Below, in pieces: positions 1-64,000 of a stretch of 64,000 bases of DNA; position 1 is the first letter of the stretch; every line of letters begins with the position of its first letter. A model generated the notes under the pieces. It ran no database searches, was not told the origin of the DNA, and saw only the letters and a program-made list of their open reading frames with translations. Source of the stretch: Polyangiaceae bacterium (GTDB lineage: Bacteria; Myxococcota_A; Polyangia; Polyangiales; Polyangiaceae); the NCBI GenBank assembly GCA_025353725.1, contig JANXOF010000045.1, positions 124,001 through 188,000 on the forward strand. The letters are read 5' to 3'. The position numbers and the translations under genes were made by a program.

Positions 1-3000
1 TCCGTTCGCAGGCGGAACACGGAACGTGCCCGGAGTCGTCGCTCGCGCCAGGTAAGAGGCGTAAACCGCTCGACCGTCGTGAACGTGGTCGAAATAGAGG
101 CTCACTCGGTCGGTTTTGAGATCGATGTAGCTCGCCGCGGATCCGTAGCGCGAGAGCCCCTCGAAAAACGGATGCGCTCGGCGCAATTCGGGCAGAGAAC
201 CCGTCGTCGCGAGGTCGGTGTTGAGAGCCTCGAACCCTGCGGGAAGCCTGTCCGTCACGGCCAAGTAACTCAGGCGCCCTTGGTCGAGTTTCGGCAACTC
301 GACGCGCACCGCCACGCGTACGACCTGACCGGGCTTGACGTTCTCCAAATCGAGCGGTCGACCTGCGGCATCGCTATAGACGCGATAGAGGCTGACGCCG
401 TGCGCACCGCGGCGCGCGAGGCGTGATCCCGCCGCGGCGAGAGGACGCTTGTAGTGCGCTTCGATGGCGAACGCGCTTGCCGTGCGCGCCTCACCTGTTA
501 AAACCAGCGACACGGCGGTGCCTGCGAGTTGCTGGAGTGGCACGTGCACTTCTTTGTTATCCCCGCCAAGCTTCAACGAGGTCTTAAGGCGCTTTCCCGA
601 CAGCTTGACCCCGACGTCGACGTCGCCATTGGGGCGGCGCGTACCGATGTATTCCGAGAGTGCCATAAGCGACCACGCCGTGCTTTGCGTGGAATACCGC
701 TCAAGCGTTTTCGAGAGCCTCAGCGCCAGGACGGGAAGTAACTTTGATGATTTTCTAAGTCTGGCAAAGGCTATCGCCGCCTGCGCGCGAGTGCGGTCAT
801 GTGAGCCCCACACGTGCTGTGGTGTTGCATGGGCTTCGTTTTGGCCGTCGGTTGCGCCCGTCGGTTTTGCTTCCTCGCCTCCGGCGTCGAATGCGATTTC
901 AAGCCGATCGAGCACCTCGCGCACGCGATCCTCTTGGTGAGGGACGGACGAGAGAGCGACCGCGAGACTCGCAAGACCCGAAGCCGTGAGCTTTTCTCGT
1001 GCGTCGTAGAGGCTGTCCGCGAGGCTTGCGGGCAAGGCGTGCGCCATCGCGAGAACCTCGGCTACCTCCATGCGCGTCACTTGCGAGGGCTCGCTCTGTT
1101 CGCCTGTTCCCTCAAGTACGCTTCCAAGAAAACGCGTGACGCGCTCGATGAGTTTTGGTCGCTCGATCCCAAGCTCTTTGGCTTGCAAGAGCGCGCGCAT
1201 CGCGTAGGCGGTTCCCTCGGTGTCGGCCGTATCGCCGCCCGGCCAATAGGCGAGTCCGCCGCTCGGTGTTTGCATTGAAGCCAGGCGCGTGATTCCCGCG
1301 TCGATGCGCTTACGCAGCTCGTTGTCATCCATCGTGGCCGTGCCGGTCCACGGGAGGATGGTGCGTGCGGCCAGCAGCGGCAGTGTCCCCGACGTCGTCT
1401 GTTCGACACATCCGTGCGGGTAGTCGAGCAGGTACGAGAGGCGCTGCCCGAGCTCAGGATAAAGAGCCGACCCCGTCTTGATCGAAAGTACGGCTCCGGG
1501 CTCGAACAGCGCGTCCGCGGGAATGGCGAGGCGCACTTCTTGGCGATCTCCGAACACGCCCGAGATCATCGGATGCTCGTCGATGCCCGGCTCATCCACG
1601 CGCAACTCGAGTTCCACCTTGTCCTGGGAAGCGCCCGCTACGTCGAGGGAGAACAGGAGCTTGCGCACCCCGGCCGTGCTGGTGCTCATGGGGATGGCGA
1701 CGCGCTGCCTACTCCTCGGTTCGAGCGTTACATCACGCTTTTCGCCCGCGATCGTGACCCGTGCGGTCACCTTCGCGTCCGTATTGTTGTGGACCATGGC
1801 GGCGGCCTCGAACGTGTCGCCTCGGAGGGCAAAGCGCGGCATCACGGGTTCGAGCAGAAACGCTTTCGTGACCACAAAACTCGACTCCGCCGTGCCTCCC
1901 CCCCCAACGTCATCGACGACCACGGCGGTCATGCGAAACTCCGTGAGGCTGTCCGGAAGCTTGACCTTTACCTTGGCGCGGCCGTCGTTGTCGGTGACTA
2001 AGTCAGGTTGCCATGCGGCCGTTTCGACGAAGTTCTTTCGCGTATCGAGTGACTCCTCCCCCGCGCTGTCTCCCCCGCCTCCGGTGTGTGCCTTTTCACG
2101 ACGGCGAAGCATCGCCTCGCGGCTGTCGGTAAGTCGGAAGTCGAGACCGCGACCCGGGCGCAAGGTCGTTACGGGATCCTTAGGATGGTAAGCCGTCAGT
2201 CGCAGAACGCTTTCGTCGACGACGCCGAGCGTCACATCCGCATTTTTTACGGGCTTACCGTCTTTTCGAGTTCGCACTTCGACCGTAATTTCGGCCTCCT
2301 CGTGGACTTGATACGATTTCTTTGCGCTCATCACACGAACGTCGAGTTTGGCATCGTCGGCACTCACGTTGATACGGACAACGCCAACGCGGTAGTCCGC
2401 TTCGGTCTCGCCAAGAGGGAGAAGCGTGACGGTCGCGTAAAGCCACGGGCTATCGACCGCGGAAACGGGGACGTCGAAGGTGGCACTCGGAGTCTCGATG
2501 CGCCTTGCCTCGAAGCGAAGGATTCCGCCCTGCTCGAAGGTGACGAGCGCGGTCGCCTTCTCGAAGGGGTTTTGCACCAAAAGTTGCGCCGTGTCACCGG
2601 CCTTGTAGGAACCCTTGTCGAGGACGAGCGGAACCTTCTTGCCCTCCGAAGGGACACTCTCTCGCTCGCCTGCCGCCCAGTTCCCGTAAGCCCAGAAGGA
2701 TGTCGCGGCGTCGTCGCGGCCATCGATGCGTGTAACCACCCGAAAGCTGCCGCCGTGCTGGACTGCGAGCGCGCAAGCGACGGCTTTTGCGGCGCTCGTG
2801 ACCTCGCACTCGGCTTCGGGCGTAGCGACGTTCTTCCACTTCTCGAGCGTCGCACCGCTCTCAGCCTTTTCGGCCACGCGCGTCCATTTGAGTCGCTCGA
2901 GTCGCGCCGTGATCCGCGCGCCGAGGACCGCGTTTCCCTGCGTATCGACGACGCCGAGCTCGACGCTCAGTGGCCTTCCCGCCTCGCCGAAGCGCCGCGA

Positions 3001-5655
3001 GAGTTTGAGACCGGCGTAGCGCGCAAACGGGTCTCGGACGCCGCGAAGCTGACCTGAAATGTGTCGATTCGAGGCGTCGGTCACATCGGCTTCGAGGGCC
3101 AGTTCCGTAGGACCGTCTGCGAGCGCTCCGGTCGCGATGTCGAGGGCTAGCGCTCCGTCGTCACCGAGTTCGCCTTCGCCCGTCACGGGTCGTAGGGCCT
3201 CGACGTTGGGCGTGTTGTCGAGACCGTCATCGTCGCGTTCGAAAGAGAGGCCAGCTTCGGCGAGTACGCCGCCTTTGACCGCGACGCGGGATTTTTTGAG
3301 TGCCCAGTTCACGTGCGCTTTGGCCATGGGGGCGCCGAACAAATAGCGGCCGAGAATGCGCGCTTTTAGATGTTGCGGTTCGGAGGGCACGCCGCTTTCG
3401 TTTTCGATATCGACTTTGAACCGCGGTGCTTCGAAGTCCGCGACGCGCACCACGTCGCTCGCGAGACGTGTATGCTTACCGTCCTCGAGCTCGAGTCGAA
3501 TCTGGTAGCGGCCCGTAGGCGAGCTTTTGGCGAATGAAACCTCCTTCGTGAGTCCACCTCGCGCGGTGGTAGTCAACACCTCGTCGATGATGTCCGTATT
3601 TCTCGGGTCGATGACGCGGAGTCGCACGCGAGCGCCTGCTAGCGCGCGGAGAGACGTGCTGTCGGGCGTTCGGACGAAACCTTTAATGAACATCGGCGAC
3701 CCGGGGCGATAGACGCCGCGGTCCGTCACGAGCATGCCGACGGTGCGGGTGTCGGCCTTTTCGTTCACGCCGCCCTCGCCGCTTGCAAGGTCGGGAAAGA
3801 GCGAGCGGGAGTCGGTCGCACGCGGGCCCAAGGGGAGCATGAGTTCGCTCCCACCGGCGGCTACCGCGAGGATTCGCTCTTCGCCTGGGGCCGTCAGGGC
3901 GGTCGTAAGCGCGACGGCGCCGTTCGAATCGGTACTTCCCGCGACGGCGCCGATGGCCACCCGGGCGTTCGCGATCGGCTCGCCGCTTCCGGGCCGAAAA
4001 ACCTGGATCACGGACTTTTCGCCCGCTTGGTGAACATGCGCCGCAAGGGCTTGGTTTCCGGTCGCGAAAAGAAGCGCCGTGGGCGTAAAGCTTGCCTCGC
4101 TCCCTTTTGGGTACTGCAACGGCCTCGCGCCATGCGCGGCATTTATGCGCCGGACTTGTGCGACGTACGCGCGTCCGGGATCAAGCTTGGCCGTAAGGTC
4201 TAGCTTTGTTTCGACGTTGTGATCACGCATCACAAGGGGCGTGAACGGCAAGACCAAGGGTTCACCCTGCGGCTCCGCATGCAGTCGCTGCCCCGCAAGC
4301 GCGCGAGCGAACGCTTCGACGTCGCCTTTCGGAAGTGGCCAAAGCGCGAGCTCGGCGGTCGAGACGTTGCGCGTGGTGACCGGGAACGCTCGCGTCGCTT
4401 CTTCGTCAAGGATCATCGTGCCCTCTGACATCGATGCGGAAGCTGGAAGGGCGCGCGTTTCGAACGTAAAAGCGAGCGGCGGTATGCGACCGCCGTAGCT
4501 ATCGACGAGACCTTCGGTCTGGATTTTATAGACGGTCGACGGCGTGAAGCTCGCGGAAATTCCGAGCTCGTTTCCGCCCGAAACGTAGAGATTGTTCGGT
4601 TTTGGCGAGATGTGAACGTGCTTTGCCTCGCGGACGTCGCCGACGGGGTTCGAGTAGCGAAGACGCAGCGAACTGCCTGGTTCGCCTTTGATGACGAGGT
4701 CTTTCGTTTCGCATTCATCCCCTGAGCACGCCACCGTGAGGAGCGTCGCAGGTTCGGCTATGACGTAATGCTGCGACGTCCCGTCGTCGCCTTTGTGCTC
4801 ACTGTTTGCGGTGACATGAAGCGTTTCGCCTGCTTTCAAAGGCACCCTTGGCGTGGCATCGACGATGAGACGAGCGTCGACCCGCTGTCCTTCGAACGCG
4901 CTGCGGTCGGGGTGACGGAGGACGACGGCAACTTTCTTGTCTTGGGCGTCCGAGAACGCGACAAGCGTGTTCGCGAGGCTTAAGTCTACCGGCTGATCGT
5001 ACACGATCCGAACTCTCTGAGATCCCCCGAGCAACGTGTCTGAATCGGCACTTGGTGACATCGCGAGCGGGCGCGCATGTCCGGCTTTTGGAATGTAGTA
5101 GATGGTTTTTCCCGCGACTTCGACGATAGGATCTGCGCGGAAGGTCGCCTTGAATCCGTCGGGGAACGTCCGGCCCTCGGGGGAGGTGAACCCTGGGAGG
5201 GTCAGCGTGTATTCGACCAAGGGGTCGAATGGCTTTTCTGCTCTGAATTCGACGTCAGAGCTGTCGGTCCATAGCGTTCTTCCGGCTATGGGCGGCGCGA
5301 TGGTGATCGTGGGAGCGCTTTGCTTCGCGCGGCCGTTATTTGCCAAATCTACGGCGGGCTCGCCAAAGGCAAAGTGTATCGTTTGCCCTTGTATTTCGAA
5401 GTGGCCGCGGTCGTCGAGGATAGGTGACGCAATTCTAAGTGAGGATTCAGCACTGGGCGAACTGGGCGAGGAGAGCGACATGTGTGGAGGCAGGGGAGCC
5501 CGTGCCGACCACGTCTCGTCAGACGGTGGAAATACGACAGGTACGCCTGTTCCGAGCTCCAATTCGAGCGGTGGTGGCGTCTTGGGGTGACAGCTCTGCG
5601 ACACCGATGCCGTGAGGACAAGACCCGCGAGCGCGACACGTGCGGATCCGTGCAT
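1..5655 (-). CDS. Alpha-2-macroglobulin family lipoprotein, C-terminus cut by window edge
   Basis: An open frame runs from ATG at 5655 to base 1 without a stop, giving 1885 residues; it is truncated by the window. It is a bacterial alpha-2-macroglobulin, a periplasmic protease trap. The thioester motif GCVEQ is present, with its cysteine at residue 1416 (codon 1408-1410), followed by the alpha-helical thioester domain and the receptor-like C-terminal domain. The last residues seen (TPGTFRVPPA) match the stretch that normally lies shortly before the family's end, so little is missing. The N-terminus (MHGSARVALAGLVL, then SVSQSC) is a signal peptide with an imperfect lipobox. The family often neighbours penicillin-binding protein 1C; if that holds here the partner lies left of the window. 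The gene is divergent from the GAF-like gene at 5965. Family call is firm; the lipid anchor is likely but not certain. Confidence 0.93.
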   Translation of the reverse strand, partial: MHGSARVALAGLVLTASVSQSCHPKTPPPLELELGTGVPVVFPPSDETWSARAPLPPHMSLSSPSSPSAESSLRIASPILDDRGHFEIQGQTIHFAFGEPAVDLANNGRAKQSAPTITIAPPIAGRTLWTDSSDVEFRAEKPFDPLVEYTLTLPGFTSPEGRTFPDGFKATFRADPIVEVAGKTIYYIPKAGHARPLAMSPSADSDTLLGGSQRVRIVYDQPVDLSLANTLVAFSDAQDKKVAVVLRHPDRSAFEGQRVDARLIVDATPRVPLKAGETLHVTANSEHKGDDGTSQHYVIAEPATLLTVACSGDECETKDLVIKGEPGSSLRLRYSNPVGDVREAKHVHISPKPNNLYVSGGNELGISASFTPSTVYKIQTEGLVDSYGGRIPPLAFTFETRALPASASMSEGTMILDEEATRAFPVTTRNVSTAELALWPLPKGDVEAFARALAGQRLHAEPQGEPLVLPFTPLVMRDHNVETKLDLTAKLDPGRAYVAQVRRINAAHGARPLQYPKGSEASFTPTALLFATGNQALAAHVHQAGEKSVIQVFRPGSGEPIANARVAIGAVAGSTDSNGAVALTTALTAPGEERILAVAAGGSELMLPLGPRATDSRSLFPDLASGEGGVNEKADTRTVGMLVTDRGVYRPGSPMFIKGFVRTPDSTSLRALAGARVRLRVIDPRNTDIIDEVLTTTARGGLTKEVSFAKSSPTGRYQIRLELEDGKHTRLASDVVRVADFEAPRFKVDIENESGVPSEPQHLKARILGRYLFGAPMAKAHVNWALKKSRVAVKGGVLAEAGLSFERDDDGLDNTPNVEALRPVTGEGELGDDGALALDIATGALADGPTELALEADVTDASNRHISGQLRGVRDPFARYAGLKLSRRFGEAGRPLSVELGVVDTQGNAVLGARITARLERLKWTRVAEKAESGATLEKWKNVATPEAECEVTSAAKAVACALAVQHGGSFRVVTRIDGRDDAATSFWAYGNWAAGERESVPSEGKKVPLVLDKGSYKAGDTAQLLVQNPFEKATALVTFEQGGILRFEARRIETPSATFDVPVSAVDSPWLYATVTLLPLGETEADYRVGVVRINVSADDAKLDVRVMSAKKSYQVHEEAEITVEVRTRKDGKPVKNADVTLGVVDESVLRLTAYHPKDPVTTLRPGRGLDFRLTDSREAMLRRREKAHTGGGGDSAGEESLDTRKNFVETAAWQPDLVTDNDGRAKVKVKLPDSLTEFRMTAVVVDDVGGGGTAESSFVVTKAFLLEPVMPRFALRGDTFEAAAMVHNNTDAKVTARVTIAGEKRDVTLEPRSRQRVAIPMSTSTAGVRKLLFSLDVAGASQDKVELELRVDEPGIDEHPMISGVFGDRQEVRLAIPADALFEPGAVLSIKTGSALYPELGQRLSYLLDYPHGCVEQTTSGTLPLLAARTILPWTGTATMDDNELRKRIDAGITRLASMQTPSGGLAYWPGGDTADTEGTAYAMRALLQAKELGIERPKLIERVTRFLGSVLEGTGEQSEPSQVTRMEVAEVLAMAHALPASLADSLYDAREKLTASGLASLAVALSSVPHQEDRVREVLDRLEIAFDAGGEEAKPTGATDGQNEAHATPQHVWGSHDRTRAQAAIAFARLRKSSKLLPVLALRLSKTLERYSTQSTAWSLMALSEYIGTRRPNGDVDVGVKLSGKRLKTSLKLGGDNKEVHVPLQQLAGTAVSLVLTGEARTASAFAIEAHYKRPLAAAGSRLARRGAHGVSLYRVYSDAAGRPLDLENVKPGQVVRVAVRVELPKLDQGRLSYLAVTDRLPAGFEALNTDLATTGSLPELRRAHPFFEGLSRYGSAASYIDLKTDRVSLYFDHVHDGRAVYASYLARATTPGTFRVPPANG

Positions 5656-5964
5656 GCTTATTCTCCGAAAAAGGCCACACCGTTTTGGTGAGGCGCCATC
5701 CCACCAGAACGCTCGGAATCCGGGTAGCGATTCCTGCGCGCGCGCGCACATGAGCCGCTGTTTTCTCCTAAGCTCCTAGAACCCTCTAAAATGCGCACGA
5801 TGTAGGCGCGAGCGGGGGTGGTCCTCCTTGGTTCCTGGAGCTGCGATCCAGGCAGATCGCGCGCGTTCATCGTGTGCGATACGCGCTCCTTGACAAATTG
5901 CCGGAGCAAATCGTGGCCGCGGCGGCCTTCGTCGAGCGGAACGATCGTTGCTCCTCGATTAGGC
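5656..5964. promoter_or_regulatory. Intergenic region between two divergent genes
   Basis: About 310 bases separate the start codons of the macroglobulin gene (-) and the GAF-like gene (+), so promoters for both are expected here. A consensus-like ttgaca sits at 5890-5895 but no convincing -10 follows at normal spacing. A small inverted repeat TTGCcggaGCAA starts near 5898. The open frame continues upstream of 5965 to 5818, but its residues do not look like an extension of the downstream protein. No RNA gene or riboswitch was recognised. Confidence 0.35.
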
Positions 5965-7131
5965 ATGAGCGCTCCTAGCAGCAGGCCTCCGGTTCCTCGA
6001 CCCTCCGTTCGCAAAACTGCGCCTCCGCCCAGCGTCCCCTCCGCGGGGCATGGGGTTGCTTTCGTAGCCGAGACGCCTCCTGTATCGGTGGCGCCTCCTG
6101 TATCGGTGGCGCCTCAGGCCTCCGTTGTGGCGTCGAGGCCTTCCTCACCGCCGTCCGCGCCGCGTATTTCATCGCTTCCGCCAGCAGTGCCGCGTGCTTC
6201 AAAGTTCCCGCCGGCCGCTCCACGAGCGGCGGAGGTCCCGCTTGAGTACACGGAACCCTTGCCGGAAATCCGCGAGCCGATGGCGACCCTCGAGCTCGTG
6301 GACGTCGACTTTGTCGAGGAGAGGGTGCGACCCGCCCCTCGCTCCGCGCCTCCACCGCCGCCCCATCGCTCGGTCGCCAAGACGGGGGCCGCTGTGCTTC
6401 GCGCGGTGCCTTCGAGCGTCCCCGTGGTCCCATCGAGGGCCGCCGTCGTGACCCCTCCCCCCGACTCGCACACTCAGCTCACGCAGACGCCAGTTCAAAC
6501 ACTCGCCCCAGTTCAAACCTTTACACTCCTGGAGACGGCTACCACCGTTCAGGCCTTCACGCCGGTGCACGCGCGAACATCCGTGGCGTCCGGGACACCT
6601 CTTCGGGCCTTCGCCCCGGTGAAGACCAAATTCGAGTCGATGCTCGACCCGTCAGAGTCGCTTTTCGTCGGGATGGCAGAGTTGACGTATGCGGATAGCC
6701 ATTGGACCGCTGCGAGGCTGTGTGCCGCTGCGCTCGGGCGCGCTCTCGGCGCACGCACGGTCATCGTGCACGCCCACGACCTGGCGACCCGCCAACTGAA
6801 AACGATAGGAGTCCACGGTGAAGGCGAATTCGAGCTTCTAGGGTCGGCGGACGCGAGTGACGACGACCTCGTCGCGTCTGCGGTCATTTGCAATCAGAAG
6901 GCGGTAACGATGCGCTTCGACGGGGAGCTTCCGCGCCTCGCGCCCAAGCGCCTTGGAAGGATCGCCGTGCCGCGCACGCTCGTGGCCGTCCCCGTCATGG
7001 CGTGGGGCCGATGTGTCGCGCTCATTGAGATCATCGACGCGGAAGAGCGCTTCGCGAACCAGGTGGCGGACTCAGCCTCCTACGTCGCCTGTCGCCTCGC
7101 AGAATTCCTCTCCGAGAGGGCTGCAGCCTAA
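5965..7131 (+). CDS. Proline-rich protein with C-terminal GAF-like domain
   Basis: 388 residues from ATG at 5965; a longer frame begins at 5818 but its extra residues look non-native. Residues 1 to about 210 are low-complexity, rich in Pro, Val, Ser and Ala, and include an 18-bp tandem duplication (6075-6110). The last ~160 residues form an alpha/beta domain resembling GAF sensor domains: helix AARLCAAALGRALGAR, strand TVIVHAHD, and near the end LVAVPVMAWGRCVALIEIID, a pattern typical of GAF cores. No kinase, cyclase or DNA-binding output domain follows, so it is likely a stand-alone sensory or adaptor protein in the cytoplasm. It is convergent with the MshEN/pseudokinase/PilZ gene, 31 bases away. 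The ligand is unknown, and the GAF call rests on pattern only. Confidence 0.6.
   Translation: MSAPSSRPPVPRPSVRKTAPPPSVPSAGHGVAFVAETPPVSVAPPVSVAPQASVVASRPSSPPSAPRISSLPPAVPRASKFPPAAPRAAEVPLEYTEPLPEIREPMATLELVDVDFVEERVRPAPRSAPPPPPHRSVAKTGAAVLRAVPSSVPVVPSRAAVVTPPPDSHTQLTQTPVQTLAPVQTFTLLETATTVQAFTPVHARTSVASGTPLRAFAPVKTKFESMLDPSESLFVGMAELTYADSHWTAARLCAAALGRALGARTVIVHAHDLATRQLKTIGVHGEGEFELLGSADASDDDLVASAVICNQKAVTMRFDGELPRLAPKRLGRIAVPRTLVAVPVMAWGRCVALIEIIDAEERFANQVADSASYVACRLAEFLSERAAA
6075..6110 (+). repeat. 18-bp tandem duplication inside the GAF-like gene
   Basis: The unit GCCTCCTGTATCGGTGGC occurs twice head to tail (6075-6092 and 6093-6110), and a partial third copy follows. It is in frame and encodes repeated APPVSV in the Pro/Ala linker, so copy number changes would alter linker length without a frameshift. 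Confidence 0.85.
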
Positions 7132-7162
7132 GTTGCCAGCGTCACGGTTCGGCGTGTTGGGG

Positions 7163-9202
7163 TTACGTTCCCATCAAGGCGATGTACCTTTCGATTTGCC
7201 TCCGCGTTTCTTGCGCTGGATCAGTCAGTTCGACACCGAGCGCACACATCGAGGTGCTGTCGTCCATGCGAGCGGGTCGCGCCCACTTAATCTTTGCCGC
7301 TTCCGAGACGACTCGGCCGTCGATGGGCAGGGCGAATCTCAACGACACTTCGGTGCCCGCCTTCACCATTCCTTTTGAGCCGATGAGCAACCCGCCACTC
7401 GAAATGTCTTCGCACCGACCATCGAGCGAGCCCGTGCCAGGGGCCTCCATTCGCACCGGGGTTCGATAGGCGGCGCGCGGATGACGTCGCCGCTCGACGC
7501 CGATATCTGCGGGGCTTCCTGACGCCACGTCGCCTGAGCGTCGCGATGCATCAAGGAGCCGGGTGCGCCTGTGGGCGTTCGGCGCGACCTCGAGCAGCGC
7601 TTGCGTAAGCTCTTTCGCCGACCCGAACTTCATGGCCAAAAGAGATGAAAATACACGTATAATCGGCTCTGAAACTCCGTCTTCAGCTAAGTCAGTCACG
7701 CTATTCAGGTCGTTCAGGTCGTTCACGTTACCGCCGGCCTTCGGGCGACGGCCCGTGAGAGCTTCGACCGCACACTCGCCGAGGCCTTGCAAATCGACGG
7801 AAGGCGAAGCGCCCGCCGCATCATCCGTCGTCGCGAGACACCATGTCGTCAGTTTCACGTGCTCGCTCCCGTAGCCATCGCGCACGATGACAAGATTTTC
7901 GGAAGACACTTGATGGTGAATAACGCCGACTGCATGCGCTGCGACAAGCACCTGGGCGACTTGAAGAAGAATTGCGCACGCGTCTTCCGGAAGCAGCTTG
8001 GACCGCGCAGCGATAAGAGCCTTGAGCGTACGTCCACCTAAGGCCTCGGTGACGATGTAGGGATCGCCGAGCTCGGTTGTCCCCGCGTCGCGAAGCTCGA
8101 GGGCCCCCGGGTGCGTGACTCGCGCCAAGGCTTGTTGCGCACGCCGTACTCGCTCCGCAGGTTCGTCGCGTTCGTCGGTCCGCGCGCCAAGCGTCAGGAG
8201 CGACCGGCGTGCCGTGCGCACGTGGCGTACCTCCCACTCTGCAACCGCGTCTCCGTCTGCGCCCGACCCCATGTCGCGCAGTAGCTCGTAGCGCCCGTCC
8301 ACGACGGCGCCCTTTTCATACGAAGAGCGTCCCCATCGATTAATCGCGCCTGAAAGAAGGGGTCTAAGCTGACTACCGTCGGCCTCTTCGTTCCACACGA
8401 CCAAATGCGCATCGTGCTCGAGGGCGAGTCGATTCAATCCCGAACGGTCAAACGCGTAGACGTCGTCGGTGACCATAATGGCGCACGGGCGGTGCTCAGC
8501 GACAAGTTCGCCGGCTCGTCCGATGCCCCCGTGGATGACACGAGCGCCAAGGCCGCTGGCGGCCTCTTTACACTGCGCGAGGAAGCATGGCGGAGCGTTC
8601 AGTGCAAGTACGGTGGGGGCTCGCTTCTCTCGGCGCTGAACAGGCGCTGTCTCCACGACGTCGTGTTCGTCGACAGGCACGCGAATTGACGCTTGCGACG
8701 CGCGCGCCTGGACGATAGGCGGCGGTGGCTTTAGAGGCCGTTTGACTTCGGGGACCTGGGGCCCGCCGTAATGGCGCGCGAGTGCCACTTTGATCTCGGC
8801 GGTGACGGCCACCATCGGTCGCAGCGGCATGCCGATAAGCGTCGCGCAGCTGGCCAGTGACTCCGTATCCGTCGGGTCGTCCGTCGCGACGAAAAGCACC
8901 TTTTCTCCGCGCAATGTGCGCAGATGTACGGGCACGATGCGATGCTCTAGAGCGACCTCCCTGGCGACGAGAGCAAGGACATCATGCGTAATCTCGAGGT
9001 AGGCGAGCGAAATCCACGGGCAGCTCAATTGGTGCGAGAGGAGCTGCGCGAGTTGGTGTGGATTGACGAACCCGAGCTCGATGACGATCTCCCCGAGTCT
9101 CCGCTTATCCGTTTTTTGCAGTGCGAGAGCACCTTCAAGATTGGCTTGATTCAGTACGCCTGCGTCGATGAGGATTTGTCCAAGAGGAGCAGCGCGGACC
9201 AT
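7163..9202 (-). CDS. MshEN - receiver-like - pseudokinase - PilZ protein (likely c-di-GMP sensor)
   Basis: 679 residues. Residues 1 to ~150 carry two consecutive motifs of the MshEN (GspE N-terminal) type, PLGQILIDAGVL...ALALQ and RLGEIVIELGFV...LSHQL, the paired ~24-residue pattern known to bind c-di-GMP. Residues ~190-290 resemble a receiver domain without clear phosphorylation residues. Residues ~300-550 follow a Hanks kinase fold, but the HRD motif is H429-H430-Q431 and the DFG position is T453-W454-C455. No VAIK lysine is evident, so it is probably catalytically dead, although Asn436 is kept. The last ~110 residues are a PilZ domain with RRRHPR and EDISSGG, the two c-di-GMP contact motifs. 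Two nucleotide-sensing domains bracketing a dead kinase suggest a c-di-GMP-controlled scaffold, perhaps for motility or secretion; that role is inference. No ATPase core of GspE is present. Confidence 0.85.
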   Translation of the reverse strand: MVRAAPLGQILIDAGVLNQANLEGALALQKTDKRRLGEIVIELGFVNPHQLAQLLSHQLSCPWISLAYLEITHDVLALVAREVALEHRIVPVHLRTLRGEKVLFVATDDPTDTESLASCATLIGMPLRPMVAVTAEIKVALARHYGGPQVPEVKRPLKPPPPIVQARASQASIRVPVDEHDVVETAPVQRREKRAPTVLALNAPPCFLAQCKEAASGLGARVIHGGIGRAGELVAEHRPCAIMVTDDVYAFDRSGLNRLALEHDAHLVVWNEEADGSQLRPLLSGAINRWGRSSYEKGAVVDGRYELLRDMGSGADGDAVAEWEVRHVRTARRSLLTLGARTDERDEPAERVRRAQQALARVTHPGALELRDAGTTELGDPYIVTEALGGRTLKALIAARSKLLPEDACAILLQVAQVLVAAHAVGVIHHQVSSENLVIVRDGYGSEHVKLTTWCLATTDDAAGASPSVDLQGLGECAVEALTGRRPKAGGNVNDLNDLNSVTDLAEDGVSEPIIRVFSSLLAMKFGSAKELTQALLEVAPNAHRRTRLLDASRRSGDVASGSPADIGVERRRHPRAAYRTPVRMEAPGTGSLDGRCEDISSGGLLIGSKGMVKAGTEVSLRFALPIDGRVVSEAAKIKWARPARMDDSTSMCALGVELTDPAQETRRQIERYIALMGT

Positions 9203-9231
9203 GGGTGCGCGGAATCATCGCAAGGTCTGAG

Positions 9232-10500
9232 CTACTTTGGTAGCTTCATCTCTCGATAGTCGCGGAGCGCAACGCGGCGATCCAAACGCCGCCCTCGCTT
9301 GGTCCGATGGATATGTTGCGACGGATAGAGTCCGCGGTGACCGGAGAGGAAGAAAGCCACCACACTCACAAGAAGCGCGTGGGGTAAGACACGAAGACCA
9401 CAGAGTTCTGCGACCATGACAGACAACGCGAGGGGGGTATTCGCAGCCGCTCCGAACGCCGCGGCGAGGCCCACGGCGGCGCCGAGACCGAGAGGCAAAC
9501 CGAGCGCGTGTGCGAGAACGCTGCCTAGCGTGGCTCCAACGAAGAAAAGTGGAGTGACCTCACCGCCGACAAATCCCGAGCTAAGGGTGAGAGAGGTAAA
9601 GAGGATCTTTGCGGCGAAGGCATACGTGGGCACCTGCGGATCTTCGAATGCGCGCTGAATCATCGGAATACCAAGTCCAAGGTAGTCGGCCGAACCGCAG
9701 AGACGCCATATCGAGACAAGAAGGCAGCCGCCTACGAACATACGAACTTCCAAACGCCGAATGTGTGTGCTGAAAAGCCGCTTTAGAGCTTGAGTGAGCT
9801 CGATGAAAAAGGCACTTACAAGTCCCATGGCCACCCCGATAAAGACGAGCTCCGCGACCACGACGGGGGTGAGAGGCACGTAGGGGACGGAGGGGTACGG
9901 CGTATGCGTGACACCTAAGCGGCGCGTGACAAAGTCGCCCGTGAACGAAGCGATGAGAGCTGGGGCTAGGGCGCGAAGCTCGAGGCGCCCGACGACGAGG
10001 ACCTCGATGCTGAAGAGGGCTCCCGCGAGAGGTGTTCCGAAAACAGAGCCGAATCCGCCCGCGATTCCAGCCACGACGAGGGCACTTCGGAGGGCCGGCT
10101 GCGCCCGACGATCCACGCGGTGCGCGATGGCGTCGGCGAGGCTTGCGCCCATCTGAACGGCGGTACCCTCGCGTCCAGCGCTGCCGCCGAACAAATGGGT
10201 GAGGACCGTGGCGGCGAGCACCATTGGGGCCATCCGCAGCGGAAGGCGTGGCAGCTCGTGCGCATGGTGAACCGTGTCGAGGACGAGGTTGCTTCCGCCC
10301 GCGATCGGGGCTCCCCACCGCGCAAGCGCGTGGCCAAGGGCGAGACCGGCAAAGGGGAGCGCGTAGACTATGAATTCGTGATGTTCGCGGACTCCGGTAG
10401 CGCGCTCGAGCAAGAGAAGAAAGGCCGCGGACGCAGTGCCGCTTGCGACGCCAATCGCGAGCGAAAGAGTCAACGCCAGGGCGGTTTGCTTAACTTTCAA
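9232..10500 (-). CDS. ClC family anion/proton antiporter, probably fluoride type (CLC-F)
   Basis: 422-residue polytopic membrane protein. The gating signature is GREGT at 109-113 with Glu111 kept; classical chloride ClCs have GREGP. The anion-binding GSGIP of chloride types is replaced by GGSNL at 68-72, and HLFGGSAGREGTAVQMG follows. This combination is typical of the CLC-F clade that exports fluoride. FVGGEVTPLFFVGATLG near 310-330 is the second conserved loop. The frame starts with TTG at 10500; no ATG or GTG lies in frame just upstream, and LKVKQ before the first helix is a sensible start. No fluoride riboswitch was recognised upstream. It is divergent from the L,D-transpeptidase gene. 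The ClC family is certain; fluoride preference is inferred from the motifs. Confidence 0.85.
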   Translation of the reverse strand: MKVKQTALALTLSLAIGVASGTASAAFLLLLERATGVREHHEFIVYALPFAGLALGHALARWGAPIAGGSNLVLDTVHHAHELPRLPLRMAPMVLAATVLTHLFGGSAGREGTAVQMGASLADAIAHRVDRRAQPALRSALVVAGIAGGFGSVFGTPLAGALFSIEVLVVGRLELRALAPALIASFTGDFVTRRLGVTHTPYPSVPYVPLTPVVVAELVFIGVAMGLVSAFFIELTQALKRLFSTHIRRLEVRMFVGGCLLVSIWRLCGSADYLGLGIPMIQRAFEDPQVPTYAFAAKILFTSLTLSSGFVGGEVTPLFFVGATLGSVLAHALGLPLGLGAAVGLAAAFGAAANTPLALSVMVAELCGLRVLPHALLVSVVAFFLSGHRGLYPSQHIHRTKRGRRLDRRVALRDYREMKLPK

Positions 10501-10666
10501 GTGGGCACGTTCGTGTCGGACGCAAAAGGCCAGCGCGGGTAGATGTTGCCGCGGACTGCCATGGTGGGCAGCTTATCGAGCGGCGCCACGCGAAGGAAGC
10601 GCGCCAGGCTCGAATCTCGGCGACGGAGGAGTTGCCGCCTGGGCTCGATTGGGTAACAAGCCCGTC

Positions 10667-12283
10667 GTGCGACGTCGGGTGTCTTTTTTCTTGCTTGTCA
10701 TTGCTTGTGGCCTAGGTTGCGGCCGGGCCCAACGCGAACGTGACACCGCTCTCGGTGCACCCGACGGTGATGCCGCCGCCGGCACTGCGACGACGAATGC
10801 TGGGGTGCCATCGCTCGGTACAAGTCCTGACGGTCGGCCACTCGATGGCGTGCCGCTTTACGCGTTCGCGCTGCAGGCGCCGATCTTCAATGCGGCCGAG
10901 TGGCCGCCAAAAGACCCATCAAAGGCCGAGGAGGGAAGGCAAGGGGTCGTCCGCCTTGGCTATCTTCGGATGGGTGAGCAGGTCGTTGCAAAGCGCGAGG
11001 TTGTTGCGAAAGCCAACTGCGCAGAGGGATGGCACGAGCTCGTCACGGGTGGGTTCGTGTGCGGAAGGTTCGCGACAACGGACGCGCAGCGTAAAGAACT
11101 CAAGTTCGCGCCGCACCCCCCCTATCTCGATCGCAACCTCCCGTTCCAGTACGGACTGAATCTCACTCCTGGAACGCCGCTCTATCGACGTATCCCGCTA
11201 AAAAGCGAGCGCCGAGAAAACGAGAAGACGCTTGCCCTCGGTAAAGGGAAAACCCCCAGCGACATTGTCAAAAAAATCGAGGCGAGCGGTGAGGTCGTGC
11301 CCGCCTATCTCAAGGACACCGGAGCCGCTAAGTCGACTCTCTCCTTTGACGACCTGAAAGGGGAATCCGATCTTGTCGCACAGCGCATGCTCAAGGGGTT
11401 TTACCTCTCGATCGACCGTAAAGTCGACGCTCAGTCGGGGGTCTTATGGCATACGATGTCGGGTTTCTTTGTGCCGAAAGACCACCTGATTCTTCACGAG
11501 CCGAAGACTGAGTTCGAGGGCGTGGTGCTCGAGAGCGGCTCGGAGAGTCGCATTAAAAGTGGTGCCGACGGCGGTGTCACGGGACAACCAAGCTCGAACA
11601 GCCAAGAAGCGCGGCACTTGCCACTCGCATTCGTCATAGGCACAAAGGCGCGCCAGTGCCAGCTCGACCCCGATGGGAAGCGAGCGAGGCGTATGGACAA
11701 GATCGACCGCTTTTCAATTCTCGGTTTGACTGGCAAGCGACAAACCGTGGACGACCGCGTGTATTTCGAGACCACGCAAGGATTTTGGGTCCGCGATATC
11801 GACGTCGCCGTCGTGTCCGTTCCCAAAGTCCCTTCGGATGTCGCAAAAGGGGAGCGGTGGGTGGACGTCGACCTTGGCGCGCAGGCGCTCGTGGCCTTCG
11901 AGGGCGACAAGCCAGTGTACGCCACGATTGTGTCGACAGGTCGACATTCCCCTGATCCCGCGAAGGATCATCCGACCGTCGAGGGCAGCTTTCGCATCCG
12001 TGAAAAACACGTGTCTACGACGATGGACGACGACGGCGCTTCGGACGGTACGTACCGTATCGAAGACGTGCCGTGGGTGATGTACTTCGAAAAAAGTTTT
12101 GCGCTTCACGGCGCTTTTTGGCATTCAAGCTTCGGTCGGGAGCGAAGCCATGGGTGCGTCAACCTTACGCCGCACGACGCTCGGCACATTTTCGGCTGGG
12201 CGGGTCCCAGCCTTCCCGAGGGATGGCACGGCGTCCGCGCGACGAAGGAGAACCCAGGAACGCGCATCGTGGTACACAAGTAG
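10667..12283 (+). CDS. L,D-transpeptidase (YkuD domain) lipoprotein
   Basis: 538 residues from GTG at 10667, chosen because VRRRVSFFLLVIAC is a good lipoprotein signal with lipobox VIAC; the open frame extends back to 10436 with no signal character. The C-terminal ~170 residues are a YkuD catalytic domain: HGAFWHSSFG then SHGCVNL, with the catalytic cysteine at residue 497. Such enzymes form 3-3 cross-links in peptidoglycan or attach proteins to it. Residues ~50-330 are not typical of small YkuD proteins and may hold SH3-like wall-binding modules (for example around VAKANCAEGWHELVTGGFV). Predicted location is the periplasm, lipid-anchored. It is convergent with the Cys-rich lipoprotein at 12308. 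Confidence 0.9.
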   Translation: MRRRVSFFLLVIACGLGCGRAQRERDTALGAPDGDAAAGTATTNAGVPSLGTSPDGRPLDGVPLYAFALQAPIFNAAEWPPKDPSKAEEGRQGVVRLGYLRMGEQVVAKREVVAKANCAEGWHELVTGGFVCGRFATTDAQRKELKFAPHPPYLDRNLPFQYGLNLTPGTPLYRRIPLKSERRENEKTLALGKGKTPSDIVKKIEASGEVVPAYLKDTGAAKSTLSFDDLKGESDLVAQRMLKGFYLSIDRKVDAQSGVLWHTMSGFFVPKDHLILHEPKTEFEGVVLESGSESRIKSGADGGVTGQPSSNSQEARHLPLAFVIGTKARQCQLDPDGKRARRMDKIDRFSILGLTGKRQTVDDRVYFETTQGFWVRDIDVAVVSVPKVPSDVAKGERWVDVDLGAQALVAFEGDKPVYATIVSTGRHSPDPAKDHPTVEGSFRIREKHVSTTMDDDGASDGTYRIEDVPWVMYFEKSFALHGAFWHSSFGRERSHGCVNLTPHDARHIFGWAGPSLPEGWHGVRATKENPGTRIVVHK

Positions 12284-12307
12284 ATTATCGCCCGGGCTTG
12301 GTGTGCA

Positions 12308-12511
12308 TCAATGTTGTGACTGGCAAACAAAGCACACGCCGACTTCGCAATCGTCCTTAGATACGCAGGTACCGAGCTTTCCGGCCGAGTAAGTGCACGA
12401 CTGCCCGACCTTTTCGCAGGAGCCGATAGGGACCGCGGCCGGCACTCGCTGGTCAGCTGGCGGACATCCAAGAAGAGCGACGAGGCAAACCTGAAACAAC
12501 CGGCGGCGCAT
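12308..12511 (-). CDS. Small cysteine-rich lipoprotein
   Basis: 67 residues from ATG at 12511. The frame extends further upstream, but MRRRLFQVCLVALLGC is an obvious lipoprotein signal with lipobox LLGC. The mature part has six cysteines in about 40 residues, in the pattern SCEKVGQSC, TCVSKDDC, VCFVCQSQH. A Gly-Lys-Leu-Gly turn sits between the first pairs. This suggests a disulfide-stabilised mini-domain at the cell surface or in the periplasm. I do not recognise a named family. It is convergent with the L,D-transpeptidase gene and co-directional with the secreted protein at 12635. Confidence 0.65.
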   Translation of the reverse strand: MRRRLFQVCLVALLGCPPADQRVPAAVPIGSCEKVGQSCTYSAGKLGTCVSKDDCEVGVCFVCQSQH

Positions 12512-12634
12512 CTTGAGCCAGCGTCTCACGTTTCGCCCTCGGAGGCGCTGTTCCCCTGGCGAGGGGCTACACGCAACCCTACGTGGGATCGGACGAAGAG
12601 CGCGACACGGCGCCAAAAGCGAGAGAGCGCCGGC

Positions 12635-13294
12635 CTAGCGCTTCAGGCTTTTTTCCGCCTCTTTCAGCGTGTCTTCACTGAACGCGCAGCTCTTGAATCG
12701 AAACTCGACGGGCTTCAGCGTCTGCTCGAATGAGGTCTGCCCACCCTCCGTGAAATGTGCCTTCAAGCCCTCGGATTCACCTTTGATGGACAACGACTTT
12801 TCCTTGAAGTTCAAGGTCAATGCCTTGAGCCTTATAAACGTGGTTTCCTCGTCTTCGCCGCCTCCATGCGACAAGAGCATCGTATTTTTGCACGTGCCCG
12901 CGCACTTCTTGTCGAGGAAGCGAAGCTCAAGACTGTCCTCCTTGCGCGTTGCGGCGGCGAGATCCGGCTGATCTCCCTGCGAGTAACTTATGGATTGCTT
13001 GCCGCTGCCTTCGTCGTAAGTGCCACTCAGACCGATGGCGACAAGGCTCGAACGCGAAGGGTTGTAAGATGCATGAGTCTCGGTTTTGTTTACGCCGCCG
13101 CCACGCAAAAAGACTCGGATGTCGCCCTTCTTTTCTCCCGCCACTCCTTTGCAGGTGACCAGCGTTGCATTGTCGTCTGCGGCGATGGTGAGAGACTCGT
13201 CGATCGACGAATCCGGTGCAGGTTCGTCAACAGCAGCGCAAGCTGCGGGACATGCGGCAAGACAGATGGCGAGCAGACTCGAGTAGAGCTTCAT
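12635..13294 (-). CDS. Hypothetical secreted protein
   Basis: 219 residues from ATG at 13294. The frame is open to 13342, but MKLYSSLLAICLAAC is a clear export signal with possible lipobox cysteines at AACPAAC. The mature protein is polar with alternating hydrophobic residues (DIRVFLRGG, SLELRFLDKKC, LTLNFKEKSLSIKGE), so it is probably beta-rich. Two cysteines in KKCAGTCKN may pair. It looks like a small envelope beta-sandwich, but no family is recognised. Divergent from the DUF2252 remnant at 13379. Confidence 0.6.
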   Translation of the reverse strand: MKLYSSLLAICLAACPAACAAVDEPAPDSSIDESLTIAADDNATLVTCKGVAGEKKGDIRVFLRGGGVNKTETHASYNPSRSSLVAIGLSGTYDEGSGKQSISYSQGDQPDLAAATRKEDSLELRFLDKKCAGTCKNTMLLSHGGGEDEETTFIRLKALTLNFKEKSLSIKGESEGLKAHFTEGGQTSFEQTLKPVEFRFKSCAFSEDTLKEAEKSLKR

Positions 13295-13378
13295 CCAGGA
13301 AGTACTAGCAGCCAGAGACACACGCGCAACCACGTCGCGCACCTTTGGTCACGCTGGTGTTCGTGGGAAGTTGCCTGA

Positions 13379-14094
13379 ATGTTTCACGCCCGGGGGGCGC
13401 CGTCAGCCTTTAGTGTGGTCGTGAAATTACAGGTCGCCGCAGTGCTTATGGCGCTCTCCGCCTCGTTCACTGGCTGCGTCGTCGAGGCCAATGGCGTCGA
13501 GCCTCCCGAGGCTACAGAGAAAGACCGGGAAGCCTCGAAGAAAGCTGCGTACGTAGAAGCGATTCAACCAAGCGAACTGGCCTTTCCGCTTGGAAAGGCC
13601 TCGATTCGATCCCTCAATAGCCACCTCGATGATCCGACGTTCGAGGCAAAATGGTCGAGCCTTACGAAGTCGCCCGTCGACTTCTTCGGGGGTACGAGCT
13701 CGTCGTATTTTGCGGACATCGCGACGCTCGAGCCGACTCGTTACCGGGACGCGAAGTGCTGTGTCACGGAGATGCCAAGTTCGACAACTTTGGCTGGACG
13801 CGAATCGATCATCGCAGCGTTTTCTCCGATAATGACTTCGATGATGCGGGCTATTGCCCAGTGGCGGCCGATGCCATCCGCTATCTGGTTGCTCGGGCGG
13901 ACGAGCCTCGATCAACCACGCTGTCACGTCGCCAGGTCGTCAACGTTATACGCGCTGAATCGGCTATCCTGGCCTCGAGGCATCGAAAAGCGTGGGGCCT
14001 CGTGAATTCCCGAGACCTAAGCCGTTGGCTCGCGGAGAGTGCGGCGACCGTAAGCGCACGCTGGCGAGCCGCGTGTGCAGACGCGGTTCGCTAG
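13379..14094 (+). pseudogene. Frameshifted DUF2252-like lipoprotein gene
   Basis: The first frame (from ATG 13379, or GTG 13421 giving VKLQVAAVLMALSASFTGC) encodes a lipoprotein signal followed by SPVDFFGGTSSSYFADI, which matches the FFRGT...FY element of DUF2252. The continuation is in another frame, ending at 14094: REVLCHGDAKFDNFGW then DNDFDDAGYCPVAADAIRYL, the GDAHxxNFG and NDFDE elements of the same domain. The join must lie near 13735-13755 and requires a one-base correction, after which a product of about 238 residues would read through. That is shorter than the usual ~400 residues of DUF2252, and an exported version is unusual. This is either a recent pseudogene or a one-base sequencing error. 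DUF2252 has a kinase-like fold of unknown substrate. Confidence 0.6.
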
Positions 14095-14244
14095 TTCACC
14101 CCGGTAGGCGACGTACGGTGTGACTCGGCGGCGAACGCCCTATCCTCCACTCTGGATCCTCGGAGACGGTCGTATCTCGTTTCCACGCGTTAGAGCAGTC
14201 GAGAAGACAAAGTCCTCGCAATGACGAAGCCGAGGCGCCAAGGT

Positions 14245-14628
14245 CTAATCGGCCTTTGGTCGCGCGGACGTCCTGTGTTCAAGAGCGTGCTCGGCTTGGC
14301 TCATATAGCGACGATATTCGAGTTCGTCCGGTACGAGGCCGAGCTCGCCAAAACGGTGAGCGAGGGCGATAGCTTGAAGTGAGGCCGCGTGCTCTTGTCC
14401 GCCCGCGCGCATGTAGAGAGTCAGCGCCTTCCCTTCGTCGCGCGCGACTCCAGCGCCCGTTCGGTACGCGTTTGCGAGAAGAAACATCGCTTGCGGCGAA
14501 TCGCTCGCCGGTGTGATGACGAGGTCGTTGCGAGGGTGGGAAGGTTGCACGGGCCCCTCGCGAAAGTGAAGTGACGCGAAAAGAAACATAACGGCCACTA
14601 GCACGAAGGCAATCCCACCTCGCATCAT
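14245..14628 (-). CDS. Membrane-anchored Sel1-repeat protein
   Basis: 127 residues. An N-terminal hydrophobic segment (GGIAFVLVAVMFLFASL) acts as an anchor or uncleaved signal. It is followed by about two Sel1-like alpha/alpha repeats: AMFLLANAYRTGAGV with DEGKALTLYMRAGGQ, then a second, more diverged unit ending in RRYMSQAEHAL. Sel1 repeats are short protein-interaction solenoids. The start ATG overlaps the stop of the upstream phosphodiesterase/nucleotidase gene (ATGA, 14625-14628), so the two are probably translationally coupled. Its partner is unknown. Confidence 0.7.
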   Translation of the reverse strand: MMRGGIAFVLVAVMFLFASLHFREGPVQPSHPRNDLVITPASDSPQAMFLLANAYRTGAGVARDEGKALTLYMRAGGQEHAASLQAIALAHRFGELGLVPDELEYRRYMSQAEHALEHRTSARPKAD

Positions 14629-16844
14629 TGGCTGAGATCAATGGCATACACGGACAAGCTTTTTCCGTTGCCGTCATCGTGGCTTACCAGCGAGATGTTG
14701 GTCAGTCCAGCGGCTGCGGCTGTCGGTAGCGCATTTTGAGACGATGTAAAAACTACGCGCCCGGCGGTCCTCACCTTGCGAAACGACCAACTCCTGTGGG
14801 ACCCGTGGCTCGCGCGGGTGAGGGCTTTGGCTTTGTCTTTGATGTAGGTAATCAATACGTCGCGATTCGTATCGGGAGAGGCGTAAACAGTTTTGGTTCC
14901 GTCGAGACCTGGAAACGCACCGCCGCCCGTCGCTCGGTAGTTGTTCGTCGCGACCAGGAACTGCGCGTCAGCAGCTAGTGACTGGCCTTTGAACGTTACG
15001 TTGCTTACTCGCCCGGTAGCCTTTTTTCCTGCGGCTGGCAGAGGTTTCGTGACATCAATTTCATACTGTAAGTCGCTCGATGTGAAGATGTCGAAGTTGT
15101 ACCCCTTGAAGTCCTGGTTGATCAGCGCCTGGTCCGAACCTAACGCAGGGTCAATCTGGGCAAATCTCGTGGCCGACATCTCCATCCAGTCAACCATCTC
15201 CGTTCCTGTAACTTTTACTGCGTAGACGGTATTTGGGTACAAATAAAGGTCCGCTGCATTGTTGATTGCAAGTGGCCCGGCCGCGATACTTGTGTAGTCG
15301 TTTCCTCCCTGAAAACCACTTTTGAAAGGCGCACTCACCGAAAGGACGGGGAGCGCGGCATACTGTGGGAGATTACGCTTCACGTAAGACTCGACATATT
15401 CCGCTTGGGCTTGATTCACGATTTCAACGGCTGTCACGTCCCCCTCCTCCGCAAACGCCGTCGACATCTCGAAACCTGTCGTGCCTATCGGAGTCTGTAC
15501 GTAGGAAATCGTTGCCTGATGTTCGGGGGCAACGATGGCTTCGATACGCGGATCAGGTTCTACGTATCCGCGCTCCGAATCGGCTTTACCTTTGCAACTT
15601 GCGGCCAATGCGCATGGCGCACCGGTGCGCCATGTCCCTTCGGGGCTGCAAGCCACGGACTTTTCAGCTGCGCACTTTGTCCCGATGGGGCGCGCTTCGA
15701 CGACGGTTCGCGCCTTATCGACAGCCCACGATGGGCCGCGATGGGTAAGCTCCAATTTCATGACGCCGAGATGTTGGCCCCAAAAACTAGCCATGACGGC
15801 CGGTACGCCCGCCACGGTTCCTCGGTCCTTGTCGACTTCTGGCAGGTTGAATTGAGGCGACGTGCTCGCCTTGCTAGGGAAGACATCGTGTGAGTGCCCC
15901 ATCAAAATCGCGTCGATTCCCTCGAGATGAGCAAGGTGCCAGGCTTGGTTCTCGAGCTCCGGCGCATAGGCGCTGTTATCGAGACCGCCGTGGACAATGG
16001 CAACGACGAGGTCGCAGCCTTTGGCGCGAAGCTCGTTCACAAGACCTGGAGCAACCTCTCGGACGCCCTTCGTGACGACTTTGCCCTCTAACCAGCGTTT
16101 GTCCCAGGTGAGGATCTGCGGCGGCGTGAAGGCGATGAATCCGACCTTGAGCGTAGTCTCATGCGACGCGCCATCGGGCGTCGTGACCGAGACTGTCTTC
16201 CGTACGACAGCCGAGCGCTGAAACAGCTGCTCGTCCGACCCAGACGCAAAAACATTCGAAAGAATGGTAGGAAAGGCTGGGCCCGCGCAGGTCGCCGTCG
16301 CCCCGGCGTCGCCCCCGCCATCCGCAAAAGACGAATGCGTGACCTGAGACAGATAGTCGAGCCCGTAGTTGAATTCGTGATTTCCGATACCCGCTACGTC
16401 AAACCCGATGAGGTTCATGACCTTGTAGATTGCAGGCGCGCTCGAGCAACCCACGCGCTGCACGACGGCCTGGTAGTCGGCGAGCACGGTGCCTTGAATC
16501 GTGTCGCCGTTGTCCGCGAGTATCGAATTTGGGAACTCGCTACGGGCTTGTGCGATAAGCGTCGCCGTACGTTCTAAGCCAATGCTTTTGTCTTCCTTCA
16601 GCTTGAAATAGTCAAAACTACGGACGTTGCTGTGGAGGTCCGTCGTCTCGAGAAGCGCGAACGTAAGCTTCGTACCTTCGGGAAGGTCCGTGCGTGGCGC
16701 GGCGTCGAGCCCGGCATCGACATCGGCGCTACGAGGCGGGCTCGCCGGACTGTCTTGCGCAGCGTCGTCGCTCGAGCAGCCCATGAACCCAATCCACGCA
16801 CTCGAAAGAAAGAGCGCTACGTACCGGAGTTGACTCGACGACAT
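14625..16844 (-). CDS. 2',3'-cyclic-nucleotide 2'-phosphodiesterase / 3'-nucleotidase-like lipoprotein
   Basis: 739 residues with a lipoprotein signal (SAWIGFMGCSS). It is a member of the UshA/CpdB family of metallophosphoesterases that degrade extracytoplasmic nucleotides. Visible metal-site motifs in order are TTDLHSN, ADNGDTIQG, GIGNHEF, VAIVHGGLD and GHSHDVF. The C-terminal substrate-binding domain has GYNFDIFTSSDLQYEID and NNYRATGGGAFPG, which resemble CpdB more than UshA. GGAGG lies seven bases upstream of ATG 16844, a good ribosome site. It is followed without a gap by the Sel1 gene. The family is firm; preference for cyclic nucleotides is inferred from similarity to CpdB. Confidence 0.9.
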   Translation of the reverse strand: MSSSQLRYVALFLSSAWIGFMGCSSDDAAQDSPASPPRSADVDAGLDAAPRTDLPEGTKLTFALLETTDLHSNVRSFDYFKLKEDKSIGLERTATLIAQARSEFPNSILADNGDTIQGTVLADYQAVVQRVGCSSAPAIYKVMNLIGFDVAGIGNHEFNYGLDYLSQVTHSSFADGGGDAGATATCAGPAFPTILSNVFASGSDEQLFQRSAVVRKTVSVTTPDGASHETTLKVGFIAFTPPQILTWDKRWLEGKVVTKGVREVAPGLVNELRAKGCDLVVAIVHGGLDNSAYAPELENQAWHLAHLEGIDAILMGHSHDVFPSKASTSPQFNLPEVDKDRGTVAGVPAVMASFWGQHLGVMKLELTHRGPSWAVDKARTVVEARPIGTKCAAEKSVACSPEGTWRTGAPCALAASCKGKADSERGYVEPDPRIEAIVAPEHQATISYVQTPIGTTGFEMSTAFAEEGDVTAVEIVNQAQAEYVESYVKRNLPQYAALPVLSVSAPFKSGFQGGNDYTSIAAGPLAINNAADLYLYPNTVYAVKVTGTEMVDWMEMSATRFAQIDPALGSDQALINQDFKGYNFDIFTSSDLQYEIDVTKPLPAAGKKATGRVSNVTFKGQSLAADAQFLVATNNYRATGGGAFPGLDGTKTVYASPDTNRDVLITYIKDKAKALTRASHGSHRSWSFRKVRTAGRVVFTSSQNALPTAAAAGLTNISLVSHDDGNGKSLSVYAIDLSQ

Positions 16845-16950
16845 TGAAAGACCTCCACGGCACCTGACTTAGCAGTGCGCGGGAGGCCTCCACAAAACGA
16901 TCCGGTAACAGGCGGGTGAACTCGCTCGGTTCTAGCGACGCGTCCCGAGG

Positions 16951-18624
16951 TCAGTGCGCGAGCTTGCGGAACTTCACGCGATGCGGCTGCGCCGCGTCCT
17001 CACCGAGCCGCTTTTTGCGGTCCTCCTCGTAGGCCTGGTAGTTGCCCGCGAACCAGGTAACTCGGCTGTCGCCCTCAAACGCGAGGATGTGCGTCGCGAT
17101 GCGGTCCAAGAACCAGCGATCGTGGCTGACGACGACGACGCAGCCCGGGAATCCGAGCAGCGCGTTTTCGAGCGCCTGCAACGTTTCTACGTCGAGATCG
17201 TTCGTCGGCTCGTCAAGGAGAAGGAGGTTCCCGCCGTCTTTGAGTAAGCGTGCAAGGTGCACGCGGTTCCGCTCGCCGCCGGATAGGTCCTTCACCTTCT
17301 TTTGCTGATCGCTGCCGCGGAAGTTGAACCAGCCGCAATAGGCGCGGCTGTTGACTTCGCGCTTCCCTAAAACGAGTGTAGGCTCGCCGTCGCTTATGAC
17401 ATCAAAGACGCTCTTTTCCTCGGCGAGCGTGTCGCGCGCTTGGTCGACGTAAGAGACTTTGACCGTCTCTCCGAGCCTCAATTCGCCTTTGTCCGGCTTC
17501 TCCTGACCGACGAGCATTTTGAAAAGCGTAGTCTTCCCAGCGCCGTTCGGGCCGATGACGCCCACGATGCCCGAGCGAGGAAGCAGGAACGAGAGGTCGT
17601 CAAACAAGACCTTATCGCCGAAGGCTTTGCCGAGCCCTTTGGCTTCGACGACGAGATCGCCGAGGCGTGGCCCGGGGGGAATCGAGATCTCCGTGGGGTC
17701 CGACGGGCCCTTCATCGAGGCATCGACGAGCGCATCATACGCGGCGAGGCGCGCCTTGCTTTTCGCCTGCCGTGCGCGCGGCGAAGCTTGTACCCACTCG
17801 AGTTCTTGCTTGAGCTTCCGTTGCCGCGCGGACTCGGACTTTTCTTCGATGGCGAGGCGCGCCGACTTCTGTTCGAGCCAACCCGAGTAATTGCCCTTGA
17901 ATGGCAGGCCGCGCCCGCGGTCTAGCTCGAGGATCCAGCCTGCAGCATTGTCGAGGAAGTAGCGATCGTGGGTAACGGCTACGACCGTGCCTGCGTAGGT
18001 GTGCAAAAACTGCTCGAGCCACGCGACCGACTCGGCATCCAAATGATTCGTCGGCTCGTCGAGAATGAGCATGTCGGGCCGCGAGAGGAGCAAGCGACAA
18101 AGCGCGACGCGCCGTTTCTCGCCCCCCGATAGGTGAGCAATTTCGGCGTCTCCGGCGGGTACGCGCAGAGCGTCCATGGCGAGCTCGACATGGCGATCGA
18201 GGTTCCACGCGTCCGCGGCGTCGATCTTGTCTTGGAGCTGCGCTTGGTCGTCAAGCATCCGCGTCATGGCGTCATCGTCCATCGGCTCGCCGAGCTTCGT
18301 GCTTACTTCTTCGAAGCGAGTGAGGAGCGCGCGCGTCTCGGCGACGCCCTCGGCGACGGCCTCTTCTACGGTCTTCGCGTGACCCATATCCGGTTCTTGT
18401 GCGAAGTAGCCAATGCGCGTGCCCGGATGCGGTTTCGCTTCGCCGCCGAACGTCTTGTCGACGCCGGCCATGATGCGCATGAGCGAGCTTTTGCCCGAAC
18501 CGTTGCCGCCGATGACGCCAATCTTTGCTCCTGGGTAGAACGAAAGGTGGATGTTATCGAGGACCTTTTTGTCTGGGGGATGGACTTTGGTGACCCCCTG
18601 CATGGTGAAGATAAACTCGGGCAT
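16951..18624 (-). CDS. ettA: Energy-dependent translational throttle protein EttA (ABC-F ATPase)
   Basis: 557 residues, the usual EttA length. Two ABC ATPase domains lie in tandem: the first has Walker [10 protein letters not shown], signature LSGGEKRR and Walker [13 protein letters not shown]; the second has [17 protein letters not shown] and [12 protein letters not shown]. The linker between them carries the arm and P-site contact region typical of the family ([20 protein letters not shown]). It starts [11 protein letters not shown], as EttA does. EttA binds the ribosomal E site and gates the first elongation step according to ATP/ADP ratio. It stands alone between two gaps. Confidence 0.96.
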
Positions 18625-18706
18625 GACGGCGCGGCATATTAACGGACTTCCGGACGTCTAGGTTGGGAAACACACGCGTGTGTTCGCTTCGCGACGTCGC
18701 CGTTGC

Positions 18707-19405
18707 TTACCGGAGGAGATGACGTAGCAGGCGCTTCGCGCCGAGCGCGGAAGTCGCACTCACCGCGAACACGACGGGGGTTGCCATGCCGCCGGTCAGC
18801 GCGACGAGGGCGGCGCCGAGCAGCACGCCTGCGCCCGTGGCAAGGGCTCCCGTCGTCGCCTCTTTCGCTACGTGTTTTACGGCTGTTCTCGCATCGTAGG
18901 TGCCGTTGTTCACACGCATGAAAGCCTCAACGCCCGCGACGGCGCCGTCGAGGACGAAGCCAATGCCCGCGCCTTTGCCGACGCCTCTGAGCACTTCCTT
19001 GCTGGCGGCGCGTGCAGCGTCGCGACCCGCCGCGTTCGCGAGGACGACGAAAGCGCGCGTGGCCGTGTGTGACGGGCCGAGCCCCCAAAGGCGGGAGGCC
19101 ATGAGAGTCCGCGCTTTCGCGCCAAGCAGCGCTACGCTGGCCACCCCTTCGGCGCTAAACGCGCCCACTGCCCCGCGCTCGGCGACGCGGCGCAAGGCGC
19201 TCTGCGAGCCAGCCGAGAGCAAGCGGGAGCCACCAGCCTCGAAAAGAGCGATCGACGAAGCCATTAACTCAGCGGCGACGCCTCCGGCTATGGCTCCGCG
19301 CAACGAGTCTTGCATGCGCGTCACGTCACTCGCGGTGCCCTTCGAAGGATCATGCGCGGCGTACGGTGACGGGTTCGTGGCGCAGACGGCGAGCGGCTTG
19401 GGCAT
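18707..19405 (-). CDS. Hypothetical glycine/alanine-rich hydrophobic protein
   Basis: 232 residues from ATG at 19405, which has GAGG five bases upstream; ATG at 19426 with GGGAAGG upstream is also possible. The sequence is rich in Gly, Ala, Ser and Val. Several helices have small-residue spacing: GAIAGGVAAELMASSIALF, GKGAGIGFVLDGAVAGVEAF and, near the end, GALATGAGVLLGAALVALTGG. This resembles glycine-zipper membrane-associating proteins. No enzyme motif is seen. It follows the glutathione transferase gene on the same strand. Coding nature is likely, function unknown. Confidence 0.55.
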   Translation of the reverse strand: MPKPLAVCATNPSPYAAHDPSKGTASDVTRMQDSLRGAIAGGVAAELMASSIALFEAGGSRLLSAGSQSALRRVAERGAVGAFSAEGVASVALLGAKARTLMASRLWGLGPSHTATRAFVVLANAAGRDAARAASKEVLRGVGKGAGIGFVLDGAVAGVEAFMRVNNGTYDARTAVKHVAKEATTGALATGAGVLLGAALVALTGGMATPVVFAVSATSALGAKRLLRHLLR

Positions 19406-19468
19406 TGAAACCTCGCCCTCAACCATAGCCTTCCCCGGCCAAACACCAAGTGCACGCGACGCGCGTCG

Positions 19469-20077
19469 CTACTTGTTCAACCCTTCGGCGGTCAAGGCTG
19501 CGATAACGGAAGGGCGTTCCGCAACTCGCTTTTGAAAGGCCAGGAGATTCGGAAATTCAGACAGGTCGAGCTTCACGAACTTGGACCAATTTGTTACCGT
19601 GAAGAGGTAGGCATCGGCGACGGTAAACGTGTCACCGAAGAGATAATGCTTGCCGGTAAGGGCTGTCTCCACGAACGCGTAGCGTTTCCGGAGAGTGGCT
19701 TCACTCTCGTTTTTTACTTCGGGAGCCGCTCGGGGGCTGAAGAGTGCGCTGTAGTTTTTGTGAATTTCGGAGTTAATAAATCCGAGCATCTCCTGCAGTC
19801 GATACCGAGGCATCGTGCCGTTCGCAGGAGCAAGTCCCGAATTCGGCTTCAGGTCGGCAAGATATTGAACGATGGCGGGCCCTTCGGTGAGAATCTCGCC
19901 ATTGTCGAGCTCTAACGCCGGCACGGAGCCCTTCGGGTTAATGGCGAAAAAATCGCGGTCTCCACTCAGCTTTTTCGAACGGATGTCCACCCGCTCAAAG
20001 GCGAGTTCGAGGCCCGCCTCCTGCGCGACGATACGCGGTGAAAGTGAGCAGGCGCCGGGCGAGAAGTAGAGCTTCAT
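19469..20077 (-). CDS. Glutathione S-transferase, beta class
   Basis: 202 residues from ATG at 20077, chosen because MKLYFSPGACSLSPRI is the canonical beta-class N-terminus; the frame extends upstream without homology. Cys10 is the residue that forms a mixed disulfide with glutathione in this class. The thioredoxin-fold half includes NPKGSVPAL and the glutathione-contact EGPAIVQYLAD; the helical half includes GDTFTVADAYLFTV, the family N-capping motif. It is a cytosolic conjugating or peroxidase enzyme. The gene is followed by the hydrophobic protein at 18707. Substrate cannot be inferred. Confidence 0.93.
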   Translation of the reverse strand: MKLYFSPGACSLSPRIVAQEAGLELAFERVDIRSKKLSGDRDFFAINPKGSVPALELDNGEILTEGPAIVQYLADLKPNSGLAPANGTMPRYRLQEMLGFINSEIHKNYSALFSPRAAPEVKNESEATLRKRYAFVETALTGKHYLFGDTFTVADAYLFTVTNWSKFVKLDLSEFPNLLAFQKRVAERPSVIAALTAEGLNK

Positions 20078-20191
20078 TCGTTGGTTCTCGGGTAGGTCAT
20101 ACGGTGAAGAAGTCTGTTGGCTGACCGCGGTAATCTTTTTGCGAAGGCTAGTCACGTCGTCACGTATCCGGGTAGTGACTCGCAGCGTAAT

Positions 20192-20216
20192 CGCGAAAGC
20201 TACTACAGCTTTCGCG
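20192..20216. terminator. Perfect 10-bp hairpin between ggt and the glutathione transferase gene
   Basis: CGCGAAAGCT, five-base loop ACTAC, then AGCTTTCGCG forms a perfect stem. It lies 47-71 bases past the stop of the gamma-glutamyltransferase gene and upstream of the glutathione transferase start. No T-run follows on either strand, so it is not a textbook intrinsic terminator; it may instead stabilise the transcript end or act as an operator. Confidence 0.45.
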
Positions 20217-20262
20217 TGGCCTATACGGCGACAGTTTTCGAGTCGCCGTAGCGGCGCGCACG

Positions 20263-22152
20263 TTATTGCGGGGCGGCGGCCAACGAGCCTTTTCGGCGCG
20301 GCTCGGCGGCGCCTACCCAGTCAAACCCTGAGCGCCCGATAGCGGGCGCGTCGGCAATGTGCCCTCGCTCTTTCAGCGCGTAGCCCATCGACGCGAGTCG
20401 TGCGCGCACGGAGTCCGTCAACCCGTCTTTCTCAAAGCTGACTTCGTCAGGTAGGTGCTGCATATGAAAGCGAGGCATAGCGACGGCCGCGCCTACATTC
20501 AGGTGAAAGTCGACCACATTGGAGAGTTGCTGAAAGACGGTGGTGATGATCGTCGGTCCGCCCGCTGCGCCAGCGACGAGGACGACCTTGCCGTCGGAAT
20601 CCGTCACGATGGTCGGAGCCATCGACGAAAGCATGCGCTTGCCAGGTGCGATCGCGTTGGCTTCGCCTTGCACGAGGCCGTAGCCGTTTGCCGTTCCGGG
20701 CACGGCGGCAAAGTCGTCCATCTCGTTGTTGAGCACGAACCCACCGCCCTTCACCGTGACGCCCGAGCCATAAAAGTAGTTGATGGTGGTCGTCAGCGCG
20801 ACGGCATCACCGGCGGCGTCGACGACTGAAAAATGCGTCGTATGCGGTCCACTTGCGCTCGGTTTTGCCGAAGCTATCTCGGACGACGGCGTGGCGCGAT
20901 CGGGCAGAATCGTAGCGCGTTGCTCCTTTGCCCAAGTCTCGGAAACGAGCTGATCAATGGGCATTTTTACGAAATCTGGGTCGCCGAGCTTTGCGTTTCG
21001 CGCGGCATACGCCCGGCGCATCGCCTCAAACACGTAGTGCAGTTCCTCAGGCGTTCCCTGACCAAGCGTTGCGAGGTCGTAGCCTTCGAGAATGTGACAG
21101 ATCATCGCGAGCGTGATGCCGCCCGATGACGGCGGTGGCATCGAGGCGACAGCGTGGCCACGGTAGGTGAGCGTCACGGGTGTCCGCCATTTCGCTCGAT
21201 AAGTTTTGAGATCGGCGAGACTCATGAGACCGCCATCCGTCTTCATCTGAGCGACGATGGCTTCGGCGGTCGCGCCTTCATAAAAGCCTTTTGGACCCTT
21301 CGCTACGATGCGTTTGAGCACGTCGGCGAGCTCCGGGTTTTTGAACGTCGTGCCCAACGCGCGCGCCGTTCCGCCTGGAAAGAACAGCGCTGCCGAAACA
21401 GGGTGTTTCAGGAGTCGCTTTCCCCCAAATTCGAGCGTGGAGAGAAACGCCTCGTCGACAACGAATCCGTTTTCTGCCATCGCAATCGATGGCGCGAGCA
21501 ATTCAGCCCATGTTTTCTTTTTCGACCCAAGCCGTTGGTGCAACTCCCAGAGGCCCGCGACACTGCCAGGGACACCCACCGACTTGATCCCTTCGCGCGC
21601 GTCGCCCTTCGGCTTCCCGTCGGCATCGAGGTACATGTCTCGCGCGGCCGCAGCCGGCGCTGTTTCCCGAAAATCAAGTGCGTAGGCTTTGCCCTTGACG
21701 CGCGCGACGGCAAACCCCCCACCCCCGACATTCCCCGCGGTCGGATAGGCCACGGCGAGTGCAAAGGCGGTCGCCACGGCGGCGTCCGCGGCGTTACCGC
21801 CCGACGCGAGAATGTCCCGACCGACCAAGCTCGCCACCGCGTTGTCGGTAACCACCATTCCCTTCGCAGACGTCACAGTGACGGGGGACGTATACGGCCA
21901 AACGGCCTTCGTGTTGCCGTCGGTCCCGCCGTCGACGGGAGGTTTCGCGCCTGCCTCGGCCTCGACGCCGAACGCCGTTGGCTCTGCGGGCTTGGTGCGC
22001 TTCGGTTCGGAGGCCCGCTGCCCCGATGGTTCGCCTGCGCAGGCTGCGACCAGTCCGACGATGCACACTCCGACAAAGGACCTCGCCGGGAAACGCCGTA
22101 GGCAATGTGAGCTGCGAGCACCTGGCTTGGCAAAGAGAAGGTCAAAGCGCAT
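20263..22152 (-). CDS. ggt: Gamma-glutamyltransferase (gamma-glutamyltranspeptidase) lipoprotein
   Basis: 629 residues. The N-terminus is a lipoprotein signal (VGVCIVGLVAAC). The large-subunit region has GMVVTDNAVASLVG and GGNAADAAVATAFAL; the autocleavage site is HTTHFSVVD with the nucleophile Thr438, followed by the small subunit (INYFYGSG, NNEMDDFA, GGPTIITTVFQ). The enzyme cleaves gamma-glutamyl bonds, as in glutathione, after self-processing in the periplasm. No CapD-like capsule genes adjoin it. The glutathione transferase gene lies downstream, which fits glutathione metabolism loosely. The family is firm. Confidence 0.95.
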   Translation of the reverse strand: MRFDLLFAKPGARSSHCLRRFPARSFVGVCIVGLVAACAGEPSGQRASEPKRTKPAEPTAFGVEAEAGAKPPVDGGTDGNTKAVWPYTSPVTVTSAKGMVVTDNAVASLVGRDILASGGNAADAAVATAFALAVAYPTAGNVGGGGFAVARVKGKAYALDFRETAPAAAARDMYLDADGKPKGDAREGIKSVGVPGSVAGLWELHQRLGSKKKTWAELLAPSIAMAENGFVVDEAFLSTLEFGGKRLLKHPVSAALFFPGGTARALGTTFKNPELADVLKRIVAKGPKGFYEGATAEAIVAQMKTDGGLMSLADLKTYRAKWRTPVTLTYRGHAVASMPPPSSGGITLAMICHILEGYDLATLGQGTPEELHYVFEAMRRAYAARNAKLGDPDFVKMPIDQLVSETWAKEQRATILPDRATPSSEIASAKPSASGPHTTHFSVVDAAGDAVALTTTINYFYGSGVTVKGGGFVLNNEMDDFAAVPGTANGYGLVQGEANAIAPGKRMLSSMAPTIVTDSDGKVVLVAGAAGGPTIITTVFQQLSNVVDFHLNVGAAVAMPRFHMQHLPDEVSFEKDGLTDSVRARLASMGYALKERGHIADAPAIGRSGFDWVGAAEPRRKGSLAAAPQ

Positions 22153-22206
22153 AGGAACCGCACACTAGCTCTGTCTCGCGGCGTACGGCGCCGACTTCTC
22201 GCATGT

Positions 22207-22842
22207 CTACGGGGTTTCACCGACGCCTAGTACCCACCCGAGCGCGCGCACGGTGATTTCGGCAATCATTTGCTCGGAAGTCATGGCATGTCGCACGTCA
22301 CCGACGGCTTGTTCTGCCGTCAGAAAGGAGCCTCGAAGCTCACTTTCGTCGCGCAGCTTCGAGGCCGCGACAGTGCTCCGAGCGATCGCGACAGAGCCGT
22401 CGCCGAGCACGCCACTTTCGGTGACAATCTCTGCCGCATCACCGAACGTTTCGACCGTTGGCAGTGCGGGGACGCGCCCGAGCGCCCAAAGAATGACCGT
22501 CGCCTCAATGACACGACCTTCGATGTCGCTGACCTCTTCCTGTGTGAGTTGATCGATAGACCGCAGCAGGAGCTCGCGCTCATCGGGCCGAAGCGCATGT
22601 TCGACTTCGAGGTCGCCAAGTCGCGATACCCAAGCTTTCCTAAACGCGTCGCGCTTGTCGACGTGGTCCTCTTCATCGAGTTCGAGTCCAAGGCGCTGCA
22701 AAAGCAGCTCGAGACACAACCCGCGTTTCGCCACATCCGACGCGTTTCTCGTACCCATGGCCCGCTCGTACTCCACCCTGCGAGCGATGGGAACGCGCTT
22801 GGCCGGAAGAAGCCATTGTACGGAGGGGCACGTGAACGTCAT
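22207..22842 (-). CDS. DUF4272 domain protein
   Basis: 211 residues from ATG at 22842 (MTFTCPSVQWLL); a longer frame to 23043 lacks recognisable character. The pattern matches DUF4272: RNASDVAKRGLCLELLLQRL, then DERELLL and VIEATVILWALGRVPALP, the conserved core including the WALG segment. It is predicted cytosolic and helical. Function of the domain is unknown. Divergent from the HNH-like lipoprotein gene at 23012. Confidence 0.8.
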   Translation of the reverse strand: MTFTCPSVQWLLPAKRVPIARRVEYERAMGTRNASDVAKRGLCLELLLQRLGLELDEEDHVDKRDAFRKAWVSRLGDLEVEHALRPDERELLLRSIDQLTQEEVSDIEGRVIEATVILWALGRVPALPTVETFGDAAEIVTESGVLGDGSVAIARSTVAASKLRDESELRGSFLTAEQAVGDVRHAMTSEQMIAEITVRALGWVLGVGETP

Positions 22843-22931
22843 TAAAGCGTCACGGGGTAGGAGCCAAACCACCCTCGTAGCCAAAGGGTGCCGCAGGCGT
22901 TGCCGAGTCGTCACGTTGAAAAAGGTGAATT

Positions 22932-22947
22932 GCTGCACATTTGCAGC
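22932..22947. promoter_or_regulatory. Small inverted repeat in a divergent intergenic region
   Basis: GCTGCA-CATT-TGCAGC is a perfect 6-bp inverted repeat in the 169 bases between the DUF4272 and HNH-like genes. Its place between divergent starts fits an operator, but repeats this short arise easily by chance in GC-rich DNA. Confidence 0.2.
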
Positions 22948-23011
22948 GACGGATGGCCCTGACGTGGCCCACGATTGGCACGCCCGCCTTCTCACCTCAG
23001 GAGTACGACCG

Positions 23012-23545
23012 ATGCACCTCGATTCCCTTGTATCGCGTGGCACGTTTGTTTCACTGCTTTTTGCAGTCAGCGTTGCAGGATGCTCAGGAGACGCATTGAG
23101 CCGTGAGGAACGCGTTGAATTCGCACAGGATGCGCTTTTCGACGGAGACGCCGGCAGCGAGGGGAGTGACGGCCACGCGCGACCTCGTTCGTCGCTGACT
23201 CCCGGCGATGTTCTCAGCGTGGATACGCAAGTGATCTGTACGCCCGGCTACTCGCGAGGGGTGCGAAACGTCTCGCGTGCGCTCAAAGCAAAGGTTGCCG
23301 CGGCTTACGGCTTTAGCGGGGCTTCTTCGTCCGTCGAATACGACCATCTCATCCCCTTGAGCCTCGGCGGTTCGAACGCTGAAACCAACTTGTGGCCGGA
23401 GCCTATTACCGACGCGCGCGTGAAGGATGGCCTCGAAAACCACTTACGCGCCGTGGTTTGTGCGGGCAAGATGGATTTGGCGGACGTGCAGAGCCGAATC
23501 GCGGCCGATTGGGTGAAGCTTTGGAATGACGTCGGCGCACCGTAA
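23012..23545 (+). CDS. HNH-nuclease-like lipoprotein
   Basis: 177 residues from ATG at 23012, preceded by CAGGAG. The signal FVSLLFAVSVAGC ends in a lipobox. The mature part has VICTPGYSRGVRNVS, then YDHLIPLSLGGSNAETNLW, an HNH-type beta-beta-alpha metal site (DH, then the N of NAETN), and KDGLENHLRAVVCAG. This whole arrangement occurs in a family of short exported HNH-like proteins. It may be an extracytoplasmic nuclease for predation, defence or nutrient salvage; activity is inferred. Dimethylargininase follows 9 bases later on the same strand. Confidence 0.75.
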   Translation: MHLDSLVSRGTFVSLLFAVSVAGCSGDALSREERVEFAQDALFDGDAGSEGSDGHARPRSSLTPGDVLSVDTQVICTPGYSRGVRNVSRALKAKVAAAYGFSGASSSVEYDHLIPLSLGGSNAETNLWPEPITDARVKDGLENHLRAVVCAGKMDLADVQSRIAADWVKLWNDVGAP

Positions 23546-23554
23546 GCTTACGCG

Positions 23555-24337
23555 ATGAACCGCGGCTTCCTTGCCCTCACGCACCTACCTTCGTTGAACA
23601 TGAACGCCGCCGTTCGGACGTATATCGACGTGGAGTCCATCGACGCCTGCCGCGCGGCGCTACAGCACGCTGACTACCGGCGCGTTTTGCAGGCCGCGGG
23701 CGCGGAGGTTGTCGTCCTCGACGTAAATCGTGAGCACCCCGACGCGGTGTTCGTTGAGGATACCGCCGTCGTCCTCGACGAATGCGCGATTGTCACCTCG
23801 ATGGGTACGCCTTCGCGCCGCGGCGAGATCCACGGCATCGAGCGGGAGCTGCGCCGTCATCGTACCGAGATCGCTCGCATCGAACTGCCCGGCACGCTGG
23901 AGGGCGGCGACGTGCTCCGCGTCGGCCGCACGTTGTTCGTGGGCGAGACAGGTCGCACCAACCGCGAGGGCTTCGCGTCGTTCGCGCATGTTGCCGGTCG
24001 CTATGGCTACGCCGTCCGCGGCATCAAAGTTACCGGCTGTCTGCATCTCAAGACCGCGTGCGGCGTGCTTCCGGACGGCACAATCCTAGCCCACGCGAGC
24101 TGGATAGACGCGTCCGATTTCAATGGGTTTTCGGTTGTTGCTATCGCGGACGACGAACCTTACGCGGCCAATACCGTACTCGTGGGCGACCGCGTGGTGA
24201 TGGCCTCCGCGCACCCACGCACGATCGAGAGCGTGAGGCGGCTCGGCTTTCACGTCGACGACGTTCACCTCGATGAATTCGCCAAAGCGGAAGGTGGTCC
24301 GTCGTGCCTCTCGGTCATCGTCTCACCCGCATTGTGA
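23555..24337 (+). CDS. N(G),N(G)-dimethylarginine dimethylaminohydrolase (DDAH)
   Basis: 260 residues. Amidinotransferase-fold enzyme that hydrolyses methylated arginines to citrulline and (di)methylamine. Features include FVEDTAVV with the substrate-contacting acidic residues, GTLEGGDVL, GETGRTN, CLHLKTACG with the catalytic histidine, and EGGPSCLS with the nucleophile Cys251. Length is normal for the family. It is cytosolic and lies directly after the HNH-like lipoprotein gene, with which it may share a transcript without an obvious functional link. Arginine deiminase relatives are the main alternative, but length and the C-terminal motif favour DDAH. Confidence 0.9.
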   Translation: MNRGFLALTHLPSLNMNAAVRTYIDVESIDACRAALQHADYRRVLQAAGAEVVVLDVNREHPDAVFVEDTAVVLDECAIVTSMGTPSRRGEIHGIERELRRHRTEIARIELPGTLEGGDVLRVGRTLFVGETGRTNREGFASFAHVAGRYGYAVRGIKVTGCLHLKTACGVLPDGTILAHASWIDASDFNGFSVVAIADDEPYAANTVLVGDRVVMASAHPRTIESVRRLGFHVDDVHLDEFAKAEGGPSCLSVIVSPAL

Positions 24338-24363
24338 GACGACGGATCCGCGAGAACCCCGGG

Positions 24364-24873
24364 CTAGCTTCGCAAGCGCCGACGTCGACAGACGAACGCT
24401 GCCGCTGCCGCAGCCACCATCGCGAACGACACGTTTGCAGGGCGCGCGCCCGAGACATTCCCGCAACCGTACTCCGCGGGCGGCGGGCCGCTCGAACCGG
24501 CTGCATTCGGATCGGACCCGGCTTTCAGCTCATCGGTATCGCTCACTCCGTCTTTGTCGGAGTCGCTTTTCTCACCCTTCGCCGCGGCGAGCGCAGTGCG
24601 AAGCGATCCCTCGTCAGACGCAGAAAGCCCTCGTGATTCGAGGTACTTGGCGAGGAGCTTCGTGGCGGTGCCGAATCCGCCGCTCGGAGAATCGTGACAG
24701 ACCGTACACGGGGGCGGCGACGACGCGCCGACCGCCTCTGCGATAATGCTTGGGTACTCCGGCGAGGCCTCGGCGCTTGTTTCTGCAGTAGTGATTGCAG
24801 CGAAGCCCACGAGTGCGATGAGAGGGGTAACGATGCGTCGCACTGGAGTGACACGAAGACGGTAGAACATCAT
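24364..24873 (-). CDS. Single-haem c-type cytochrome with MYXO-CTERM tail
   Basis: 169 residues from ATG at 24873, which overlaps the stop of the upstream barrel gene (ATGA). After a signal segment (VTPLIALVGFAAITTAETSA) comes one haem-attachment motif CTVCH. Then follow a thrombospondin-type-3-like calcium loop DSDKDGVSDTDELKAGSDPN and a C-terminal tail: Gly-Cys, a ~15-residue hydrophobic segment and RRRRLRS. That tail matches the MYXO-CTERM sorting signal, so the protein is probably processed and lipid-anchored at the cell surface. A surface electron-transfer role is inferred. Third gene of the YceI-barrel-cytochrome operon. Confidence 0.8.
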   Translation of the reverse strand: MMFYRLRVTPVRRIVTPLIALVGFAAITTAETSAEASPEYPSIIAEAVGASSPPPCTVCHDSPSGGFGTATKLLAKYLESRGLSASDEGSLRTALAAAKGEKSDSDKDGVSDTDELKAGSDPNAAGSSGPPPAEYGCGNVSGARPANVSFAMVAAAAAAFVCRRRRLRS

Positions 24874-26099
24874 AGGTACCCTTGCAATTGGGCGAGGTAA
24901 GTCATCGTGTCGGGTGCGCCGAGCCCCGAACGCCGAACGACGTCGAGCCGCGCGTCGAAGTGTGGAAGGAAAAACCAACTCACGGTTGCCCACCCCCCGA
25001 CACCGCCCACCGCGCCAGACTTTGGCCTGCGAAGTCCCTCTCCGGTAAGCGCGAGGTGAACGCCGCGCACGACTTCGTAGTCAGCCTGCAAAAGCCCCGT
25101 ATAGCCCACGGCCGTGCCGGCTCCCGATGTCGACGTAACGAGTGCGTCGGCCTCGGCGAGAAACACGAGAGGCCGCCAAAAAGAGAGCCGAGCGAAAACG
25201 CCGTGAGCTTGACGAAACGTCTCTTTGGAAGTCGCGACGTCCGCGTTGGCGCGCGTGACAAGTACGCTCGCCCCAACCGCGTTGTGTTCACCTAAAGCGA
25301 GTTCGGCAAATCCTGTCAGTCCTCGTTCGCGGTAGGCATCGGGGTGAAGTTGGTAGTTCCCGGCAATGAGCATTCCCTCCGTACGAAATGCCGCCGAGTT
25401 GTAGGCGACCGCGACCCCGTGCTGTTGGCCCTGGTTGTAGTCGGTTCGCGTCTCGCTGCGCACCCACGAGGTGTGTTCGATGTTCCGGAGACCGAACGGG
25501 AGGTTCAAACGCCCCGCGCGCAGAAGCACTGTGTCGTCAGCCAGGTCGACGCCCAACCAGTGCTCGCGGGAGATCAAGTTTGCGCCATCCGCGCTACTCG
25601 AAAGGGAGGCTTGCTGCGATTGGGCACGTGAACCCGCCGAGGCGATGCCGAGCGTGCCGTTCGCGCGAAAGTGACCGACCTTAACCTGTGCGCCGAGGTC
25701 TGCGCGCATGAGCAGAAAGCGACGATCGACGAGCTTCCCATCGGCCGTATTCCAAATGTAGCCGCTGCGCAGCCAGCCGCCGACAAGGAGTGCGTCGGGC
25801 GGCGTCACCACGCCGAACAGCGGACCGCTAAACCGACTCGCCTCTTCCTCCTCCGCCGGTGCGTGGCCGTAGCGACTGCTCATGAGCAATTCGCTTTGGG
25901 CGCGCCCGTAGGGGGTGAGTAGGCCTCCTCCGGACGGGTCGGCGTGGCAAGCGACGCAGCCGGTGTAACCGTGCCGGATCATCCACGGGTAGGCTTGTGC
26001 ACGCGGCGCCATCACGAAGAAAGCCACGCCAAGGAGTAGCGCGACAGCCCAGGATGCCTTTGGGCGACGTTGTGTACGTTTCACGAGGCGCGGGCTCAC
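24870..26099 (-). CDS. Outer-membrane beta-barrel protein with N-terminal haem motif
   Basis: 409 residues starting with GTG at 26099, which overlaps the YceI stop (GTGA). The signal peptide ends near APRAQA. Directly after it is GYTGCVACHADPSGGG, a CxxCH haem-attachment site. The rest alternates hydrophobic and polar residues with Gly and aromatics, as in porins: VGGWLRSGYIWN, DTVLLRAGRLNLPFGLRNIE, VFARLSFWRPLVFLAEAD, and an aromatic near the end. This appears to be a haem domain fused to a 16-18-strand barrel, so it could carry electrons through the outer membrane; that is inference. It could also be a simple porin with a small redox cap. Confidence 0.8.
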   Translation of the reverse strand: MSPRLVKRTQRRPKASWAVALLLGVAFFVMAPRAQAYPWMIRHGYTGCVACHADPSGGGLLTPYGRAQSELLMSSRYGHAPAEEEEASRFSGPLFGVVTPPDALLVGGWLRSGYIWNTADGKLVDRRFLLMRADLGAQVKVGHFRANGTLGIASAGSRAQSQQASLSSSADGANLISREHWLGVDLADDTVLLRAGRLNLPFGLRNIEHTSWVRSETRTDYNQGQQHGVAVAYNSAAFRTEGMLIAGNYQLHPDAYRERGLTGFAELALGEHNAVGASVLVTRANADVATSKETFRQAHGVFARLSFWRPLVFLAEADALVTSTSGAGTAVGYTGLLQADYEVVRGVHLALTGEGLRRPKSGAVGGVGGWATVSWFFLPHFDARLDVVRRSGLGAPDTMTYLAQLQGYL

Positions 26100-26644
26100 G
26101 AGTCGAGCATCGAGAATCGAACGGAAATGTCGACCTCAGGTCGAACGGTGACCCCGAGGTACGACGGAACCGTGATGCCGAAGTCGTTCATGTTTACGTT
26201 CGTCGTGGCCTGAACGTCGTACGTCGTACCCGTGCGTCGCGCCTCGTAGCGAATGGTGACGGGCTTCGTTTGGCCGTGAATGGTGATCTGGGCCGTGGTC
26301 GACGCCGAAAGTTTCCCGCCGTCTTGGGGAATCTGAAGCGCGCTACGTGGTACGAGAAGGTCGGCCGTGGGGAACTTGCCGGTCTCGAGGTATTTCTCGC
26401 GCATGTGCTTGTTGCGAAGTGACATGCCCGTGTCGAGCGCGCCCAGTTTCACGCTCACTTTCACCGAATCGTTGGCTTCAGTGACGTCCAGGTCGCTCGT
26501 CTTGCCCTCGATTTTCAGGCCAGCGGGCCCTGCGGCCGTGAAAACCGCGGAGGGCGTCCCGGTGCGCGAGAACTGAGCCTCAGCACCCGTCGGTATCGTG
26601 GAAAGGCCGACGAAAGCTAGGGCAAAAATAGCGAACTTACGCAT
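26096..26644 (-). CDS. YceI family periplasmic lipid-binding-like protein
   Basis: 182 residues with a Sec signal cut near GAEAQ. The YceI beta-barrel pattern is clear: GLKIEGKTSDLDV, SVKLGALDTGMSLRNKHMRE, ADLLVPRSALQIP, LTIHG-type strand QITIHGQTKPVTI and FGITVPSYLGVTVRPEVDI. YceI proteins bind polyisoprenoid-like lipids and often sit beside cytochrome genes. GAGGAG lies upstream of ATG 26644, so translation of the operon likely begins here. It overlaps the barrel gene by four bases. The 250 bases upstream probably hold the operon promoter; I see no other gene there. Confidence 0.92.
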   Translation of the reverse strand: MRKFAIFALAFVGLSTIPTGAEAQFSRTGTPSAVFTAAGPAGLKIEGKTSDLDVTEANDSVKVSVKLGALDTGMSLRNKHMREKYLETGKFPTADLLVPRSALQIPQDGGKLSASTTAQITIHGQTKPVTIRYEARRTGTTYDVQATTNVNMNDFGITVPSYLGVTVRPEVDISVRFSMLDS

Positions 26645-26895
26645 GGTGTAGCTCCTCAGGTGGCGAGATAGTCGCGGACTTGTTCGGAAAGCAATCGGTT
26701 CGCGACTTCGCGACTTTGCGACAACGACGGTCTACGTCGCGCGACGCGATTTGACTCGGTGGGCCCGGCCGATTCAGGACCAGACTTCGACGAACGGCGT
26801 AGCGCGCACATTCTTTCTCGTCCAGGAAACGCTGCTGTGCCGCATGGGCCAGGCGCTCGGCCGCAAACTCGGCCATGCTCGTGCTCGTGGCCGAC

Positions 26896-27663
26896 CTAAC
26901 GCTTCAGGAGCTTTTTTAGGAACGCAAACGCGCCTTCACGAGACTCCGCGCTTGCACTCGCGCTTCGCTCGAGGCGCATCCGGTAGATCCGGAGCTCACG
27001 GGCCGCGTCGACGTTTTTGGGATTCAGCTCGATCACACGCGCGAAGTCCGCCATCGCCTCTTTCGATCGGTCAAGGCGCTTTCGAAGCTGCGCGCGATAG
27101 AAGAAAAGGCGCTCTACACGTGCGTCTTTATGGATGAGCTCGTCCAGTTCTGAGGCAAGCTCTGTTAGCTCCACGGCCGAGCTCTCGGGCTTCGCGCGAA
27201 GCCAGAGGACCAGCCCTTGGTACGCTACATTGGTCGGGTCGAGTTGTACGGCGCGTCGCAGGTGAGCCGTGGCCTGGGCGACGTCGTGCTTTTTTAAAAG
27301 TCCTTCGGCCTTTTGAAACTCGAGCGCAGCCGTTGCGGCTGAGCCATCTGCGGCGCTACCCGTCTCGTGCTTGGGGGTCGCGAGACTCGCGACGTAGCGG
27401 CCCCGCCGCTCGGGGTCGCTCAGTGTCGCGCGGGCAACCTCGAGTCTACCGAACACTTGGCCGAAAAGCGGCTTGAGCTCTTCGAGGCCGACGGGCACGC
27501 GATCGGGGTGCCAATGTTTCACAGCCTTAAGAAAGGCGCTTTTTACGGCTTCGGGCGTTGCCGTGCGCGGCACGCGGAGAGCCGCGAAGTAGTCGACGGC
27601 GAGAAGGGTTTCGGCGCCCTTGCGGAGGTCGCTCCCGCGAGCCTCGTTGCCCGATGTGCCCAT
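26896..27663 (-). CDS. J-domain protein with TPR repeats
   Basis: 255 residues. Residues ~22-95 are a DnaJ J domain (DYFAALRVPRTATPEAVKSA) with the HPD triad at 52-54, which stimulates Hsp70 ATPase. Residues ~115-235 form TPR-like helix pairs: EFQKAEGLLKKHDVAQATAH, LRRAVQLDPTNVAY and EAMADFARVIELNPKNVDAA. There is no Cys-rich or C-terminal substrate domain, so this is a type III J protein. Possible partners include the YegD-like Hsp70 encoded at 33119, but that is only a guess from proximity. Cytosolic. Confidence 0.88.
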   Translation of the reverse strand: MGTSGNEARGSDLRKGAETLLAVDYFAALRVPRTATPEAVKSAFLKAVKHWHPDRVPVGLEELKPLFGQVFGRLEVARATLSDPERRGRYVASLATPKHETGSAADGSAATAALEFQKAEGLLKKHDVAQATAHLRRAVQLDPTNVAYQGLVLWLRAKPESSAVELTELASELDELIHKDARVERLFFYRAQLRKRLDRSKEAMADFARVIELNPKNVDAARELRIYRMRLERSASASAESREGAFAFLKKLLKR

Positions 27664-27683
27664 GGAGACATCAGTGTCGCACG

Positions 27684-28439
27684 TTACTGTTCGTACGTGC
27701 CGCTAAGCGTGGCTTGCCCCGTTTTCTGCGCTTGAAGGATCCCATCGGCGGCCGCAGGGTCGGTCGTTCCTTCGGGAATAGGAAGGGTAAGCGTTGCGAA
27801 CGAGTAGACCACAAACTGGTAGGTGTGGATCGCGGGAGGGCACGGTCCGGAGTAGCCAAGGGTTGGGCCAAAACTCCTGGATGTCTGCTTGGCTCCGGCA
27901 GGAACCGTAGGGAGGAGCGCCTTCTCAACGCCCTGTCCGAGCGACGTCGTCGCCGCCGGAATATCGTAGATCACCCAGTGATAGTTGGCGGCGTCGAGCG
28001 ACACGTCGCGCATGACCACGGCGTAACTCTGTGTCCCTGCAGGTGCTTGAGACCACGAAAGGGCAGGTGACGCGTCGATCCCATTGCATGCGTGAGTCGA
28101 AGGGATTTTTTCGGTGTCGCCAAAGGCTGCGCTTCGGAGCGTGAACCCTCCGCCATCAAGGCTTGCGTCGACAGCACCCGCCGCGTCGGACGGACGCACG
28201 CCCGCGTCCTCAGCGACGTTGGCGTCGAGGGAGAGGGCCGCGTCGTCCGCCGAGAATGAAGCGTCGGTCGCGCGAGCGTCTTCTTTGGATGCACCGGTCT
28301 TGGCGCTTTCATTGCCGCTTTGCGGCGACGAGCACGCGCTCACGGCAACGGTCGTTACGAAGGCCGCCGTCGCCAAGAAGATTAGGGTTTCGCAACGTTT
28401 ACAGCCGTGACGTGGCGCCGTCCGCGCATGCTTTTTCAT
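27684..28439 (-). CDS. YbhB/YbcL (PEBP) family lipoprotein
   Basis: 251 residues with a lipoprotein signal (LATAAFVTTVAVSAC) and a ~60-residue Asp/Ala-rich linker. The C-terminal ~160 residues match bacterial phosphatidylethanolamine-binding proteins: STHACNGIDASPALSW, SYAVVMRD, YHWVIYDIP, and GYSGPCPP with HTYQFVVYS. The conserved anion-binding pocket residues (D/P around PALSW, the DxD-like MRDVSLD, GYSGPCP) are present. Its biological role in bacteria is not settled. It sits between the J-domain and GH44 genes on the same strand. Confidence 0.9.
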   Translation of the reverse strand: MKKHARTAPRHGCKRCETLIFLATAAFVTTVAVSACSSPQSGNESAKTGASKEDARATDASFSADDAALSLDANVAEDAGVRPSDAAGAVDASLDGGGFTLRSAAFGDTEKIPSTHACNGIDASPALSWSQAPAGTQSYAVVMRDVSLDAANYHWVIYDIPAATTSLGQGVEKALLPTVPAGAKQTSRSFGPTLGYSGPCPPAIHTYQFVVYSFATLTLPIPEGTTDPAAADGILQAQKTGQATLSGTYEQ

Positions 28440-28465
28440 CCGTAGAGTGGGTGTCGTTCGGGCTT

Positions 28466-31333
28466 TTAAGGCGCTCGGAAAACGAGCATCGTGGCGCTGA
28501 GCGACGGCGCGGAGTAGGCGTACGCGTTGACCTTGGTGACCTGGTCTTGCGTCACGAGGTACGGGCTCGAATGCGCGGCGTCGATGCGATAGACGTCCAC
28601 TGTCGTCAGTCGTTCCGCGTTGTAGGCGCGGACTCCGAAGGTACGCGTCGCCGTGGTCTTGTTGACGATCAAAACCGTGACCCGTTTTGCCGTGTCGCTT
28701 CCGGCATAGACAGACGACTCCGCCACTTCGGGGTGTTCGACGCGGACGTCGGTCTCGGCGTACGCAAGGCCGTTGCCATCGGCGTTGCGCAGGAGCTTGA
28801 GACCGCCGTAGGCGTAGGCGGTAGCGGCGCTGTTACCGACGGGCCAGAACGCCGCGATGTTGACGCCGAGGCGCTGAAACACGCCGAGTGAGTCGACCAC
28901 GCCGAGGCCGCTCGAAATATGGTTACGACCGCCAGGGTTGTACTCTGTCACGCCGAGCTTAGTGCCCGGGTAAGCGGCATCGATTCGCGCCTTCAATCGT
29001 GGGAGCATCTTCGTGGGCTCGCCGAGGTGCCAAGGCTCCGTGATCCACGAGTTCTCATTGTACGTCGGGTCCCAATAGCTACGCGGGCCCTGGACGATTT
29101 GCTGAACCTCCGCCGCCGTGAGTGCGCGTGACGCGTTGTCGAGGTCCCACACGTATTTCCCGCCCGACATACCTTGCGGATACCAGTGGAAGTCCCACGT
29201 ATCGAGAAGTCGCTTGCCCTCCTGCTCGCTCGCCGTTTTTACGGACGCCAGGAAGTCGTCCATGTACCAGCGGCCGTTCGGCGAATTGCTGTACGTCGAC
29301 GTGTTTTCGCCGTGCCAGTTCGTCCACCCATCAAAGTGATAATGGCTTGGTCCTACGATGGTCGACTGCGGAGCGATTTGCTTCACCTTGCGGGCGAACG
29401 CGATGGCGCGCGCCGTGAAGTCTCCTGTCGTGACGCGGTTTCCGATCGTCTGACCATTGGAAACGATCGCCGCGCCAGTGCCCGACTGAAGCATCGGAAA
29501 GTTGTAGTGATAGAGGTCCGGCTCATTGTCGATTCCGACGAGGAGCTGCCCGGGACCCGGGGCGGTGATGTCGACTCCCGGGTACTTGTCCCGCATGTAC
29601 TGCAGGTGTTCGTCGGTGTAGACCATGCCGTCGCCGAGGTCGGGCACGGCGCTAAACGGCGTCGGCTTTACAAAACCGACGCGTCGGAAGTACTGACCTC
29701 GGTTCCAGCCGGGCTGGTCCCAACCCCCAATCGTACCTTGAGGACCCGAGACCCAATCTTGGAGGACAAAAGGCACCATCACGGCTCGGCCGGCAGGGCG
29801 ATGCTGAGCGAGAAGCGCGAGATCCGTCGCGGCCGGGGCGCTCGCGTCGGGCGTGCCGCCTGCCAAGTTCATATCGTTGACGAAGTTGTTGTTCAACGAG
29901 CCGTTGGAGACGTTTGTCTCCCAGTTGTAGGAGTTTCCGCGATCGCCTCCGCGGCGTACGAGGGTTACGGCCGAAAGCAAGTCCGCCGGGAAGCCTGACG
30001 AGGGAAATCCATTAATGCCATAAATAAGGCTCGATATGGGCTTTCGTTCCTCCCCGGTCTTCACGTTCGTCACGACGTCCACTTCGGAGGCGCCAAACCC
30101 GTCAGGGTCGCCGTTGGGAGGCGGCGTTGCGTCGCGCAGCGGAGGGGGGGCGTGGTCGACTTGAAACCGTACGTCGTCGACGAAAAATGAGTAGAGCGCC
30201 GTCGACTCATTTTTGAGCGTCAAGTAGCGATATGGACCCGTAAGCAGGTCTGCCGTGCGCAACGTCACGCGGTGCCACGTATTGGCTTTGAATCCCCCGG
30301 GTACATACGTGACGAGTTTCTTCGTCGGAGCCGTGTCGAGGCCCACGTAAAGGTTGTTCATTCCGGCGGGCGGCGCTCCAGAGCCACCCGAGATGTCGAA
30401 GGAGACCGTGGTATGCGCGCCGGCTGGAAACGCCGGCAAGTTCCAGTTGTATACGTACGTCGCAGCGCCCCAGGCGGCTGTAAACGTGCTCCGGTTTGCG
30501 CTTGATCCCGTCGTTCGAAACACGTTTGACGCGTTCGTCACAGACCACCCCCCCACGGTCCAATTGGCCGCGTTTGCGTCGGCGTACACGGACGTCTCCG
30601 TGGGCGAGGGGTCCGTCCAACTCATGCGCAAATCATCGATGAAGAAGCTCACGTTGGTGAGCAAACTTCGATTGCCAAAAAGCACTTTGCGGAGCGGAAG
30701 ATTGCTTGGGTTGAGCGCGGCTTGAGGGATGAGTACGCGGTACCAAGTGTTCGCCGCGATGGCTCCCGACGCGAGGTACGGCTGGAGGGGCACCCACGTG
30801 AGGGGAGTCGCTGGGTTGTCGTCGTCGACAGCTACGGCAAGCGTTGCTATCCCGGTGCCCACCGCGGCGCCTGCATTGAACGCGAACGTCACCTCGGTTT
30901 GGCTTGCGGCCGAATACGGCGCTTCGAGAGCGGTTATGGCTGCGCCGAATTCGGCATTCGCGGTTTGCAGCGTCACGTTGAGCGACGTCGTTCCTTCGGT
31001 CTTTGTCGTCGAATCCGGCGTCGCCGTGAAGTTCGTGCCCGTCGCCACGAAGGGGGCCGCGTAGGCATCTGTAAAGAGGCTACTCGTCCGCGCGGGGGGA
31101 CGCGGCAGGACAATCCAGTTCGCTCCTGTCGGTGATGTGAGGGCCGACTGGAGCGACCTTCGCGTCCCGTCTGCGTCGTCACCTTCACCTTCACCCGCCG
31201 CTTCGCGGAGGCTTGGGTCGCCCGTGCAGCGTACGGCACCTAGCGCGAGCAGAGCGGCCCACGCGACAGGAGGAACGTTCAGCCGCCGGAGGGTCCAGGC
31301 ACGAAGAAGGCGCGCGGGCGGAGGGCTGGCCAT
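28466..31333 (-). CDS. Glycoside hydrolase family 44 lipoprotein (putative endoglucanase)
   Basis: 955 residues. The signal is LLALGAVRC with a lipobox, then an Asp/Glu/Gly linker. Residues ~50-230 and ~240-400 are two related jelly-roll modules; each ends in a similar strand (FFIDDLRMSW and FFVDDVRFQVD), suggesting duplicated carbohydrate-binding domains. Residues ~430-955 match GH44: ISSLIYGINGF, RRGGDRGNSYNWE, acid/base Glu604 in IDNEPDLY, DFHWYPQG and nucleophile Glu797 in GVTEYNPGG, with a C-terminal beta-sandwich. GH44 enzymes act on cellulose, xyloglucan and related beta-glucans, so this is likely a surface polysaccharidase. Family call strong; exact substrate open. Confidence 0.9.
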   Translation of the reverse strand: MASPPPARLLRAWTLRRLNVPPVAWAALLALGAVRCTGDPSLREAAGEGEGDDADGTRRSLQSALTSPTGANWIVLPRPPARTSSLFTDAYAAPFVATGTNFTATPDSTTKTEGTTSLNVTLQTANAEFGAAITALEAPYSAASQTEVTFAFNAGAAVGTGIATLAVAVDDDNPATPLTWVPLQPYLASGAIAANTWYRVLIPQAALNPSNLPLRKVLFGNRSLLTNVSFFIDDLRMSWTDPSPTETSVYADANAANWTVGGWSVTNASNVFRTTGSSANRSTFTAAWGAATYVYNWNLPAFPAGAHTTVSFDISGGSGAPPAGMNNLYVGLDTAPTKKLVTYVPGGFKANTWHRVTLRTADLLTGPYRYLTLKNESTALYSFFVDDVRFQVDHAPPPLRDATPPPNGDPDGFGASEVDVVTNVKTGEERKPISSLIYGINGFPSSGFPADLLSAVTLVRRGGDRGNSYNWETNVSNGSLNNNFVNDMNLAGGTPDASAPAATDLALLAQHRPAGRAVMVPFVLQDWVSGPQGTIGGWDQPGWNRGQYFRRVGFVKPTPFSAVPDLGDGMVYTDEHLQYMRDKYPGVDITAPGPGQLLVGIDNEPDLYHYNFPMLQSGTGAAIVSNGQTIGNRVTTGDFTARAIAFARKVKQIAPQSTIVGPSHYHFDGWTNWHGENTSTYSNSPNGRWYMDDFLASVKTASEQEGKRLLDTWDFHWYPQGMSGGKYVWDLDNASRALTAAEVQQIVQGPRSYWDPTYNENSWITEPWHLGEPTKMLPRLKARIDAAYPGTKLGVTEYNPGGRNHISSGLGVVDSLGVFQRLGVNIAAFWPVGNSAATAYAYGGLKLLRNADGNGLAYAETDVRVEHPEVAESSVYAGSDTAKRVTVLIVNKTTATRTFGVRAYNAERLTTVDVYRIDAAHSSPYLVTQDQVTKVNAYAYSAPSLSATMLVFRAP

Positions 31334-31444
31334 AGCTAGTGAGACTAGTCCATTCTCGCGCTCACGCTCGCGCGCGGGAAAAATGACTCCGTTACAAGGG
31401 TTTCGCGGCTCCGTGCAAGGCTTCCCGTGCTACCTGGCGGCACG

Positions 31445-32113
31445 ATGATCCCGTGGGAATTACTCGGCGAGGCGCGGACCCCAGACGGCACCGCGATGAC
31501 GCTCACGCGTCGGGGAAAGGACTACATGATCCTCGCCGATGGCAAAGACTTGATGTCGAGCCACATGAAGGGCTCCGAAGAGGAGCTCGCGCGCCTCGGC
31601 TGCCACCGGGCGCGCACTCTCGAAAAGGCGTGCGTGTTGGTCGGCGGACTTGGCATGGGGTTCACCTTGCGCGCCGCGCTGGACGGCGTGGGTGCGGACG
31701 CCACCGTCGTCGTGGCCGAGCTGATGCCGGCCGTGGTCGCGTGGAACCGCGGTCCGCTCGCGTTCCTTGCCGGAAAGCCGCTCGAGGATCCAAGGACGAA
31801 GGTTGAAATTCGAGACGTCGCCGACACGCTCCGCGAGGGGAGTGGTCGGTTCGACGCGATCTTGCTCGACGTGGACAACGGGCCGTGTGCGTTCACGCAA
31901 GCCTCGAACGCCGGGCTTTACGACAACGCAGGGCTCATGATGGCGCGCGCGGCGCTGAAGCCCGCGGGGGTGCTTGCCGTTTGGTCCGCATGGGACGATC
32001 GGAAGTTCGAGCATCGCCTCCGCCATCACGGGTTTTCGGTCGAGACGCATCGCGTCCGCGCGCGCCTCCGCCAGGGCGGGCCTCGGCACACTCTGTTCCT
32101 TGGCCGCCTGTGA
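31445..32113 (+). CDS. Spermidine-synthase-like SAM-dependent methyltransferase
   Basis: 222 residues from ATG at 31445 (MIPWELLGEA). It has a Rossmann-like core: glycine motif VLVGGLGMGFTLRAAL, acidic strand end VVVAELMPAVVAWNRG and DAILLDVDNGP. The N-terminal TLTRRGKDYMILADGKDLMSS matches the small beta domain of the spermidine-synthase fold. It lacks obvious polyamine-binding residues, so methyltransfer to an unknown substrate is more likely than polyamine synthesis. The kinase and Hsp70-like genes follow on the same strand. Confidence 0.82.
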   Translation: MIPWELLGEARTPDGTAMTLTRRGKDYMILADGKDLMSSHMKGSEEELARLGCHRARTLEKACVLVGGLGMGFTLRAALDGVGADATVVVAELMPAVVAWNRGPLAFLAGKPLEDPRTKVEIRDVADTLREGSGRFDAILLDVDNGPCAFTQASNAGLYDNAGLMMARAALKPAGVLAVWSAWDDRKFEHRLRHHGFSVETHRVRARLRQGGPRHTLFLGRL

Positions 32114-32162
32114 GATAGTGTTCGTGAACACCTTTAGCCGCTATTGTGCGCGACGAACCACG

Positions 32163-33122
32163 ATGAACCATGCTGTCTCTAACGAGCGACGCGGATTCCC
32201 GGATCTCCTGAATCTCCCCGATCTCCTGAATCTCCCCGATCTCCCCGATCTCCCGTTCGGAACGGTTATCGGCGGGGACTACATGGTCGTGAGGCCTTTG
32301 GGGCGCGGCGCCACCGGCGCGCTCTACGTCGTTGAGCAGCTGAGCACGTCGTGCCACCGGGCGCTCAAAGTCTTGTGCCGCGCGTACATCTCAGACCCGA
32401 CTCTTTTCAAGCGCTTCGAGCGCGAGGCCCAAATGGCCGCGCGGATTCCCAGCGAGCATGTCGCGCAGGTCATCGCCTCGGGCGTAGACGCAAAACTTCA
32501 AGTCCCGTGGATCGCCATGGAGCTCCTCGAAGGTCAAACGCTTGGCGATCACGTGGAGGAGGCCGGCCCTCTCGACCCGCAGACCGTACGCCAGATTCTC
32601 GAACAGCTCTGCCATGCTATCGCGGCCGCCCACGGCGTCGGGATTGTCCACCGGGACCTCAAGCCTGCGAACATCTTCCTCAGCGCGGCGCGCCGCGTGG
32701 GAGCCCAAAAGATGGTCAAAGTCCTCGACTTTGGCGTCGCGCGCGTCATGGCTGAAAACCTGACGACGATGGGCTCACCCCTTGGGACACCAAGCTGGAT
32801 GTCACCGGAGCAAACCCGCGGTGAGGCCGCGACGACGGCCACGGACGTTTGGGCGCTCGGCCTAATTGCGTTCTACATGCTTACGGGGCAATTGTTTTGG
32901 AGGGCTTCTGGGAACTCTGATGACCCCATGGGCGTGATGGCCGAAATCTCTGCGTCGCAGATTCCGTCCGCCTCCGCGCGGGCGAAGGAACTCGCCGCCG
33001 CGGCGCAGGTCCCGTCGGGCTTCGACGCGTGGTTCGCCTTGTGCGTCGCGCGCGCACCCGAGGAGCGATTCATGAATGCGTCCGCCGCCTATGCCGCGCT
33101 CGCGCAGGCCCTGCGCCCATGA
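32163..33122 (+). CDS. Hanks-type Ser/Thr protein kinase (no TM segment)
   Basis: 319 residues from ATG at 32163; the frame extends upstream within the previous gene. The catalytic domain fills most of the protein: glycine loop LGRGATGALYV, lysine in RALKVL, GIVHRDLKPANIFL, VLDFGVARV and GTPSWMSPEQTRGE. All catalytic residues are kept, so it should be active. Before the kinase lies a short leader with repeated DLLNLP encoded by a DNA tandem repeat. The stop overlaps the start of the Hsp70-like gene (ATGA), which suggests the two proteins act together. Cytosolic; targets unknown. Confidence 0.93.
   Translation: MNHAVSNERRGFPDLLNLPDLLNLPDLPDLPFGTVIGGDYMVVRPLGRGATGALYVVEQLSTSCHRALKVLCRAYISDPTLFKRFEREAQMAARIPSEHVAQVIASGVDAKLQVPWIAMELLEGQTLGDHVEEAGPLDPQTVRQILEQLCHAIAAAHGVGIVHRDLKPANIFLSAARRVGAQKMVKVLDFGVARVMAENLTTMGSPLGTPSWMSPEQTRGEAATTATDVWALGLIAFYMLTGQLFWRASGNSDDPMGVMAEISASQIPSASARAKELAAAAQVPSGFDAWFALCVARAPEERFMNASAAYAALAQALRP
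32202..32255 (+). repeat. Tandem 18-bp and 9-bp repeats in the kinase leader
   Basis: GATCTCCTGAATCTCCCC occurs twice (32202-32219, 32220-32237) and is followed by two related 9-base units (GATCTCCCC, GATCTCCCG). The units are in frame and encode DLLNLP, DLLNLP, DLP, DLP. Slippage here would lengthen or shorten the leader in multiples of three residues without disrupting the kinase. Confidence 0.9.
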
Positions 33123-34399
33123 GCTCCGCGCGAAACGTAGGGCTCGACTTTGGTACGACCAACAGCGCTATCGGCGTGTCTGATGGAGACGTCGTGCAGC
33201 TCGCACGCTTCGCCCACAAAGCTGGGTTTTCCGAGACGTTTCGCTCGATCCTCTACTTCCACCCGGACGTTCGCGACGAGCGCGGGCGGTATGTTGCGAC
33301 CGGCGGTCCGCGCGCCATCGACCGCTATCTCGAGGCGGAGGGGAAGGGGCGCTTGATTCAGTCCCTCAAGTCGTACCTTGCGGACCGCGCGTTCCAGGCA
33401 ACGAGCATCTTCACGCGGACTCACTCGCTCATCGACTTACTGACGCTCCTCCTCGTGGACCTTCGCGAGCGTGCTGAGGAGCACCTCGGCCCGCTGGGCT
33501 CGCGGATTGTGGTGGGCAGACCCGTGCAGTTTGCACACGCAAGCAGCGGGGACGACGAAACGCTCGCGCTCACACGGCTCACCGAAGCACTCGCAAAGGC
33601 GGGGTGGACGGACGTGGTGTTCGAGTTCGAGCCCGTGGCCGCGGCCTACTATTACGAAACGCAGCTTACGCGTGACGAGCTCGTTTTTATTGCTGACTTC
33701 GGCGGTGGAACGAGCGATTTCTCGCTTATCGAGGTTGGGCCATCGCGGAAAAAGTCACGCCGTATTCTCGGCAGTGACGGCGTGGGGATCGCGGGCGACG
33801 CGCTCGACGCGAAAGTTCTCCATCACGTGGTCGCTCCGATGCTTGGACTTGGCTCCACGTACAAAGCGATGTTTGGTCGCGAGCTCGAGGTTCCTGTTTG
33901 GATTTATGCGAAGCTCCGTCGATGGCACCACCTCTCGTTTTTAAAGACGAAAAAGAATGTCGACCTGCTCGAGGAGATAGCTTCTCAAACCGACGAGCCT
34001 GAGAAGATTCAGTCGCTGCTGCATATCCTCGACTACGATCTTGGCTATCACCTTTACCGTGCTGTCGAGCGCGCGAAGGTCGAGCTAAGTACGAAGAGCG
34101 AAACGCACTTCATGTTCTCGGATCCACCGCTCGACATCCAAGCCACGATTACGCGCGCGCAGTTCGACGGTTGGATTGGGGACGAAACAACGCAAATGCG
34201 AGACTGCGTTGACCGCCTCCTCGCGCGCACTGGGGTTCGTGCGGCGGACGTCGACCAAGTGTTCATGACGGGCGGAACGTCGTTCGTCCCGGCTGTCCGT
34301 CAGATCTTCGATGAACGGTTCGGCGCTGCGAAGATCCGCGCAGGGGGCGAAATGATCTCCGTGGCTACAGGCCTCGCGCTTCGTTCGGCTGACCGCTAG
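33119..34399 (+). CDS. Hsp70-family YegD-like chaperone ATPase
   Basis: 426 residues from ATG at 33119, overlapping the kinase stop. The N-terminus GLDFGTTNSAIGV is the Hsp70 phosphate-1 loop; ADFGGGTSDFSL is phosphate 2 and MTGGTSFVPAVRQIF the adenosine motif. YegD-like characters include the FRSILYFHPD segment and a helical insertion with WHHLSFLKTKKNVDLLEE. There is no canonical substrate-binding domain or lid, so it is not DnaK. Coupling to a kinase gene suggests phosphorylation control or joint function; inference only. Confidence 0.92.
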   Translation: MSSARNVGLDFGTTNSAIGVSDGDVVQLARFAHKAGFSETFRSILYFHPDVRDERGRYVATGGPRAIDRYLEAEGKGRLIQSLKSYLADRAFQATSIFTRTHSLIDLLTLLLVDLRERAEEHLGPLGSRIVVGRPVQFAHASSGDDETLALTRLTEALAKAGWTDVVFEFEPVAAAYYYETQLTRDELVFIADFGGGTSDFSLIEVGPSRKKSRRILGSDGVGIAGDALDAKVLHHVVAPMLGLGSTYKAMFGRELEVPVWIYAKLRRWHHLSFLKTKKNVDLLEEIASQTDEPEKIQSLLHILDYDLGYHLYRAVERAKVELSTKSETHFMFSDPPLDIQATITRAQFDGWIGDETTQMRDCVDRLLARTGVRAADVDQVFMTGGTSFVPAVRQIFDERFGAAKIRAGGEMISVATGLALRSADR

Positions 34400-34414
34400 C
34401 GCGCCGCCAGTCGC

Positions 34415-34685
34415 TCAATTACCCGCCGAGGCGAACGACGCCACGCGCGCTGTTTCCGTACGCTCCCAGTCTGCGAACGGGACGTCGAAAAAATAGCTCT
34501 GACTGAATGTGGGTGAGACAAGAACAGCCGCGTGGCGCCGGAAAGTCTCATCGAGCAGAACCCGTCGGGTGGCTCGTAAGCTTGAAAGGTACACGGTGAC
34601 CGTGAAGGTAGGCGACGACGGTATCCAGCATGGCCTTCGCGCTGCAAAGAGCCGACCACTCCGGGAATGTGGGCGCAGTCGTCAT
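34415..34685 (-). pseudogene. Possible frameshifted short gene in a 450-base gap
   Basis: Nothing else occupies 34400-34849. On the minus strand, ATG at 34685 opens a coding-looking frame (MTTAPTFPEW, then AMLDTVVAYLHGHRVPFKL) that stops at about 34550. A second frame overlapping it (RRVLLDETFRRHAAVL, then SYFFDVPFADWERT) runs to a stop at 34415. One missing or extra base around 34560-34570 would join them into a product of about 90 residues. The first half faintly recalls the start of YbaK-like deacylases, but I do not claim that. No Shine-Dalgarno sequence is seen. It may be a decayed gene, a sequence error or chance. Confidence 0.3.
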
Positions 34686-34849
34686 AAGGACACGTTCGGA
34701 CCACGCGCCGTGGGGAGGCTAGCGCGCGCGGCGACTTTGTACGGCCGCCGGCGCGGTTATGCCAGTGAGCGGACGTTCCTCACCTGATTTCGTGTTCGCG
34801 TAGTTGGCACTCGCTTGGCGCACTTTTCGTATGCAATACTGTTAGGAGG

Positions 34850-36175
34850 TTGAACCGCACCGTTGTCGCTGTCGCCTTTGCAATGTTCGGCGCAGTACTC
34901 GTGGGCGGGTGGAGTGTCGCCTGCCGGTCGCATTTCGACCGTCTCGAGCACCCCGGCCGCGGGTCGAACCGCTTGCCAGCTCTCGAGCCAACCGCGTCGA
35001 GTGTAACCGTGACGTTGGCGCCCGCCGCGCCCGCGCTGCCTGTGACGGAAGCGCCTGTGGGTCACCTCGAGCATCCGGGGCGCCTCGCGGCCTTCTTCGC
35101 GCGCTTATCTGCGCTCGAAACGCACCAGGCCAAGGCGGACGTACGAATCGTCCAGTTTGGTGACTCGCACACGGCAAGCGACTACGGCACAAGCGTAGCC
35201 CGTGCGAAGCTTGCGGCGCGATTCGGAGGTGGCGGTCGCGGTTTCATTCCCATGGGAGAGCCCTATAAGCGCCTCTTTCAAGCCGGCGAAGGAATGGCGC
35301 GGGGACCTCTCTTCGACCCTGAAGAAGCGGGATCGCCCAAGTTTCGCGGGTCGAGCCTCGAGGGGTTTTGCGGCCCGACGGGCATCGCGATGACCTCCCG
35401 CGTGCAAGGGGCATTCATGTCCACGGAGCTGTCCGCGAGCGCCGACAGCTTCGAAATCGCCTACCTCGCTCAACCAGGAGGAGGGGGCTTTGATCTCTTC
35501 GTCGACGGTAAGCTGAGGGACCACGTTTCGACGAGAGAAGCGTCGCGTGCGTCCGCGTTTCGGGCCGTCGCCGTGACGCGCGGCTCGCACTCGCTGACCG
35601 TCAAAGCGACAGGCGATGGCGCGGTGCGAATCTTCGGTGTGCGACTCGACGACGAGGCGGTAGGGGTGACGCTTGACGCGCTTGGGGTCAACGGCGCCAA
35701 GGCGACGGCGCCACTCGTGTCCAACGCGGCGCACTTCAAGGAACAGCTGGCGCACCTCTCGCCATCGCTCGCCATCCTCGCGTACGGGACCAACGAATCG
35801 GGCGACGCGACGACGACCACGGCGGACCACGCGGCGGCGTTGGTGGCGGTGGTGGCACGTGTACGCGAGGCCGTTCCGACCGCCGCGTGCCTCGTGCTTG
35901 GACCTCCCGATCGCGCTTCCGCCGAGCCGAAGCTCCTCGCACTCTTTGCGGCCGAGCGCCGCGCTGCCGACGAGGCTGGATGCGCTTTTTATGACCAATT
36001 TACATCGATGGGAGGCTCTGGATCCATTCGGGGCTGGTCGCGCGAGTCACCCCCTCGGGCGCGCCGCGACCTCGTTCATCTTACCCGGGCGGGCTATACG
36101 TTTCTGGCCGACGCATTGGTGAGCGACGTGGTCTCCGCGTACGAAAGCTCCCGTCGTGTGACGGCTAACCCCTGA
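34850..36175 (+). CDS. SGNH/GDSL-type hydrolase lipoprotein
   Basis: 441 residues. The start is uncertain: TTG at 34850 gives a good lipoprotein signal (LNRTVVAVAFAMFGAVLVGGWSVAC, quoted in part) but AGGAGG at 34844-34849 touches it; ATG at 34883 is the alternative. After a Pro/Ala linker the SGNH core shows block I VQFGDSHTASD, block III YGTNESGD and block V RRDLVHLTRAGY with catalytic Asp and His. A beta-sandwich insertion lies near residues 200-270. Relatives act as acetylesterases or acyltransferases on cell-wall or capsular polymers. It is periplasmic or surface exposed and alone on this strand after the gap. Confidence 0.82.
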   Translation: MNRTVVAVAFAMFGAVLVGGWSVACRSHFDRLEHPGRGSNRLPALEPTASSVTVTLAPAAPALPVTEAPVGHLEHPGRLAAFFARLSALETHQAKADVRIVQFGDSHTASDYGTSVARAKLAARFGGGGRGFIPMGEPYKRLFQAGEGMARGPLFDPEEAGSPKFRGSSLEGFCGPTGIAMTSRVQGAFMSTELSASADSFEIAYLAQPGGGGFDLFVDGKLRDHVSTREASRASAFRAVAVTRGSHSLTVKATGDGAVRIFGVRLDDEAVGVTLDALGVNGAKATAPLVSNAAHFKEQLAHLSPSLAILAYGTNESGDATTTTADHAAALVAVVARVREAVPTAACLVLGPPDRASAEPKLLALFAAERRAADEAGCAFYDQFTSMGGSGSIRGWSRESPPRARRDLVHLTRAGYTFLADALVSDVVSAYESSRRVTANP

Positions 36176-36349
36176 TCCGCGCCCTCGTTGACCCACGTCG
36201 ACGATCCACCTCCGAAGGTAACAGGCCCGCGTCATTTACAACACGGCTGTATAAATTCGTTCTGGGTGCGTGCGGCTTGCGCGTGGGCCTTACTTTTCCG
36301 CCAGGAGCGGCGAGCTACGTGGCGCGTGCTTTTTGCATTGACTATCCGC

Positions 36350-36874
36350 GTGAACCCAGAAGATTCAGGAGTCATCGACCTCTTCGCGATACACAACCGT
36401 GCGTCTGCGGCGCCGCCGAGCGCGTTGCCTCCGCCCGACCTTTTGAGCTCGCCTCCCCCCGCGTTCACCATGGATCTTGCGGACGATGACGCCGATCCGT
36501 TCGGAAATAAGCCTCGCAAGAAGGTTTTGATGCTGGCCAGTGCCGCGGGAGTCGTGCTCGTCGTGGGCGTCCTCGTAGCGACCTTGAGTGGCGGCAACTC
36601 GGTGAAAGCCGCCGCTGGAGGCCTGAAGCCGAACGCGGTTGAAAACGCGCCGCCCGTCGCGGTCGCCATCCCGCTACCTGTCCCCGTGGCGGTGGCGCCC
36701 GACCCGCTGTCTGCCATCGTCCCTCCCGCGCCGCCGCCGACAGGCGCGTCTGCGGAGACTCGGTCACCTTCGCCTACCCCGGTCACCCGCTACGTGTCCC
36801 CGAAGTCTCGACACCAAACGAGCGGCGGGGTTAAGCTCACGAAGGTGCAGAGCGCAGGCGTGCCGGGCTCCTGA
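36350..36874 (+). CDS. Single-TM protein with N-terminal DSGVIDL motif
   Basis: 174 residues from GTG at 36350 (VNPEDSGVIDLFAIH); the frame reaches back to 36188 but this start matches a recurrent myxobacterial N-terminus. A cytosolic Pro-rich stretch contains DLADDDADPFG. One transmembrane helix follows (VLMLASAAGVVLVVGVLVA), then a long Pro/Val/Ala periplasmic tail. No enzymatic domain is present. A TM-anchored Ser/Thr kinase gene follows 43 bases later, and in relatives such proteins commonly sit beside kinases, so it may be a substrate or scaffold; this is inference. Confidence 0.7.
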   Translation: MNPEDSGVIDLFAIHNRASAAPPSALPPPDLLSSPPPAFTMDLADDDADPFGNKPRKKVLMLASAAGVVLVVGVLVATLSGGNSVKAAAGGLKPNAVENAPPVAVAIPLPVPVAVAPDPLSAIVPPAPPPTGASAETRSPSPTPVTRYVSPKSRHQTSGGVKLTKVQSAGVPGS

Positions 36875-36917
36875 CCCTCCGGTATTGGCCCAACGCGTGT
36901 GCCGAGCCGAATCGCGA

Positions 36918-38465
36918 ATGAAAAGTCTCGAAGCGCGCCTTGAAGTGACGTCTAAGAGCGCCCTCGACGCTCGATCCCACGCCCGGTCGTCGCGAGGGCG
37001 AACCGACGTCGGCTCCAAAGTTCCGTGCTTCGAGCCAGGTGAGATCGTCGGCGGTAAGTTTCGCATCGGTCGCCAGATTGGCCGAGGTGGGACGTCTGTC
37101 GTGTACGAGGCGCAGCACGTTCAGCTGGGTCACCTTGTGGCGATCAAAGTGCTCGGTAAGCTCCATCAACCTGCCAAGCTCGGTGCCTTTGAACGCGCGC
37201 TGGAAGAGGCGCAGGCGACCGCACGTCTGACGAGTGATCACATCGTACGGGTGTTCGATGTCGGGACGACAAAGGGCGGTCACGCGTACGTCGTCATGGA
37301 GCGGCTGCTGGGTACGGACCTCGCTTCCGAGTTGAAGCAGGGTCGAACTCCGCCGCTCGCCGAGGCGGTTCAAATCGTGATGCAAGCCTGCCTAGGCCTC
37401 GCCGAGGCTCACGCGTCGGGAATCGTTCATCGCGATATCAAGCCGAGCAATCTGTTTCTTGCGCTTCGATCCGACGACACAGTCGTCGTGAAGGTTCTCG
37501 ACTTCGGCCTCGCAGGAGCTGTCGCGCGGAGTTCGGAACCCCGGCGTTTGTCGGGACCTCAGCGCATTGCGGGCTCGCCAGGCTACGCCGCTCCCGAACA
37601 ACTCGGAGCCGCGAGCGACCTCGATGAGCGCGCCGACATTTGGGGTCTCGGCATTGTCCTCTACGAGCTCGTTTCCGGGCAGAGGCCTTTCAACGGGGAA
37701 AACCTCACGGAGTCGCTCGTCGCGGCCGCCACGCTCGAGGTGCCCGCGATCACCACGGGTGACGGCTCGGTACCCGCTGCGTTCGAGTCTGTCGTGCGTC
37801 GCTGTCTCGAAAAAAACAGAGAAGACCGCTTTCCGTCGGTTCTTGAGCTAGCTGAGGCCCTCAGCCCGTTCGCTCCGCCTATTTACGAAGCGCTGCCCGA
37901 CCGCATTCGTGACGTGACGCGCCGCGGATCGCACTGCGCAGACGCCTTCCGAATGACGCTTCCTGATGGGGATGGCTCGGTCGTGGAAGTGGCCGCGGAT
38001 ACCGCCGCATCGAAGACGGAGGGCGGCGCGTCGATCGCGGAAGGTATCGACGAGGAGGCCGTGGCCGCGGCCCCGCTTGTCGTCGCGTCGTGGTTACCAT
38101 CGCCTCGCGCGGGCGGCTTTCCTCTCGTCGTCGGGGCGAGTCTCGTCCTGCTTCTCTCGGTGCTCTTCGCCCGAGGAGTAAGCGCCCCTTCGCGCGCGCT
38201 TGCCGTCGCCGCTCCTCTCCCCATTGCGGCGGCCCTCGGTCCGCTCGGTCCGCTCGGTCCGCTGGTTATCCCGGTCGCCCAAGCGTCCGTTTCACCACCC
38301 GCGTCCCGGCCGCGGGAACCTGCGACTCCAGCTCCGCGCGTCGTCGCGCCGACTCCACGGACGTTGGCGCCCCGCGCTACCAGCCGTTCCCCCGCTCCTG
38401 CGAAACCTACGCCTCCCGACACCGTGGCGAGGGTCCCCGCGGGCGATCCGATGACGTACCGTTAG
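36918..38465 (+). CDS. Membrane-anchored Hanks-type Ser/Thr protein kinase
   Basis: 515 residues from ATG at 36918; the upstream part of the frame lies over the previous gene. Residues ~45-320 are the kinase domain: IGRGGTSVVYEAQH, VAIKVLG lysine, GIVHRDIKPSNLFL, VLDFGLAGAV and GSPGYAAPEQLG, all active-site residues intact. A juxtamembrane acidic linker is followed by a TM helix (FPLVVGASLVLLLSVLFARG). The extracytoplasmic tail is Pro/Ala-rich with a GPLGPLGPL tandem repeat. There is no sensor domain such as PASTA. It likely pairs with the small TM protein upstream and the TPR protein downstream. Confidence 0.93.
   Translation: MKSLEARLEVTSKSALDARSHARSSRGRTDVGSKVPCFEPGEIVGGKFRIGRQIGRGGTSVVYEAQHVQLGHLVAIKVLGKLHQPAKLGAFERALEEAQATARLTSDHIVRVFDVGTTKGGHAYVVMERLLGTDLASELKQGRTPPLAEAVQIVMQACLGLAEAHASGIVHRDIKPSNLFLALRSDDTVVVKVLDFGLAGAVARSSEPRRLSGPQRIAGSPGYAAPEQLGAASDLDERADIWGLGIVLYELVSGQRPFNGENLTESLVAAATLEVPAITTGDGSVPAAFESVVRRCLEKNREDRFPSVLELAEALSPFAPPIYEALPDRIRDVTRRGSHCADAFRMTLPDGDGSVVEVAADTAASKTEGGASIAEGIDEEAVAAAPLVVASWLPSPRAGGFPLVVGASLVLLLSVLFARGVSAPSRALAVAAPLPIAAALGPLGPLGPLVIPVAQASVSPPASRPREPATPAPRVVAPTPRTLAPRATSRSPAPAKPTPPDTVARVPAGDPMTYR
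38235..38261 (+). repeat. Three 9-bp tandem repeats in the kinase tail
   Basis: CTCGGTCCG occurs three times head to tail at 38235, 38244 and 38253. It is in frame and encodes LGP units of the extracytoplasmic Pro-rich tail. Confidence 0.85.
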
Positions 38466-38531
38466 CTTGCCGCGGGCGATCCGGCTCACGGATTTCAGAG
38501 CCGCCTCGAACTGCGGTAGTCTTCATGCTGC

Positions 38532-39587
38532 ATGGCAAGGACTGCGAGAGGGCTCGCCGCATCGACTCTGATGGCGGTGGCGTTGAACCTTCAGAGTTCG
38601 ACGGCTCACGCCTCGGAGACCTCGAACGCACCGAGTCAAAAAGTAGCCGCCGAAGGTCTGTTTGACGAGGGACGAAAGCTCTTGGAGTCCGGTCGACTGG
38701 ACGAGGCGTGCGCGAAGCTCGAGGCGAGTCAGCGTATGGATTCCGCCGTCGGAACTCTTCTCAACCTGGGCGATTGCAATGAGCGCAGGAGCCGCCTCGC
38801 GAGTGCTTGGGGGAACTACCGAGAGGCCGCTTCGTTGGCGCTCACCCGAGGTGATCCGGCGCGCGCGGAGTTCGCTCGAAAGCGCGGCGACGCCGTGCGC
38901 CCAAAGCTCTCGATGCTTACCGTCTTCGTTCCGTCGCCGGAGCCCGGCCTACGAATCGCGTTTGATGGGCTCACGCTGGAGGAGGCCGCGTTCAATACGC
39001 CGCTTCCGACCGACCCTGGGACGCACACACTCGAGGCGAGCGCTCCAGGCAAGGCGACGGTCACCGTGAGCGTCGTGCTGGTCGAGGGCGGTCCTTACGC
39101 GGCAGCGGTGACGATCGCTCCCCTGGCGCCTGTCGGAGACGGTGGAGAACGGCTTCCCTCGATACCTTCCGTGGCACGGCCGAAGGAACGAGCTCGAAGC
39201 GGCCCTTTGCGTTCCGTTGGGTTCCTTGGACTCGGAGCCTCCGCCGTGGCGCTAAGCGCGGCTTCCTACTTCGCTCTCCGCGCGAGCGCCGTGTGGTCGG
39301 ACGCCAAAACGCACTGCGACGCGTCGAATCGTTGTGACGACACGGGGGTGTCGCTCAACCATGACGCGCGCCGTAACGGTAACGTCGCTACGATTGGACT
39401 CTCTCTCGGCCTTGCCTTTGCGCTTTTCGGGAGCCTCGTGGTCTTGCTCGTTCCTCGTGCTGGAACGGGTACTGGCAGGTCTGCGGCGGCGTCACCCACC
39501 GCGGTTCGCGCGGAGCCGGCGTTTCCCTCGCTGACGCGATCGGGTTCCGCGCGTGACATCGCGCAGCTTAGGTTCGATTGGCCATGA
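38532..39587 (+). CDS. TPR/PEGA-like envelope protein with C-terminal TM segments
   Basis: 351 residues with a signal peptide (cut near TAHAS). Residues ~38-115 form TPR-like helices with the pattern AEGLFDEGRKLLESGRLDEA, then DSAVGTLLNLGDCNE and SAWGNYREAASLA, a signature that recurs in many Polyangia envelope proteins. Residues ~130-200 are a beta domain like PEGA (LRIAFDGLTL, GTHTLEASAPGKATVTV). Two hydrophobic helices follow (GLGASAVALSAASYFAL and IGLSLGLAFALFGSLVVLLV). It is part of a kinase-led cluster and its stop overlaps the next start (ATGA). Role unknown. Confidence 0.78.
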   Translation: MARTARGLAASTLMAVALNLQSSTAHASETSNAPSQKVAAEGLFDEGRKLLESGRLDEACAKLEASQRMDSAVGTLLNLGDCNERRSRLASAWGNYREAASLALTRGDPARAEFARKRGDAVRPKLSMLTVFVPSPEPGLRIAFDGLTLEEAAFNTPLPTDPGTHTLEASAPGKATVTVSVVLVEGGPYAAAVTIAPLAPVGDGGERLPSIPSVARPKERARSGPLRSVGFLGLGASAVALSAASYFALRASAVWSDAKTHCDASNRCDDTGVSLNHDARRNGNVATIGLSLGLAFALFGSLVVLLVPRAGTGTGRSAAASPTAVRAEPAFPSLTRSGSARDIAQLRFDWP

Positions 39588-40189
39588 GATCCGCCCCTCC
39601 ACGAATCCCTTCGAAGGTTGCGTCGCAGGCGTTCCGCTCGTCGCTCGTCCGCTCCGTGACGGCCGCTTTCCTGGCGAGTGTGGCTTTCGTGGTGACGCCC
39701 GCTTGCAATAGCGTGCTCGGGATTCCGGAAGTGGAGCGACGTGCAGACGCGGGGGGCGCTCCACTAGGCCCGGAGAGCGGAGCCCCAGCGTGTGGGGCTG
39801 GCCAAAAAGCCTGCGGTGGAGTCTGCGTGTCGGCCGCCGACTCTAGCCCTGGATGCGTAGAGAGCGCATGTGGGGCATGCGCACTGCCGCATGCGACGTC
39901 GTCTTGCGTGGACGGCGCGTGCGTCGTTCAAATGTGTGACGAAGGCTACGCCGACTGCAACGCCACGCGTGTCGACGGGTGCGAGGCCGATCTCCGCGCC
40001 GACCCGAACAACTGCGCGAAGTGTGGAGAAAGTTGCGGTAGTTTGGGCTGCGTTCAGGGCGTGTGCGCTTGCACGTCCGACGAGAGCTGTAAGTTCGGGG
40101 GCGTCTGCAACCGCGGTCGGTGCGACTGCGGCGCGGACCGGTGCGCTCAAGGCGTCGTGTGTGACTTCGAGGGGTACTGTTCGGAGTAG
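39584..40189 (+). CDS. Cysteine-rich lipoprotein (CNSVLGI type)
   Basis: 201 residues from ATG at 39584, inside an ATGA overlap with the preceding stop. The lipobox VTPAC is followed by NSVLGIPEVERRADAG, a mature start common in myxobacterial surface proteins. The rest has about 25 cysteines in short loops (CGAGQKACGGVCVS, CVDGACVVQMCDEGYADC, CVQGVCACTSDESC), similar to EGF- or tox-like disulfide modules. It is predicted on the cell surface. Such proteins may bind ligands or carry protease-resistant loops; function unknown. It is convergent with the ligase gene at 40207. Confidence 0.75.
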   Translation: MRSAPPRIPSKVASQAFRSSLVRSVTAAFLASVAFVVTPACNSVLGIPEVERRADAGGAPLGPESGAPACGAGQKACGGVCVSAADSSPGCVESACGACALPHATSSCVDGACVVQMCDEGYADCNATRVDGCEADLRADPNNCAKCGESCGSLGCVQGVCACTSDESCKFGGVCNRGRCDCGADRCAQGVVCDFEGYCSE

Positions 40190-40206
40190 GGACTCGCGTG
40201 AGGCGG

Positions 40207-43200
40207 TCACGGGCAGTCGCGCGATTTTTTTGCGGCCCACGCTCCTTTTGCTCGCCCGACGACGTCTCTCATTTCCACAGCGGCACCCGCGTGCGACACG
40301 CGCCCCGCGACGAGGTCGTCCAAGACCGCGCGCGCCATCGCTTGTCGACGCATCGAGTCGAGATAGTCGAACGTCTTACCGAACACCCCACGTACGACGT
40401 CACCGAACGAGCGAGAACGTTTGGCCTCGAGCGCCGCCTTTCGCATGCTGGCTATCGGCGTGAGTCGTGCGGTCACGGCGTCCAAGCGAGCTTTGAGCGC
40501 GGGTTCGGCCGTGGGCCTAAGTGTCTCGACGACCCGAAGTGCATAGGTACTATCAAAGAAGCCGTAGTCGTCATGCACGAGCAGCGCGCGAAGTCCCGCG
40601 TCGACGTCGTCTGCGCGGTTTGACTTGGCTTTTGTGAGCGCGCGCTCGACGGCTTCGAGGCTCACCCACCGGTAGACGAAATCGAGCCCCGTCCCCTTGA
40701 TGTTTTGCAGTCCCATGATGTCGACATGAGCGCCAGGCGGCGCGCCCTTGGCCACGAGCTCGATGAGCTTGTCGCCACGGAGTGACGCGTCGTGGAGAAC
40801 GACGAATTGGTCTTCGACCATCGCGCGGTAAGCGTCACTGAACACCTTTGAAACGAGCGCTGGCCGCGTGGTTAGGTGCGCCTCGACGGCCGCAAGAATC
40901 GAGCGTTTGAGGCGTCGGCGTACGATCGTCGCGACGACGAAGGGTCGCGCCTCGGGCGAGTAGTCCTGCGGGAGCGCGCCGTCGACCGCGCGCGAGGCCT
41001 CGGCGAACGTCTCCGCCTCTTTCGCGGGCTCGAGGAGTGCGTTGAACGCGACCTCGCCGAGCGCGGGCAAACCGAATGCCGTGAGTTCCGCCACCACCGA
41101 AGCGGAGGTTACGTGTCCGATCTTTAACCTGCTGAAGGCGAGCTCGAGCCGCGAAAGCACGATGGCACGGTGCGAGCTCGAATCTCTGCCAAGATCGCGG
41201 GTGGGAGCGATAGCGACGAGATGCTTCTCGAGCGCGTCGCGGAGAAAGACGAGTAAGCCGGAGACGTTCGTTCCGATGAGGAAGTGCTTGTGTGCGCTGA
41301 CGTCTTGAATGAGCAAGCGCGCAAAGACTTCCGATCGCGCCACGCGATCCGCGCGGTTGTTGACGACCGTGACGACCCATCGCGCGGGCTCATGCTCGAC
41401 GTCGTGGCGGTCAAAGCCCATACGCACCCAATTCGAGAGCGCCCCCGTTCGTTCGTTCGCGCTCATCCCGTTCGTAAAGGCGAGGGTGCGTCCGGCGTGG
41501 TCGATCGTGGGGTAGGTTTTCAGGACGCCGAGGTCTGGCACCACGTTGTCGGCCATCTCGGCGAGCGCTACGGCCGCCGGGACCCCCAGGGCTTGCGCGA
41601 CGGCGCATACCAGCGCGATGTTTTTCGGATGTTCGTGGTACGGAAATCGAGCAAGGATATCCTCGCCGAGAAGTGACGCCTCGCGCTCGTCGATCGCGCG
41701 CATCGAAGTCCCACGACCTTTGGCGGCTTCTCGGAGAAGCGGGAGCATCTGATCCTCCGTCGTGAAAAGCCTTCCCTTTGGCGGAATGAACTCGCTTATC
41801 ACTTCAGCAACGTCGTAGCCGGCGGGGCCCTGAACGTCCTCGTGATCGGGATACGCGTTCGTAATGGTCGAATAGTCGTCCCGCATCCACTGTGCAGAGA
41901 GCAGGTTGACAAGGTCTGGTTGGAGCGCCATGCACTCCCAGAGAAAGACCTGTACGCCAAAGCGCCGACCGAGCTCCAAGACGCCACGCTGCTCCCATAT
42001 CGTGGCCTTGTCATACGGGCGGTAGATGAAAACTTCGTGGGCAGGAAGGCCAGGCACCGCGTGGATGAACATGGCTTCGCACCCCGTCGTTTTGACGAGT
42101 ACCTCGTAGCCCAGTCCGTGAAAAAGGCCGGCTTTGAGCCGTTCCGTGCCCGATTTCCCCCGCGTTCCCCAGCCGCCGATGACGAGCGGTATGCCTTTGC
42201 GATCGGCATCGATACGCCTTCGCGTCACGACGGAACGCGCGACCATGGTGACCAAAAGAGCTGCCGCGTAGGCACCGACGTGCGGTAAACGATTGCCCTC
42301 CGGACGAACAGCGTAGTGGAGAAAGTCACGCACGACTCCGTCGACGGTTTGCGCGAGCGGCACCACGGCAAGTGCCTCGGCCGGGGCGACCCCGAGGGGG
42401 TTCGCAGAACGCTTTGACGTGAGTTCCGGAGGCGCGGGGAGCTCGGCGCAGAAGCCGTGCGGATGAAACGTCATCTGAAAGCCAGTTTCGCGAGCGATGG
42501 CCTCGAGAAAGCCTGTTTGGATCGCGGCTTCCTCCGATTCGAGCGACCGCCGCCGGGTCTCTGCAAAACGTGCGTAATGCACTGAAAGGCGAAGCCAGGC
42601 CTTTGCGCGACGCGCGAACGAGTCGGGCGGCGTGATGACGGTCGTTCCGGTCGAGCCAACGATGTGGGTTGGAAGGTGCGCGAAAAGTCCAGTGTGGAGG
42701 AGGTCGTCGACAAGTGGAACCTGCCGCCCCCAGTCGCGTCGCTTGGCGACGAGAACGCGCTCGCCAGGAACGCTCGTGGCGGTGAGCTCGGCAAGGCCTC
42801 GGGGCGGCGCTCGAAGCCGCCCACGCATGGCCCGACCCCACGTGTGCGTGTATCCCTGTCGCTTGCTTGGGAGTGGGTGCCTTAGCTCGAAGAGCCATCG
42901 CCATAGCGCGAACTCGCGGCGCTCGGCGCGGTAGACGATAAAGCTATCGCCTACGCGATCGGCCGAAAGCGCGAAGTCATCGCGCGCGAGTGCGCTGAGG
43001 ACTTGGCCCATTTGAGCGTCGGTCACGGCGGCGAGCACCTTGCCCGTGACGCGCACGCCGCCACCGGTCTTCGTCTGCGTAACCACCTTTGAGAGCAAGT
43101 CGTAGACGAGGCGCAGGTAAGGGTCCGCGAGCACAGCGACGGAGAGGAGCTCCTCGGCGACGGCCACGCGCGTGTGCTCGGGTAGAGAGGTTCGCATGGC

Positions 43201-44274
43201 CGCGCGGGTCAGAGCTTGATGCGCACTCTTTCGCGAATGAAGCGTCTTTCGACGAGCAAGGAGCGTGAACGCGGCCGCCGCTGTAGTCACCGCAAGGGGC
43301 GACGCATCCCGCTCGAGTGCCGTGGCGAGCGTTGGGCCGGCGACGTCTGGGGCGCGCTTGGCAAGTGCCCAAAGCGCAGTCGCGCGGACCTTGTCGCTCG
43401 ACGCCTCGGTCGCCAGGTGACGCAGCCCGATGGCGTCGCGCTCCACCCGCGCCGCGGTGATTCTCACGTGCTCGCTCGGGTCGTCCGCTCCGAGCTCGAT
43501 GACGACGTGCCAAAACGTTCGGCGAAGACGCGCGGCGAGTTCGACTAAGCGCTCGCGTATGAGAAAATCGTCTTCCGCGAACGGCGGGCAGAATCGCTCG
43601 CACATGTTCGCGAGTGCGAGCTCCGGCTCCACGCGCGCAAGCACTTCAAACGCCGGCGTTTGGACCCATCGGTGGTGAACCTGCCGCGAAAGTTCGCGAC
43701 ACGTCTCGACCACGAGCGCGCGATCCGCGGTGCGCATTGGATAGCGAGCCAACGAGCGGAGCACGGCGAGCGCCTCGACACGCCGCGACCAGCGGCCCGG
43801 ACGTACGGCGAGATGGTTGAGGTGCGCTACGCTGAGCGTGAGGGCCTCGGCCTCGCGTAGCCGACCACGGAGCACCGCAAGCGCGCTCTCGCACGCGACT
43901 TCGGTTCGAAAAACGAAGGCGGAACTTCGCTCGGCGAGGGCTGCGATGGTGAGTCGATGCGGCCGACCGCGTCGAAGCTCTCTTCGGTCTGCGCGAAGTG
44001 CCTTTCGGTCGTGAACGGTCTCTCGGAGATGGTTCTCGACGAGGGCGGCCCTGCGTTTTGGCTCGCGTTCGAGTGCGTCGACGAGCGCCGGAAGGCGTTG
44101 CTCTTCGCGGATGCATTGCGCGTCGAGGCGCATGGCGTGCTCGAGCAGCTCGGCGAGACCGTCTTCGTCGGCGATCTTCCGCGCGCGCTTTAGCTCCTTC
44201 ACGGCTAGCTTCTCGCGGAGTGCGCCTGCGCCGTGGCTCGAGCGTTTCACGGCCCTTTGCTCTCTGTTCGCCAC
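40207..44274 (-). CDS. HEAT-like repeat protein fused to PgsB/CapB-type amide ligase
   Basis: 1355 residues from GTG at 44274, which has GGAGG six bases upstream and overlaps the previous gene by 28 bases; GTG 44250 is a weaker alternative. Residues 1 to ~530 are alpha-helical repeats resembling HEAT (LERDASPLAVTTAAAAF, SSDKVRATALWALAKRAPD). Residues ~650-1050 match PgsB/CapB of the Mur ligase superfamily: GGWGTRGKSGTERL with P-loop Lys707, FLWECMALQPD, TNAYPDHEDVQGP and VVTVVNNRADR. PgsB ligases add glutamate to a growing poly-gamma-glutamate chain using ATP. A ~300-residue helical C-terminal extension with GLQNIKGTGLDFVYRWVSL has no assigned role. Standard PgsB is ~400 residues, so the fusion is striking. 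Product identity is inferred, not shown. Confidence 0.88.
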   Translation of the reverse strand: MANREQRAVKRSSHGAGALREKLAVKELKRARKIADEDGLAELLEHAMRLDAQCIREEQRLPALVDALEREPKRRAALVENHLRETVHDRKALRADRRELRRGRPHRLTIAALAERSSAFVFRTEVACESALAVLRGRLREAEALTLSVAHLNHLAVRPGRWSRRVEALAVLRSLARYPMRTADRALVVETCRELSRQVHHRWVQTPAFEVLARVEPELALANMCERFCPPFAEDDFLIRERLVELAARLRRTFWHVVIELGADDPSEHVRITAARVERDAIGLRHLATEASSDKVRATALWALAKRAPDVAGPTLATALERDASPLAVTTAAAAFTLLARRKTLHSRKSAHQALTRAAMRTSLPEHTRVAVAEELLSVAVLADPYLRLVYDLLSKVVTQTKTGGGVRVTGKVLAAVTDAQMGQVLSALARDDFALSADRVGDSFIVYRAERREFALWRWLFELRHPLPSKRQGYTHTWGRAMRGRLRAPPRGLAELTATSVPGERVLVAKRRDWGRQVPLVDDLLHTGLFAHLPTHIVGSTGTTVITPPDSFARRAKAWLRLSVHYARFAETRRRSLESEEAAIQTGFLEAIARETGFQMTFHPHGFCAELPAPPELTSKRSANPLGVAPAEALAVVPLAQTVDGVVRDFLHYAVRPEGNRLPHVGAYAAALLVTMVARSVVTRRRIDADRKGIPLVIGGWGTRGKSGTERLKAGLFHGLGYEVLVKTTGCEAMFIHAVPGLPAHEVFIYRPYDKATIWEQRGVLELGRRFGVQVFLWECMALQPDLVNLLSAQWMRDDYSTITNAYPDHEDVQGPAGYDVAEVISEFIPPKGRLFTTEDQMLPLLREAAKGRGTSMRAIDEREASLLGEDILARFPYHEHPKNIALVCAVAQALGVPAAVALAEMADNVVPDLGVLKTYPTIDHAGRTLAFTNGMSANERTGALSNWVRMGFDRHDVEHEPARWVVTVVNNRADRVARSEVFARLLIQDVSAHKHFLIGTNVSGLLVFLRDALEKHLVAIAPTRDLGRDSSSHRAIVLSRLELAFSRLKIGHVTSASVVAELTAFGLPALGEVAFNALLEPAKEAETFAEASRAVDGALPQDYSPEARPFVVATIVRRRLKRSILAAVEAHLTTRPALVSKVFSDAYRAMVEDQFVVLHDASLRGDKLIELVAKGAPPGAHVDIMGLQNIKGTGLDFVYRWVSLEAVERALTKAKSNRADDVDAGLRALLVHDDYGFFDSTYALRVVETLRPTAEPALKARLDAVTARLTPIASMRKAALEAKRSRSFGDVVRGVFGKTFDYLDSMRRQAMARAVLDDLVAGRVSHAGAAVEMRDVVGRAKGAWAAKKSRDCP

Positions 44275-47200
44275 GGGACACCTCCGCTGGTTTCCTCCGG
44301 GAAGGAGAGTTCGAGGGACGAGTAGTCGCTCGCGCCTCGCCGGTAGCTGCCAATGAGTGCGATGCCTGCGAACACTTGCCAGCCGCCGTCACCGCGCACC
44401 TGCGCCGTGCTGTTCGGGCGAACCTCGAAGCTTCCGGGAAGGAGTGGAAGATGCACGCTTACCCCAATGCCGCCTCCGACGTCGAAGCCGGAACGAGTTC
44501 GAGCGTTCGTGGTTCGCTCGAAATACTGGGCATCGAAGTACGCCGCCAGTTCGAGAGCGCGCAGGATGAGAAACGTGCCTGGCCTAAGCGAAGCATGACT
44601 GAAGGCGCTATTCGTTGCGTCGACCGTGCCGCGCGCGCGCAGGTAGAAGAGCTGATTGAAGAACGGGACGTACCAAAGGAGACCTTGGAGGTACGCGAAC
44701 GTGTTTCGACGAAAGCGAAACCCGTTGTAAAGATCATCATCGATGTTTCGCGACGACGCGGGACGTTCCGAGAGCGTCGTGTAGTACCCATCGTAACCGA
44801 GGCGCGGTAGGAGGGAGACGTCCGACGCGACGCGCGCGCTGTACTCGATGAAGCCTCGCGGGCGGAGCGCGTACTCGGTTTGGTTTGCACCTGCACCGAA
44901 GCCTGCCTGTGCGAATGCGCCAAGTGTACCGGTCACGCGCAGCCGTAAGGCCGTCAGGTCTTCGTAGAGTGAGACCGAGCCGCCGTACGTCGTAGGGCCG
45001 TTTCTCAACCGAATCAGTCCGCTCGCGAGCGTGAAGAGATTCAGTGATTCGATGCGTCGCCGAACCGTTAAACTCTCGAAAGCATACGCATCGAGCGCCG
45101 TGTCGGAGGTTGCGCCTTCGCGGATCGTTCCGGCGACGGCGCCGCTATGTGACTCGACCGTTCCCAAGCGGTCTTCGAGCCACGCGAGCGGAGGCGGACT
45201 GTGCTCGGCGAGACCGCGCCAAGGGCCACTGTCGAGCGTCATCAGCGCGGAGGTCGTGCTCACATCGCGCGCTGTGACGCGCTCGGGGTCGACGTCTTCC
45301 TCCGTGCTTTTGCCGAGTGTTTCGATGCGATTCGCGATGGCTACCGTGGCCGTACCGCCTCGCGCCGTGAGCGTTACCTCACCCTTCGCAGCGAGCGTCA
45401 TCCGCGCGGGTTCGCCGCCCGGGGGAAGGGTAACGTCGTGGCCTTCGGTTGAGGCGACGACGCTCACTGTCTCGCCCGGCTCGGGTGTGGCATCGATGCG
45501 CAATACACTTAAAACGTCGGCTCGCACGCGTATCGGACGACCGGGCGGCAGCAAAAAGCGGTACTGGACGTGCGGTGTATCGAGCACCCATCCCACGCCG
45601 CTCACGAACGTCGTGCCCGTGGCTTGTGCGCTCGCGACCACGCGGACAAGGGCGACGAAGTCTCCGCGTGATGGCGCCACGCTAACGGTCAAGTCCGCGC
45701 CCGTACCCCGGCCACGTGTCCGGGGTAGGTCGACCCGGGCTCGGCCGTCGGGACCGACGCGCGACGTCACACGAGCTTCACCCAGCCGGACCTCGAGAGG
45801 ACACACCTCGCTCGACTCTGCTCGCTTCCGTGCGATGCACATCACGTCGAGGTGTAACGATGCAGCGCCGAAGTCGGCGAGGAACGCCCGCGCCGGGCGG
45901 TCGGCCGAAACGCTGACGAAGTGCGCGCCGAACGGGTCGCCGGCGTAAAGGCGCGGGCGAAGGCGGCCCTCGGCATCGACGATCGGATTCGCGTTCTTTT
46001 CGTAGGGCCGAGCGACGCGCCCGCCACCACCCTCGACCGCTTTGAGGAGTTGCCACTTCGAGTTCGTGGTCGCGAGGGCTACAAGTGTCTCCGCGCGAGG
46101 ATCGTTCAGAGCCGCGTTCGCGACGTTGACCGCAAGCGCTGCGACCGCTCGATCAAACGGCGCATTTTTCCCCCTCGTGCGAAGTGTCGTGTCGAGCGAC
46201 GCGACCCGTGCGCGAGACCCGTCGCCGCTTGGGGAACAACGCGCGGCGCGTGCATCGAAGTCCGATTCGATGCCGTACGCGTTCGTGCCGAGCGCGAGCG
46301 GGGTCGGCGCGAGGGGAAGGAGGGCGCGGCGTACGAGAGCAACGGGGTCTTCGCCAGCGAGGTCGCCGTAAGCTTTTGCGAGTTCTGCATCCTCCAGGGC
46401 AGCCCTCGTTTCGCCGTAGGAGGCTAAGAGTAACCCGCGCTCGAGCGCCGCGGCGCGAATGGAAGCCGGCTTGACCGAAGCGAGGAGTTTGCGCGAAGCC
46501 GCCACCACCGCCTCGACGTTCGTCGGTTGCGCGTAAACGGTAGGTTTGACGTCGTCTTCACTCGAGGTCCCCCGCGCCACGGCGCGCACGGCAACCGCTG
46601 CCGTGCCCGTCGCGCGAGCACCTCGGAGTGTCCACGCAGGGAGCGGAATCGAAGCCGCGCGGCGCCAACGGGTGCCTTGCTCGTCGACGGCGATAAGGCC
46701 GTTCGTCGAGCGAATGTCGATGTCGAGGTGCTCCCTCCCATCGTCTGAAGTCAGCGTAAACGACGGCTTGAGGTCGCTGTCGCGCGTCCAAACCTCGACG
46801 CCGGGGGAGGTTGTTTTTTCGGGGAAGAAAAGCGCTTGCGTGGCAGCGAGATCGAGGGGCCTCGCGGCGTGCACTAAAGCGCCGCGACTCGAGCACGCGT
46901 CGTCCGAAAGGATATACACGTGCCCAGCGCCACGATCGACGCGGCGAATTCGCGCAGACTCGCCGCGAACGACGACGTGCCAGACGGTCCGTGGAGAGCC
47001 GGGTTGCGCCGAAAGCGTCTGCCCATCGACTTCGATCTGAATCGGTTCGGCGGATGTGCACGGGGCGACGACGAGAAGGCGAACCGCGCGCACGCGGCGC
47101 CACGGCACGCTGAACGCGGAGGTTGGTTGCGCGTCCAGCTCGTGTTCATCGGAGGCCTTGCGAACGTCGGTGCGAGACGCACATGCCGTATCCAGCGCCT

Positions 47201-48644
47201 GCTGCGTTCGAAACGCAAACCACGTGGGAGGCGTACCGTCGTCGATCGTCTGCCAGCTCGTTTCGCGCGCGGTTGTCCTCCACCACGCGTCCCGCAGGCT
47301 GGTATCGATCGCGTGGGAGGCGTCGTCCGCGAGGGCCGCGAGCACGGCGCCCTCTCCGCTCGACGCCTCGGACTCGAGACGTGCCGCTCGGTCGGCGGGG
47401 GCGCCGCCTACGAGTGCGGAGGAAACGCGCTGCGCGAGCGGCGTTGCCGCTTGGAAAACGCTGTCAAAGCGCGCGCCACCGTCCTGTCCGGTGAGTGCGA
47501 GGGCGAGTGCGCACGTTCCGACGAGGTCGGGTGATTCGCAGGCGAATGTCGCCTTGGCGCCGAGCCTCTCTTGGCTCTTCGCTCCCGAAAAAACGTCCTC
47601 GATACGTAGGTAAGCGGAGGTGGTTGTCGCCGTGACCCAGACCGGAGCTCCGATGGCTTCGATCGCGTAGGTGTGGCGTCCCGGGGGTACGTGAACGAAG
47701 ACGCGGCGGAGAGTGGCAAGCGTTGGGTCAATCTCGGAATCGCTCGAGGCCGAGGTCGCCCGCGCCGCCGCCGTAAGCTCAGGGTCCGGCGCGAGCGCAT
47801 GAACGGCGGCGCGTGACTCGTCGCGGACGCGGATTCCCTCTCGAACGCGTACAGCCGCGATGACATCCGCGCGACCGCGGACGACGCGCGATGAGACGGC
47901 GAACTCGGTGGGACCGTCGATCGAGACCGTGGCCGCGTGCTCGGGCACGAGTGACACAAACGTTCGACCCTGGATAGCGCGTGTCGGCACCGACGAGGCG
48001 AGCGGTACCTCGGCATTCCGGGCATACGGGTAAGACCGCACACCTTGGAGCGACCGAAGGGCACGCAGCGCCACGAGGCCGCGCACGGCCGTACTCGCGG
48101 CGTCGGCGCGTGCGAGGTCGCGGGCTCGGGTTCGAACGTCGCGAAGGACAGCGTCGACTTGGGCGATGATCTCGACGTCGACGCGCGACGCCGCCGCGAG
48201 GGCAGGAAAAGGCGTTCCGAGCGGTGAGCGGCCCCAGGCGAGGGCCTCGGTTTCGAGGTCGAACCAGGAGATTTCGGGCTCTCGTGGCACGCCCGCGTGA
48301 ACGACGACTCCGTGAGGAAGGCGTAGCGCGCTTGTGCCCACATCCGGTCGGAGAAGGATGACGCCGTCCTTTGGTGTCATCGTCGACGCCACTTCGGCCT
48401 CGCCTTGAAAGCTTCGGAAGAGGCTTACGACGCGAAGCGGGCTCTTGCTCTCGACGCGCAGGACGTCTCCCGCAGCCACGCTGTATTCGTCTGTCGCGGC
48501 GACGCTCTCGGGCATGGGCGCGCTCTGGGTAGATTGTGCGCGCGTCCAAGAGAGTTCGCTCGAGACGCGTAGGCGGGGAGTCGCACACGCCGTCGCCGTT
48601 AGGCCGAGGCCTAGCCCCACGGCAAACACGCACCCACGGATCAT
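44247..48644 (-). CDS. Large lipoprotein with C-terminal outer-membrane beta-barrel
   Basis: 1465 residues from ATG at 48644, overlapping the upstream stop (ATGA). The signal MIRGCVFAVGLGLGLTATAC ends in a lipobox. About 1150 residues of beta-rich periplasmic or surface domains follow (for example YSVAAGDVLRVESKSPLRVV, IRVRADVLSVLRIDA). Some spacing is reminiscent of TPR segments (around LASYGETRAALEDAELAKAY). The last ~300 residues alternate as a barrel: LRVTGTLGAFAQAGFGAG, FAYLQGLLWYVPFFNQLFYL, FLILRALELAAYFDAQYF and a final strand near SSLELSF. I do not recognise a family. Position between the hydrolase and ligase genes suggests the outer-membrane exit or anchor for the polymer made by the operon. 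Confidence 0.75.
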   Translation of the reverse strand: MIRGCVFAVGLGLGLTATACATPRLRVSSELSWTRAQSTQSAPMPESVAATDEYSVAAGDVLRVESKSPLRVVSLFRSFQGEAEVASTMTPKDGVILLRPDVGTSALRLPHGVVVHAGVPREPEISWFDLETEALAWGRSPLGTPFPALAAASRVDVEIIAQVDAVLRDVRTRARDLARADAASTAVRGLVALRALRSLQGVRSYPYARNAEVPLASSVPTRAIQGRTFVSLVPEHAATVSIDGPTEFAVSSRVVRGRADVIAAVRVREGIRVRDESRAAVHALAPDPELTAAARATSASSDSEIDPTLATLRRVFVHVPPGRHTYAIEAIGAPVWVTATTTSAYLRIEDVFSGAKSQERLGAKATFACESPDLVGTCALALALTGQDGGARFDSVFQAATPLAQRVSSALVGGAPADRAARLESEASSGEGAVLAALADDASHAIDTSLRDAWWRTTARETSWQTIDDGTPPTWFAFRTQQALDTACASRTDVRKASDEHELDAQPTSAFSVPWRRVRAVRLLVVAPCTSAEPIQIEVDGQTLSAQPGSPRTVWHVVVRGESARIRRVDRGAGHVYILSDDACSSRGALVHAARPLDLAATQALFFPEKTTSPGVEVWTRDSDLKPSFTLTSDDGREHLDIDIRSTNGLIAVDEQGTRWRRAASIPLPAWTLRGARATGTAAVAVRAVARGTSSEDDVKPTVYAQPTNVEAVVAASRKLLASVKPASIRAAALERGLLLASYGETRAALEDAELAKAYGDLAGEDPVALVRRALLPLAPTPLALGTNAYGIESDFDARAARCSPSGDGSRARVASLDTTLRTRGKNAPFDRAVAALAVNVANAALNDPRAETLVALATTNSKWQLLKAVEGGGGRVARPYEKNANPIVDAEGRLRPRLYAGDPFGAHFVSVSADRPARAFLADFGAASLHLDVMCIARKRAESSEVCPLEVRLGEARVTSRVGPDGRARVDLPRTRGRGTGADLTVSVAPSRGDFVALVRVVASAQATGTTFVSGVGWVLDTPHVQYRFLLPPGRPIRVRADVLSVLRIDATPEPGETVSVVASTEGHDVTLPPGGEPARMTLAAKGEVTLTARGGTATVAIANRIETLGKSTEEDVDPERVTARDVSTTSALMTLDSGPWRGLAEHSPPPLAWLEDRLGTVESHSGAVAGTIREGATSDTALDAYAFESLTVRRRIESLNLFTLASGLIRLRNGPTTYGGSVSLYEDLTALRLRVTGTLGAFAQAGFGAGANQTEYALRPRGFIEYSARVASDVSLLPRLGYDGYYTTLSERPASSRNIDDDLYNGFRFRRNTFAYLQGLLWYVPFFNQLFYLRARGTVDATNSAFSHASLRPGTFLILRALELAAYFDAQYFERTTNARTRSGFDVGGGIGVSVHLPLLPGSFEVRPNSTAQVRGDGGWQVFAGIALIGSYRRGASDYSSLELSFPEETSGGVPWRTESKGP

Positions 48645-49669
48645 GGCTCGCCGAGCGTCGTTCCCAAGGCACTCATCCACCTTCCGCGGAGCGCGGGATC
48701 GCGAAGAAGCAAGCGACGCAGTCCATCCTCCATTTCGATGTGAAGGAACTGGCCAGACGCTCTGCGCACGATCGCGCCCTGTACGTTCGTGGTGGCCCCG
48801 AGCTCGCTCGTGTCATCCGGGTATTTTAGAATCCGCGGTCCCACGACGGCCTCGAGGGCGCTTGCGACGCGCGCCACAGCCGGTGCCCCACGCTTTTTCT
48901 CGCCGGTTGAAACCACGGCGCGCGCACCGAGTTTGCGGTCCGCGAAACCATGAAGTTGAACGACGGAAAGTCGAGGAACGACCTCGACAGCGGCCTCAGT
49001 CGCGGATTGAAACATCGACGCTGCGGCATGGGCCATGTCGGAGGGGTGATTTCCGTCGGTTCCCTTCGGCGCTCCCTTGTAGCGGTGCACGGTGTTGATG
49101 AAGAGGGCGCGCGCGTTCGTGCGCTGAAAAAGCTCGCAGGCGAGGGGAAACGTTCCCTCGTCGTAAAACGTGTGCGGCGCTTGGACAACAAGCGACGATG
49201 TGCTTTTTTTACGCACGACGTAGGCGCCAGCACCACGCCGCTTGCCGGCGAGCTCTCGGAGCAAGACCGCGTCGCTCCAGCCTTCGAGAGCAACGACTTC
49301 GAAGCCGAACGCTGCCACGTTGCCCGCAGGTTCGCCGCGCAGCAACTTGGCTGCAGCCGTACGGATGGCTTTTAGCTCGTCTTCCGTCGGGGGGACGTAC
49401 GCCCCCTGGACGGTACCGCCTCGCCTCGTTTCGGCAAGCGCGGCCGGGCATTCTCCCATGATCTCGAGCGAAGGGGAGTCGCTGGCTATCATCGATGACG
49501 GGCTGTCCGGTAGGCCCGAGTCGGTAGGTGATTTCATCGAGGGAGAAGGCGTGGAGGCCGCCGGGGGCTCAAGAGCCGCGCGGGGCTTCGGGTTACACCG
49601 GCACGCGGCAACCGCGAGGGCTAAATCGAGAAGCAACGTGAAGGAAAAGAGACGACGTAAGTACCTCAA
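48641..49669 (-). CDS. Probable metal-dependent hydrolase lipoprotein of the polymer operon
   Basis: 342 residues; signal LLLDLALAVAAC with lipobox Cys23. After a Pro/Ser linker comes a ~250-residue alpha/beta domain with His and acidic residues spaced like a zinc amidase or carboxypeptidase site: APHTFYDEGT (His166, Asp170, Glu171), NTVHRYKG (His195), DMAHAA and VVQLHGFAD (His240). Together with the gene's place beside PgsC- and PgsB-like genes, this suggests cleavage of a peptide-like polymer, as poly-gamma-glutamate depolymerases do. No exact family is recognised, and metal binding is inferred from motifs. A related domain appears in the C-terminal half of the PgsC-like protein. Confidence 0.68.
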   Translation of the reverse strand: MRYLRRLFSFTLLLDLALAVAACRCNPKPRAALEPPAASTPSPSMKSPTDSGLPDSPSSMIASDSPSLEIMGECPAALAETRRGGTVQGAYVPPTEDELKAIRTAAAKLLRGEPAGNVAAFGFEVVALEGWSDAVLLRELAGKRRGAGAYVVRKKSTSSLVVQAPHTFYDEGTFPLACELFQRTNARALFINTVHRYKGAPKGTDGNHPSDMAHAAASMFQSATEAAVEVVPRLSVVQLHGFADRKLGARAVVSTGEKKRGAPAVARVASALEAVVGPRILKYPDDTSELGATTNVQGAIVRRASGQFLHIEMEDGLRRLLLRDPALRGRWMSALGTTLGEP

Positions 49670-49740
49670 CGCTCCCGCACGAGGCTAACTGAATGGATTC
49701 GGTTCGTCCGACACAAAAGCACTCGTCGTTTGCGGCTTTC

Positions 49741-51801
49741 TTATTCCTCGAACGCGCCCGCCAACCATCGTGGCCCGGCGGCTCGCGTCGACACCCAGGG
49801 AAGTGCGACAAGCGTCTGTGCCTCACGGGCGCTTGTCGGTTTGCGAAGCATAGGCGTGAGCCGAAGGCGTAGCTTTTCACCCGCGGCAATATCGTCCCCG
49901 ATGACGAACGTAGCGCGCGTCTCCCGCGGCCCTACCTCCATCGTTCGCGGCCGCGTCCACCGATGGAAGAGCGCTGGCTTGCGGCTCGATGGGGCGTCGC
50001 TTTCCACGCGAACGAGCACCGTCAATGGCTCTTCGAAGGCCGCTAGAATAGGAATAAAAAGGGGGCGTCGAGAGTCCCTTTCGAGGTCGAAGGGTTTCGT
50101 GATGCCGTCGTAGCGCCGGCCTGCACGTTCGACGTGAGCGACCTCGGTGTGTTTCGCGTGTGCGAGGGCAACCGTGAACGGCGGCGGAGGCGCGGGGGCC
50201 GGTGCGAACCATCGTGCGGTGCGCACGACTTTGTGTCCGCTCGGCTCGAACACGTGAGCGTTCGACGGCCGGCGCGCGATGAACGCGCTCGGTGCGTCTT
50301 CAGTTTCGGAAACAACGGTTGGCGGCGGCGCGTCGAGAGGCCGTGTCGGCATCGGCAGGGGCGCGAGCGTCTCGTCGAGCTCGGCGAGGGATATGTCGGT
50401 CGGTCCGTCGTCTGTCGGTGTAACGCTCGCGACGGACCCGCGTGAGAGCGCGAGGAAGAAGGCGACGCTGTCGCTCGGGGCCTCGGGCGCGTCGAAGTCT
50501 TGGTAGCGGTCGACGCGGGAACGCTCCCGGACGGCATGAAAGGCTTGTTTGTGAGGCGCATCGAGTCCTCCGCCCGTGAGCGTCACGACCACGTCGATCG
50601 ACGCGCTGCGTGTCTCCTGCCGTGCCAAGGGCTTGCGAAGAGAGACACGCACCACGCGATCGAGGTCGGGAGACTCGACCACGACGGGCGTACTTCGCGT
50701 CGATCGCCACACGTCTGTCCACCCGGACCACTCGATCTCACGCGCGTTCGAAGCCCGAACCTCTACGACGACGTCTTGCGCGGCGCTCAGTTCAACGGCA
50801 CGGACGTCGTTGAACGGTCCTGCCTCGAGCTGCCCTACCGAAGATGTGGTCTGCACTGAACCCGTCGAATCACGAAACGTAGCATTCATGGTCGTTGACT
50901 CCCCTGAGAAGAATCGTGCGCGCGCGCCTGGGTGTAGGATTAGGGCGATGCGTTCATCTCCTCGGAGTGCGACGCGCCCGAGCATCTCCTCCTTTTCCGG
51001 TGAGGGTTCGCGCGCTTGGGGCGGTGATACCGCTATCGTGGCGGTGCGAAGCTCCGTGGAATTTCCACGAAGCGTTCCTATCCGCTTCCACCTCACGCTC
51101 AAGATGGCGCCGCGCTCGGCCGCCGTCAGCTCGTCCCATCCGAGCTCCCACGCCCACCGCGCAAGCGCGTCCTTCTTCGCCCGATCGAGCGCGGTGTTGC
51201 GTATCAATGCCTCGGCCCTACCGAGTTGTTCGCGGCGGTATGCGCGTACAAGCAGCCCCTCGGCGCTGGCCACGCTTGCGAGCCTCACGACCAGCTCGCC
51301 CACGCCGACGTCGTGAACGTCCACCTCGATGGGGATCGGATCGCCCACGCCGAGGCCTGCATGCGGTGGCGTTACGCGTGACCTGAGCCCAGGAAGGTCG
51401 GCGCGGATTTCCTCCGTTCGCGAAGAGAGAGCGCCATGCATCGTGACGACGAGCGTCGCGGCGTGAGGTGTGAGAGGCATGTCTGCGGGACCGTAGGCGT
51501 GCAGGACGAAGCGAAGTACGTCGGTTCGAGCGTCGATCGGGACACGCAATTCGGAGCCTACGGGGACTTCGAAGACCCCCGCGCGCGCGGCATTTTCGCC
51601 TTCGGCCGCAAGCATCGGCTCGATGACTTCGAGCTCCCGCACCGCCACGAACGCAGCGGCCGCAAGGAGCGCAATACCGAGGGCCGCGACCGCAAAAAGT
51701 CGGGCCGCAAAGTGTCGAACCTGAGGCTCGAGGACGAGCTCCGCGGTCCCCGTGACGGTCATGCCGCGCCGCTTCGTAGTTCGGGGGGCGGGAGGCTTCA
51801 T
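49741..51801 (-). CDS. Membrane-anchored periplasmic protein of the polymer operon
   Basis: 686 residues from ATG at 51801, inside an ATGA overlap with the PgsC-like gene; a longer frame to 51882 lies inside that gene. One N-terminal TM helix (LFAVAALGIALLAAAAFVAV) is followed by a ~600-residue extracytoplasmic region rich in beta strands and Arg/Ala/Pro (LRVPIDARTDVLRFVLHAYG, VVVEVRASNAREIEWSG, RATFVIGDDIAAGEKLRLRL). No catalytic motif is evident. Its place directly after the PgsC-like gene resembles that of an envelope-spanning adaptor or of PgsA, but it lacks the PgsA/CapA metallophosphatase motifs. Function inferred from context only. Confidence 0.68.
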   Translation of the reverse strand: MKPPAPRTTKRRGMTVTGTAELVLEPQVRHFAARLFAVAALGIALLAAAAFVAVRELEVIEPMLAAEGENAARAGVFEVPVGSELRVPIDARTDVLRFVLHAYGPADMPLTPHAATLVVTMHGALSSRTEEIRADLPGLRSRVTPPHAGLGVGDPIPIEVDVHDVGVGELVVRLASVASAEGLLVRAYRREQLGRAEALIRNTALDRAKKDALARWAWELGWDELTAAERGAILSVRWKRIGTLRGNSTELRTATIAVSPPQAREPSPEKEEMLGRVALRGDERIALILHPGARARFFSGESTTMNATFRDSTGSVQTTSSVGQLEAGPFNDVRAVELSAAQDVVVEVRASNAREIEWSGWTDVWRSTRSTPVVVESPDLDRVVRVSLRKPLARQETRSASIDVVVTLTGGGLDAPHKQAFHAVRERSRVDRYQDFDAPEAPSDSVAFFLALSRGSVASVTPTDDGPTDISLAELDETLAPLPMPTRPLDAPPPTVVSETEDAPSAFIARRPSNAHVFEPSGHKVVRTARWFAPAPAPPPPFTVALAHAKHTEVAHVERAGRRYDGITKPFDLERDSRRPLFIPILAAFEEPLTVLVRVESDAPSSRKPALFHRWTRPRTMEVGPRETRATFVIGDDIAAGEKLRLRLTPMLRKPTSAREAQTLVALPWVSTRAAGPRWLAGAFEE

Positions 51802-54641
51802 CGCGTGGAGGCCTCGCAAACGCCTGACGGAATCGGAGATTGTATGCATTCCGCAAGACTCGAGCGTCGCTCGGTATGCCACGAGCCGGTGTCAGAAAGT
51901 GGGCTTACGATCACGCGGTTAGCCTGTCGCGTCCGAGCGACAGCGACGACGAAACTCCCCTCCTTTGCACGAACGATCGCCGCCCGGAAGTCCGTGCTGG
52001 CGAGTTCTATTTCCATCGCGCGAGCGGCCGTTACGCTTCCGTCGCTCGAGGCCCTTCGGACGATTTCGCTAATGTCACTTCTCGCCGGTGGGCGTGAGTT
52101 CGCGAGCCCCGAGGCGAGAGCGAAGGCCGCGTCCCGGAGCGTGCCATCGCGAACGGGCAGGGCGGTGAGATGCTCGTGTGCGTGCCGGGTTGCGGCGAGG
52201 GACGCGTTTGTGAGGCTTGCGGTGCCCGCCGAAATCGCGACAAGCGCGGTAGGGCGGAGGAGCGTGCGCGTGGCGAGATCTCGCATCGCCAAGTCGGGTG
52301 GTGTGAAGGTTGAGGCGACACCCAGTTCGGAGAGTACGCGTTGGGCACGGGCGAGAGCGCCGCCGCTATCCATCCAAGACGCTAGGGAAACGACTTGACT
52401 CGCGGGGTCTTCGCGAACGACGAACACCGTGGGCGTTTGGTCGTCTGTCGCAGCGCTGTGGGCCGCGCGTACGGCGCCGCCATGCATCGCGCCATCGAAC
52501 ACCTCACCCAGCACGAGGGCATCGGCGTCGAGCGCGATGGCGACTCGAACGCTTAAGTCGCGGATGCCTTCGTGGCTGCCAAAGGGCGCCTCGACGAAAC
52601 TCGTACGAACGCCCGACGTCCGAGCGATGACCGCGATAGGCAGCCCTTTGGCTGTCGGAAGCAGCGCTATCGCCTCACCGCCTCCCGCCCAGCGCGTGGG
52701 CGTCGTCCACCGATAGCCGAGCATCTCGGCGGCGAATGGCGCGAGTGCGCGCGCGCTTTCGTTGGCGCCGGGGGCGAGAAGGGGGTTCAACAGAAGTCGG
52801 CGAAGGGCCATGAGATGCTCGAGGTCCCCCGGATGCGTCGCCGCCCGAATTGGGGCGAGAGCTGCCGAGATGTCCGTGGCGTTGTCGAGTGCGACGGGCG
52901 CGCGCGTCGGCGCGAGGCGGTTGGCGAACTCGCGCGCGTCGATGATAAGGAGGGCTTCGAAACCTGCGAGTGCGAGAAGCTTGCCGTTGACCGACTTCGC
53001 TAGAGCCTCTACCCGCGCGTCGATGCCGGTGCCTTGGCGGGCCTTGATCTTCGCGATGCGCGGGTCGCCCGCGTCGCGGACGATGACCAACTGTCCTCCA
53101 CCCGCAAGCCATCGCGCCGCCGCGTGGGCCGTCGACTCAAAGAGCGCCCAGGTGTCCTTGGTCTCTTCGATGCCCGCGATGACGACCGCGTCGATCTCGC
53201 GCGTGTGAAGGAGCTCGCCGGCGAGCGCGGCGCACGTCGGGCACCCCAGCGGCGTCGGAACGAGCGCGACGATCGCGTGCGGTGGAAGGGGCGCACGAAA
53301 GGCATACGCTGGGGTTCCCCGGCGCGCGACGAGCGTGTCAAAGCGCTCGCGTACGACGTAAACACCGTCGTCGATCGCGGTCTTCTCGACCGCGGCAACG
53401 TTGGGCGCTCCTGTTGGCAAAAAGTGAGCCTCGGCTTCGAGTCTTTCCCGAATGAGTCCGAGATCGCCTGTCACATTCGTACTGGGTTCAGGGAGGTCGT
53501 CGATCGCGAGCTGGCTGAGCCAAAGCGCGGCGCCCGCGGGGGAGGCCGGCGGCCGCGGCATCTTCCGCGTTTGCGTCGGCTGCGGGGAAGTGACTGCTAC
53601 GCGATCGAGGAGGTGGCCTGCAAACCCGATCAGTGAGCCGACGACGAATCCAAGCAAGCTTACCTTCAGCGTCGGGAGCAAGACCAACGCCGCGCTCGAC
53701 TTTTGCGAGATTTTTACGGCGAGGAGTGTAGGGAGAAGATACCCAAAGCCCATGAAAACTAGGGCGTTGCCACCCGGGAATCGGTGGCCCATGAAGAAAG
53801 CTGCCGCGAATCGAAGGGCGTAATCGACAGTGAAGAATAAAACCGTCTTGCGCGGTCCCTCAATGTTCATTCGCTTGAGGGGCGTCGCAACCTTGAGGGC
53901 AGCTACCGCCGCGCAGAGGATGAGCGTCTCCGCGAACGTCGCACCAAACTTGATAGGCTCCACGACGGCGAGGCCGAGGAGCGCGGGAACGAGGATTCCA
54001 TTGAAGTCCCAGCCGTAGCGTACGTTCGCCGCGGCGGCGATCATCGCGCCCGTGAGCAGGAGCATGTACGATTTCGGCGAAGAGAGAAACCCGCCTGCGA
54101 GATTCTCTGTGCCCAACTCGAAGCCCGCGAGCGAGAGGTTCGTATGCGGAATGAGAACCCAACGCAAGGCGAGGTAAACGATGAGCGTGGGAATCCCGTG
54201 TTGCACGACGCCGCGGACGAAGCCTGTTTTCCAGCAGGCGTTCGCGGCGAGCGGTACGACGACGAGTCCGACCGAGTAGGCCCAGGTCGCGTGCGGGACC
54301 GCGTGCGGGAGCAGCCAACCCTCGACGGCTAGGCGCACGAGAATACTGACCAAAACGACAAGAAAAAACCTCTCGCGTCCAAAGACGCGGCTGGTCACGC
54401 CGAGGCGCGGGAGGTACTCACCGAGAGCGCGGGCGACCCCATACGTGATTACGGCCTCAAACAGATCGATCGTTGCGGCGACGGGCTCGAGTAGGAAAAT
54501 GGCTCCCAGATATCCGGGCACGACGAGCCCCGCGAATACCCATCCGAGCGTCTCCGTGAGCGCCCACGAGACGAGGAGGCCGATGAGGACTGGTGTGGTA
54601 ACGGAGTGGTCAAATCCGGAGCGCGGAAAGATCGGTAACAT
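51798..54641 (-). CDS. PgsC/CapC-like polyamide synthase membrane protein with hydrolase-like C-terminus
   Basis: 947 residues. The first ~350 are polytopic and match PgsC/CapC: FAGLVVPGYLG at 36-46 (identical in pattern to the PgsC signature) and a second copy FNGILVPALLGL at 213-224, so the PgsC fold is duplicated. Residues ~370-947 are soluble. They contain two segments resembling the operon's hydrolase lipoprotein: VALVPTPLGCPTCAALAGEL and FVEAPFGSHEGIRDL, the latter aligning with APHTFYDEGTF. PgsC is a membrane partner of PgsB in poly-gamma-glutamate synthesis. Normal PgsC is ~150 residues, so this is a much enlarged version. The gene is followed by an ATGA-coupled periplasmic protein gene. 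Confidence 0.85.
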   Translation of the reverse strand: MLPIFPRSGFDHSVTTPVLIGLLVSWALTETLGWVFAGLVVPGYLGAIFLLEPVAATIDLFEAVITYGVARALGEYLPRLGVTSRVFGRERFFLVVLVSILVRLAVEGWLLPHAVPHATWAYSVGLVVVPLAANACWKTGFVRGVVQHGIPTLIVYLALRWVLIPHTNLSLAGFELGTENLAGGFLSSPKSYMLLLTGAMIAAAANVRYGWDFNGILVPALLGLAVVEPIKFGATFAETLILCAAVAALKVATPLKRMNIEGPRKTVLFFTVDYALRFAAAFFMGHRFPGGNALVFMGFGYLLPTLLAVKISQKSSAALVLLPTLKVSLLGFVVGSLIGFAGHLLDRVAVTSPQPTQTRKMPRPPASPAGAALWLSQLAIDDLPEPSTNVTGDLGLIRERLEAEAHFLPTGAPNVAAVEKTAIDDGVYVVRERFDTLVARRGTPAYAFRAPLPPHAIVALVPTPLGCPTCAALAGELLHTREIDAVVIAGIEETKDTWALFESTAHAAARWLAGGGQLVIVRDAGDPRIAKIKARQGTGIDARVEALAKSVNGKLLALAGFEALLIIDAREFANRLAPTRAPVALDNATDISAALAPIRAATHPGDLEHLMALRRLLLNPLLAPGANESARALAPFAAEMLGYRWTTPTRWAGGGEAIALLPTAKGLPIAVIARTSGVRTSFVEAPFGSHEGIRDLSVRVAIALDADALVLGEVFDGAMHGGAVRAAHSAATDDQTPTVFVVREDPASQVVSLASWMDSGGALARAQRVLSELGVASTFTPPDLAMRDLATRTLLRPTALVAISAGTASLTNASLAATRHAHEHLTALPVRDGTLRDAAFALASGLANSRPPARSDISEIVRRASSDGSVTAARAMEIELASTDFRAAIVRAKEGSFVVAVARTRQANRVIVSPLSDTGSWHTERRSSLAECIQSPIPSGVCEASTR

Positions 54642-54691
54642 CGGGGTCGATTCGGCAGTCTACGAGGCCTCGTCCCGCAACACGCGCAAGA

Positions 54692-54958
54692 TTAGATCGC
54701 ACGAACGGAGTCGAGCAGCTTTGCTACGGCGTTCCAGTCGAACGTATGGAGGGAGTCGACCTCCGTCCTCAAGCTCCACGACGAGCCAACGCTCGCGAGT
54801 GCGTCGGCACGAGTCTTCCCCCACTCGGACACCACCACGGCTTCGTCCGAACGACTCGCACGAGCTTCGACCCGCCACTCGTTGGGCTGTTGCGGATTCT
54901 CGCGAACGAAGATGCTCACCGTAAGGCGGTGGCCATCCGACGTCATGTCGTAGACCAT
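54692..54958 (-). CDS. Small hypothetical cytosolic protein at the head of the polymer operon
   Basis: 88 residues from ATG at 54958 (or ATG 54946). No signal peptide or TM helix is visible. The sequence reads as a compact alpha/beta domain: RLTVSIFVRENPQQPNEW, RVEARASRSDEAVVVSEWGK and FDWNAVAKLLDSV. It is co-directional with the PgsC-like gene, 50 bases upstream of it, so it is probably co-transcribed. No family recognised; it could be a regulator or chaperone of the synthase, which is a guess. Confidence 0.6.
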   Translation of the reverse strand: MVYDMTSDGHRLTVSIFVRENPQQPNEWRVEARASRSDEAVVVSEWGKTRADALASVGSSWSLRTEVDSLHTFDWNAVAKLLDSVRAI

Positions 54959-55107
54959 ACCGCTTCGGCTGCGCCCTTGATGTGTAATCTTGAGAGCGCC
55001 GCGGACTTTTTCTATTTTTTCTTTCAGAACAGCAAGACCGTTACACGGGTTCAGCGAGCCGGCAATCGACGAGCCACGAATTCAACCGGCTTTGGGACAG
55101 GCGGCGA

Positions 55108-56256
55108 CTACGCCACCACCCACACAAATTCCGCCGAAGGTCGCGCGAAGTGGTAGCCCTGCAGGAGATCGCAGCCGAGCTCTGTGAGCTTGGCTAACTC
55201 GTGAATAGTCTCAACGCCCTCAGCGACAAGATTCATTCCCGTGTCGCGGCACGTTTCCACCATGGACGAGACGAGCCGCTGGCGAAGGGGCGACGCGGCC
55301 AGATCACGCGTGAGGCTCATATCGAGTTTCACGAAGTCTGGCTCGAGCGTCGCGATGCTGCTCAGCCCAGCATACCCTGCACCGAGGTCGTCGATAGCGA
55401 GGCGAAACCCGAGCGAGCGAAGCCGCCTTAGTCGCGCTGGCAAATCTCCTACTTCGCTTATGGCGCCGCGCTCTGTAATCTCGAGAACGACATTTTCGGC
55501 GTAGGCCGCGAGGCGGCTCGAAGATGAAAAGAGCTCGGCGTCAAAAAGGTCTTGTGCGTGTACGTTGACAAAGAGCGCCGTGCCGTGCGGAATCTTTCCG
55601 GCGGCATTGCCGCAGAGATCGCGAATGGCGCGGCCCAAGTCAGGAAGCCGCCCCGAGCTTTCGGCGTACGAAAGCATCGCGAGCGGATTTTCAAACCCCG
55701 GTTCGCGGGTTCGCATCAGGGCTTCGTACGCCACGGGACAGTGAGCCGCGAGCGATACGATAGGCTGAAAAGCCATCCAGAGTGTTTCGAGCGCGCGCTC
55801 GAAGCTGTTTGCCTTTTCAGGGTCTGGAGGCTCGACCACGACCTGCCGCTTGACGGCATGGGCGCGAGCAATGGCTCGAAGTAGCGCGTCTTTGTCGACA
55901 GGTTTGGTCAAGTAGTTGACAGCGCCGAGCTCGACGGCGTCGGTGGCTGTCGCGATGGAGGGATCACCTGTAATGAGAATCACGGGTGTGGAGCAGCCGT
56001 AGCTCCGGAGTAAACTAAGGAGTTCGGTGCCGGTCATTCCTGGCATATGAACATCGGATACGACCATGTCGTAGCCGCCTGCCATGGCCTCTCTTGCCGC
56101 CTCCTGGGCGTCGGTCGATTTCTCGACGGTATATCCGCCCATGACAAGAATTCGTTCGACGGTTCGCGCGACGAGCTCGTCGTCGTCCACCAAAAGGACG
56201 TCGGCGCGCTTGGCGCGGGGTCTACTCTGGCTCGGCGGCAGCGTAAGGGTGTCCAT
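55108..56256 (-). CDS. Response regulator with EAL domain (c-di-GMP phosphodiesterase)
   Basis: 382 residues from ATG at 56256; GTG at 56295 in the same frame is possible and neither has a clear ribosome site. The N-terminal receiver has DDDE acidic pocket, phospho-acceptor Asp in VVSDVHMPG, ITGD and KPVDK. The EAL domain has YEALMR (EAL intact), NVHAQDLF, VLEITERG, DDLGAGY, FVKLDMS, AEGVET and LLQGYHFARP, all metal and nucleotide residues conserved. It should hydrolyse c-di-GMP when activated by an unseen kinase. The polymer operon starts 149 bases downstream on the same strand, so it may tune polymer output; context inference only. Confidence 0.93.
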   Translation of the reverse strand: MDTLTLPPSQSRPRAKRADVLLVDDDELVARTVERILVMGGYTVEKSTDAQEAAREAMAGGYDMVVSDVHMPGMTGTELLSLLRSYGCSTPVILITGDPSIATATDAVELGAVNYLTKPVDKDALLRAIARAHAVKRQVVVEPPDPEKANSFERALETLWMAFQPIVSLAAHCPVAYEALMRTREPGFENPLAMLSYAESSGRLPDLGRAIRDLCGNAAGKIPHGTALFVNVHAQDLFDAELFSSSSRLAAYAENVVLEITERGAISEVGDLPARLRRLRSLGFRLAIDDLGAGYAGLSSIATLEPDFVKLDMSLTRDLAASPLRQRLVSSMVETCRDTGMNLVAEGVETIHELAKLTELGCDLLQGYHFARPSAEFVWVVA

Positions 56257-56422
56257 CAGTTGATCAGTGGAACTCTTTAGTGACCTAGCGTCCACTCACT
56301 TTCGCGAAATCAGGAGTTGCGGAAGTAGCGACACGCCCGTGCATGTGGTGAAGCCTCAAACAGTCGGCCTTTCGAGCGCTCTGAGATGGCGAGTCCGTGT
56401 CGGCCTTGGTAAGACGCCCGGC

Positions 56423-57421
56423 ATGCGAGCCATAGTGATAACGAAGCCAGGCGGTCCCGACGTCCTTCAACTCCGTGACGTCGCTCGCCCAGAACCGTCG
56501 CCGGGACAGGTGCGCGTGCGAATTCGAGCGAGTGCCGTAAACCGAGCCGACCTTCTCCAGCGGGCGGGGAACTATCCCGTACCGGCGGATGCCCCTCAAG
56601 ACATTCCCGGACTCGAAATCGCGGGCGAAATAGAGGCTTTGGGAGCCGGCGTCACGGAGTGGGCTCTAGGCGACCGCGTGTTCGGGCTCGTGGGCGGCGG
56701 CGCTTATGCAGAGGCGGTCGCGGTGCATGCGCGTACGCTCGCGCGCATGCCGGCGAACCTTGACTTCGTTCAAGCTGCGGCGGTTCCGGAGGCGTTCGTC
56801 ACCGCCTACGACGCGATGGTGACGCAGGGAGGCCTTGCCGCAGGCGACGTCGTCCTTGTCCATGCCGTGGGGAGCGGCGTGGGTACGGCTGCCGTGCAGA
56901 TTGCACGCGCTATCGGCGCGCGATCGATCGGTACGGCGCGGACCCAAGCCAAACTCGGGCGCGCGAAGGAACTCGGGATCATGGCGGGGGTGGTGCCCGG
57001 AGGCCAAGCCCACCACGGACCGCCGCTCTTTGCAGACGAGGTCAAGGCGTTGACAGGAGGTAGGGGAGCCGATGTCGTACTCGACCTCGTGGGAGGTCCT
57101 TACGTCCCCGAGAGTCTCGCGGCGCTGGCGGTGAAGGGGCGTCTGATTCTTGTAGGCCTCCTCGCGGGCGCTCGCGCGGAGGTAGACCTCGGGCTGCTGC
57201 TACGCCGTCGGTTGCGTGTCTTTGGGACCGTGATGCGTTCGCGCCCGCTCGAAGAGAAAATAAGTGCAGCATGCATGCTCGACCATGTGCTCTCGCCGCT
57301 CTTTGCGTCGGGCTCGCTAGCGCCTACGATCGATCGCGTCATGCCGCTCGAGCAGGCTGCGGAAGCGCACGCTTACGTGGCCAGCAACGAGGGGTTCGGC
57401 AAAGTCGTGTTGACGCTTTGA
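56423..57421 (+). CDS. NAD(P)H quinone oxidoreductase (zinc-free medium-chain dehydrogenase)
   Basis: 332 residues from ATG at 56423 (MRAIVITKPGGPDVLQL), the usual family start; the frame upstream is non-native. The GroES-like half has VNRADLLQRAGNYP and PGLEIAGEI; the Rossmann half has VLVHAVGSGVGTAAVQIARA with the coenzyme loop and GGRGADVVLDLVGG. No catalytic zinc ligands are present. It resembles the PIG3/QorA branch that reduces quinones with NADPH. It is cytosolic and divergent from the REC-EAL gene; no operon partner. Confidence 0.93.
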   Translation: MRAIVITKPGGPDVLQLRDVARPEPSPGQVRVRIRASAVNRADLLQRAGNYPVPADAPQDIPGLEIAGEIEALGAGVTEWALGDRVFGLVGGGAYAEAVAVHARTLARMPANLDFVQAAAVPEAFVTAYDAMVTQGGLAAGDVVLVHAVGSGVGTAAVQIARAIGARSIGTARTQAKLGRAKELGIMAGVVPGGQAHHGPPLFADEVKALTGGRGADVVLDLVGGPYVPESLAALAVKGRLILVGLLAGARAEVDLGLLLRRRLRVFGTVMRSRPLEEKISAACMLDHVLSPLFASGSLAPTIDRVMPLEQAAEAHAYVASNEGFGKVVLTL

Positions 57422-57428
57422 GCGCGAG

Positions 57429-58229
57429 TTAGTGATTGCGCGCGTGCTCGAGGCAGAGTTGCCTCGGCACCCCTCCGCACACCTCGCAGCTGCAAACCCG
57501 AATATCTGCGCCGTCTTCCTGTTTCTTGCCGCAGATAGCACACGCACGCGCGTCGGCTGAACGTGCCTCGGCTCGCGCATCGCGGGGCCGCTGCTCGGCC
57601 CGCCGCGCCGCTTGACGTACGAGTACGCGCCGGCCTTTGAGCCGCTCGACCATGTGCCCCGCAAAGAAGAGCAGGTAATTGGCAAACACTGTGGCTATCG
57701 CGACGCGGTGACTCATTCCGCCGATCGCAAATTGGTAAGCGACGTACGCGGCGCTGAGCAGGCCCAGCCACTTTACCTTCACGGGGAGGACGAAAAAAAG
57801 GCGAATTTCGTAGTCCGGAAACAGTGTCGCGAACGCGAAAAACAGAGACATATTAAGAAACTCGTTGGTTTGGGCGGCTCCCGTAAGAAACGCGGCGGCC
57901 GTAATCCCTAAGGCGCCGAGCAGGTAATAAATATTGAATTTCAGCGCGCCCCACGCCTGCTCGAGGCTCGAGCCGACCATCCACGTGAAGTAGAGGGAAA
58001 GCAGCACCCAAAGGAGTGAAGAGCGCGGCGGAAGGAACAAGAACGTAACGAGCCGCCACGGCTGAGAGGGCACGAGGCTCGGGACGAGCACGAGGTGCTG
58101 CATGAACTCCGGCCGCGCCATGCAGAGGACGTAAGTGATGCCCATCCCGCCCACGATGAACGTCGCGAGACGCTCGATAGCGAGGCGAGCGATAAACGTA
58201 CGTTCGAGGCGTCCGAGGAATCGATCCAT
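57429..58229 (-). CDS. Rhomboid-like membrane protein with C-terminal zinc ribbon
   Basis: 266 residues. Six or so hydrophobic segments follow the rhomboid layout, with the loop-1 hallmark SLEQAWGALKFNIYYLLG and the helix segment EFLNMSLFFAFATLFPD. The usual catalytic GxSG is replaced by NMSL, and the helix-6 histidine context is FFAGHMVE instead of AHxGG. Protease activity is therefore doubtful. The C-terminus after a charged linker has paired cysteines (CAICGKK, CSCEVCGG, LCLEH) that look like a treble-clef or zinc ribbon. It may be a pseudo-rhomboid adaptor. Convergent with the quinone oxidoreductase gene, 8 bases apart. Confidence 0.75.
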   Translation of the reverse strand: MDRFLGRLERTFIARLAIERLATFIVGGMGITYVLCMARPEFMQHLVLVPSLVPSQPWRLVTFLFLPPRSSLLWVLLSLYFTWMVGSSLEQAWGALKFNIYYLLGALGITAAAFLTGAAQTNEFLNMSLFFAFATLFPDYEIRLFFVLPVKVKWLGLLSAAYVAYQFAIGGMSHRVAIATVFANYLLFFAGHMVERLKGRRVLVRQAARRAEQRPRDARAEARSADARACAICGKKQEDGADIRVCSCEVCGGVPRQLCLEHARNH

Positions 58230-58282
58230 GAGGCGCGCATCCTAGCACTGCTTCTCGGTCGACGCGGGGGCCTGCGAGCGCG

Positions 58283-58888
58283 CTAGTTATTCGGTGCGCC
58301 GCACTTCAGCCATGTCTCGACCTTGGTCACGACGTCGGGGGCGAGCTGACCGGTCGTCGGCATGTGGATTCCGCATGCCCCGGGCGCGCCCGTCGCGTAG
58401 AGGTTACAGCCCATCATGGACTGCTTGTCATCGGTCGAGCATGGATTCACGTAGATTTTCCCGTTGGTGATCGTGAACGCCTGAAATTCTTGCCACATCG
58501 CGGGGCCGTCGCTCGGCTCGATGCGCGGCTCGTTGCGGGGGGTGGCGCCACCGTGGCAGCTCGGGCTCGAACAACCGGCCGTCCCGAACGCTCCGAGTAC
58601 GTCTTTTGAGAAGCTGACCGCGCATGCGCCACCGTCGACGAGAGAGCCTCCCGCGGTGACGCACTTCGGCTTTGAACCCACGGCCGTTCCGCCTGTCTGC
58701 GCGCCCGCTTCGTCGACGTTGTCGCTCGTGGCTCCGGGCGGCCGCTGTCCCGCGAGGGCGTTCGGACCGCCGTAGCTCGGATCACCCTTGCCTAGTTGGT
58801 AGTCGCTCGTGCACGCGCTCGCGACGAGTGCGGAGGAGGCAATGCTGGCGACGCCGATCGCGGCAAGCCTATAAGAACGGAAGCGCAT
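58283..58888 (-). CDS. Lipoprotein with C-x4-C-H haem-like motif
   Basis: 201 residues; signal SIASSALVASAC with lipobox. A Gly/Pro-rich linker leads to a cytochrome-like domain with GTAGCSSPSCHGG, a C-x4-C-H arrangement in place of CxxCH. Two methionines in HMPTTG and KQSMMGC are candidate distal haem ligands. It resembles the short monohaem lipoproteins found in Polyangia and planctomycete cytochromes. Haem attachment through this spacing is plausible but not proven. It is divergent from the DUF4266 gene, suggesting one shared promoter region for the haem/barrel cluster. Confidence 0.72.
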   Translation of the reverse strand: MRFRSYRLAAIGVASIASSALVASACTSDYQLGKGDPSYGGPNALAGQRPPGATSDNVDEAGAQTGGTAVGSKPKCVTAGGSLVDGGACAVSFSKDVLGAFGTAGCSSPSCHGGATPRNEPRIEPSDGPAMWQEFQAFTITNGKIYVNPCSTDDKQSMMGCNLYATGAPGACGIHMPTTGQLAPDVVTKVETWLKCGAPNN

Positions 58889-59013
58889 GTTTCTATTCTG
58901 ACGTCCGCGTGCCCCCGTGGCCAGCGCATTGGCGTTTGGCCGTGCTCGCCTCGTCGCCGAAGCAGACGATTTAACCTACGTGCGACGTCGCGAACACTCG
59001 CTATGCTTTGGCG

Positions 59014-59235
59014 ATGCGTCGCGACAACTCTTCACGTTGGTGTGTGCTGATCGTTGCGTGTGTGGCATTCACTGCGAGCTGCGTGAAGGTCGCACCTTAC
59101 GAACGTGGAATGCTCGCCCATCCGACCATGTCGGCGGAGGAAATATCGATAGGCCTCGATGGCCACGTCCGTGCTGTTTCGGAAGGCGCCGCAGGCGGTC
59201 TCGGTGGCGGCGGTGGCGGGTGTGGTTGCAACTAG
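59014..59235 (+). CDS. DUF4266 small lipoprotein
   Basis: 73 residues from ATG at 59014. The signal WCVLIVACVAFTASC ends in a lipobox. The mature part matches DUF4266: CVKVAPYERGMLAHPTM, a central His region, and the very characteristic Gly-rich end GGGGGGCGCN. In other bacteria DUF4266 genes travel with DUF3570 barrel proteins and redox genes, and here a DUF3570-type barrel is the next gene. No RNA-binding or enzyme motif; function unknown. No clear ribosome site. Confidence 0.85.
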   Translation: MRRDNSSRWCVLIVACVAFTASCVKVAPYERGMLAHPTMSAEEISIGLDGHVRAVSEGAAGGLGGGGGGCGCN

Positions 59236-59323
59236 CAAACGGTATGCGTACTCCGCATGTGTCGTCGCTCTCGTGGTGAAACTATTGGTGCAGCCGCTGG
59301 CCGAGTTCCGTTAGCGTCACTAC

Positions 59324-61555
59324 GTGAACCGGCGCCCGCTCATGCGCTCACGCCTCCCGCTGGCTCGCTTCGTTCGTTGGGCTCGTGGAGCCCGGGTCGC
59401 GTCGCTGTTGGCTCTCGGAGCCTTCAGCTTTGCGCTCGTTGCGACGTGGCCTCGTCCCGCGTTCGCAGCTGGCTCCCAAGCCCTGACCGCGGACGACGTT
59501 GCGCTTCGCGAGGCGATCCAGCAGGTGATGAACGAGGACTATCCCGCCAATCTCGCCGCCGCCAAAAAGCGCCTGCAAGAGCACTTGGGGAGCTGCTTGA
59601 AGAAGGGGTGCGCAGGCGCGGTCAAAGCCGACGCCTACTTGGCCCTCGGGATGGTCTCTTCGCAGCTCGGTCAAGTCGACGACGCGAAGCAAAACTTTAA
59701 GAGTGCGTTTGGCGCAGATCCGGCCGCGAAGCTCCCTTCAAGCGGAGTCACTCCGTTGATAAAAACACAGTTTGACGACGCGAGCGCTGGTCCCGGAGTG
59801 GTTCCGCCCGCTGCCGCCGAGGACGAAGCCGCTGCGCAGGGTGGGGGGATAGCGGGCGCCATCAAGTTGATGACCGAGGCGCTGAAGGCCGACCAGGAGG
59901 GACGCCTCGACGAGTGCATCGAAAAGGACAAGGCCGCTCTTCGTATCGAAGAGCAGCCACGGACGCGCATGCATCTCGCCTCCTGCGAGAGTCGCAACGG
60001 GAAGCTCGTCGATGCGTTGCGCGACGCCCAAAAAGCACTCGAACTTGGGATTGCTAAGCGGGATGCTGCGGTGATGAAGGTCGCGCGTACGCGCGTGAAG
60101 GAGCTCATCGAGCGGATTCCGCACGTGACCTTTGTCCCACCACCGGGCGTTCAGGATCTCGCCGTCAGGTTCGACGAAAGACCCGTGCCGACCGAGGCGC
60201 TCACGAAGAAGTTCTCTGTTGACCCCGGCAAGCATCGCGTCGTCGCCGAGGGGTCCGTCAATGGCTTTCCCGCCACGTTCGACGAAGAGTACGACATTCA
60301 CGAAAAGGAATTCGTCACAGTTCGTATTACGCTGAAGCCGCCTGCGAACGACTACATTACCCCGGGGCAAATAAAGTGCATGCTCTCGGCAAAGAACCAG
60401 GAGGATGTTCAAAAGTGCCTTCCTCAGAACCGTAAGAATGTGGTCATTCGCGCAGCGATTGACCTTTCCGCTTACTCGGATACGAACTCGGTCGCGGTCT
60501 ACACGCCGGGGATTAACGTGGCCGTCGTGTCGCCGACCGCGGGCTGGAACTTCGGCGGTAGCTTTATCATCGACGCCGTGAGCGCAGCTTCGCCAGACAT
60601 TGTGTCGACGGCCTCACCTCCGTTTGCCGAGTATCGCTACGGAGCTTCTGTCACCGGCGGATTCAAACCAGGCCTTTACGGAGCCCAAGTCTCGGCGAGC
60701 ACGTCGACCGCTCCCGACTACGTTTCCTACACAGGAGGTATTCGGCTTACCGCAGACCTTAAAGAAAAGCTCATCACTCCGACGCTGGGCTATAGCTACA
60801 GCTCAGACAGCGTAGGTCGCGGCCCGAAAAATTATCAGAACGACTTCAATCCACTCAAGGGGAGACTCAGCTCTCATGAGATCGAAGCTGGCATTACGTT
60901 CATCACCTCTCCAACCTCCGTCTTGCTGATTGGCGGAACGATGGCCTTCGAGCGAGGAGATCAGTCTCAGCCCTATCGTTATGTCGCGATGTTCGACCCA
61001 CAGAAAGTCGCGCCATTCGTGCCCAATGGCGCGACGGTGGACCTCGTCAATCGTACGCGGCTTCCGATTCGCCCCCTTGAACAGGTCCCCACAGAGCGCG
61101 ATAGGTTTGCGGTTGGAGCACGTTTCAACAAGCGCCTAGGTAGCGCGACGCTGCGGCTTGAACAGCGCTTTTACAGGGATACTTGGTCTGTGACCGCGTC
61201 CTCGACTGACATGCGCTACATGCTCGATCTGTCGCGGCACTTGCGGGTTTGGCCACACCTGCGATTGCACGGCCAGACCGGCGCTAACTTCTTCCAGCTC
61301 GCGTACGGCGCGACCCTTGATTCCAACGGTGGAGTCACTCTGCCTCTCTATCGCACTGGCGACAGGGAGCTTGCGCCCCTACTGACCGGTACGGGCGGCG
61401 GTGGCTTGCGCATCGGGCTTGGTGCGCCTGAAGGAGACGTAAAGTACGGCATTACCGTCGTCGGCGATGTAATGTACACGCGTTACCTGAAGGCGCTCTA
61501 CGTTTCGGCTCGCACCGCTGTCTACGGCTCGGTGGGATTTGACCTGGAGTTCTGA
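59324..61555 (+). CDS. TPR protein fused to DUF3570-like outer-membrane barrel
   Basis: 743 residues from GTG at 59324 (ATG 59342 also possible). A signal peptide ends near RPAFAAG. Residues ~55-250 contain TPR-like helices: AKKRLQEHLGSCLKKGCAGA, KADAYLALGMVSSQLGQVDD and LIKLMTEAL-type segments. Residues ~270-340 look like a PEGA beta domain (LAVRFDERPV, HRVVAEGSVNG). Residues ~380-743 match DUF3570: AAIDLSAYSDTNSVAVYTP, GWNFGGSFIIDAVSAAS, FAEYRYGASVTGG and strands such as RLGSATLRLEQRFYRDTWSV, ending VGFDLEF. DUF3570 alone is ~400 residues, so the TPR half is extra. Probably an outer-membrane conduit. Two cytochrome lipoprotein genes follow immediately. Confidence 0.85.
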   Translation: MNRRPLMRSRLPLARFVRWARGARVASLLALGAFSFALVATWPRPAFAAGSQALTADDVALREAIQQVMNEDYPANLAAAKKRLQEHLGSCLKKGCAGAVKADAYLALGMVSSQLGQVDDAKQNFKSAFGADPAAKLPSSGVTPLIKTQFDDASAGPGVVPPAAAEDEAAAQGGGIAGAIKLMTEALKADQEGRLDECIEKDKAALRIEEQPRTRMHLASCESRNGKLVDALRDAQKALELGIAKRDAAVMKVARTRVKELIERIPHVTFVPPPGVQDLAVRFDERPVPTEALTKKFSVDPGKHRVVAEGSVNGFPATFDEEYDIHEKEFVTVRITLKPPANDYITPGQIKCMLSAKNQEDVQKCLPQNRKNVVIRAAIDLSAYSDTNSVAVYTPGINVAVVSPTAGWNFGGSFIIDAVSAASPDIVSTASPPFAEYRYGASVTGGFKPGLYGAQVSASTSTAPDYVSYTGGIRLTADLKEKLITPTLGYSYSSDSVGRGPKNYQNDFNPLKGRLSSHEIEAGITFITSPTSVLLIGGTMAFERGDQSQPYRYVAMFDPQKVAPFVPNGATVDLVNRTRLPIRPLEQVPTERDRFAVGARFNKRLGSATLRLEQRFYRDTWSVTASSTDMRYMLDLSRHLRVWPHLRLHGQTGANFFQLAYGATLDSNGGVTLPLYRTGDRELAPLLTGTGGGGLRIGLGAPEGDVKYGITVVGDVMYTRYLKALYVSARTAVYGSVGFDLEF

Positions 61556-61556
61556 A

Positions 61557-62264
61557 ATGCAGAAGCGAAGTTCAACCGCAGGTGCGCCGCTGAGCAAGGC
61601 GCGTGCGCTCTCATTGCCAGGTGCGCGCCGACTTTGCGCAGTCCTCTGCGGTCTGCCCTTCTTAGCAACCCTCGCGGTGTCATGCTCGCTTGACCCGGTG
61701 CACCGCGCGGGAGTCAAGAATCTAGGGACGGAGCAGTCGAACCTCTACCCACCCGAATCTGAGTACCACCGACCCGGCGAGCCGTGTGCTCTTTGCCATT
61801 CCGCCGCCGGTCCGGCGAACTCCGATTACGTGCTTGCTGGGACTGTATTTTGGGGCCCCGACAAGTACGAGCGTCGCGTTGACCAAGCGTACGTTCGTAT
61901 TGTCGGACCAGAGAAAACGAAGAAGTGTTTTGTGACGAATTGCAACGGCAATTTTTATGTAACAAGCGAGGAGTACAAGAACATCAAGTTTCCGCTCCTT
62001 GTCTCCGTCGAGCGAGTCAACAAGCCTGGTGGCAAAGGGGCAGACGACGAAAAATCGATCAAGGTGAGGCGGATGTCGAGCCATATCGGCCGCGATGCCT
62101 CATGCGCAACGTGTCATATCTTGGGCCTTCGTGACTTCGGCTCGCCGGGGCAAATTCGTATGTTCGATACCGAGGGAGAAGTCGATGCGGCAAAGGTTCC
62201 GCTTGCTTCGAGTTGCCCGAATGACCTCCCGCGAGAGACGCTTTGTCCGGAGGATCGCTTATGA
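61557..62264 (+). CDS. Two-haem c-type cytochrome lipoprotein
   Basis: 235 residues from ATG at 61557, one base after the preceding stop. The lipobox is LAVSC. Two CxxCH motifs are seen: CALCHS early and CATCHI late. Between them a beta domain contains two cysteines in CFVTNCNGNFYV, which recall carboxypeptidase-regulatory-like folds seen in surface cytochromes. Candidate axial ligands include HRPG and SHIG histidines. It is likely a periplasmic or surface electron carrier serving the barrel encoded upstream. Its stop overlaps the next start (ATGA). Confidence 0.85.
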   Translation: MQKRSSTAGAPLSKARALSLPGARRLCAVLCGLPFLATLAVSCSLDPVHRAGVKNLGTEQSNLYPPESEYHRPGEPCALCHSAAGPANSDYVLAGTVFWGPDKYERRVDQAYVRIVGPEKTKKCFVTNCNGNFYVTSEEYKNIKFPLLVSVERVNKPGGKGADDEKSIKVRRMSSHIGRDASCATCHILGLRDFGSPGQIRMFDTEGEVDAAKVPLASSCPNDLPRETLCPEDRL

Positions 62265-62851
62265 AAGCGTTGCGCGTCGCGTTTTTCGCCTCGATTGTCG
62301 GCTCCTTCGTGGCTTTCGCTGCCGCGCTATCGTGTGCGTCGTCGCCTGACGAAAATCGCCTGACACAAGCTATTGTGCCCGATTACGATACCTACGTCGC
62401 CACGGTCGATACGTACCTCACGCGGCGGTGTGGGTCGCTCGACTGCCACGGTCAGGCTGGGCGCGCTTACCGTATCTACAGTCGCGAAGGCTTTCGGCTG
62501 TATACGATTCAAGACGGGGCGCTCGTCTCCGGGCAGCAGCCGACGGCCCCCGAGGAGCAGCGTGCGAACTTCCAGGCGCTCGTAGCGCTCGAGCCAGAGG
62601 AGATGACGCGCCTCATGGCGCGACAGGGAGAAAACCCCAACTTGCTTTTGTTTCTTCGGAAATCGCTGAAGCTTGAGCGCCACAAGGGCGGCCCGGCGAT
62701 GGCGGAAGACGACCCCGGCTATCGCTGCGTCGTCGCGTGGTTGAGCATCCCCGTCGTGAAGGGGGATGGCACTCCGATTCCGCCGAAAGATCGCGCGAAG
62801 CTTAGCGCGTCGGCCCAACGTAACTGTACGGAGGCGGCTAGTTTTCCGTAG
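62261..62851 (+). CDS. C-x4-C-H haem-like lipoprotein
   Basis: 196 residues from ATG at 62261 (ATGA overlap). Signal AFFASIVGSFVAFAAALSC with lipobox. After DTYLTRRC comes the motif CGSLDCHG (C-x4-C-H), then YRIYSREGFRLY, which matches a conserved stretch after the motif in the related family. Helical C-terminus with LMARQGENPNLLLFLRKSL and GGPAMAEDDPGY. It is probably a monohaem carrier and the last gene of the cluster. It is convergent with the DUF1501-like gene; a weak stem-loop followed by T's (near 62898-62920) may end both transcripts. Confidence 0.75.
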   Translation: MKALRVAFFASIVGSFVAFAAALSCASSPDENRLTQAIVPDYDTYVATVDTYLTRRCGSLDCHGQAGRAYRIYSREGFRLYTIQDGALVSGQQPTAPEEQRANFQALVALEPEEMTRLMARQGENPNLLLFLRKSLKLERHKGGPAMAEDDPGYRCVVAWLSIPVVKGDGTPIPPKDRAKLSASAQRNCTEAASFP

Positions 62852-62942
62852 CCGCGCCGAGCTGCACGGCGGCCAACGTGCTTATCACCCCGGTTGGAAC
62901 CGACTCGTTTTCCTAAGGCGCTCCAAGTCCTAACTGTGAGCC

Positions 62943-64000
62943 TCAGCCTGTATTGTTAGGCACCGTGATACCCAGCAAAGAACCGCCCGGGTAAAACTGC
63001 TGCACGCGGGTTAGATCCCCCTTCGCTACGGCGAAAAGTACCGCTGCTGCCGCCGCGGAACCGAGGGGACCACCCATGTAAGCGCCGCCCGTGTTCCCCG
63101 TCGCGGGGTCCCAACCGACGGCTCCTGCCGTCCGGTCCATATCCCCGAACCATCCTGTCCGCGTGTAGCCTGCACCCATGACGTAAAGTACGTTGGAGTT
63201 GCTCGGGGTTCCGTCCCCCCAGTCGCTCTCTCCTTTTCCATTAACGCGACTAAACGGCGATTTGAACGTGTCGCCACTGCAAGAGAGCACAATCGTTTCG
63301 GCTAGTGTCTTCGCCGAGCAAGACGGATCGGGCAAGGATTGCGCAAGATTGTGGATTCCGTTGAACATTTTGCCGGTAGCCTCGGCCATTGCTGCGGCAT
63401 CGGCATTGCCCTTCGCGAACAGATTGTGGGGGTCGTTGTTGAATCCAGGCATGACGAGCATCGACGTGAGGCCGAGGGAGAACGCCTTAATGCTACTAAT
63501 TAGCGCGATAGACATTTCACGAATTGGGTTTGACGTGCTCGCTGTCAGACCAAAGAGCAGTTGGTCGGACGCCGTTGGAGTGAGACGAGCCGCGAGGTTT
63601 CTCGCTAAAAGGCCCATCGACACCTTGCCTATGCCGAGTTGCTTTGTATTCGTCGTGCGACCTGCGGACGCATTTAGGCCGATAAAGGCTTTATAGTATG
63701 CGTCGGCCAACGAGGCGTTGTCCGGCTGACCGAGCAGTGCTCTCGAGGCTTCGCTGTTGAAGAGCTCGACGATTTCACTCGCTGAGCCTACGCTCGCCGT
63801 GTCAGGCATGCCCGGCGCAGTACCGATCGTAAGTCCCCCTACGGTGAGAACGGGGAGTAACGTCGGATTCGCTTGTTGAATTGCCGCGGCGGAGGCCAAC
63901 ATCCCGTTGTTGCCGCCAAGCCTAATGGCCGATACGGGCATTTTCGTGTGCGCTTCGTTTGTGCCGCTCAAAAAGGCCGACATCTTCCACTTGCAAGCTG
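62943..64000 (-). CDS. DUF1501-like protein, N-terminus beyond window edge
   Basis: The reading frame is open from the right edge; 346 residues are seen from ATG at 63983, and the codons up to 64000 (A-C-K-W-K) continue it, so the true start lies outside. Features include NPTLLPVLTVGGLTIG, ETIVLSCSGDTFKSPF and NSNVLYVMGAGYTRTGWFGD, which follow the order of the DUF1501 family (SEFGRT, then the GGxxxG-Gxx end motif), here diverged. DUF1501 proteins have an alkaline-phosphatase/sulfatase-like fold, often exported by Tat, and commonly accompany cytochrome genes. Function not established; family call moderate. Confidence 0.55.
   Translation of the reverse strand, partial: ACKWKMSAFLSGTNEAHTKMPVSAIRLGGNNGMLASAAAIQQANPTLLPVLTVGGLTIGTAPGMPDTASVGSASEIVELFNSEASRALLGQPDNASLADAYYKAFIGLNASAGRTTNTKQLGIGKVSMGLLARNLAARLTPTASDQLLFGLTASTSNPIREMSIALISSIKAFSLGLTSMLVMPGFNNDPHNLFAKGNADAAAMAEATGKMFNGIHNLAQSLPDPSCSAKTLAETIVLSCSGDTFKSPFSRVNGKGESDWGDGTPSNSNVLYVMGAGYTRTGWFGDMDRTAGAVGWDPATGNTGGAYMGGPLGSAAAAAVLFAVAKGDLTRVQQFYPGGSLLGITVPNNTG

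Follow-up and report, generated by a model that had tools for sequence, protein, structure and literature searches.

A candidate locus for the synthesis and export of poly-gamma-glutamate, or of an acidic polyamide close to it, in a two-membrane bacterium of the Polyangiaceae

Introduction

PgsB and PgsC are the known poly-gamma-glutamate (PGA) synthase pair of Bacillus, the genus from which the polymer is mainly known and in which a single membrane has to be crossed. In the secretion of cellulose, alginate and Pel, the synthase works together with a barrel in the outer membrane and a hydrolase or lyase in the periplasm.

Polyglutamate or CapB/CapC genes have already been reported outside Bacillus and in Gram-negatives. 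According to the accessible text of a capsule survey (PMC5542703), PGA systems, for which CapB and CapC are required, occur in most phyla; the survey's PGA model names CapA, CapE and CapD, with PgsS as a forbidden component. Polyglutamate is also reported from the Gram-negative Fusobacterium and from Francisella (the latter in PMC6506827). Passages of PMC6029982 state that PgsBC makes PGA in B. subtilis without PgsA, and mention that PgsA had earlier been claimed to be essential. A paper on lipocones (PMC12419801) concerns, by its available passages, the unrelated ‘CapCone’ and was set aside. Within the available parts of the openly licensed literature, no description was found of a two-membrane export route for a PGA-type polymer.

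Here we describe five genes, P1 to P5, in a 64,000 nt stretch of a Polyangiaceae genome (the window; GCA_025353725.1, contig JANXOF010000045.1, positions 124,001 to 188,000), which may encode such a route.

Organization of the locus

P5 (51798..54641), P4 (49741..51882), P3 (48641..49669), P2 (44247..48680) and P1 (40207..44274) follow one another on the minus strand of the window. All five frames are free of internal stops, and their base composition by codon position is coding-like. P5 and P4 overlap by 85 bases, P3 and P2 by 40 and P2 and P1 by 28, with a gap of 71 bases between P4 and P3. The original prediction of six co-directional, mostly overlapping genes thus stands for five; the sixth, the 88-residue P6 (54692-54958), falls outside the conserved set. 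Its four strong relatives, in three of five related genomes, sit on contigs that differ in length from those of the operon and so are not the same, and P6 is therefore rejected as a member.

Promoter and terminator scans gave no more signals than shuffled sequence. The next gene but one upstream of P5 (55108..56295, minus strand) encodes a receiver and EAL protein (Pfam EAL 1.7e-52, Response_reg 1.3e-26), a possible regulator of the operon. In relatives, a sensor-kinase-like gene often adjoins P5.

None of the six proteins of the locus matches PgsA/CapA (PF09587). The predicted absence of this component holds for the operon and not for the genome, which has two PF09587 proteins, both outside the window.

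The ligase and its membrane partner

P1 (1355 aa) is a PgsB-like amide ligase, lengthened by extensions at both termini. The PgsB model TIGR04012 matches residues 672-1008 (41251..42261, minus strand) with an E-value of 1.4e-61, in line with the PgsB/CapB-like ligase originally proposed, at a score of 208.4 bits (212 in the genome search) that lies under the equivalog cut-off of 222.7. The loss of ATP- or amino-acid-binding residues would have spoken against the original prediction; judged by sequence against the ordinary PgsB proteins of the phylum, the ATP-binding loop and the Mur-type ligase motifs are kept. Fifty-six ligase positions are common to 13 long and 15 ordinary PgsB proteins, and the P1 core retains G-x-RGK (G703/R705/G706/K707), KTTG, ECM, PDH and N-x-R-x-DR (N972/R974/D976/R977); four of the 56 sit behind the core stretch, at 1191-1196. 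The long P1 proteins also differ consistently from ordinary PgsB at 22 positions, for example C732 for T, M735 for R and S938 for A; at 3 of these ordinary PgsB has no residue.

Upstream of the core, the P1 family profile (A1, a 13-row alignment) matches designed alpha-Rep chains with E-values of 6.2e-8 to 3.2e-4 over aa about 200-335 (43270..43677, minus strand), pointing to a HEAT-repeat-like stretch; Pfam HEAT is matched below cut-off only (E 0.65 and 0.7). A possible membrane helix at 666-684 is weak (KD 1.64), with no clear counterpart in most relatives. Searches of PDB sequences with P1, P5, P3 and their profiles left the ligase core, CapC and the hydrolase unmatched; the rows found were the HEAT-like designed proteins for P1 and otherwise chance-level. 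No PHROGs match to P1, P3 or P5 fell below E 0.28, and a search of a viral collection with P1 gave two stretches and zero relatives.

In P5 (947 aa), an inner-membrane protein, two CapC/PgsC units (aa about 1-345) are fused to a C-terminal region. Pfam CapC (PF14102) matches in two stretches (E 4.2e-35, 121.2 bits, cut-off 27 bits) and TIGR04011 (PgsC) with E 7.2e-14, the 52.2 bits of the latter lying under the equivalog cut-off of 96.45; the predicted PgsC/CapC-like membrane protein is thus borne out, and CapC was matched in all 10 aligned P5-family proteins. The domain at aa about 634-827 (52161..52742, minus strand) is paralogous to P3 by profile comparison (hhalign 97.3 %, E 2.4e-11). Searched directly, the P3 profile reached E 1.2 on the tail of the window's P5, which is not significant; P5 relatives reached values down to 2.3e-13. 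The first catalytic His is missing in 19 of 22 judgeable P5 proteins (28 in all) and the last motifs did not align. The domain is a degenerate, hydrolase-like one and probably inactive. A second hydrolase-like domain at aa 375-610 is not claimed (72 % against the other tail half, 2.6 % against P3).

The envelope components

P4 (up to 713 aa) has a single N-terminal membrane segment by hydrophobicity, as expected of the anchored periplasmic protein in the original prediction, and a large part, presumably periplasmic, that has no known family. The true start probably lies further in than that of the annotated frame. Pfam gave no family in P4 and weak matches in a few homologues, the best at 6e-4; a profile of nine homologues matches the window's P4 at aa 70-283 (E 1.4e-15).

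P3 (342 aa) starts with a V-A-A-C lipobox-like motif and is predicted to adopt a zinc-hydrolase fold (AF2 model, pLDDT 86.8, pTM 0.79), consistent with the metal-hydrolase-like lipoprotein foreseen. Foldseek places two PGA hydrolases, 3a9l and 5onj, at ranks 1 and 2 (TM 0.53 and 0.56 by target length). VIA gives Z 14.5 for 2odf, 14.1 for 3a9l and 13.8 for 5onj, with 2q7s about as high and carboxypeptidases at about 12. The modelled fold is therefore closest to PGA hydrolases and N-formylglutamate amidohydrolase (FGase)-like proteins; this resemblance does not separate the M86 from the FGase-like group, and a shared fold does not demonstrate activity.

H166, D170, H240, E312 and R318 are invariant in all 38 P3 rows (A4, the window's P3 plus 37 of 41 listed rows). 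The available text on the hydrolase PghL (PMC6506827) gives His41, Glu46 and His102 as zinc ligands, Glu165 as catalytic and Arg171 as essential, the Arg anchoring a glutamate carboxylate of the substrate. Equated by motif order and profile alignment, the invariant residues of P3 follow the PghL order, with Asp (D170) where PghL has Glu. In a profile comparison that reached only 3.3 %, rests on four good rows (that of L173 was on the wrong strand) and does not extend to H166, the phylum's PF05908 proteins also show counterparts of D170, the HG motif and E-x5-R. PF05908 itself was not matched in P3 and nine aligned homologues at E up to 1, nor in the organism's own genome at E up to 0.1.

P2 (1477 aa) combines a lipoprotein-like start (A-T-A-C, weaker than the motif of P3), a long part without known family and a C-terminal outer-membrane-type barrel, agreeing with the predicted large lipoprotein with a barrel end. 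In the AF2 model of aa 839-1477 (pLDDT 83.0, pTM 0.62) the barrel spans aa about 1170-1446 (44343..45173, minus strand) and has 14 long predicted strands. Its best Foldseek match is OmpG (2x9k, E 4.8e-8), and VIA gives Z 19.7 for CymA, about 18 for OmpG, 15.3 for BcsC (6tzk) and 14.9 for PelBC (9h80). Barrels of the CymA and OmpG kind are porins that also serve uptake. P2-homologous fragments (A5, the window plus 46 of 53 listed fragments) are 35–40 % identical in the five closest loci and 12–19 % in the rest. A P2 profile that excluded the window sequence and contained one mis-called row did not match the P2 of the window, so that the kinship of P2 rests on close relatives and fold.

Conservation and co-occurrence

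Within a sample of 188 Myxococcota genomes, long-form P1 is present in 14 other genomes. The order P5-P4-P3-P2-P1 is found in nine of 14 other Myxococcota loci and missing from five. P5 matches at E<1e-100 in 14 of the 15 genomes with long P1 and in one of the 173 others; the 15th (G013) has a P5 fragment only (4e-34). The P5 family alignment (A3) matches all 25 long-P1 genomes tried, 24 of them distinct (G211 = G044) and G013 through its fragment. Three Sorangium among the 25 carry the genes 31–100 kb apart. P3 relatives at E<1e-30 occur in seven sampled genomes without long P1. These phylum scans scored the top 3 (P1), 4 (P5) and 12 (P3) candidates per genome, hence they may have overlooked weak matches or additional copies.

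Of the named loci, 52 offer 8 kb or more of sequence; P2 lies on the same strand upstream of P1 in 44 of them, P2 and P3 in 39, and P2, P3 and P4 in 35; P2 is missing upstream in eight and P3 in 13. The genes are thus co-conserved, a point on which the original prediction had staked itself: gene order is kept in Myxococcota and in other lineages, and the genes co-occur even when unlinked. P1 relatives number 322, of which 80 are listed and the other 242 left out; named, cultured carriers among the matches listed are Halomonas, Vreelandella, Ramlibacter, Corallococcus and Sorangium. Redundant loci are L103/L038 (identical), L104/L152 and L087/L160. The 93-row comparison comprises loci that passed the ligase-motif and length filters. 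P1 and P2 of locus L034 had been mis-called; its P1 was left out of A1 and of a later P1 profile, and its P2 out of the later P2 profile.

Discussion

The locus resembles PgsBCA/CapBCA of Bacillus in that the P1 core carries ordinary-PgsB motifs and P5 is a CapC-family membrane partner. It differs in that the ligase is about three times as long and has HEAT-like repeats, that the PgsC unit occurs twice and is joined to a degenerate hydrolase domain, that the operon has no CapA, and that the membrane-anchored P4, the hydrolase-fold P3 and the outer-membrane-type barrel of P2 are added. PghP and PghL (YndL; MEROPS M86, PF05908) are the top two Foldseek matches of P3, whose putative catalytic residues follow theirs in motif order. 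However, P3 is without a PF05908 sequence match, its putative second zinc ligand is Asp for Glu and one residue closer, and the protein has a secretion-type start and is encoded among synthesis genes. The putative plan of synthase, hydrolase and outer-membrane barrel resembles that of the Bcs (cellulose), Alg (alginate) and Pel systems, and BcsC and PelBC are among the structures that align with the modelled barrel of P2. Here, a Mur-type amide ligase takes the place of the glycosyltransferase. Sequence searches gave no TPR match in P2, of which aa 839-1477 were modelled. No glycosyltransferase family was found in P1–P5, which leaves the PgsB-like P1 as the candidate polymerase. The PGA model of the capsule survey, in the text available (PMC5542703), names neither hydrolase-fold nor outer-membrane partners, both of which this locus is predicted to encode.

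What the analysis establishes is gene content, order, co-occurrence, conserved motifs and predicted folds. We consider it probable (about 0.72) that the five proteins act together in two-membrane bacteria as a machine that makes and exports poly-gamma-glutamate or an acidic polyamide close to it. As a Mur-type ligase, P1 would use ATP to form amide bonds at the cytoplasmic membrane, on its inner face, where the HEAT-like repeats probably dock it. The tandem PgsC of P5 would be its membrane partner, carrying the chain across and perhaps gripping it. P4 would span the periplasm as a bridge, P3 would trim or cut stray or over-long chains there, and the P2 barrel would provide the exit through the outer membrane. 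In this scheme the location of P3 and P4, the contacts between the parts, and the activity and role of P3 are putative. The product and export reading of the original prediction is supported; we infer the product, its glutamate monomer and gamma linkage, and the direction of transport.

P1 and P5 score under the PgsB and PgsC equivalog cut-offs, so the substrate could differ. That the same machine exports another polyamide or amino-acid-bearing polymer, as the 22 positions unlike ordinary PgsB and the similar scores of FGase-like folds for P3 might suggest, is nevertheless unlikely: two PGA hydrolases head the Foldseek list of P3, and the E-x5-R pair, whose Arg anchors a substrate glutamate carboxylate in PghL (PMC6506827), does not vary across the 38 rows.

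Mur-type ligases are also known to attach single amino acids to acceptors. P1–P5 might accordingly glutamylate or otherwise decorate a lipid, a protein or the peptidoglycan of the envelope with no free polymer, P3 removing the tag, and the occurrence of P3 relatives without long P1 would fit. We regard this as decidedly improbable, because ligase, barrel protein and tandem PgsC are conserved together and because PgsBC alone yields polymer in B. subtilis (PMC6029982). Least probable of all is uptake or recycling of environmental polyglutamate, in which P2 would import, P3 would cut and P1 and P5 would serve another step. The likeness of the P2 barrel to CymA and OmpG, and a hydrolase-like P3 with a secretion-type start, agree with it; yet uptake needs neither an ATP-dependent ligase nor its PgsC partner, both of which are strongly conserved members.

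Under the preferred reading of synthesis and export, each step has a candidate protein in the P1–P5 set. The chances are somewhat better than even that the set constitutes a secretion-system class of its own for polyamides, the PgsBC equivalent of the systems that secrete cellulose and Pel. Such a class would have a dedicated exporter in the outer membrane, a hydrolase that trims the chain in the periplasm and, joined to the channel of the inner membrane, an inactive copy of that hydrolase as a chain gripper, and it would occur in hundreds of species from many lineages with two membranes. As the gene set is present in named cultured organisms, the question of polymer export across two membranes becomes directly testable. 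If the machine is real, hundreds of unsuspected polymer producers are predicted from the relatives of P1, including methanotrophs, giant sulfur bacteria and myxobacteria. If the class is real, it would explain the exit of a ligase-made polymer from two-membrane cells.

Ligase and membrane partner

Five genes on the reverse strand are open, stop-free frames of coding-like base composition, transcribed in the order P5 (51798–54641), P4 (49741–51882), P3 (48641–49669), P2 (44247–48680) and P1 (40207–44274). The original prediction took P1 and P5 for PgsB- and PgsC-like proteins; both profiles matched (P1, 1.4e-61, residues 672–1008; P5, 7.2e-14), with P5 under the family cut-off and P1 slightly so. 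P5 also contains two stretches matching CapC (PF14102, 4.2e-35). A search of Pfam and NCBIfam gave no family above chance for P2, P3 or P4.

P1 found only itself in its own genome. In a phylum sample of 188 genomes, with three candidates scored per genome, 43 had ligase matches: 15 of the long, P1-like form (E ≤ 1.9e-103), 27 core-only (frames mostly about 390–560 codons, E 1e-27 to 1e-48), and G117, whose sole match is a piece of the long-form C-terminus at a contig end. Genomes G067 and G013 hold both kinds; P1 of G013 (L035) is spread over two frames, either a split gene or a sequence error. Thirteen long and 15 ordinary PgsB proteins have 56 conserved positions in common, covering the ATP loop, KTTG, ECM, PDH, AN, N-x-R-x-DR and the C-terminal N-I-x-G-x-G. 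The long form is extended by approximately 650 residues ahead of the core, among them HEAT-like repeats, and by an insertion and tail behind. A weak hydrophobic stretch of unclear conservation (aa 666–684; 42223–42279) directly precedes the core, at the place that the membrane helix occupies in ordinary PgsB. Since 22 positions consistently differ between long P1 and ordinary PgsB, at three of which ordinary PgsB has no residue, the substrate of the long form may differ.

A predicted hydrolase fold in P3 and a probable degenerate copy in P5

The predicted structure of P3 is a confident model. Its top Foldseek folds were 3a9l (8.9e-6), the phage poly-gamma-glutamate (PGA) hydrolase PghP, and 5onj (1.1e-5), PghL/YndL with bound polymer. 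VIA gave closely spaced scores for 2odf (14.5), 3a9l (14.1), 5onj (13.8), 2q7s (13.2; N-formylglutamate amidohydrolase) and 21dc (12.7; another phage PGA hydrolase), followed by carboxypeptidases at about 12. H166, D170, H240, E312 and R318 do not vary in any of the 38 proteins aligned. PghL is reported to have zinc ligands His41, Glu46 and His102, catalytic Glu165 and, six residues further on, an essential Arg171 (PMC6506827). D170, the HG motif and E-x5-R of P3 have counterparts in aligned Myxococcota PF05908 proteins, yet the profile score alone is non-significant (3.3%, E 0.013; based on four sound rows and a wrong one). Thus P3 lies outside PF05908 by sequence while sharing its fold. PF05908 gamma-PGA hydrolases over cut-off occur in 5 of the 188 genomes (L171–L175), two of which (G023, G028) also carry an ordinary PgsB.

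Profile comparison shows homology between P3 and the second part of the P5 tail (97.3%, E 2.4e-11). When the P3 profile was searched directly against 28 P5 tails, most of them matched (best E 2.3e-13), though the tail in the window did not reach significance (E 1.2). Within this set of 28, the first catalytic His is missing in 19 of 22 judgeable tails and the second in 9 of 10, and the final Glu and Arg are aligned in none. A hydrolase copy without activity, joined to the membrane partner, would be well suited to gripping a chain.

A predicted barrel in P2

The last 639 residues of P2 (from 839) were modelled with pLDDT 83 and pTM 0.62; residues 332–608 of this fragment fold into a barrel with 14 long strands, most of it scoring above 90. 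OmpG was nearest by Foldseek (4.8e-8). By VIA, CymA (Z 19.7) and OmpG (about 18) came ahead of BcsC (15.3) and PelBC (14.9), the components from cellulose and Pel export.

Co-occurrence, gene order and spread

Strong P5 matches (E<1e-100) were found in 15 of the 188 genomes: 14 of the 15 with long P1, plus G160 (83% complete), which gave no long P1 match. The fifteenth, G013 (79% complete), holds only a P5 fragment (4e-34). P5 therefore accompanies long P1 in 14 of 15 genomes (15 with the fragment), as against 1 of 173 others. In 34 further genomes the matches are all weak (E 1e-10 to 1e-3) and fall on ordinary CapC-like or tail-like stretches. The P5 alignment matched all 25 long-P1 genomes tried (24 distinct). 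In three of these, the Sorangium genomes G198, G199 and G200, P5 lies 31–100 kb from P1, so the set has come apart there. P3 (E<1e-30) is present in all 15 long-P1 genomes. Seven genomes lacking a long P1 match (G131, G019, G083, G025, G099, G100, G160) also have P3 relatives at this level, which may hydrolyse polymers in scavenging or predation.

Conserved synteny within Myxococcota was borne out: in up to 20 kb around each of 14 other long P1 loci, the order P5-P4-P3-P2-P1 on a single strand recurs in nine (L031, L032, L034, L036, L037, L039, L041, L042, L043), P4 and P2 there being assigned by position and then tested against each other by profile. L040 has P5 close by on the opposite strand, contig ends cut L035 and L038, and P5 and P3 are missing from the stretch taken at L033 and L044. 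Profiles made without the window recover its P5 (3.4e-150), P3 (1e-71) and P1, and the front part of its P4 (1.4e-15); the P2 profile, with one mis-called row, did not match the window's P2.

A scan of 84,980 genomes with the P1 alignment gave 322 relatives; the 80 best were examined. Among these, 52 loci have at least 8 kb upstream, and on the same strand upstream of P1 they carry P2 in 44, P2 and P3 in 39, and P2, P3 and P4 in 35; P2 was also found in 11 of 12 loci with 1.5–8 kb. By record titles these 80 fall in Myxococcota, Pseudomonadota (Halomonas, Vreelandella, Marinobacter, methanotrophs, Thiomargarita, Ramlibacter), Thermodesulfobacteriota, Planctomycetota, Acidobacteriota, Nitrospirota, Wallbacteria and Poribacteria, known as two-membrane lineages. 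A 93-row tree groups largely by phylum (11 label changes versus 32.7 shuffled) and places the window among Myxococcota, with some Deltaproteobacteria-labelled rows among Pseudomonadota. Distribution is patchy: within the window's genus, none of 11 further genomes gave a P1 match.

Neighbouring genes

One cluster of large sensor-kinase-like genes (e.g. L104:13631–16303, L148:5611–8538, L153:7029–9467) has a member in 19 of 36 loci examined, L104/L152 and L087/L160 being the same genomes; the window has none. In fourteen of the 19 the gene immediately precedes P5 on the same strand, either overlapping it or no more than 440 bases away. Among three members tested, CHASE2 was above cut-off in two and HATPase in one, with kinase domains below cut-off in two. 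For similar upstream genes of L041 and L043, CHASE2 was below cut-off in one, and the other matched nothing. CheY-like receiver genes adjoin the sensor-kinase-like gene in several loci. In the window, a response-regulator receiver fused to an EAL domain (55108–56295, reverse strand) lies 149 bases upstream of P6 and runs in the same direction; it may provide a c-di-GMP link to the operon. P6 (54692–54958, reverse strand; 88 residues), originally counted in the operon, has relatives of 39–42% identity on off-operon contigs in three of five related genomes, with two copies in one. Elsewhere in the window are a glycoside hydrolase family 44 protein (28469–31333, reverse strand; 9.5e-24) and a serine/threonine protein kinase (36639–38462, forward strand; 5e-46), with two proteins without Pfam match between the kinase and the operon end.

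Overall reading

The PgsB core, tandem PgsC, PGA-hydrolase-like fold and exporter-like barrel come from separate tests pointing in the same direction, and they support and extend the trans-envelope polyamide reading; monomer, linkage, transport direction and contacts between parts are putative. The plan is functionally analogous to cellulose or Pel secretion, but the set belongs to neither. None of the papers listed by the literature searches describes the five-gene set, judged by title and abstract opening. According to a capsule survey (PMC5542703), most phyla have CapB/CapC systems, so ligase–CapC pairs outside Bacillus are, on that account, not new; the partners of the pair appear to be.
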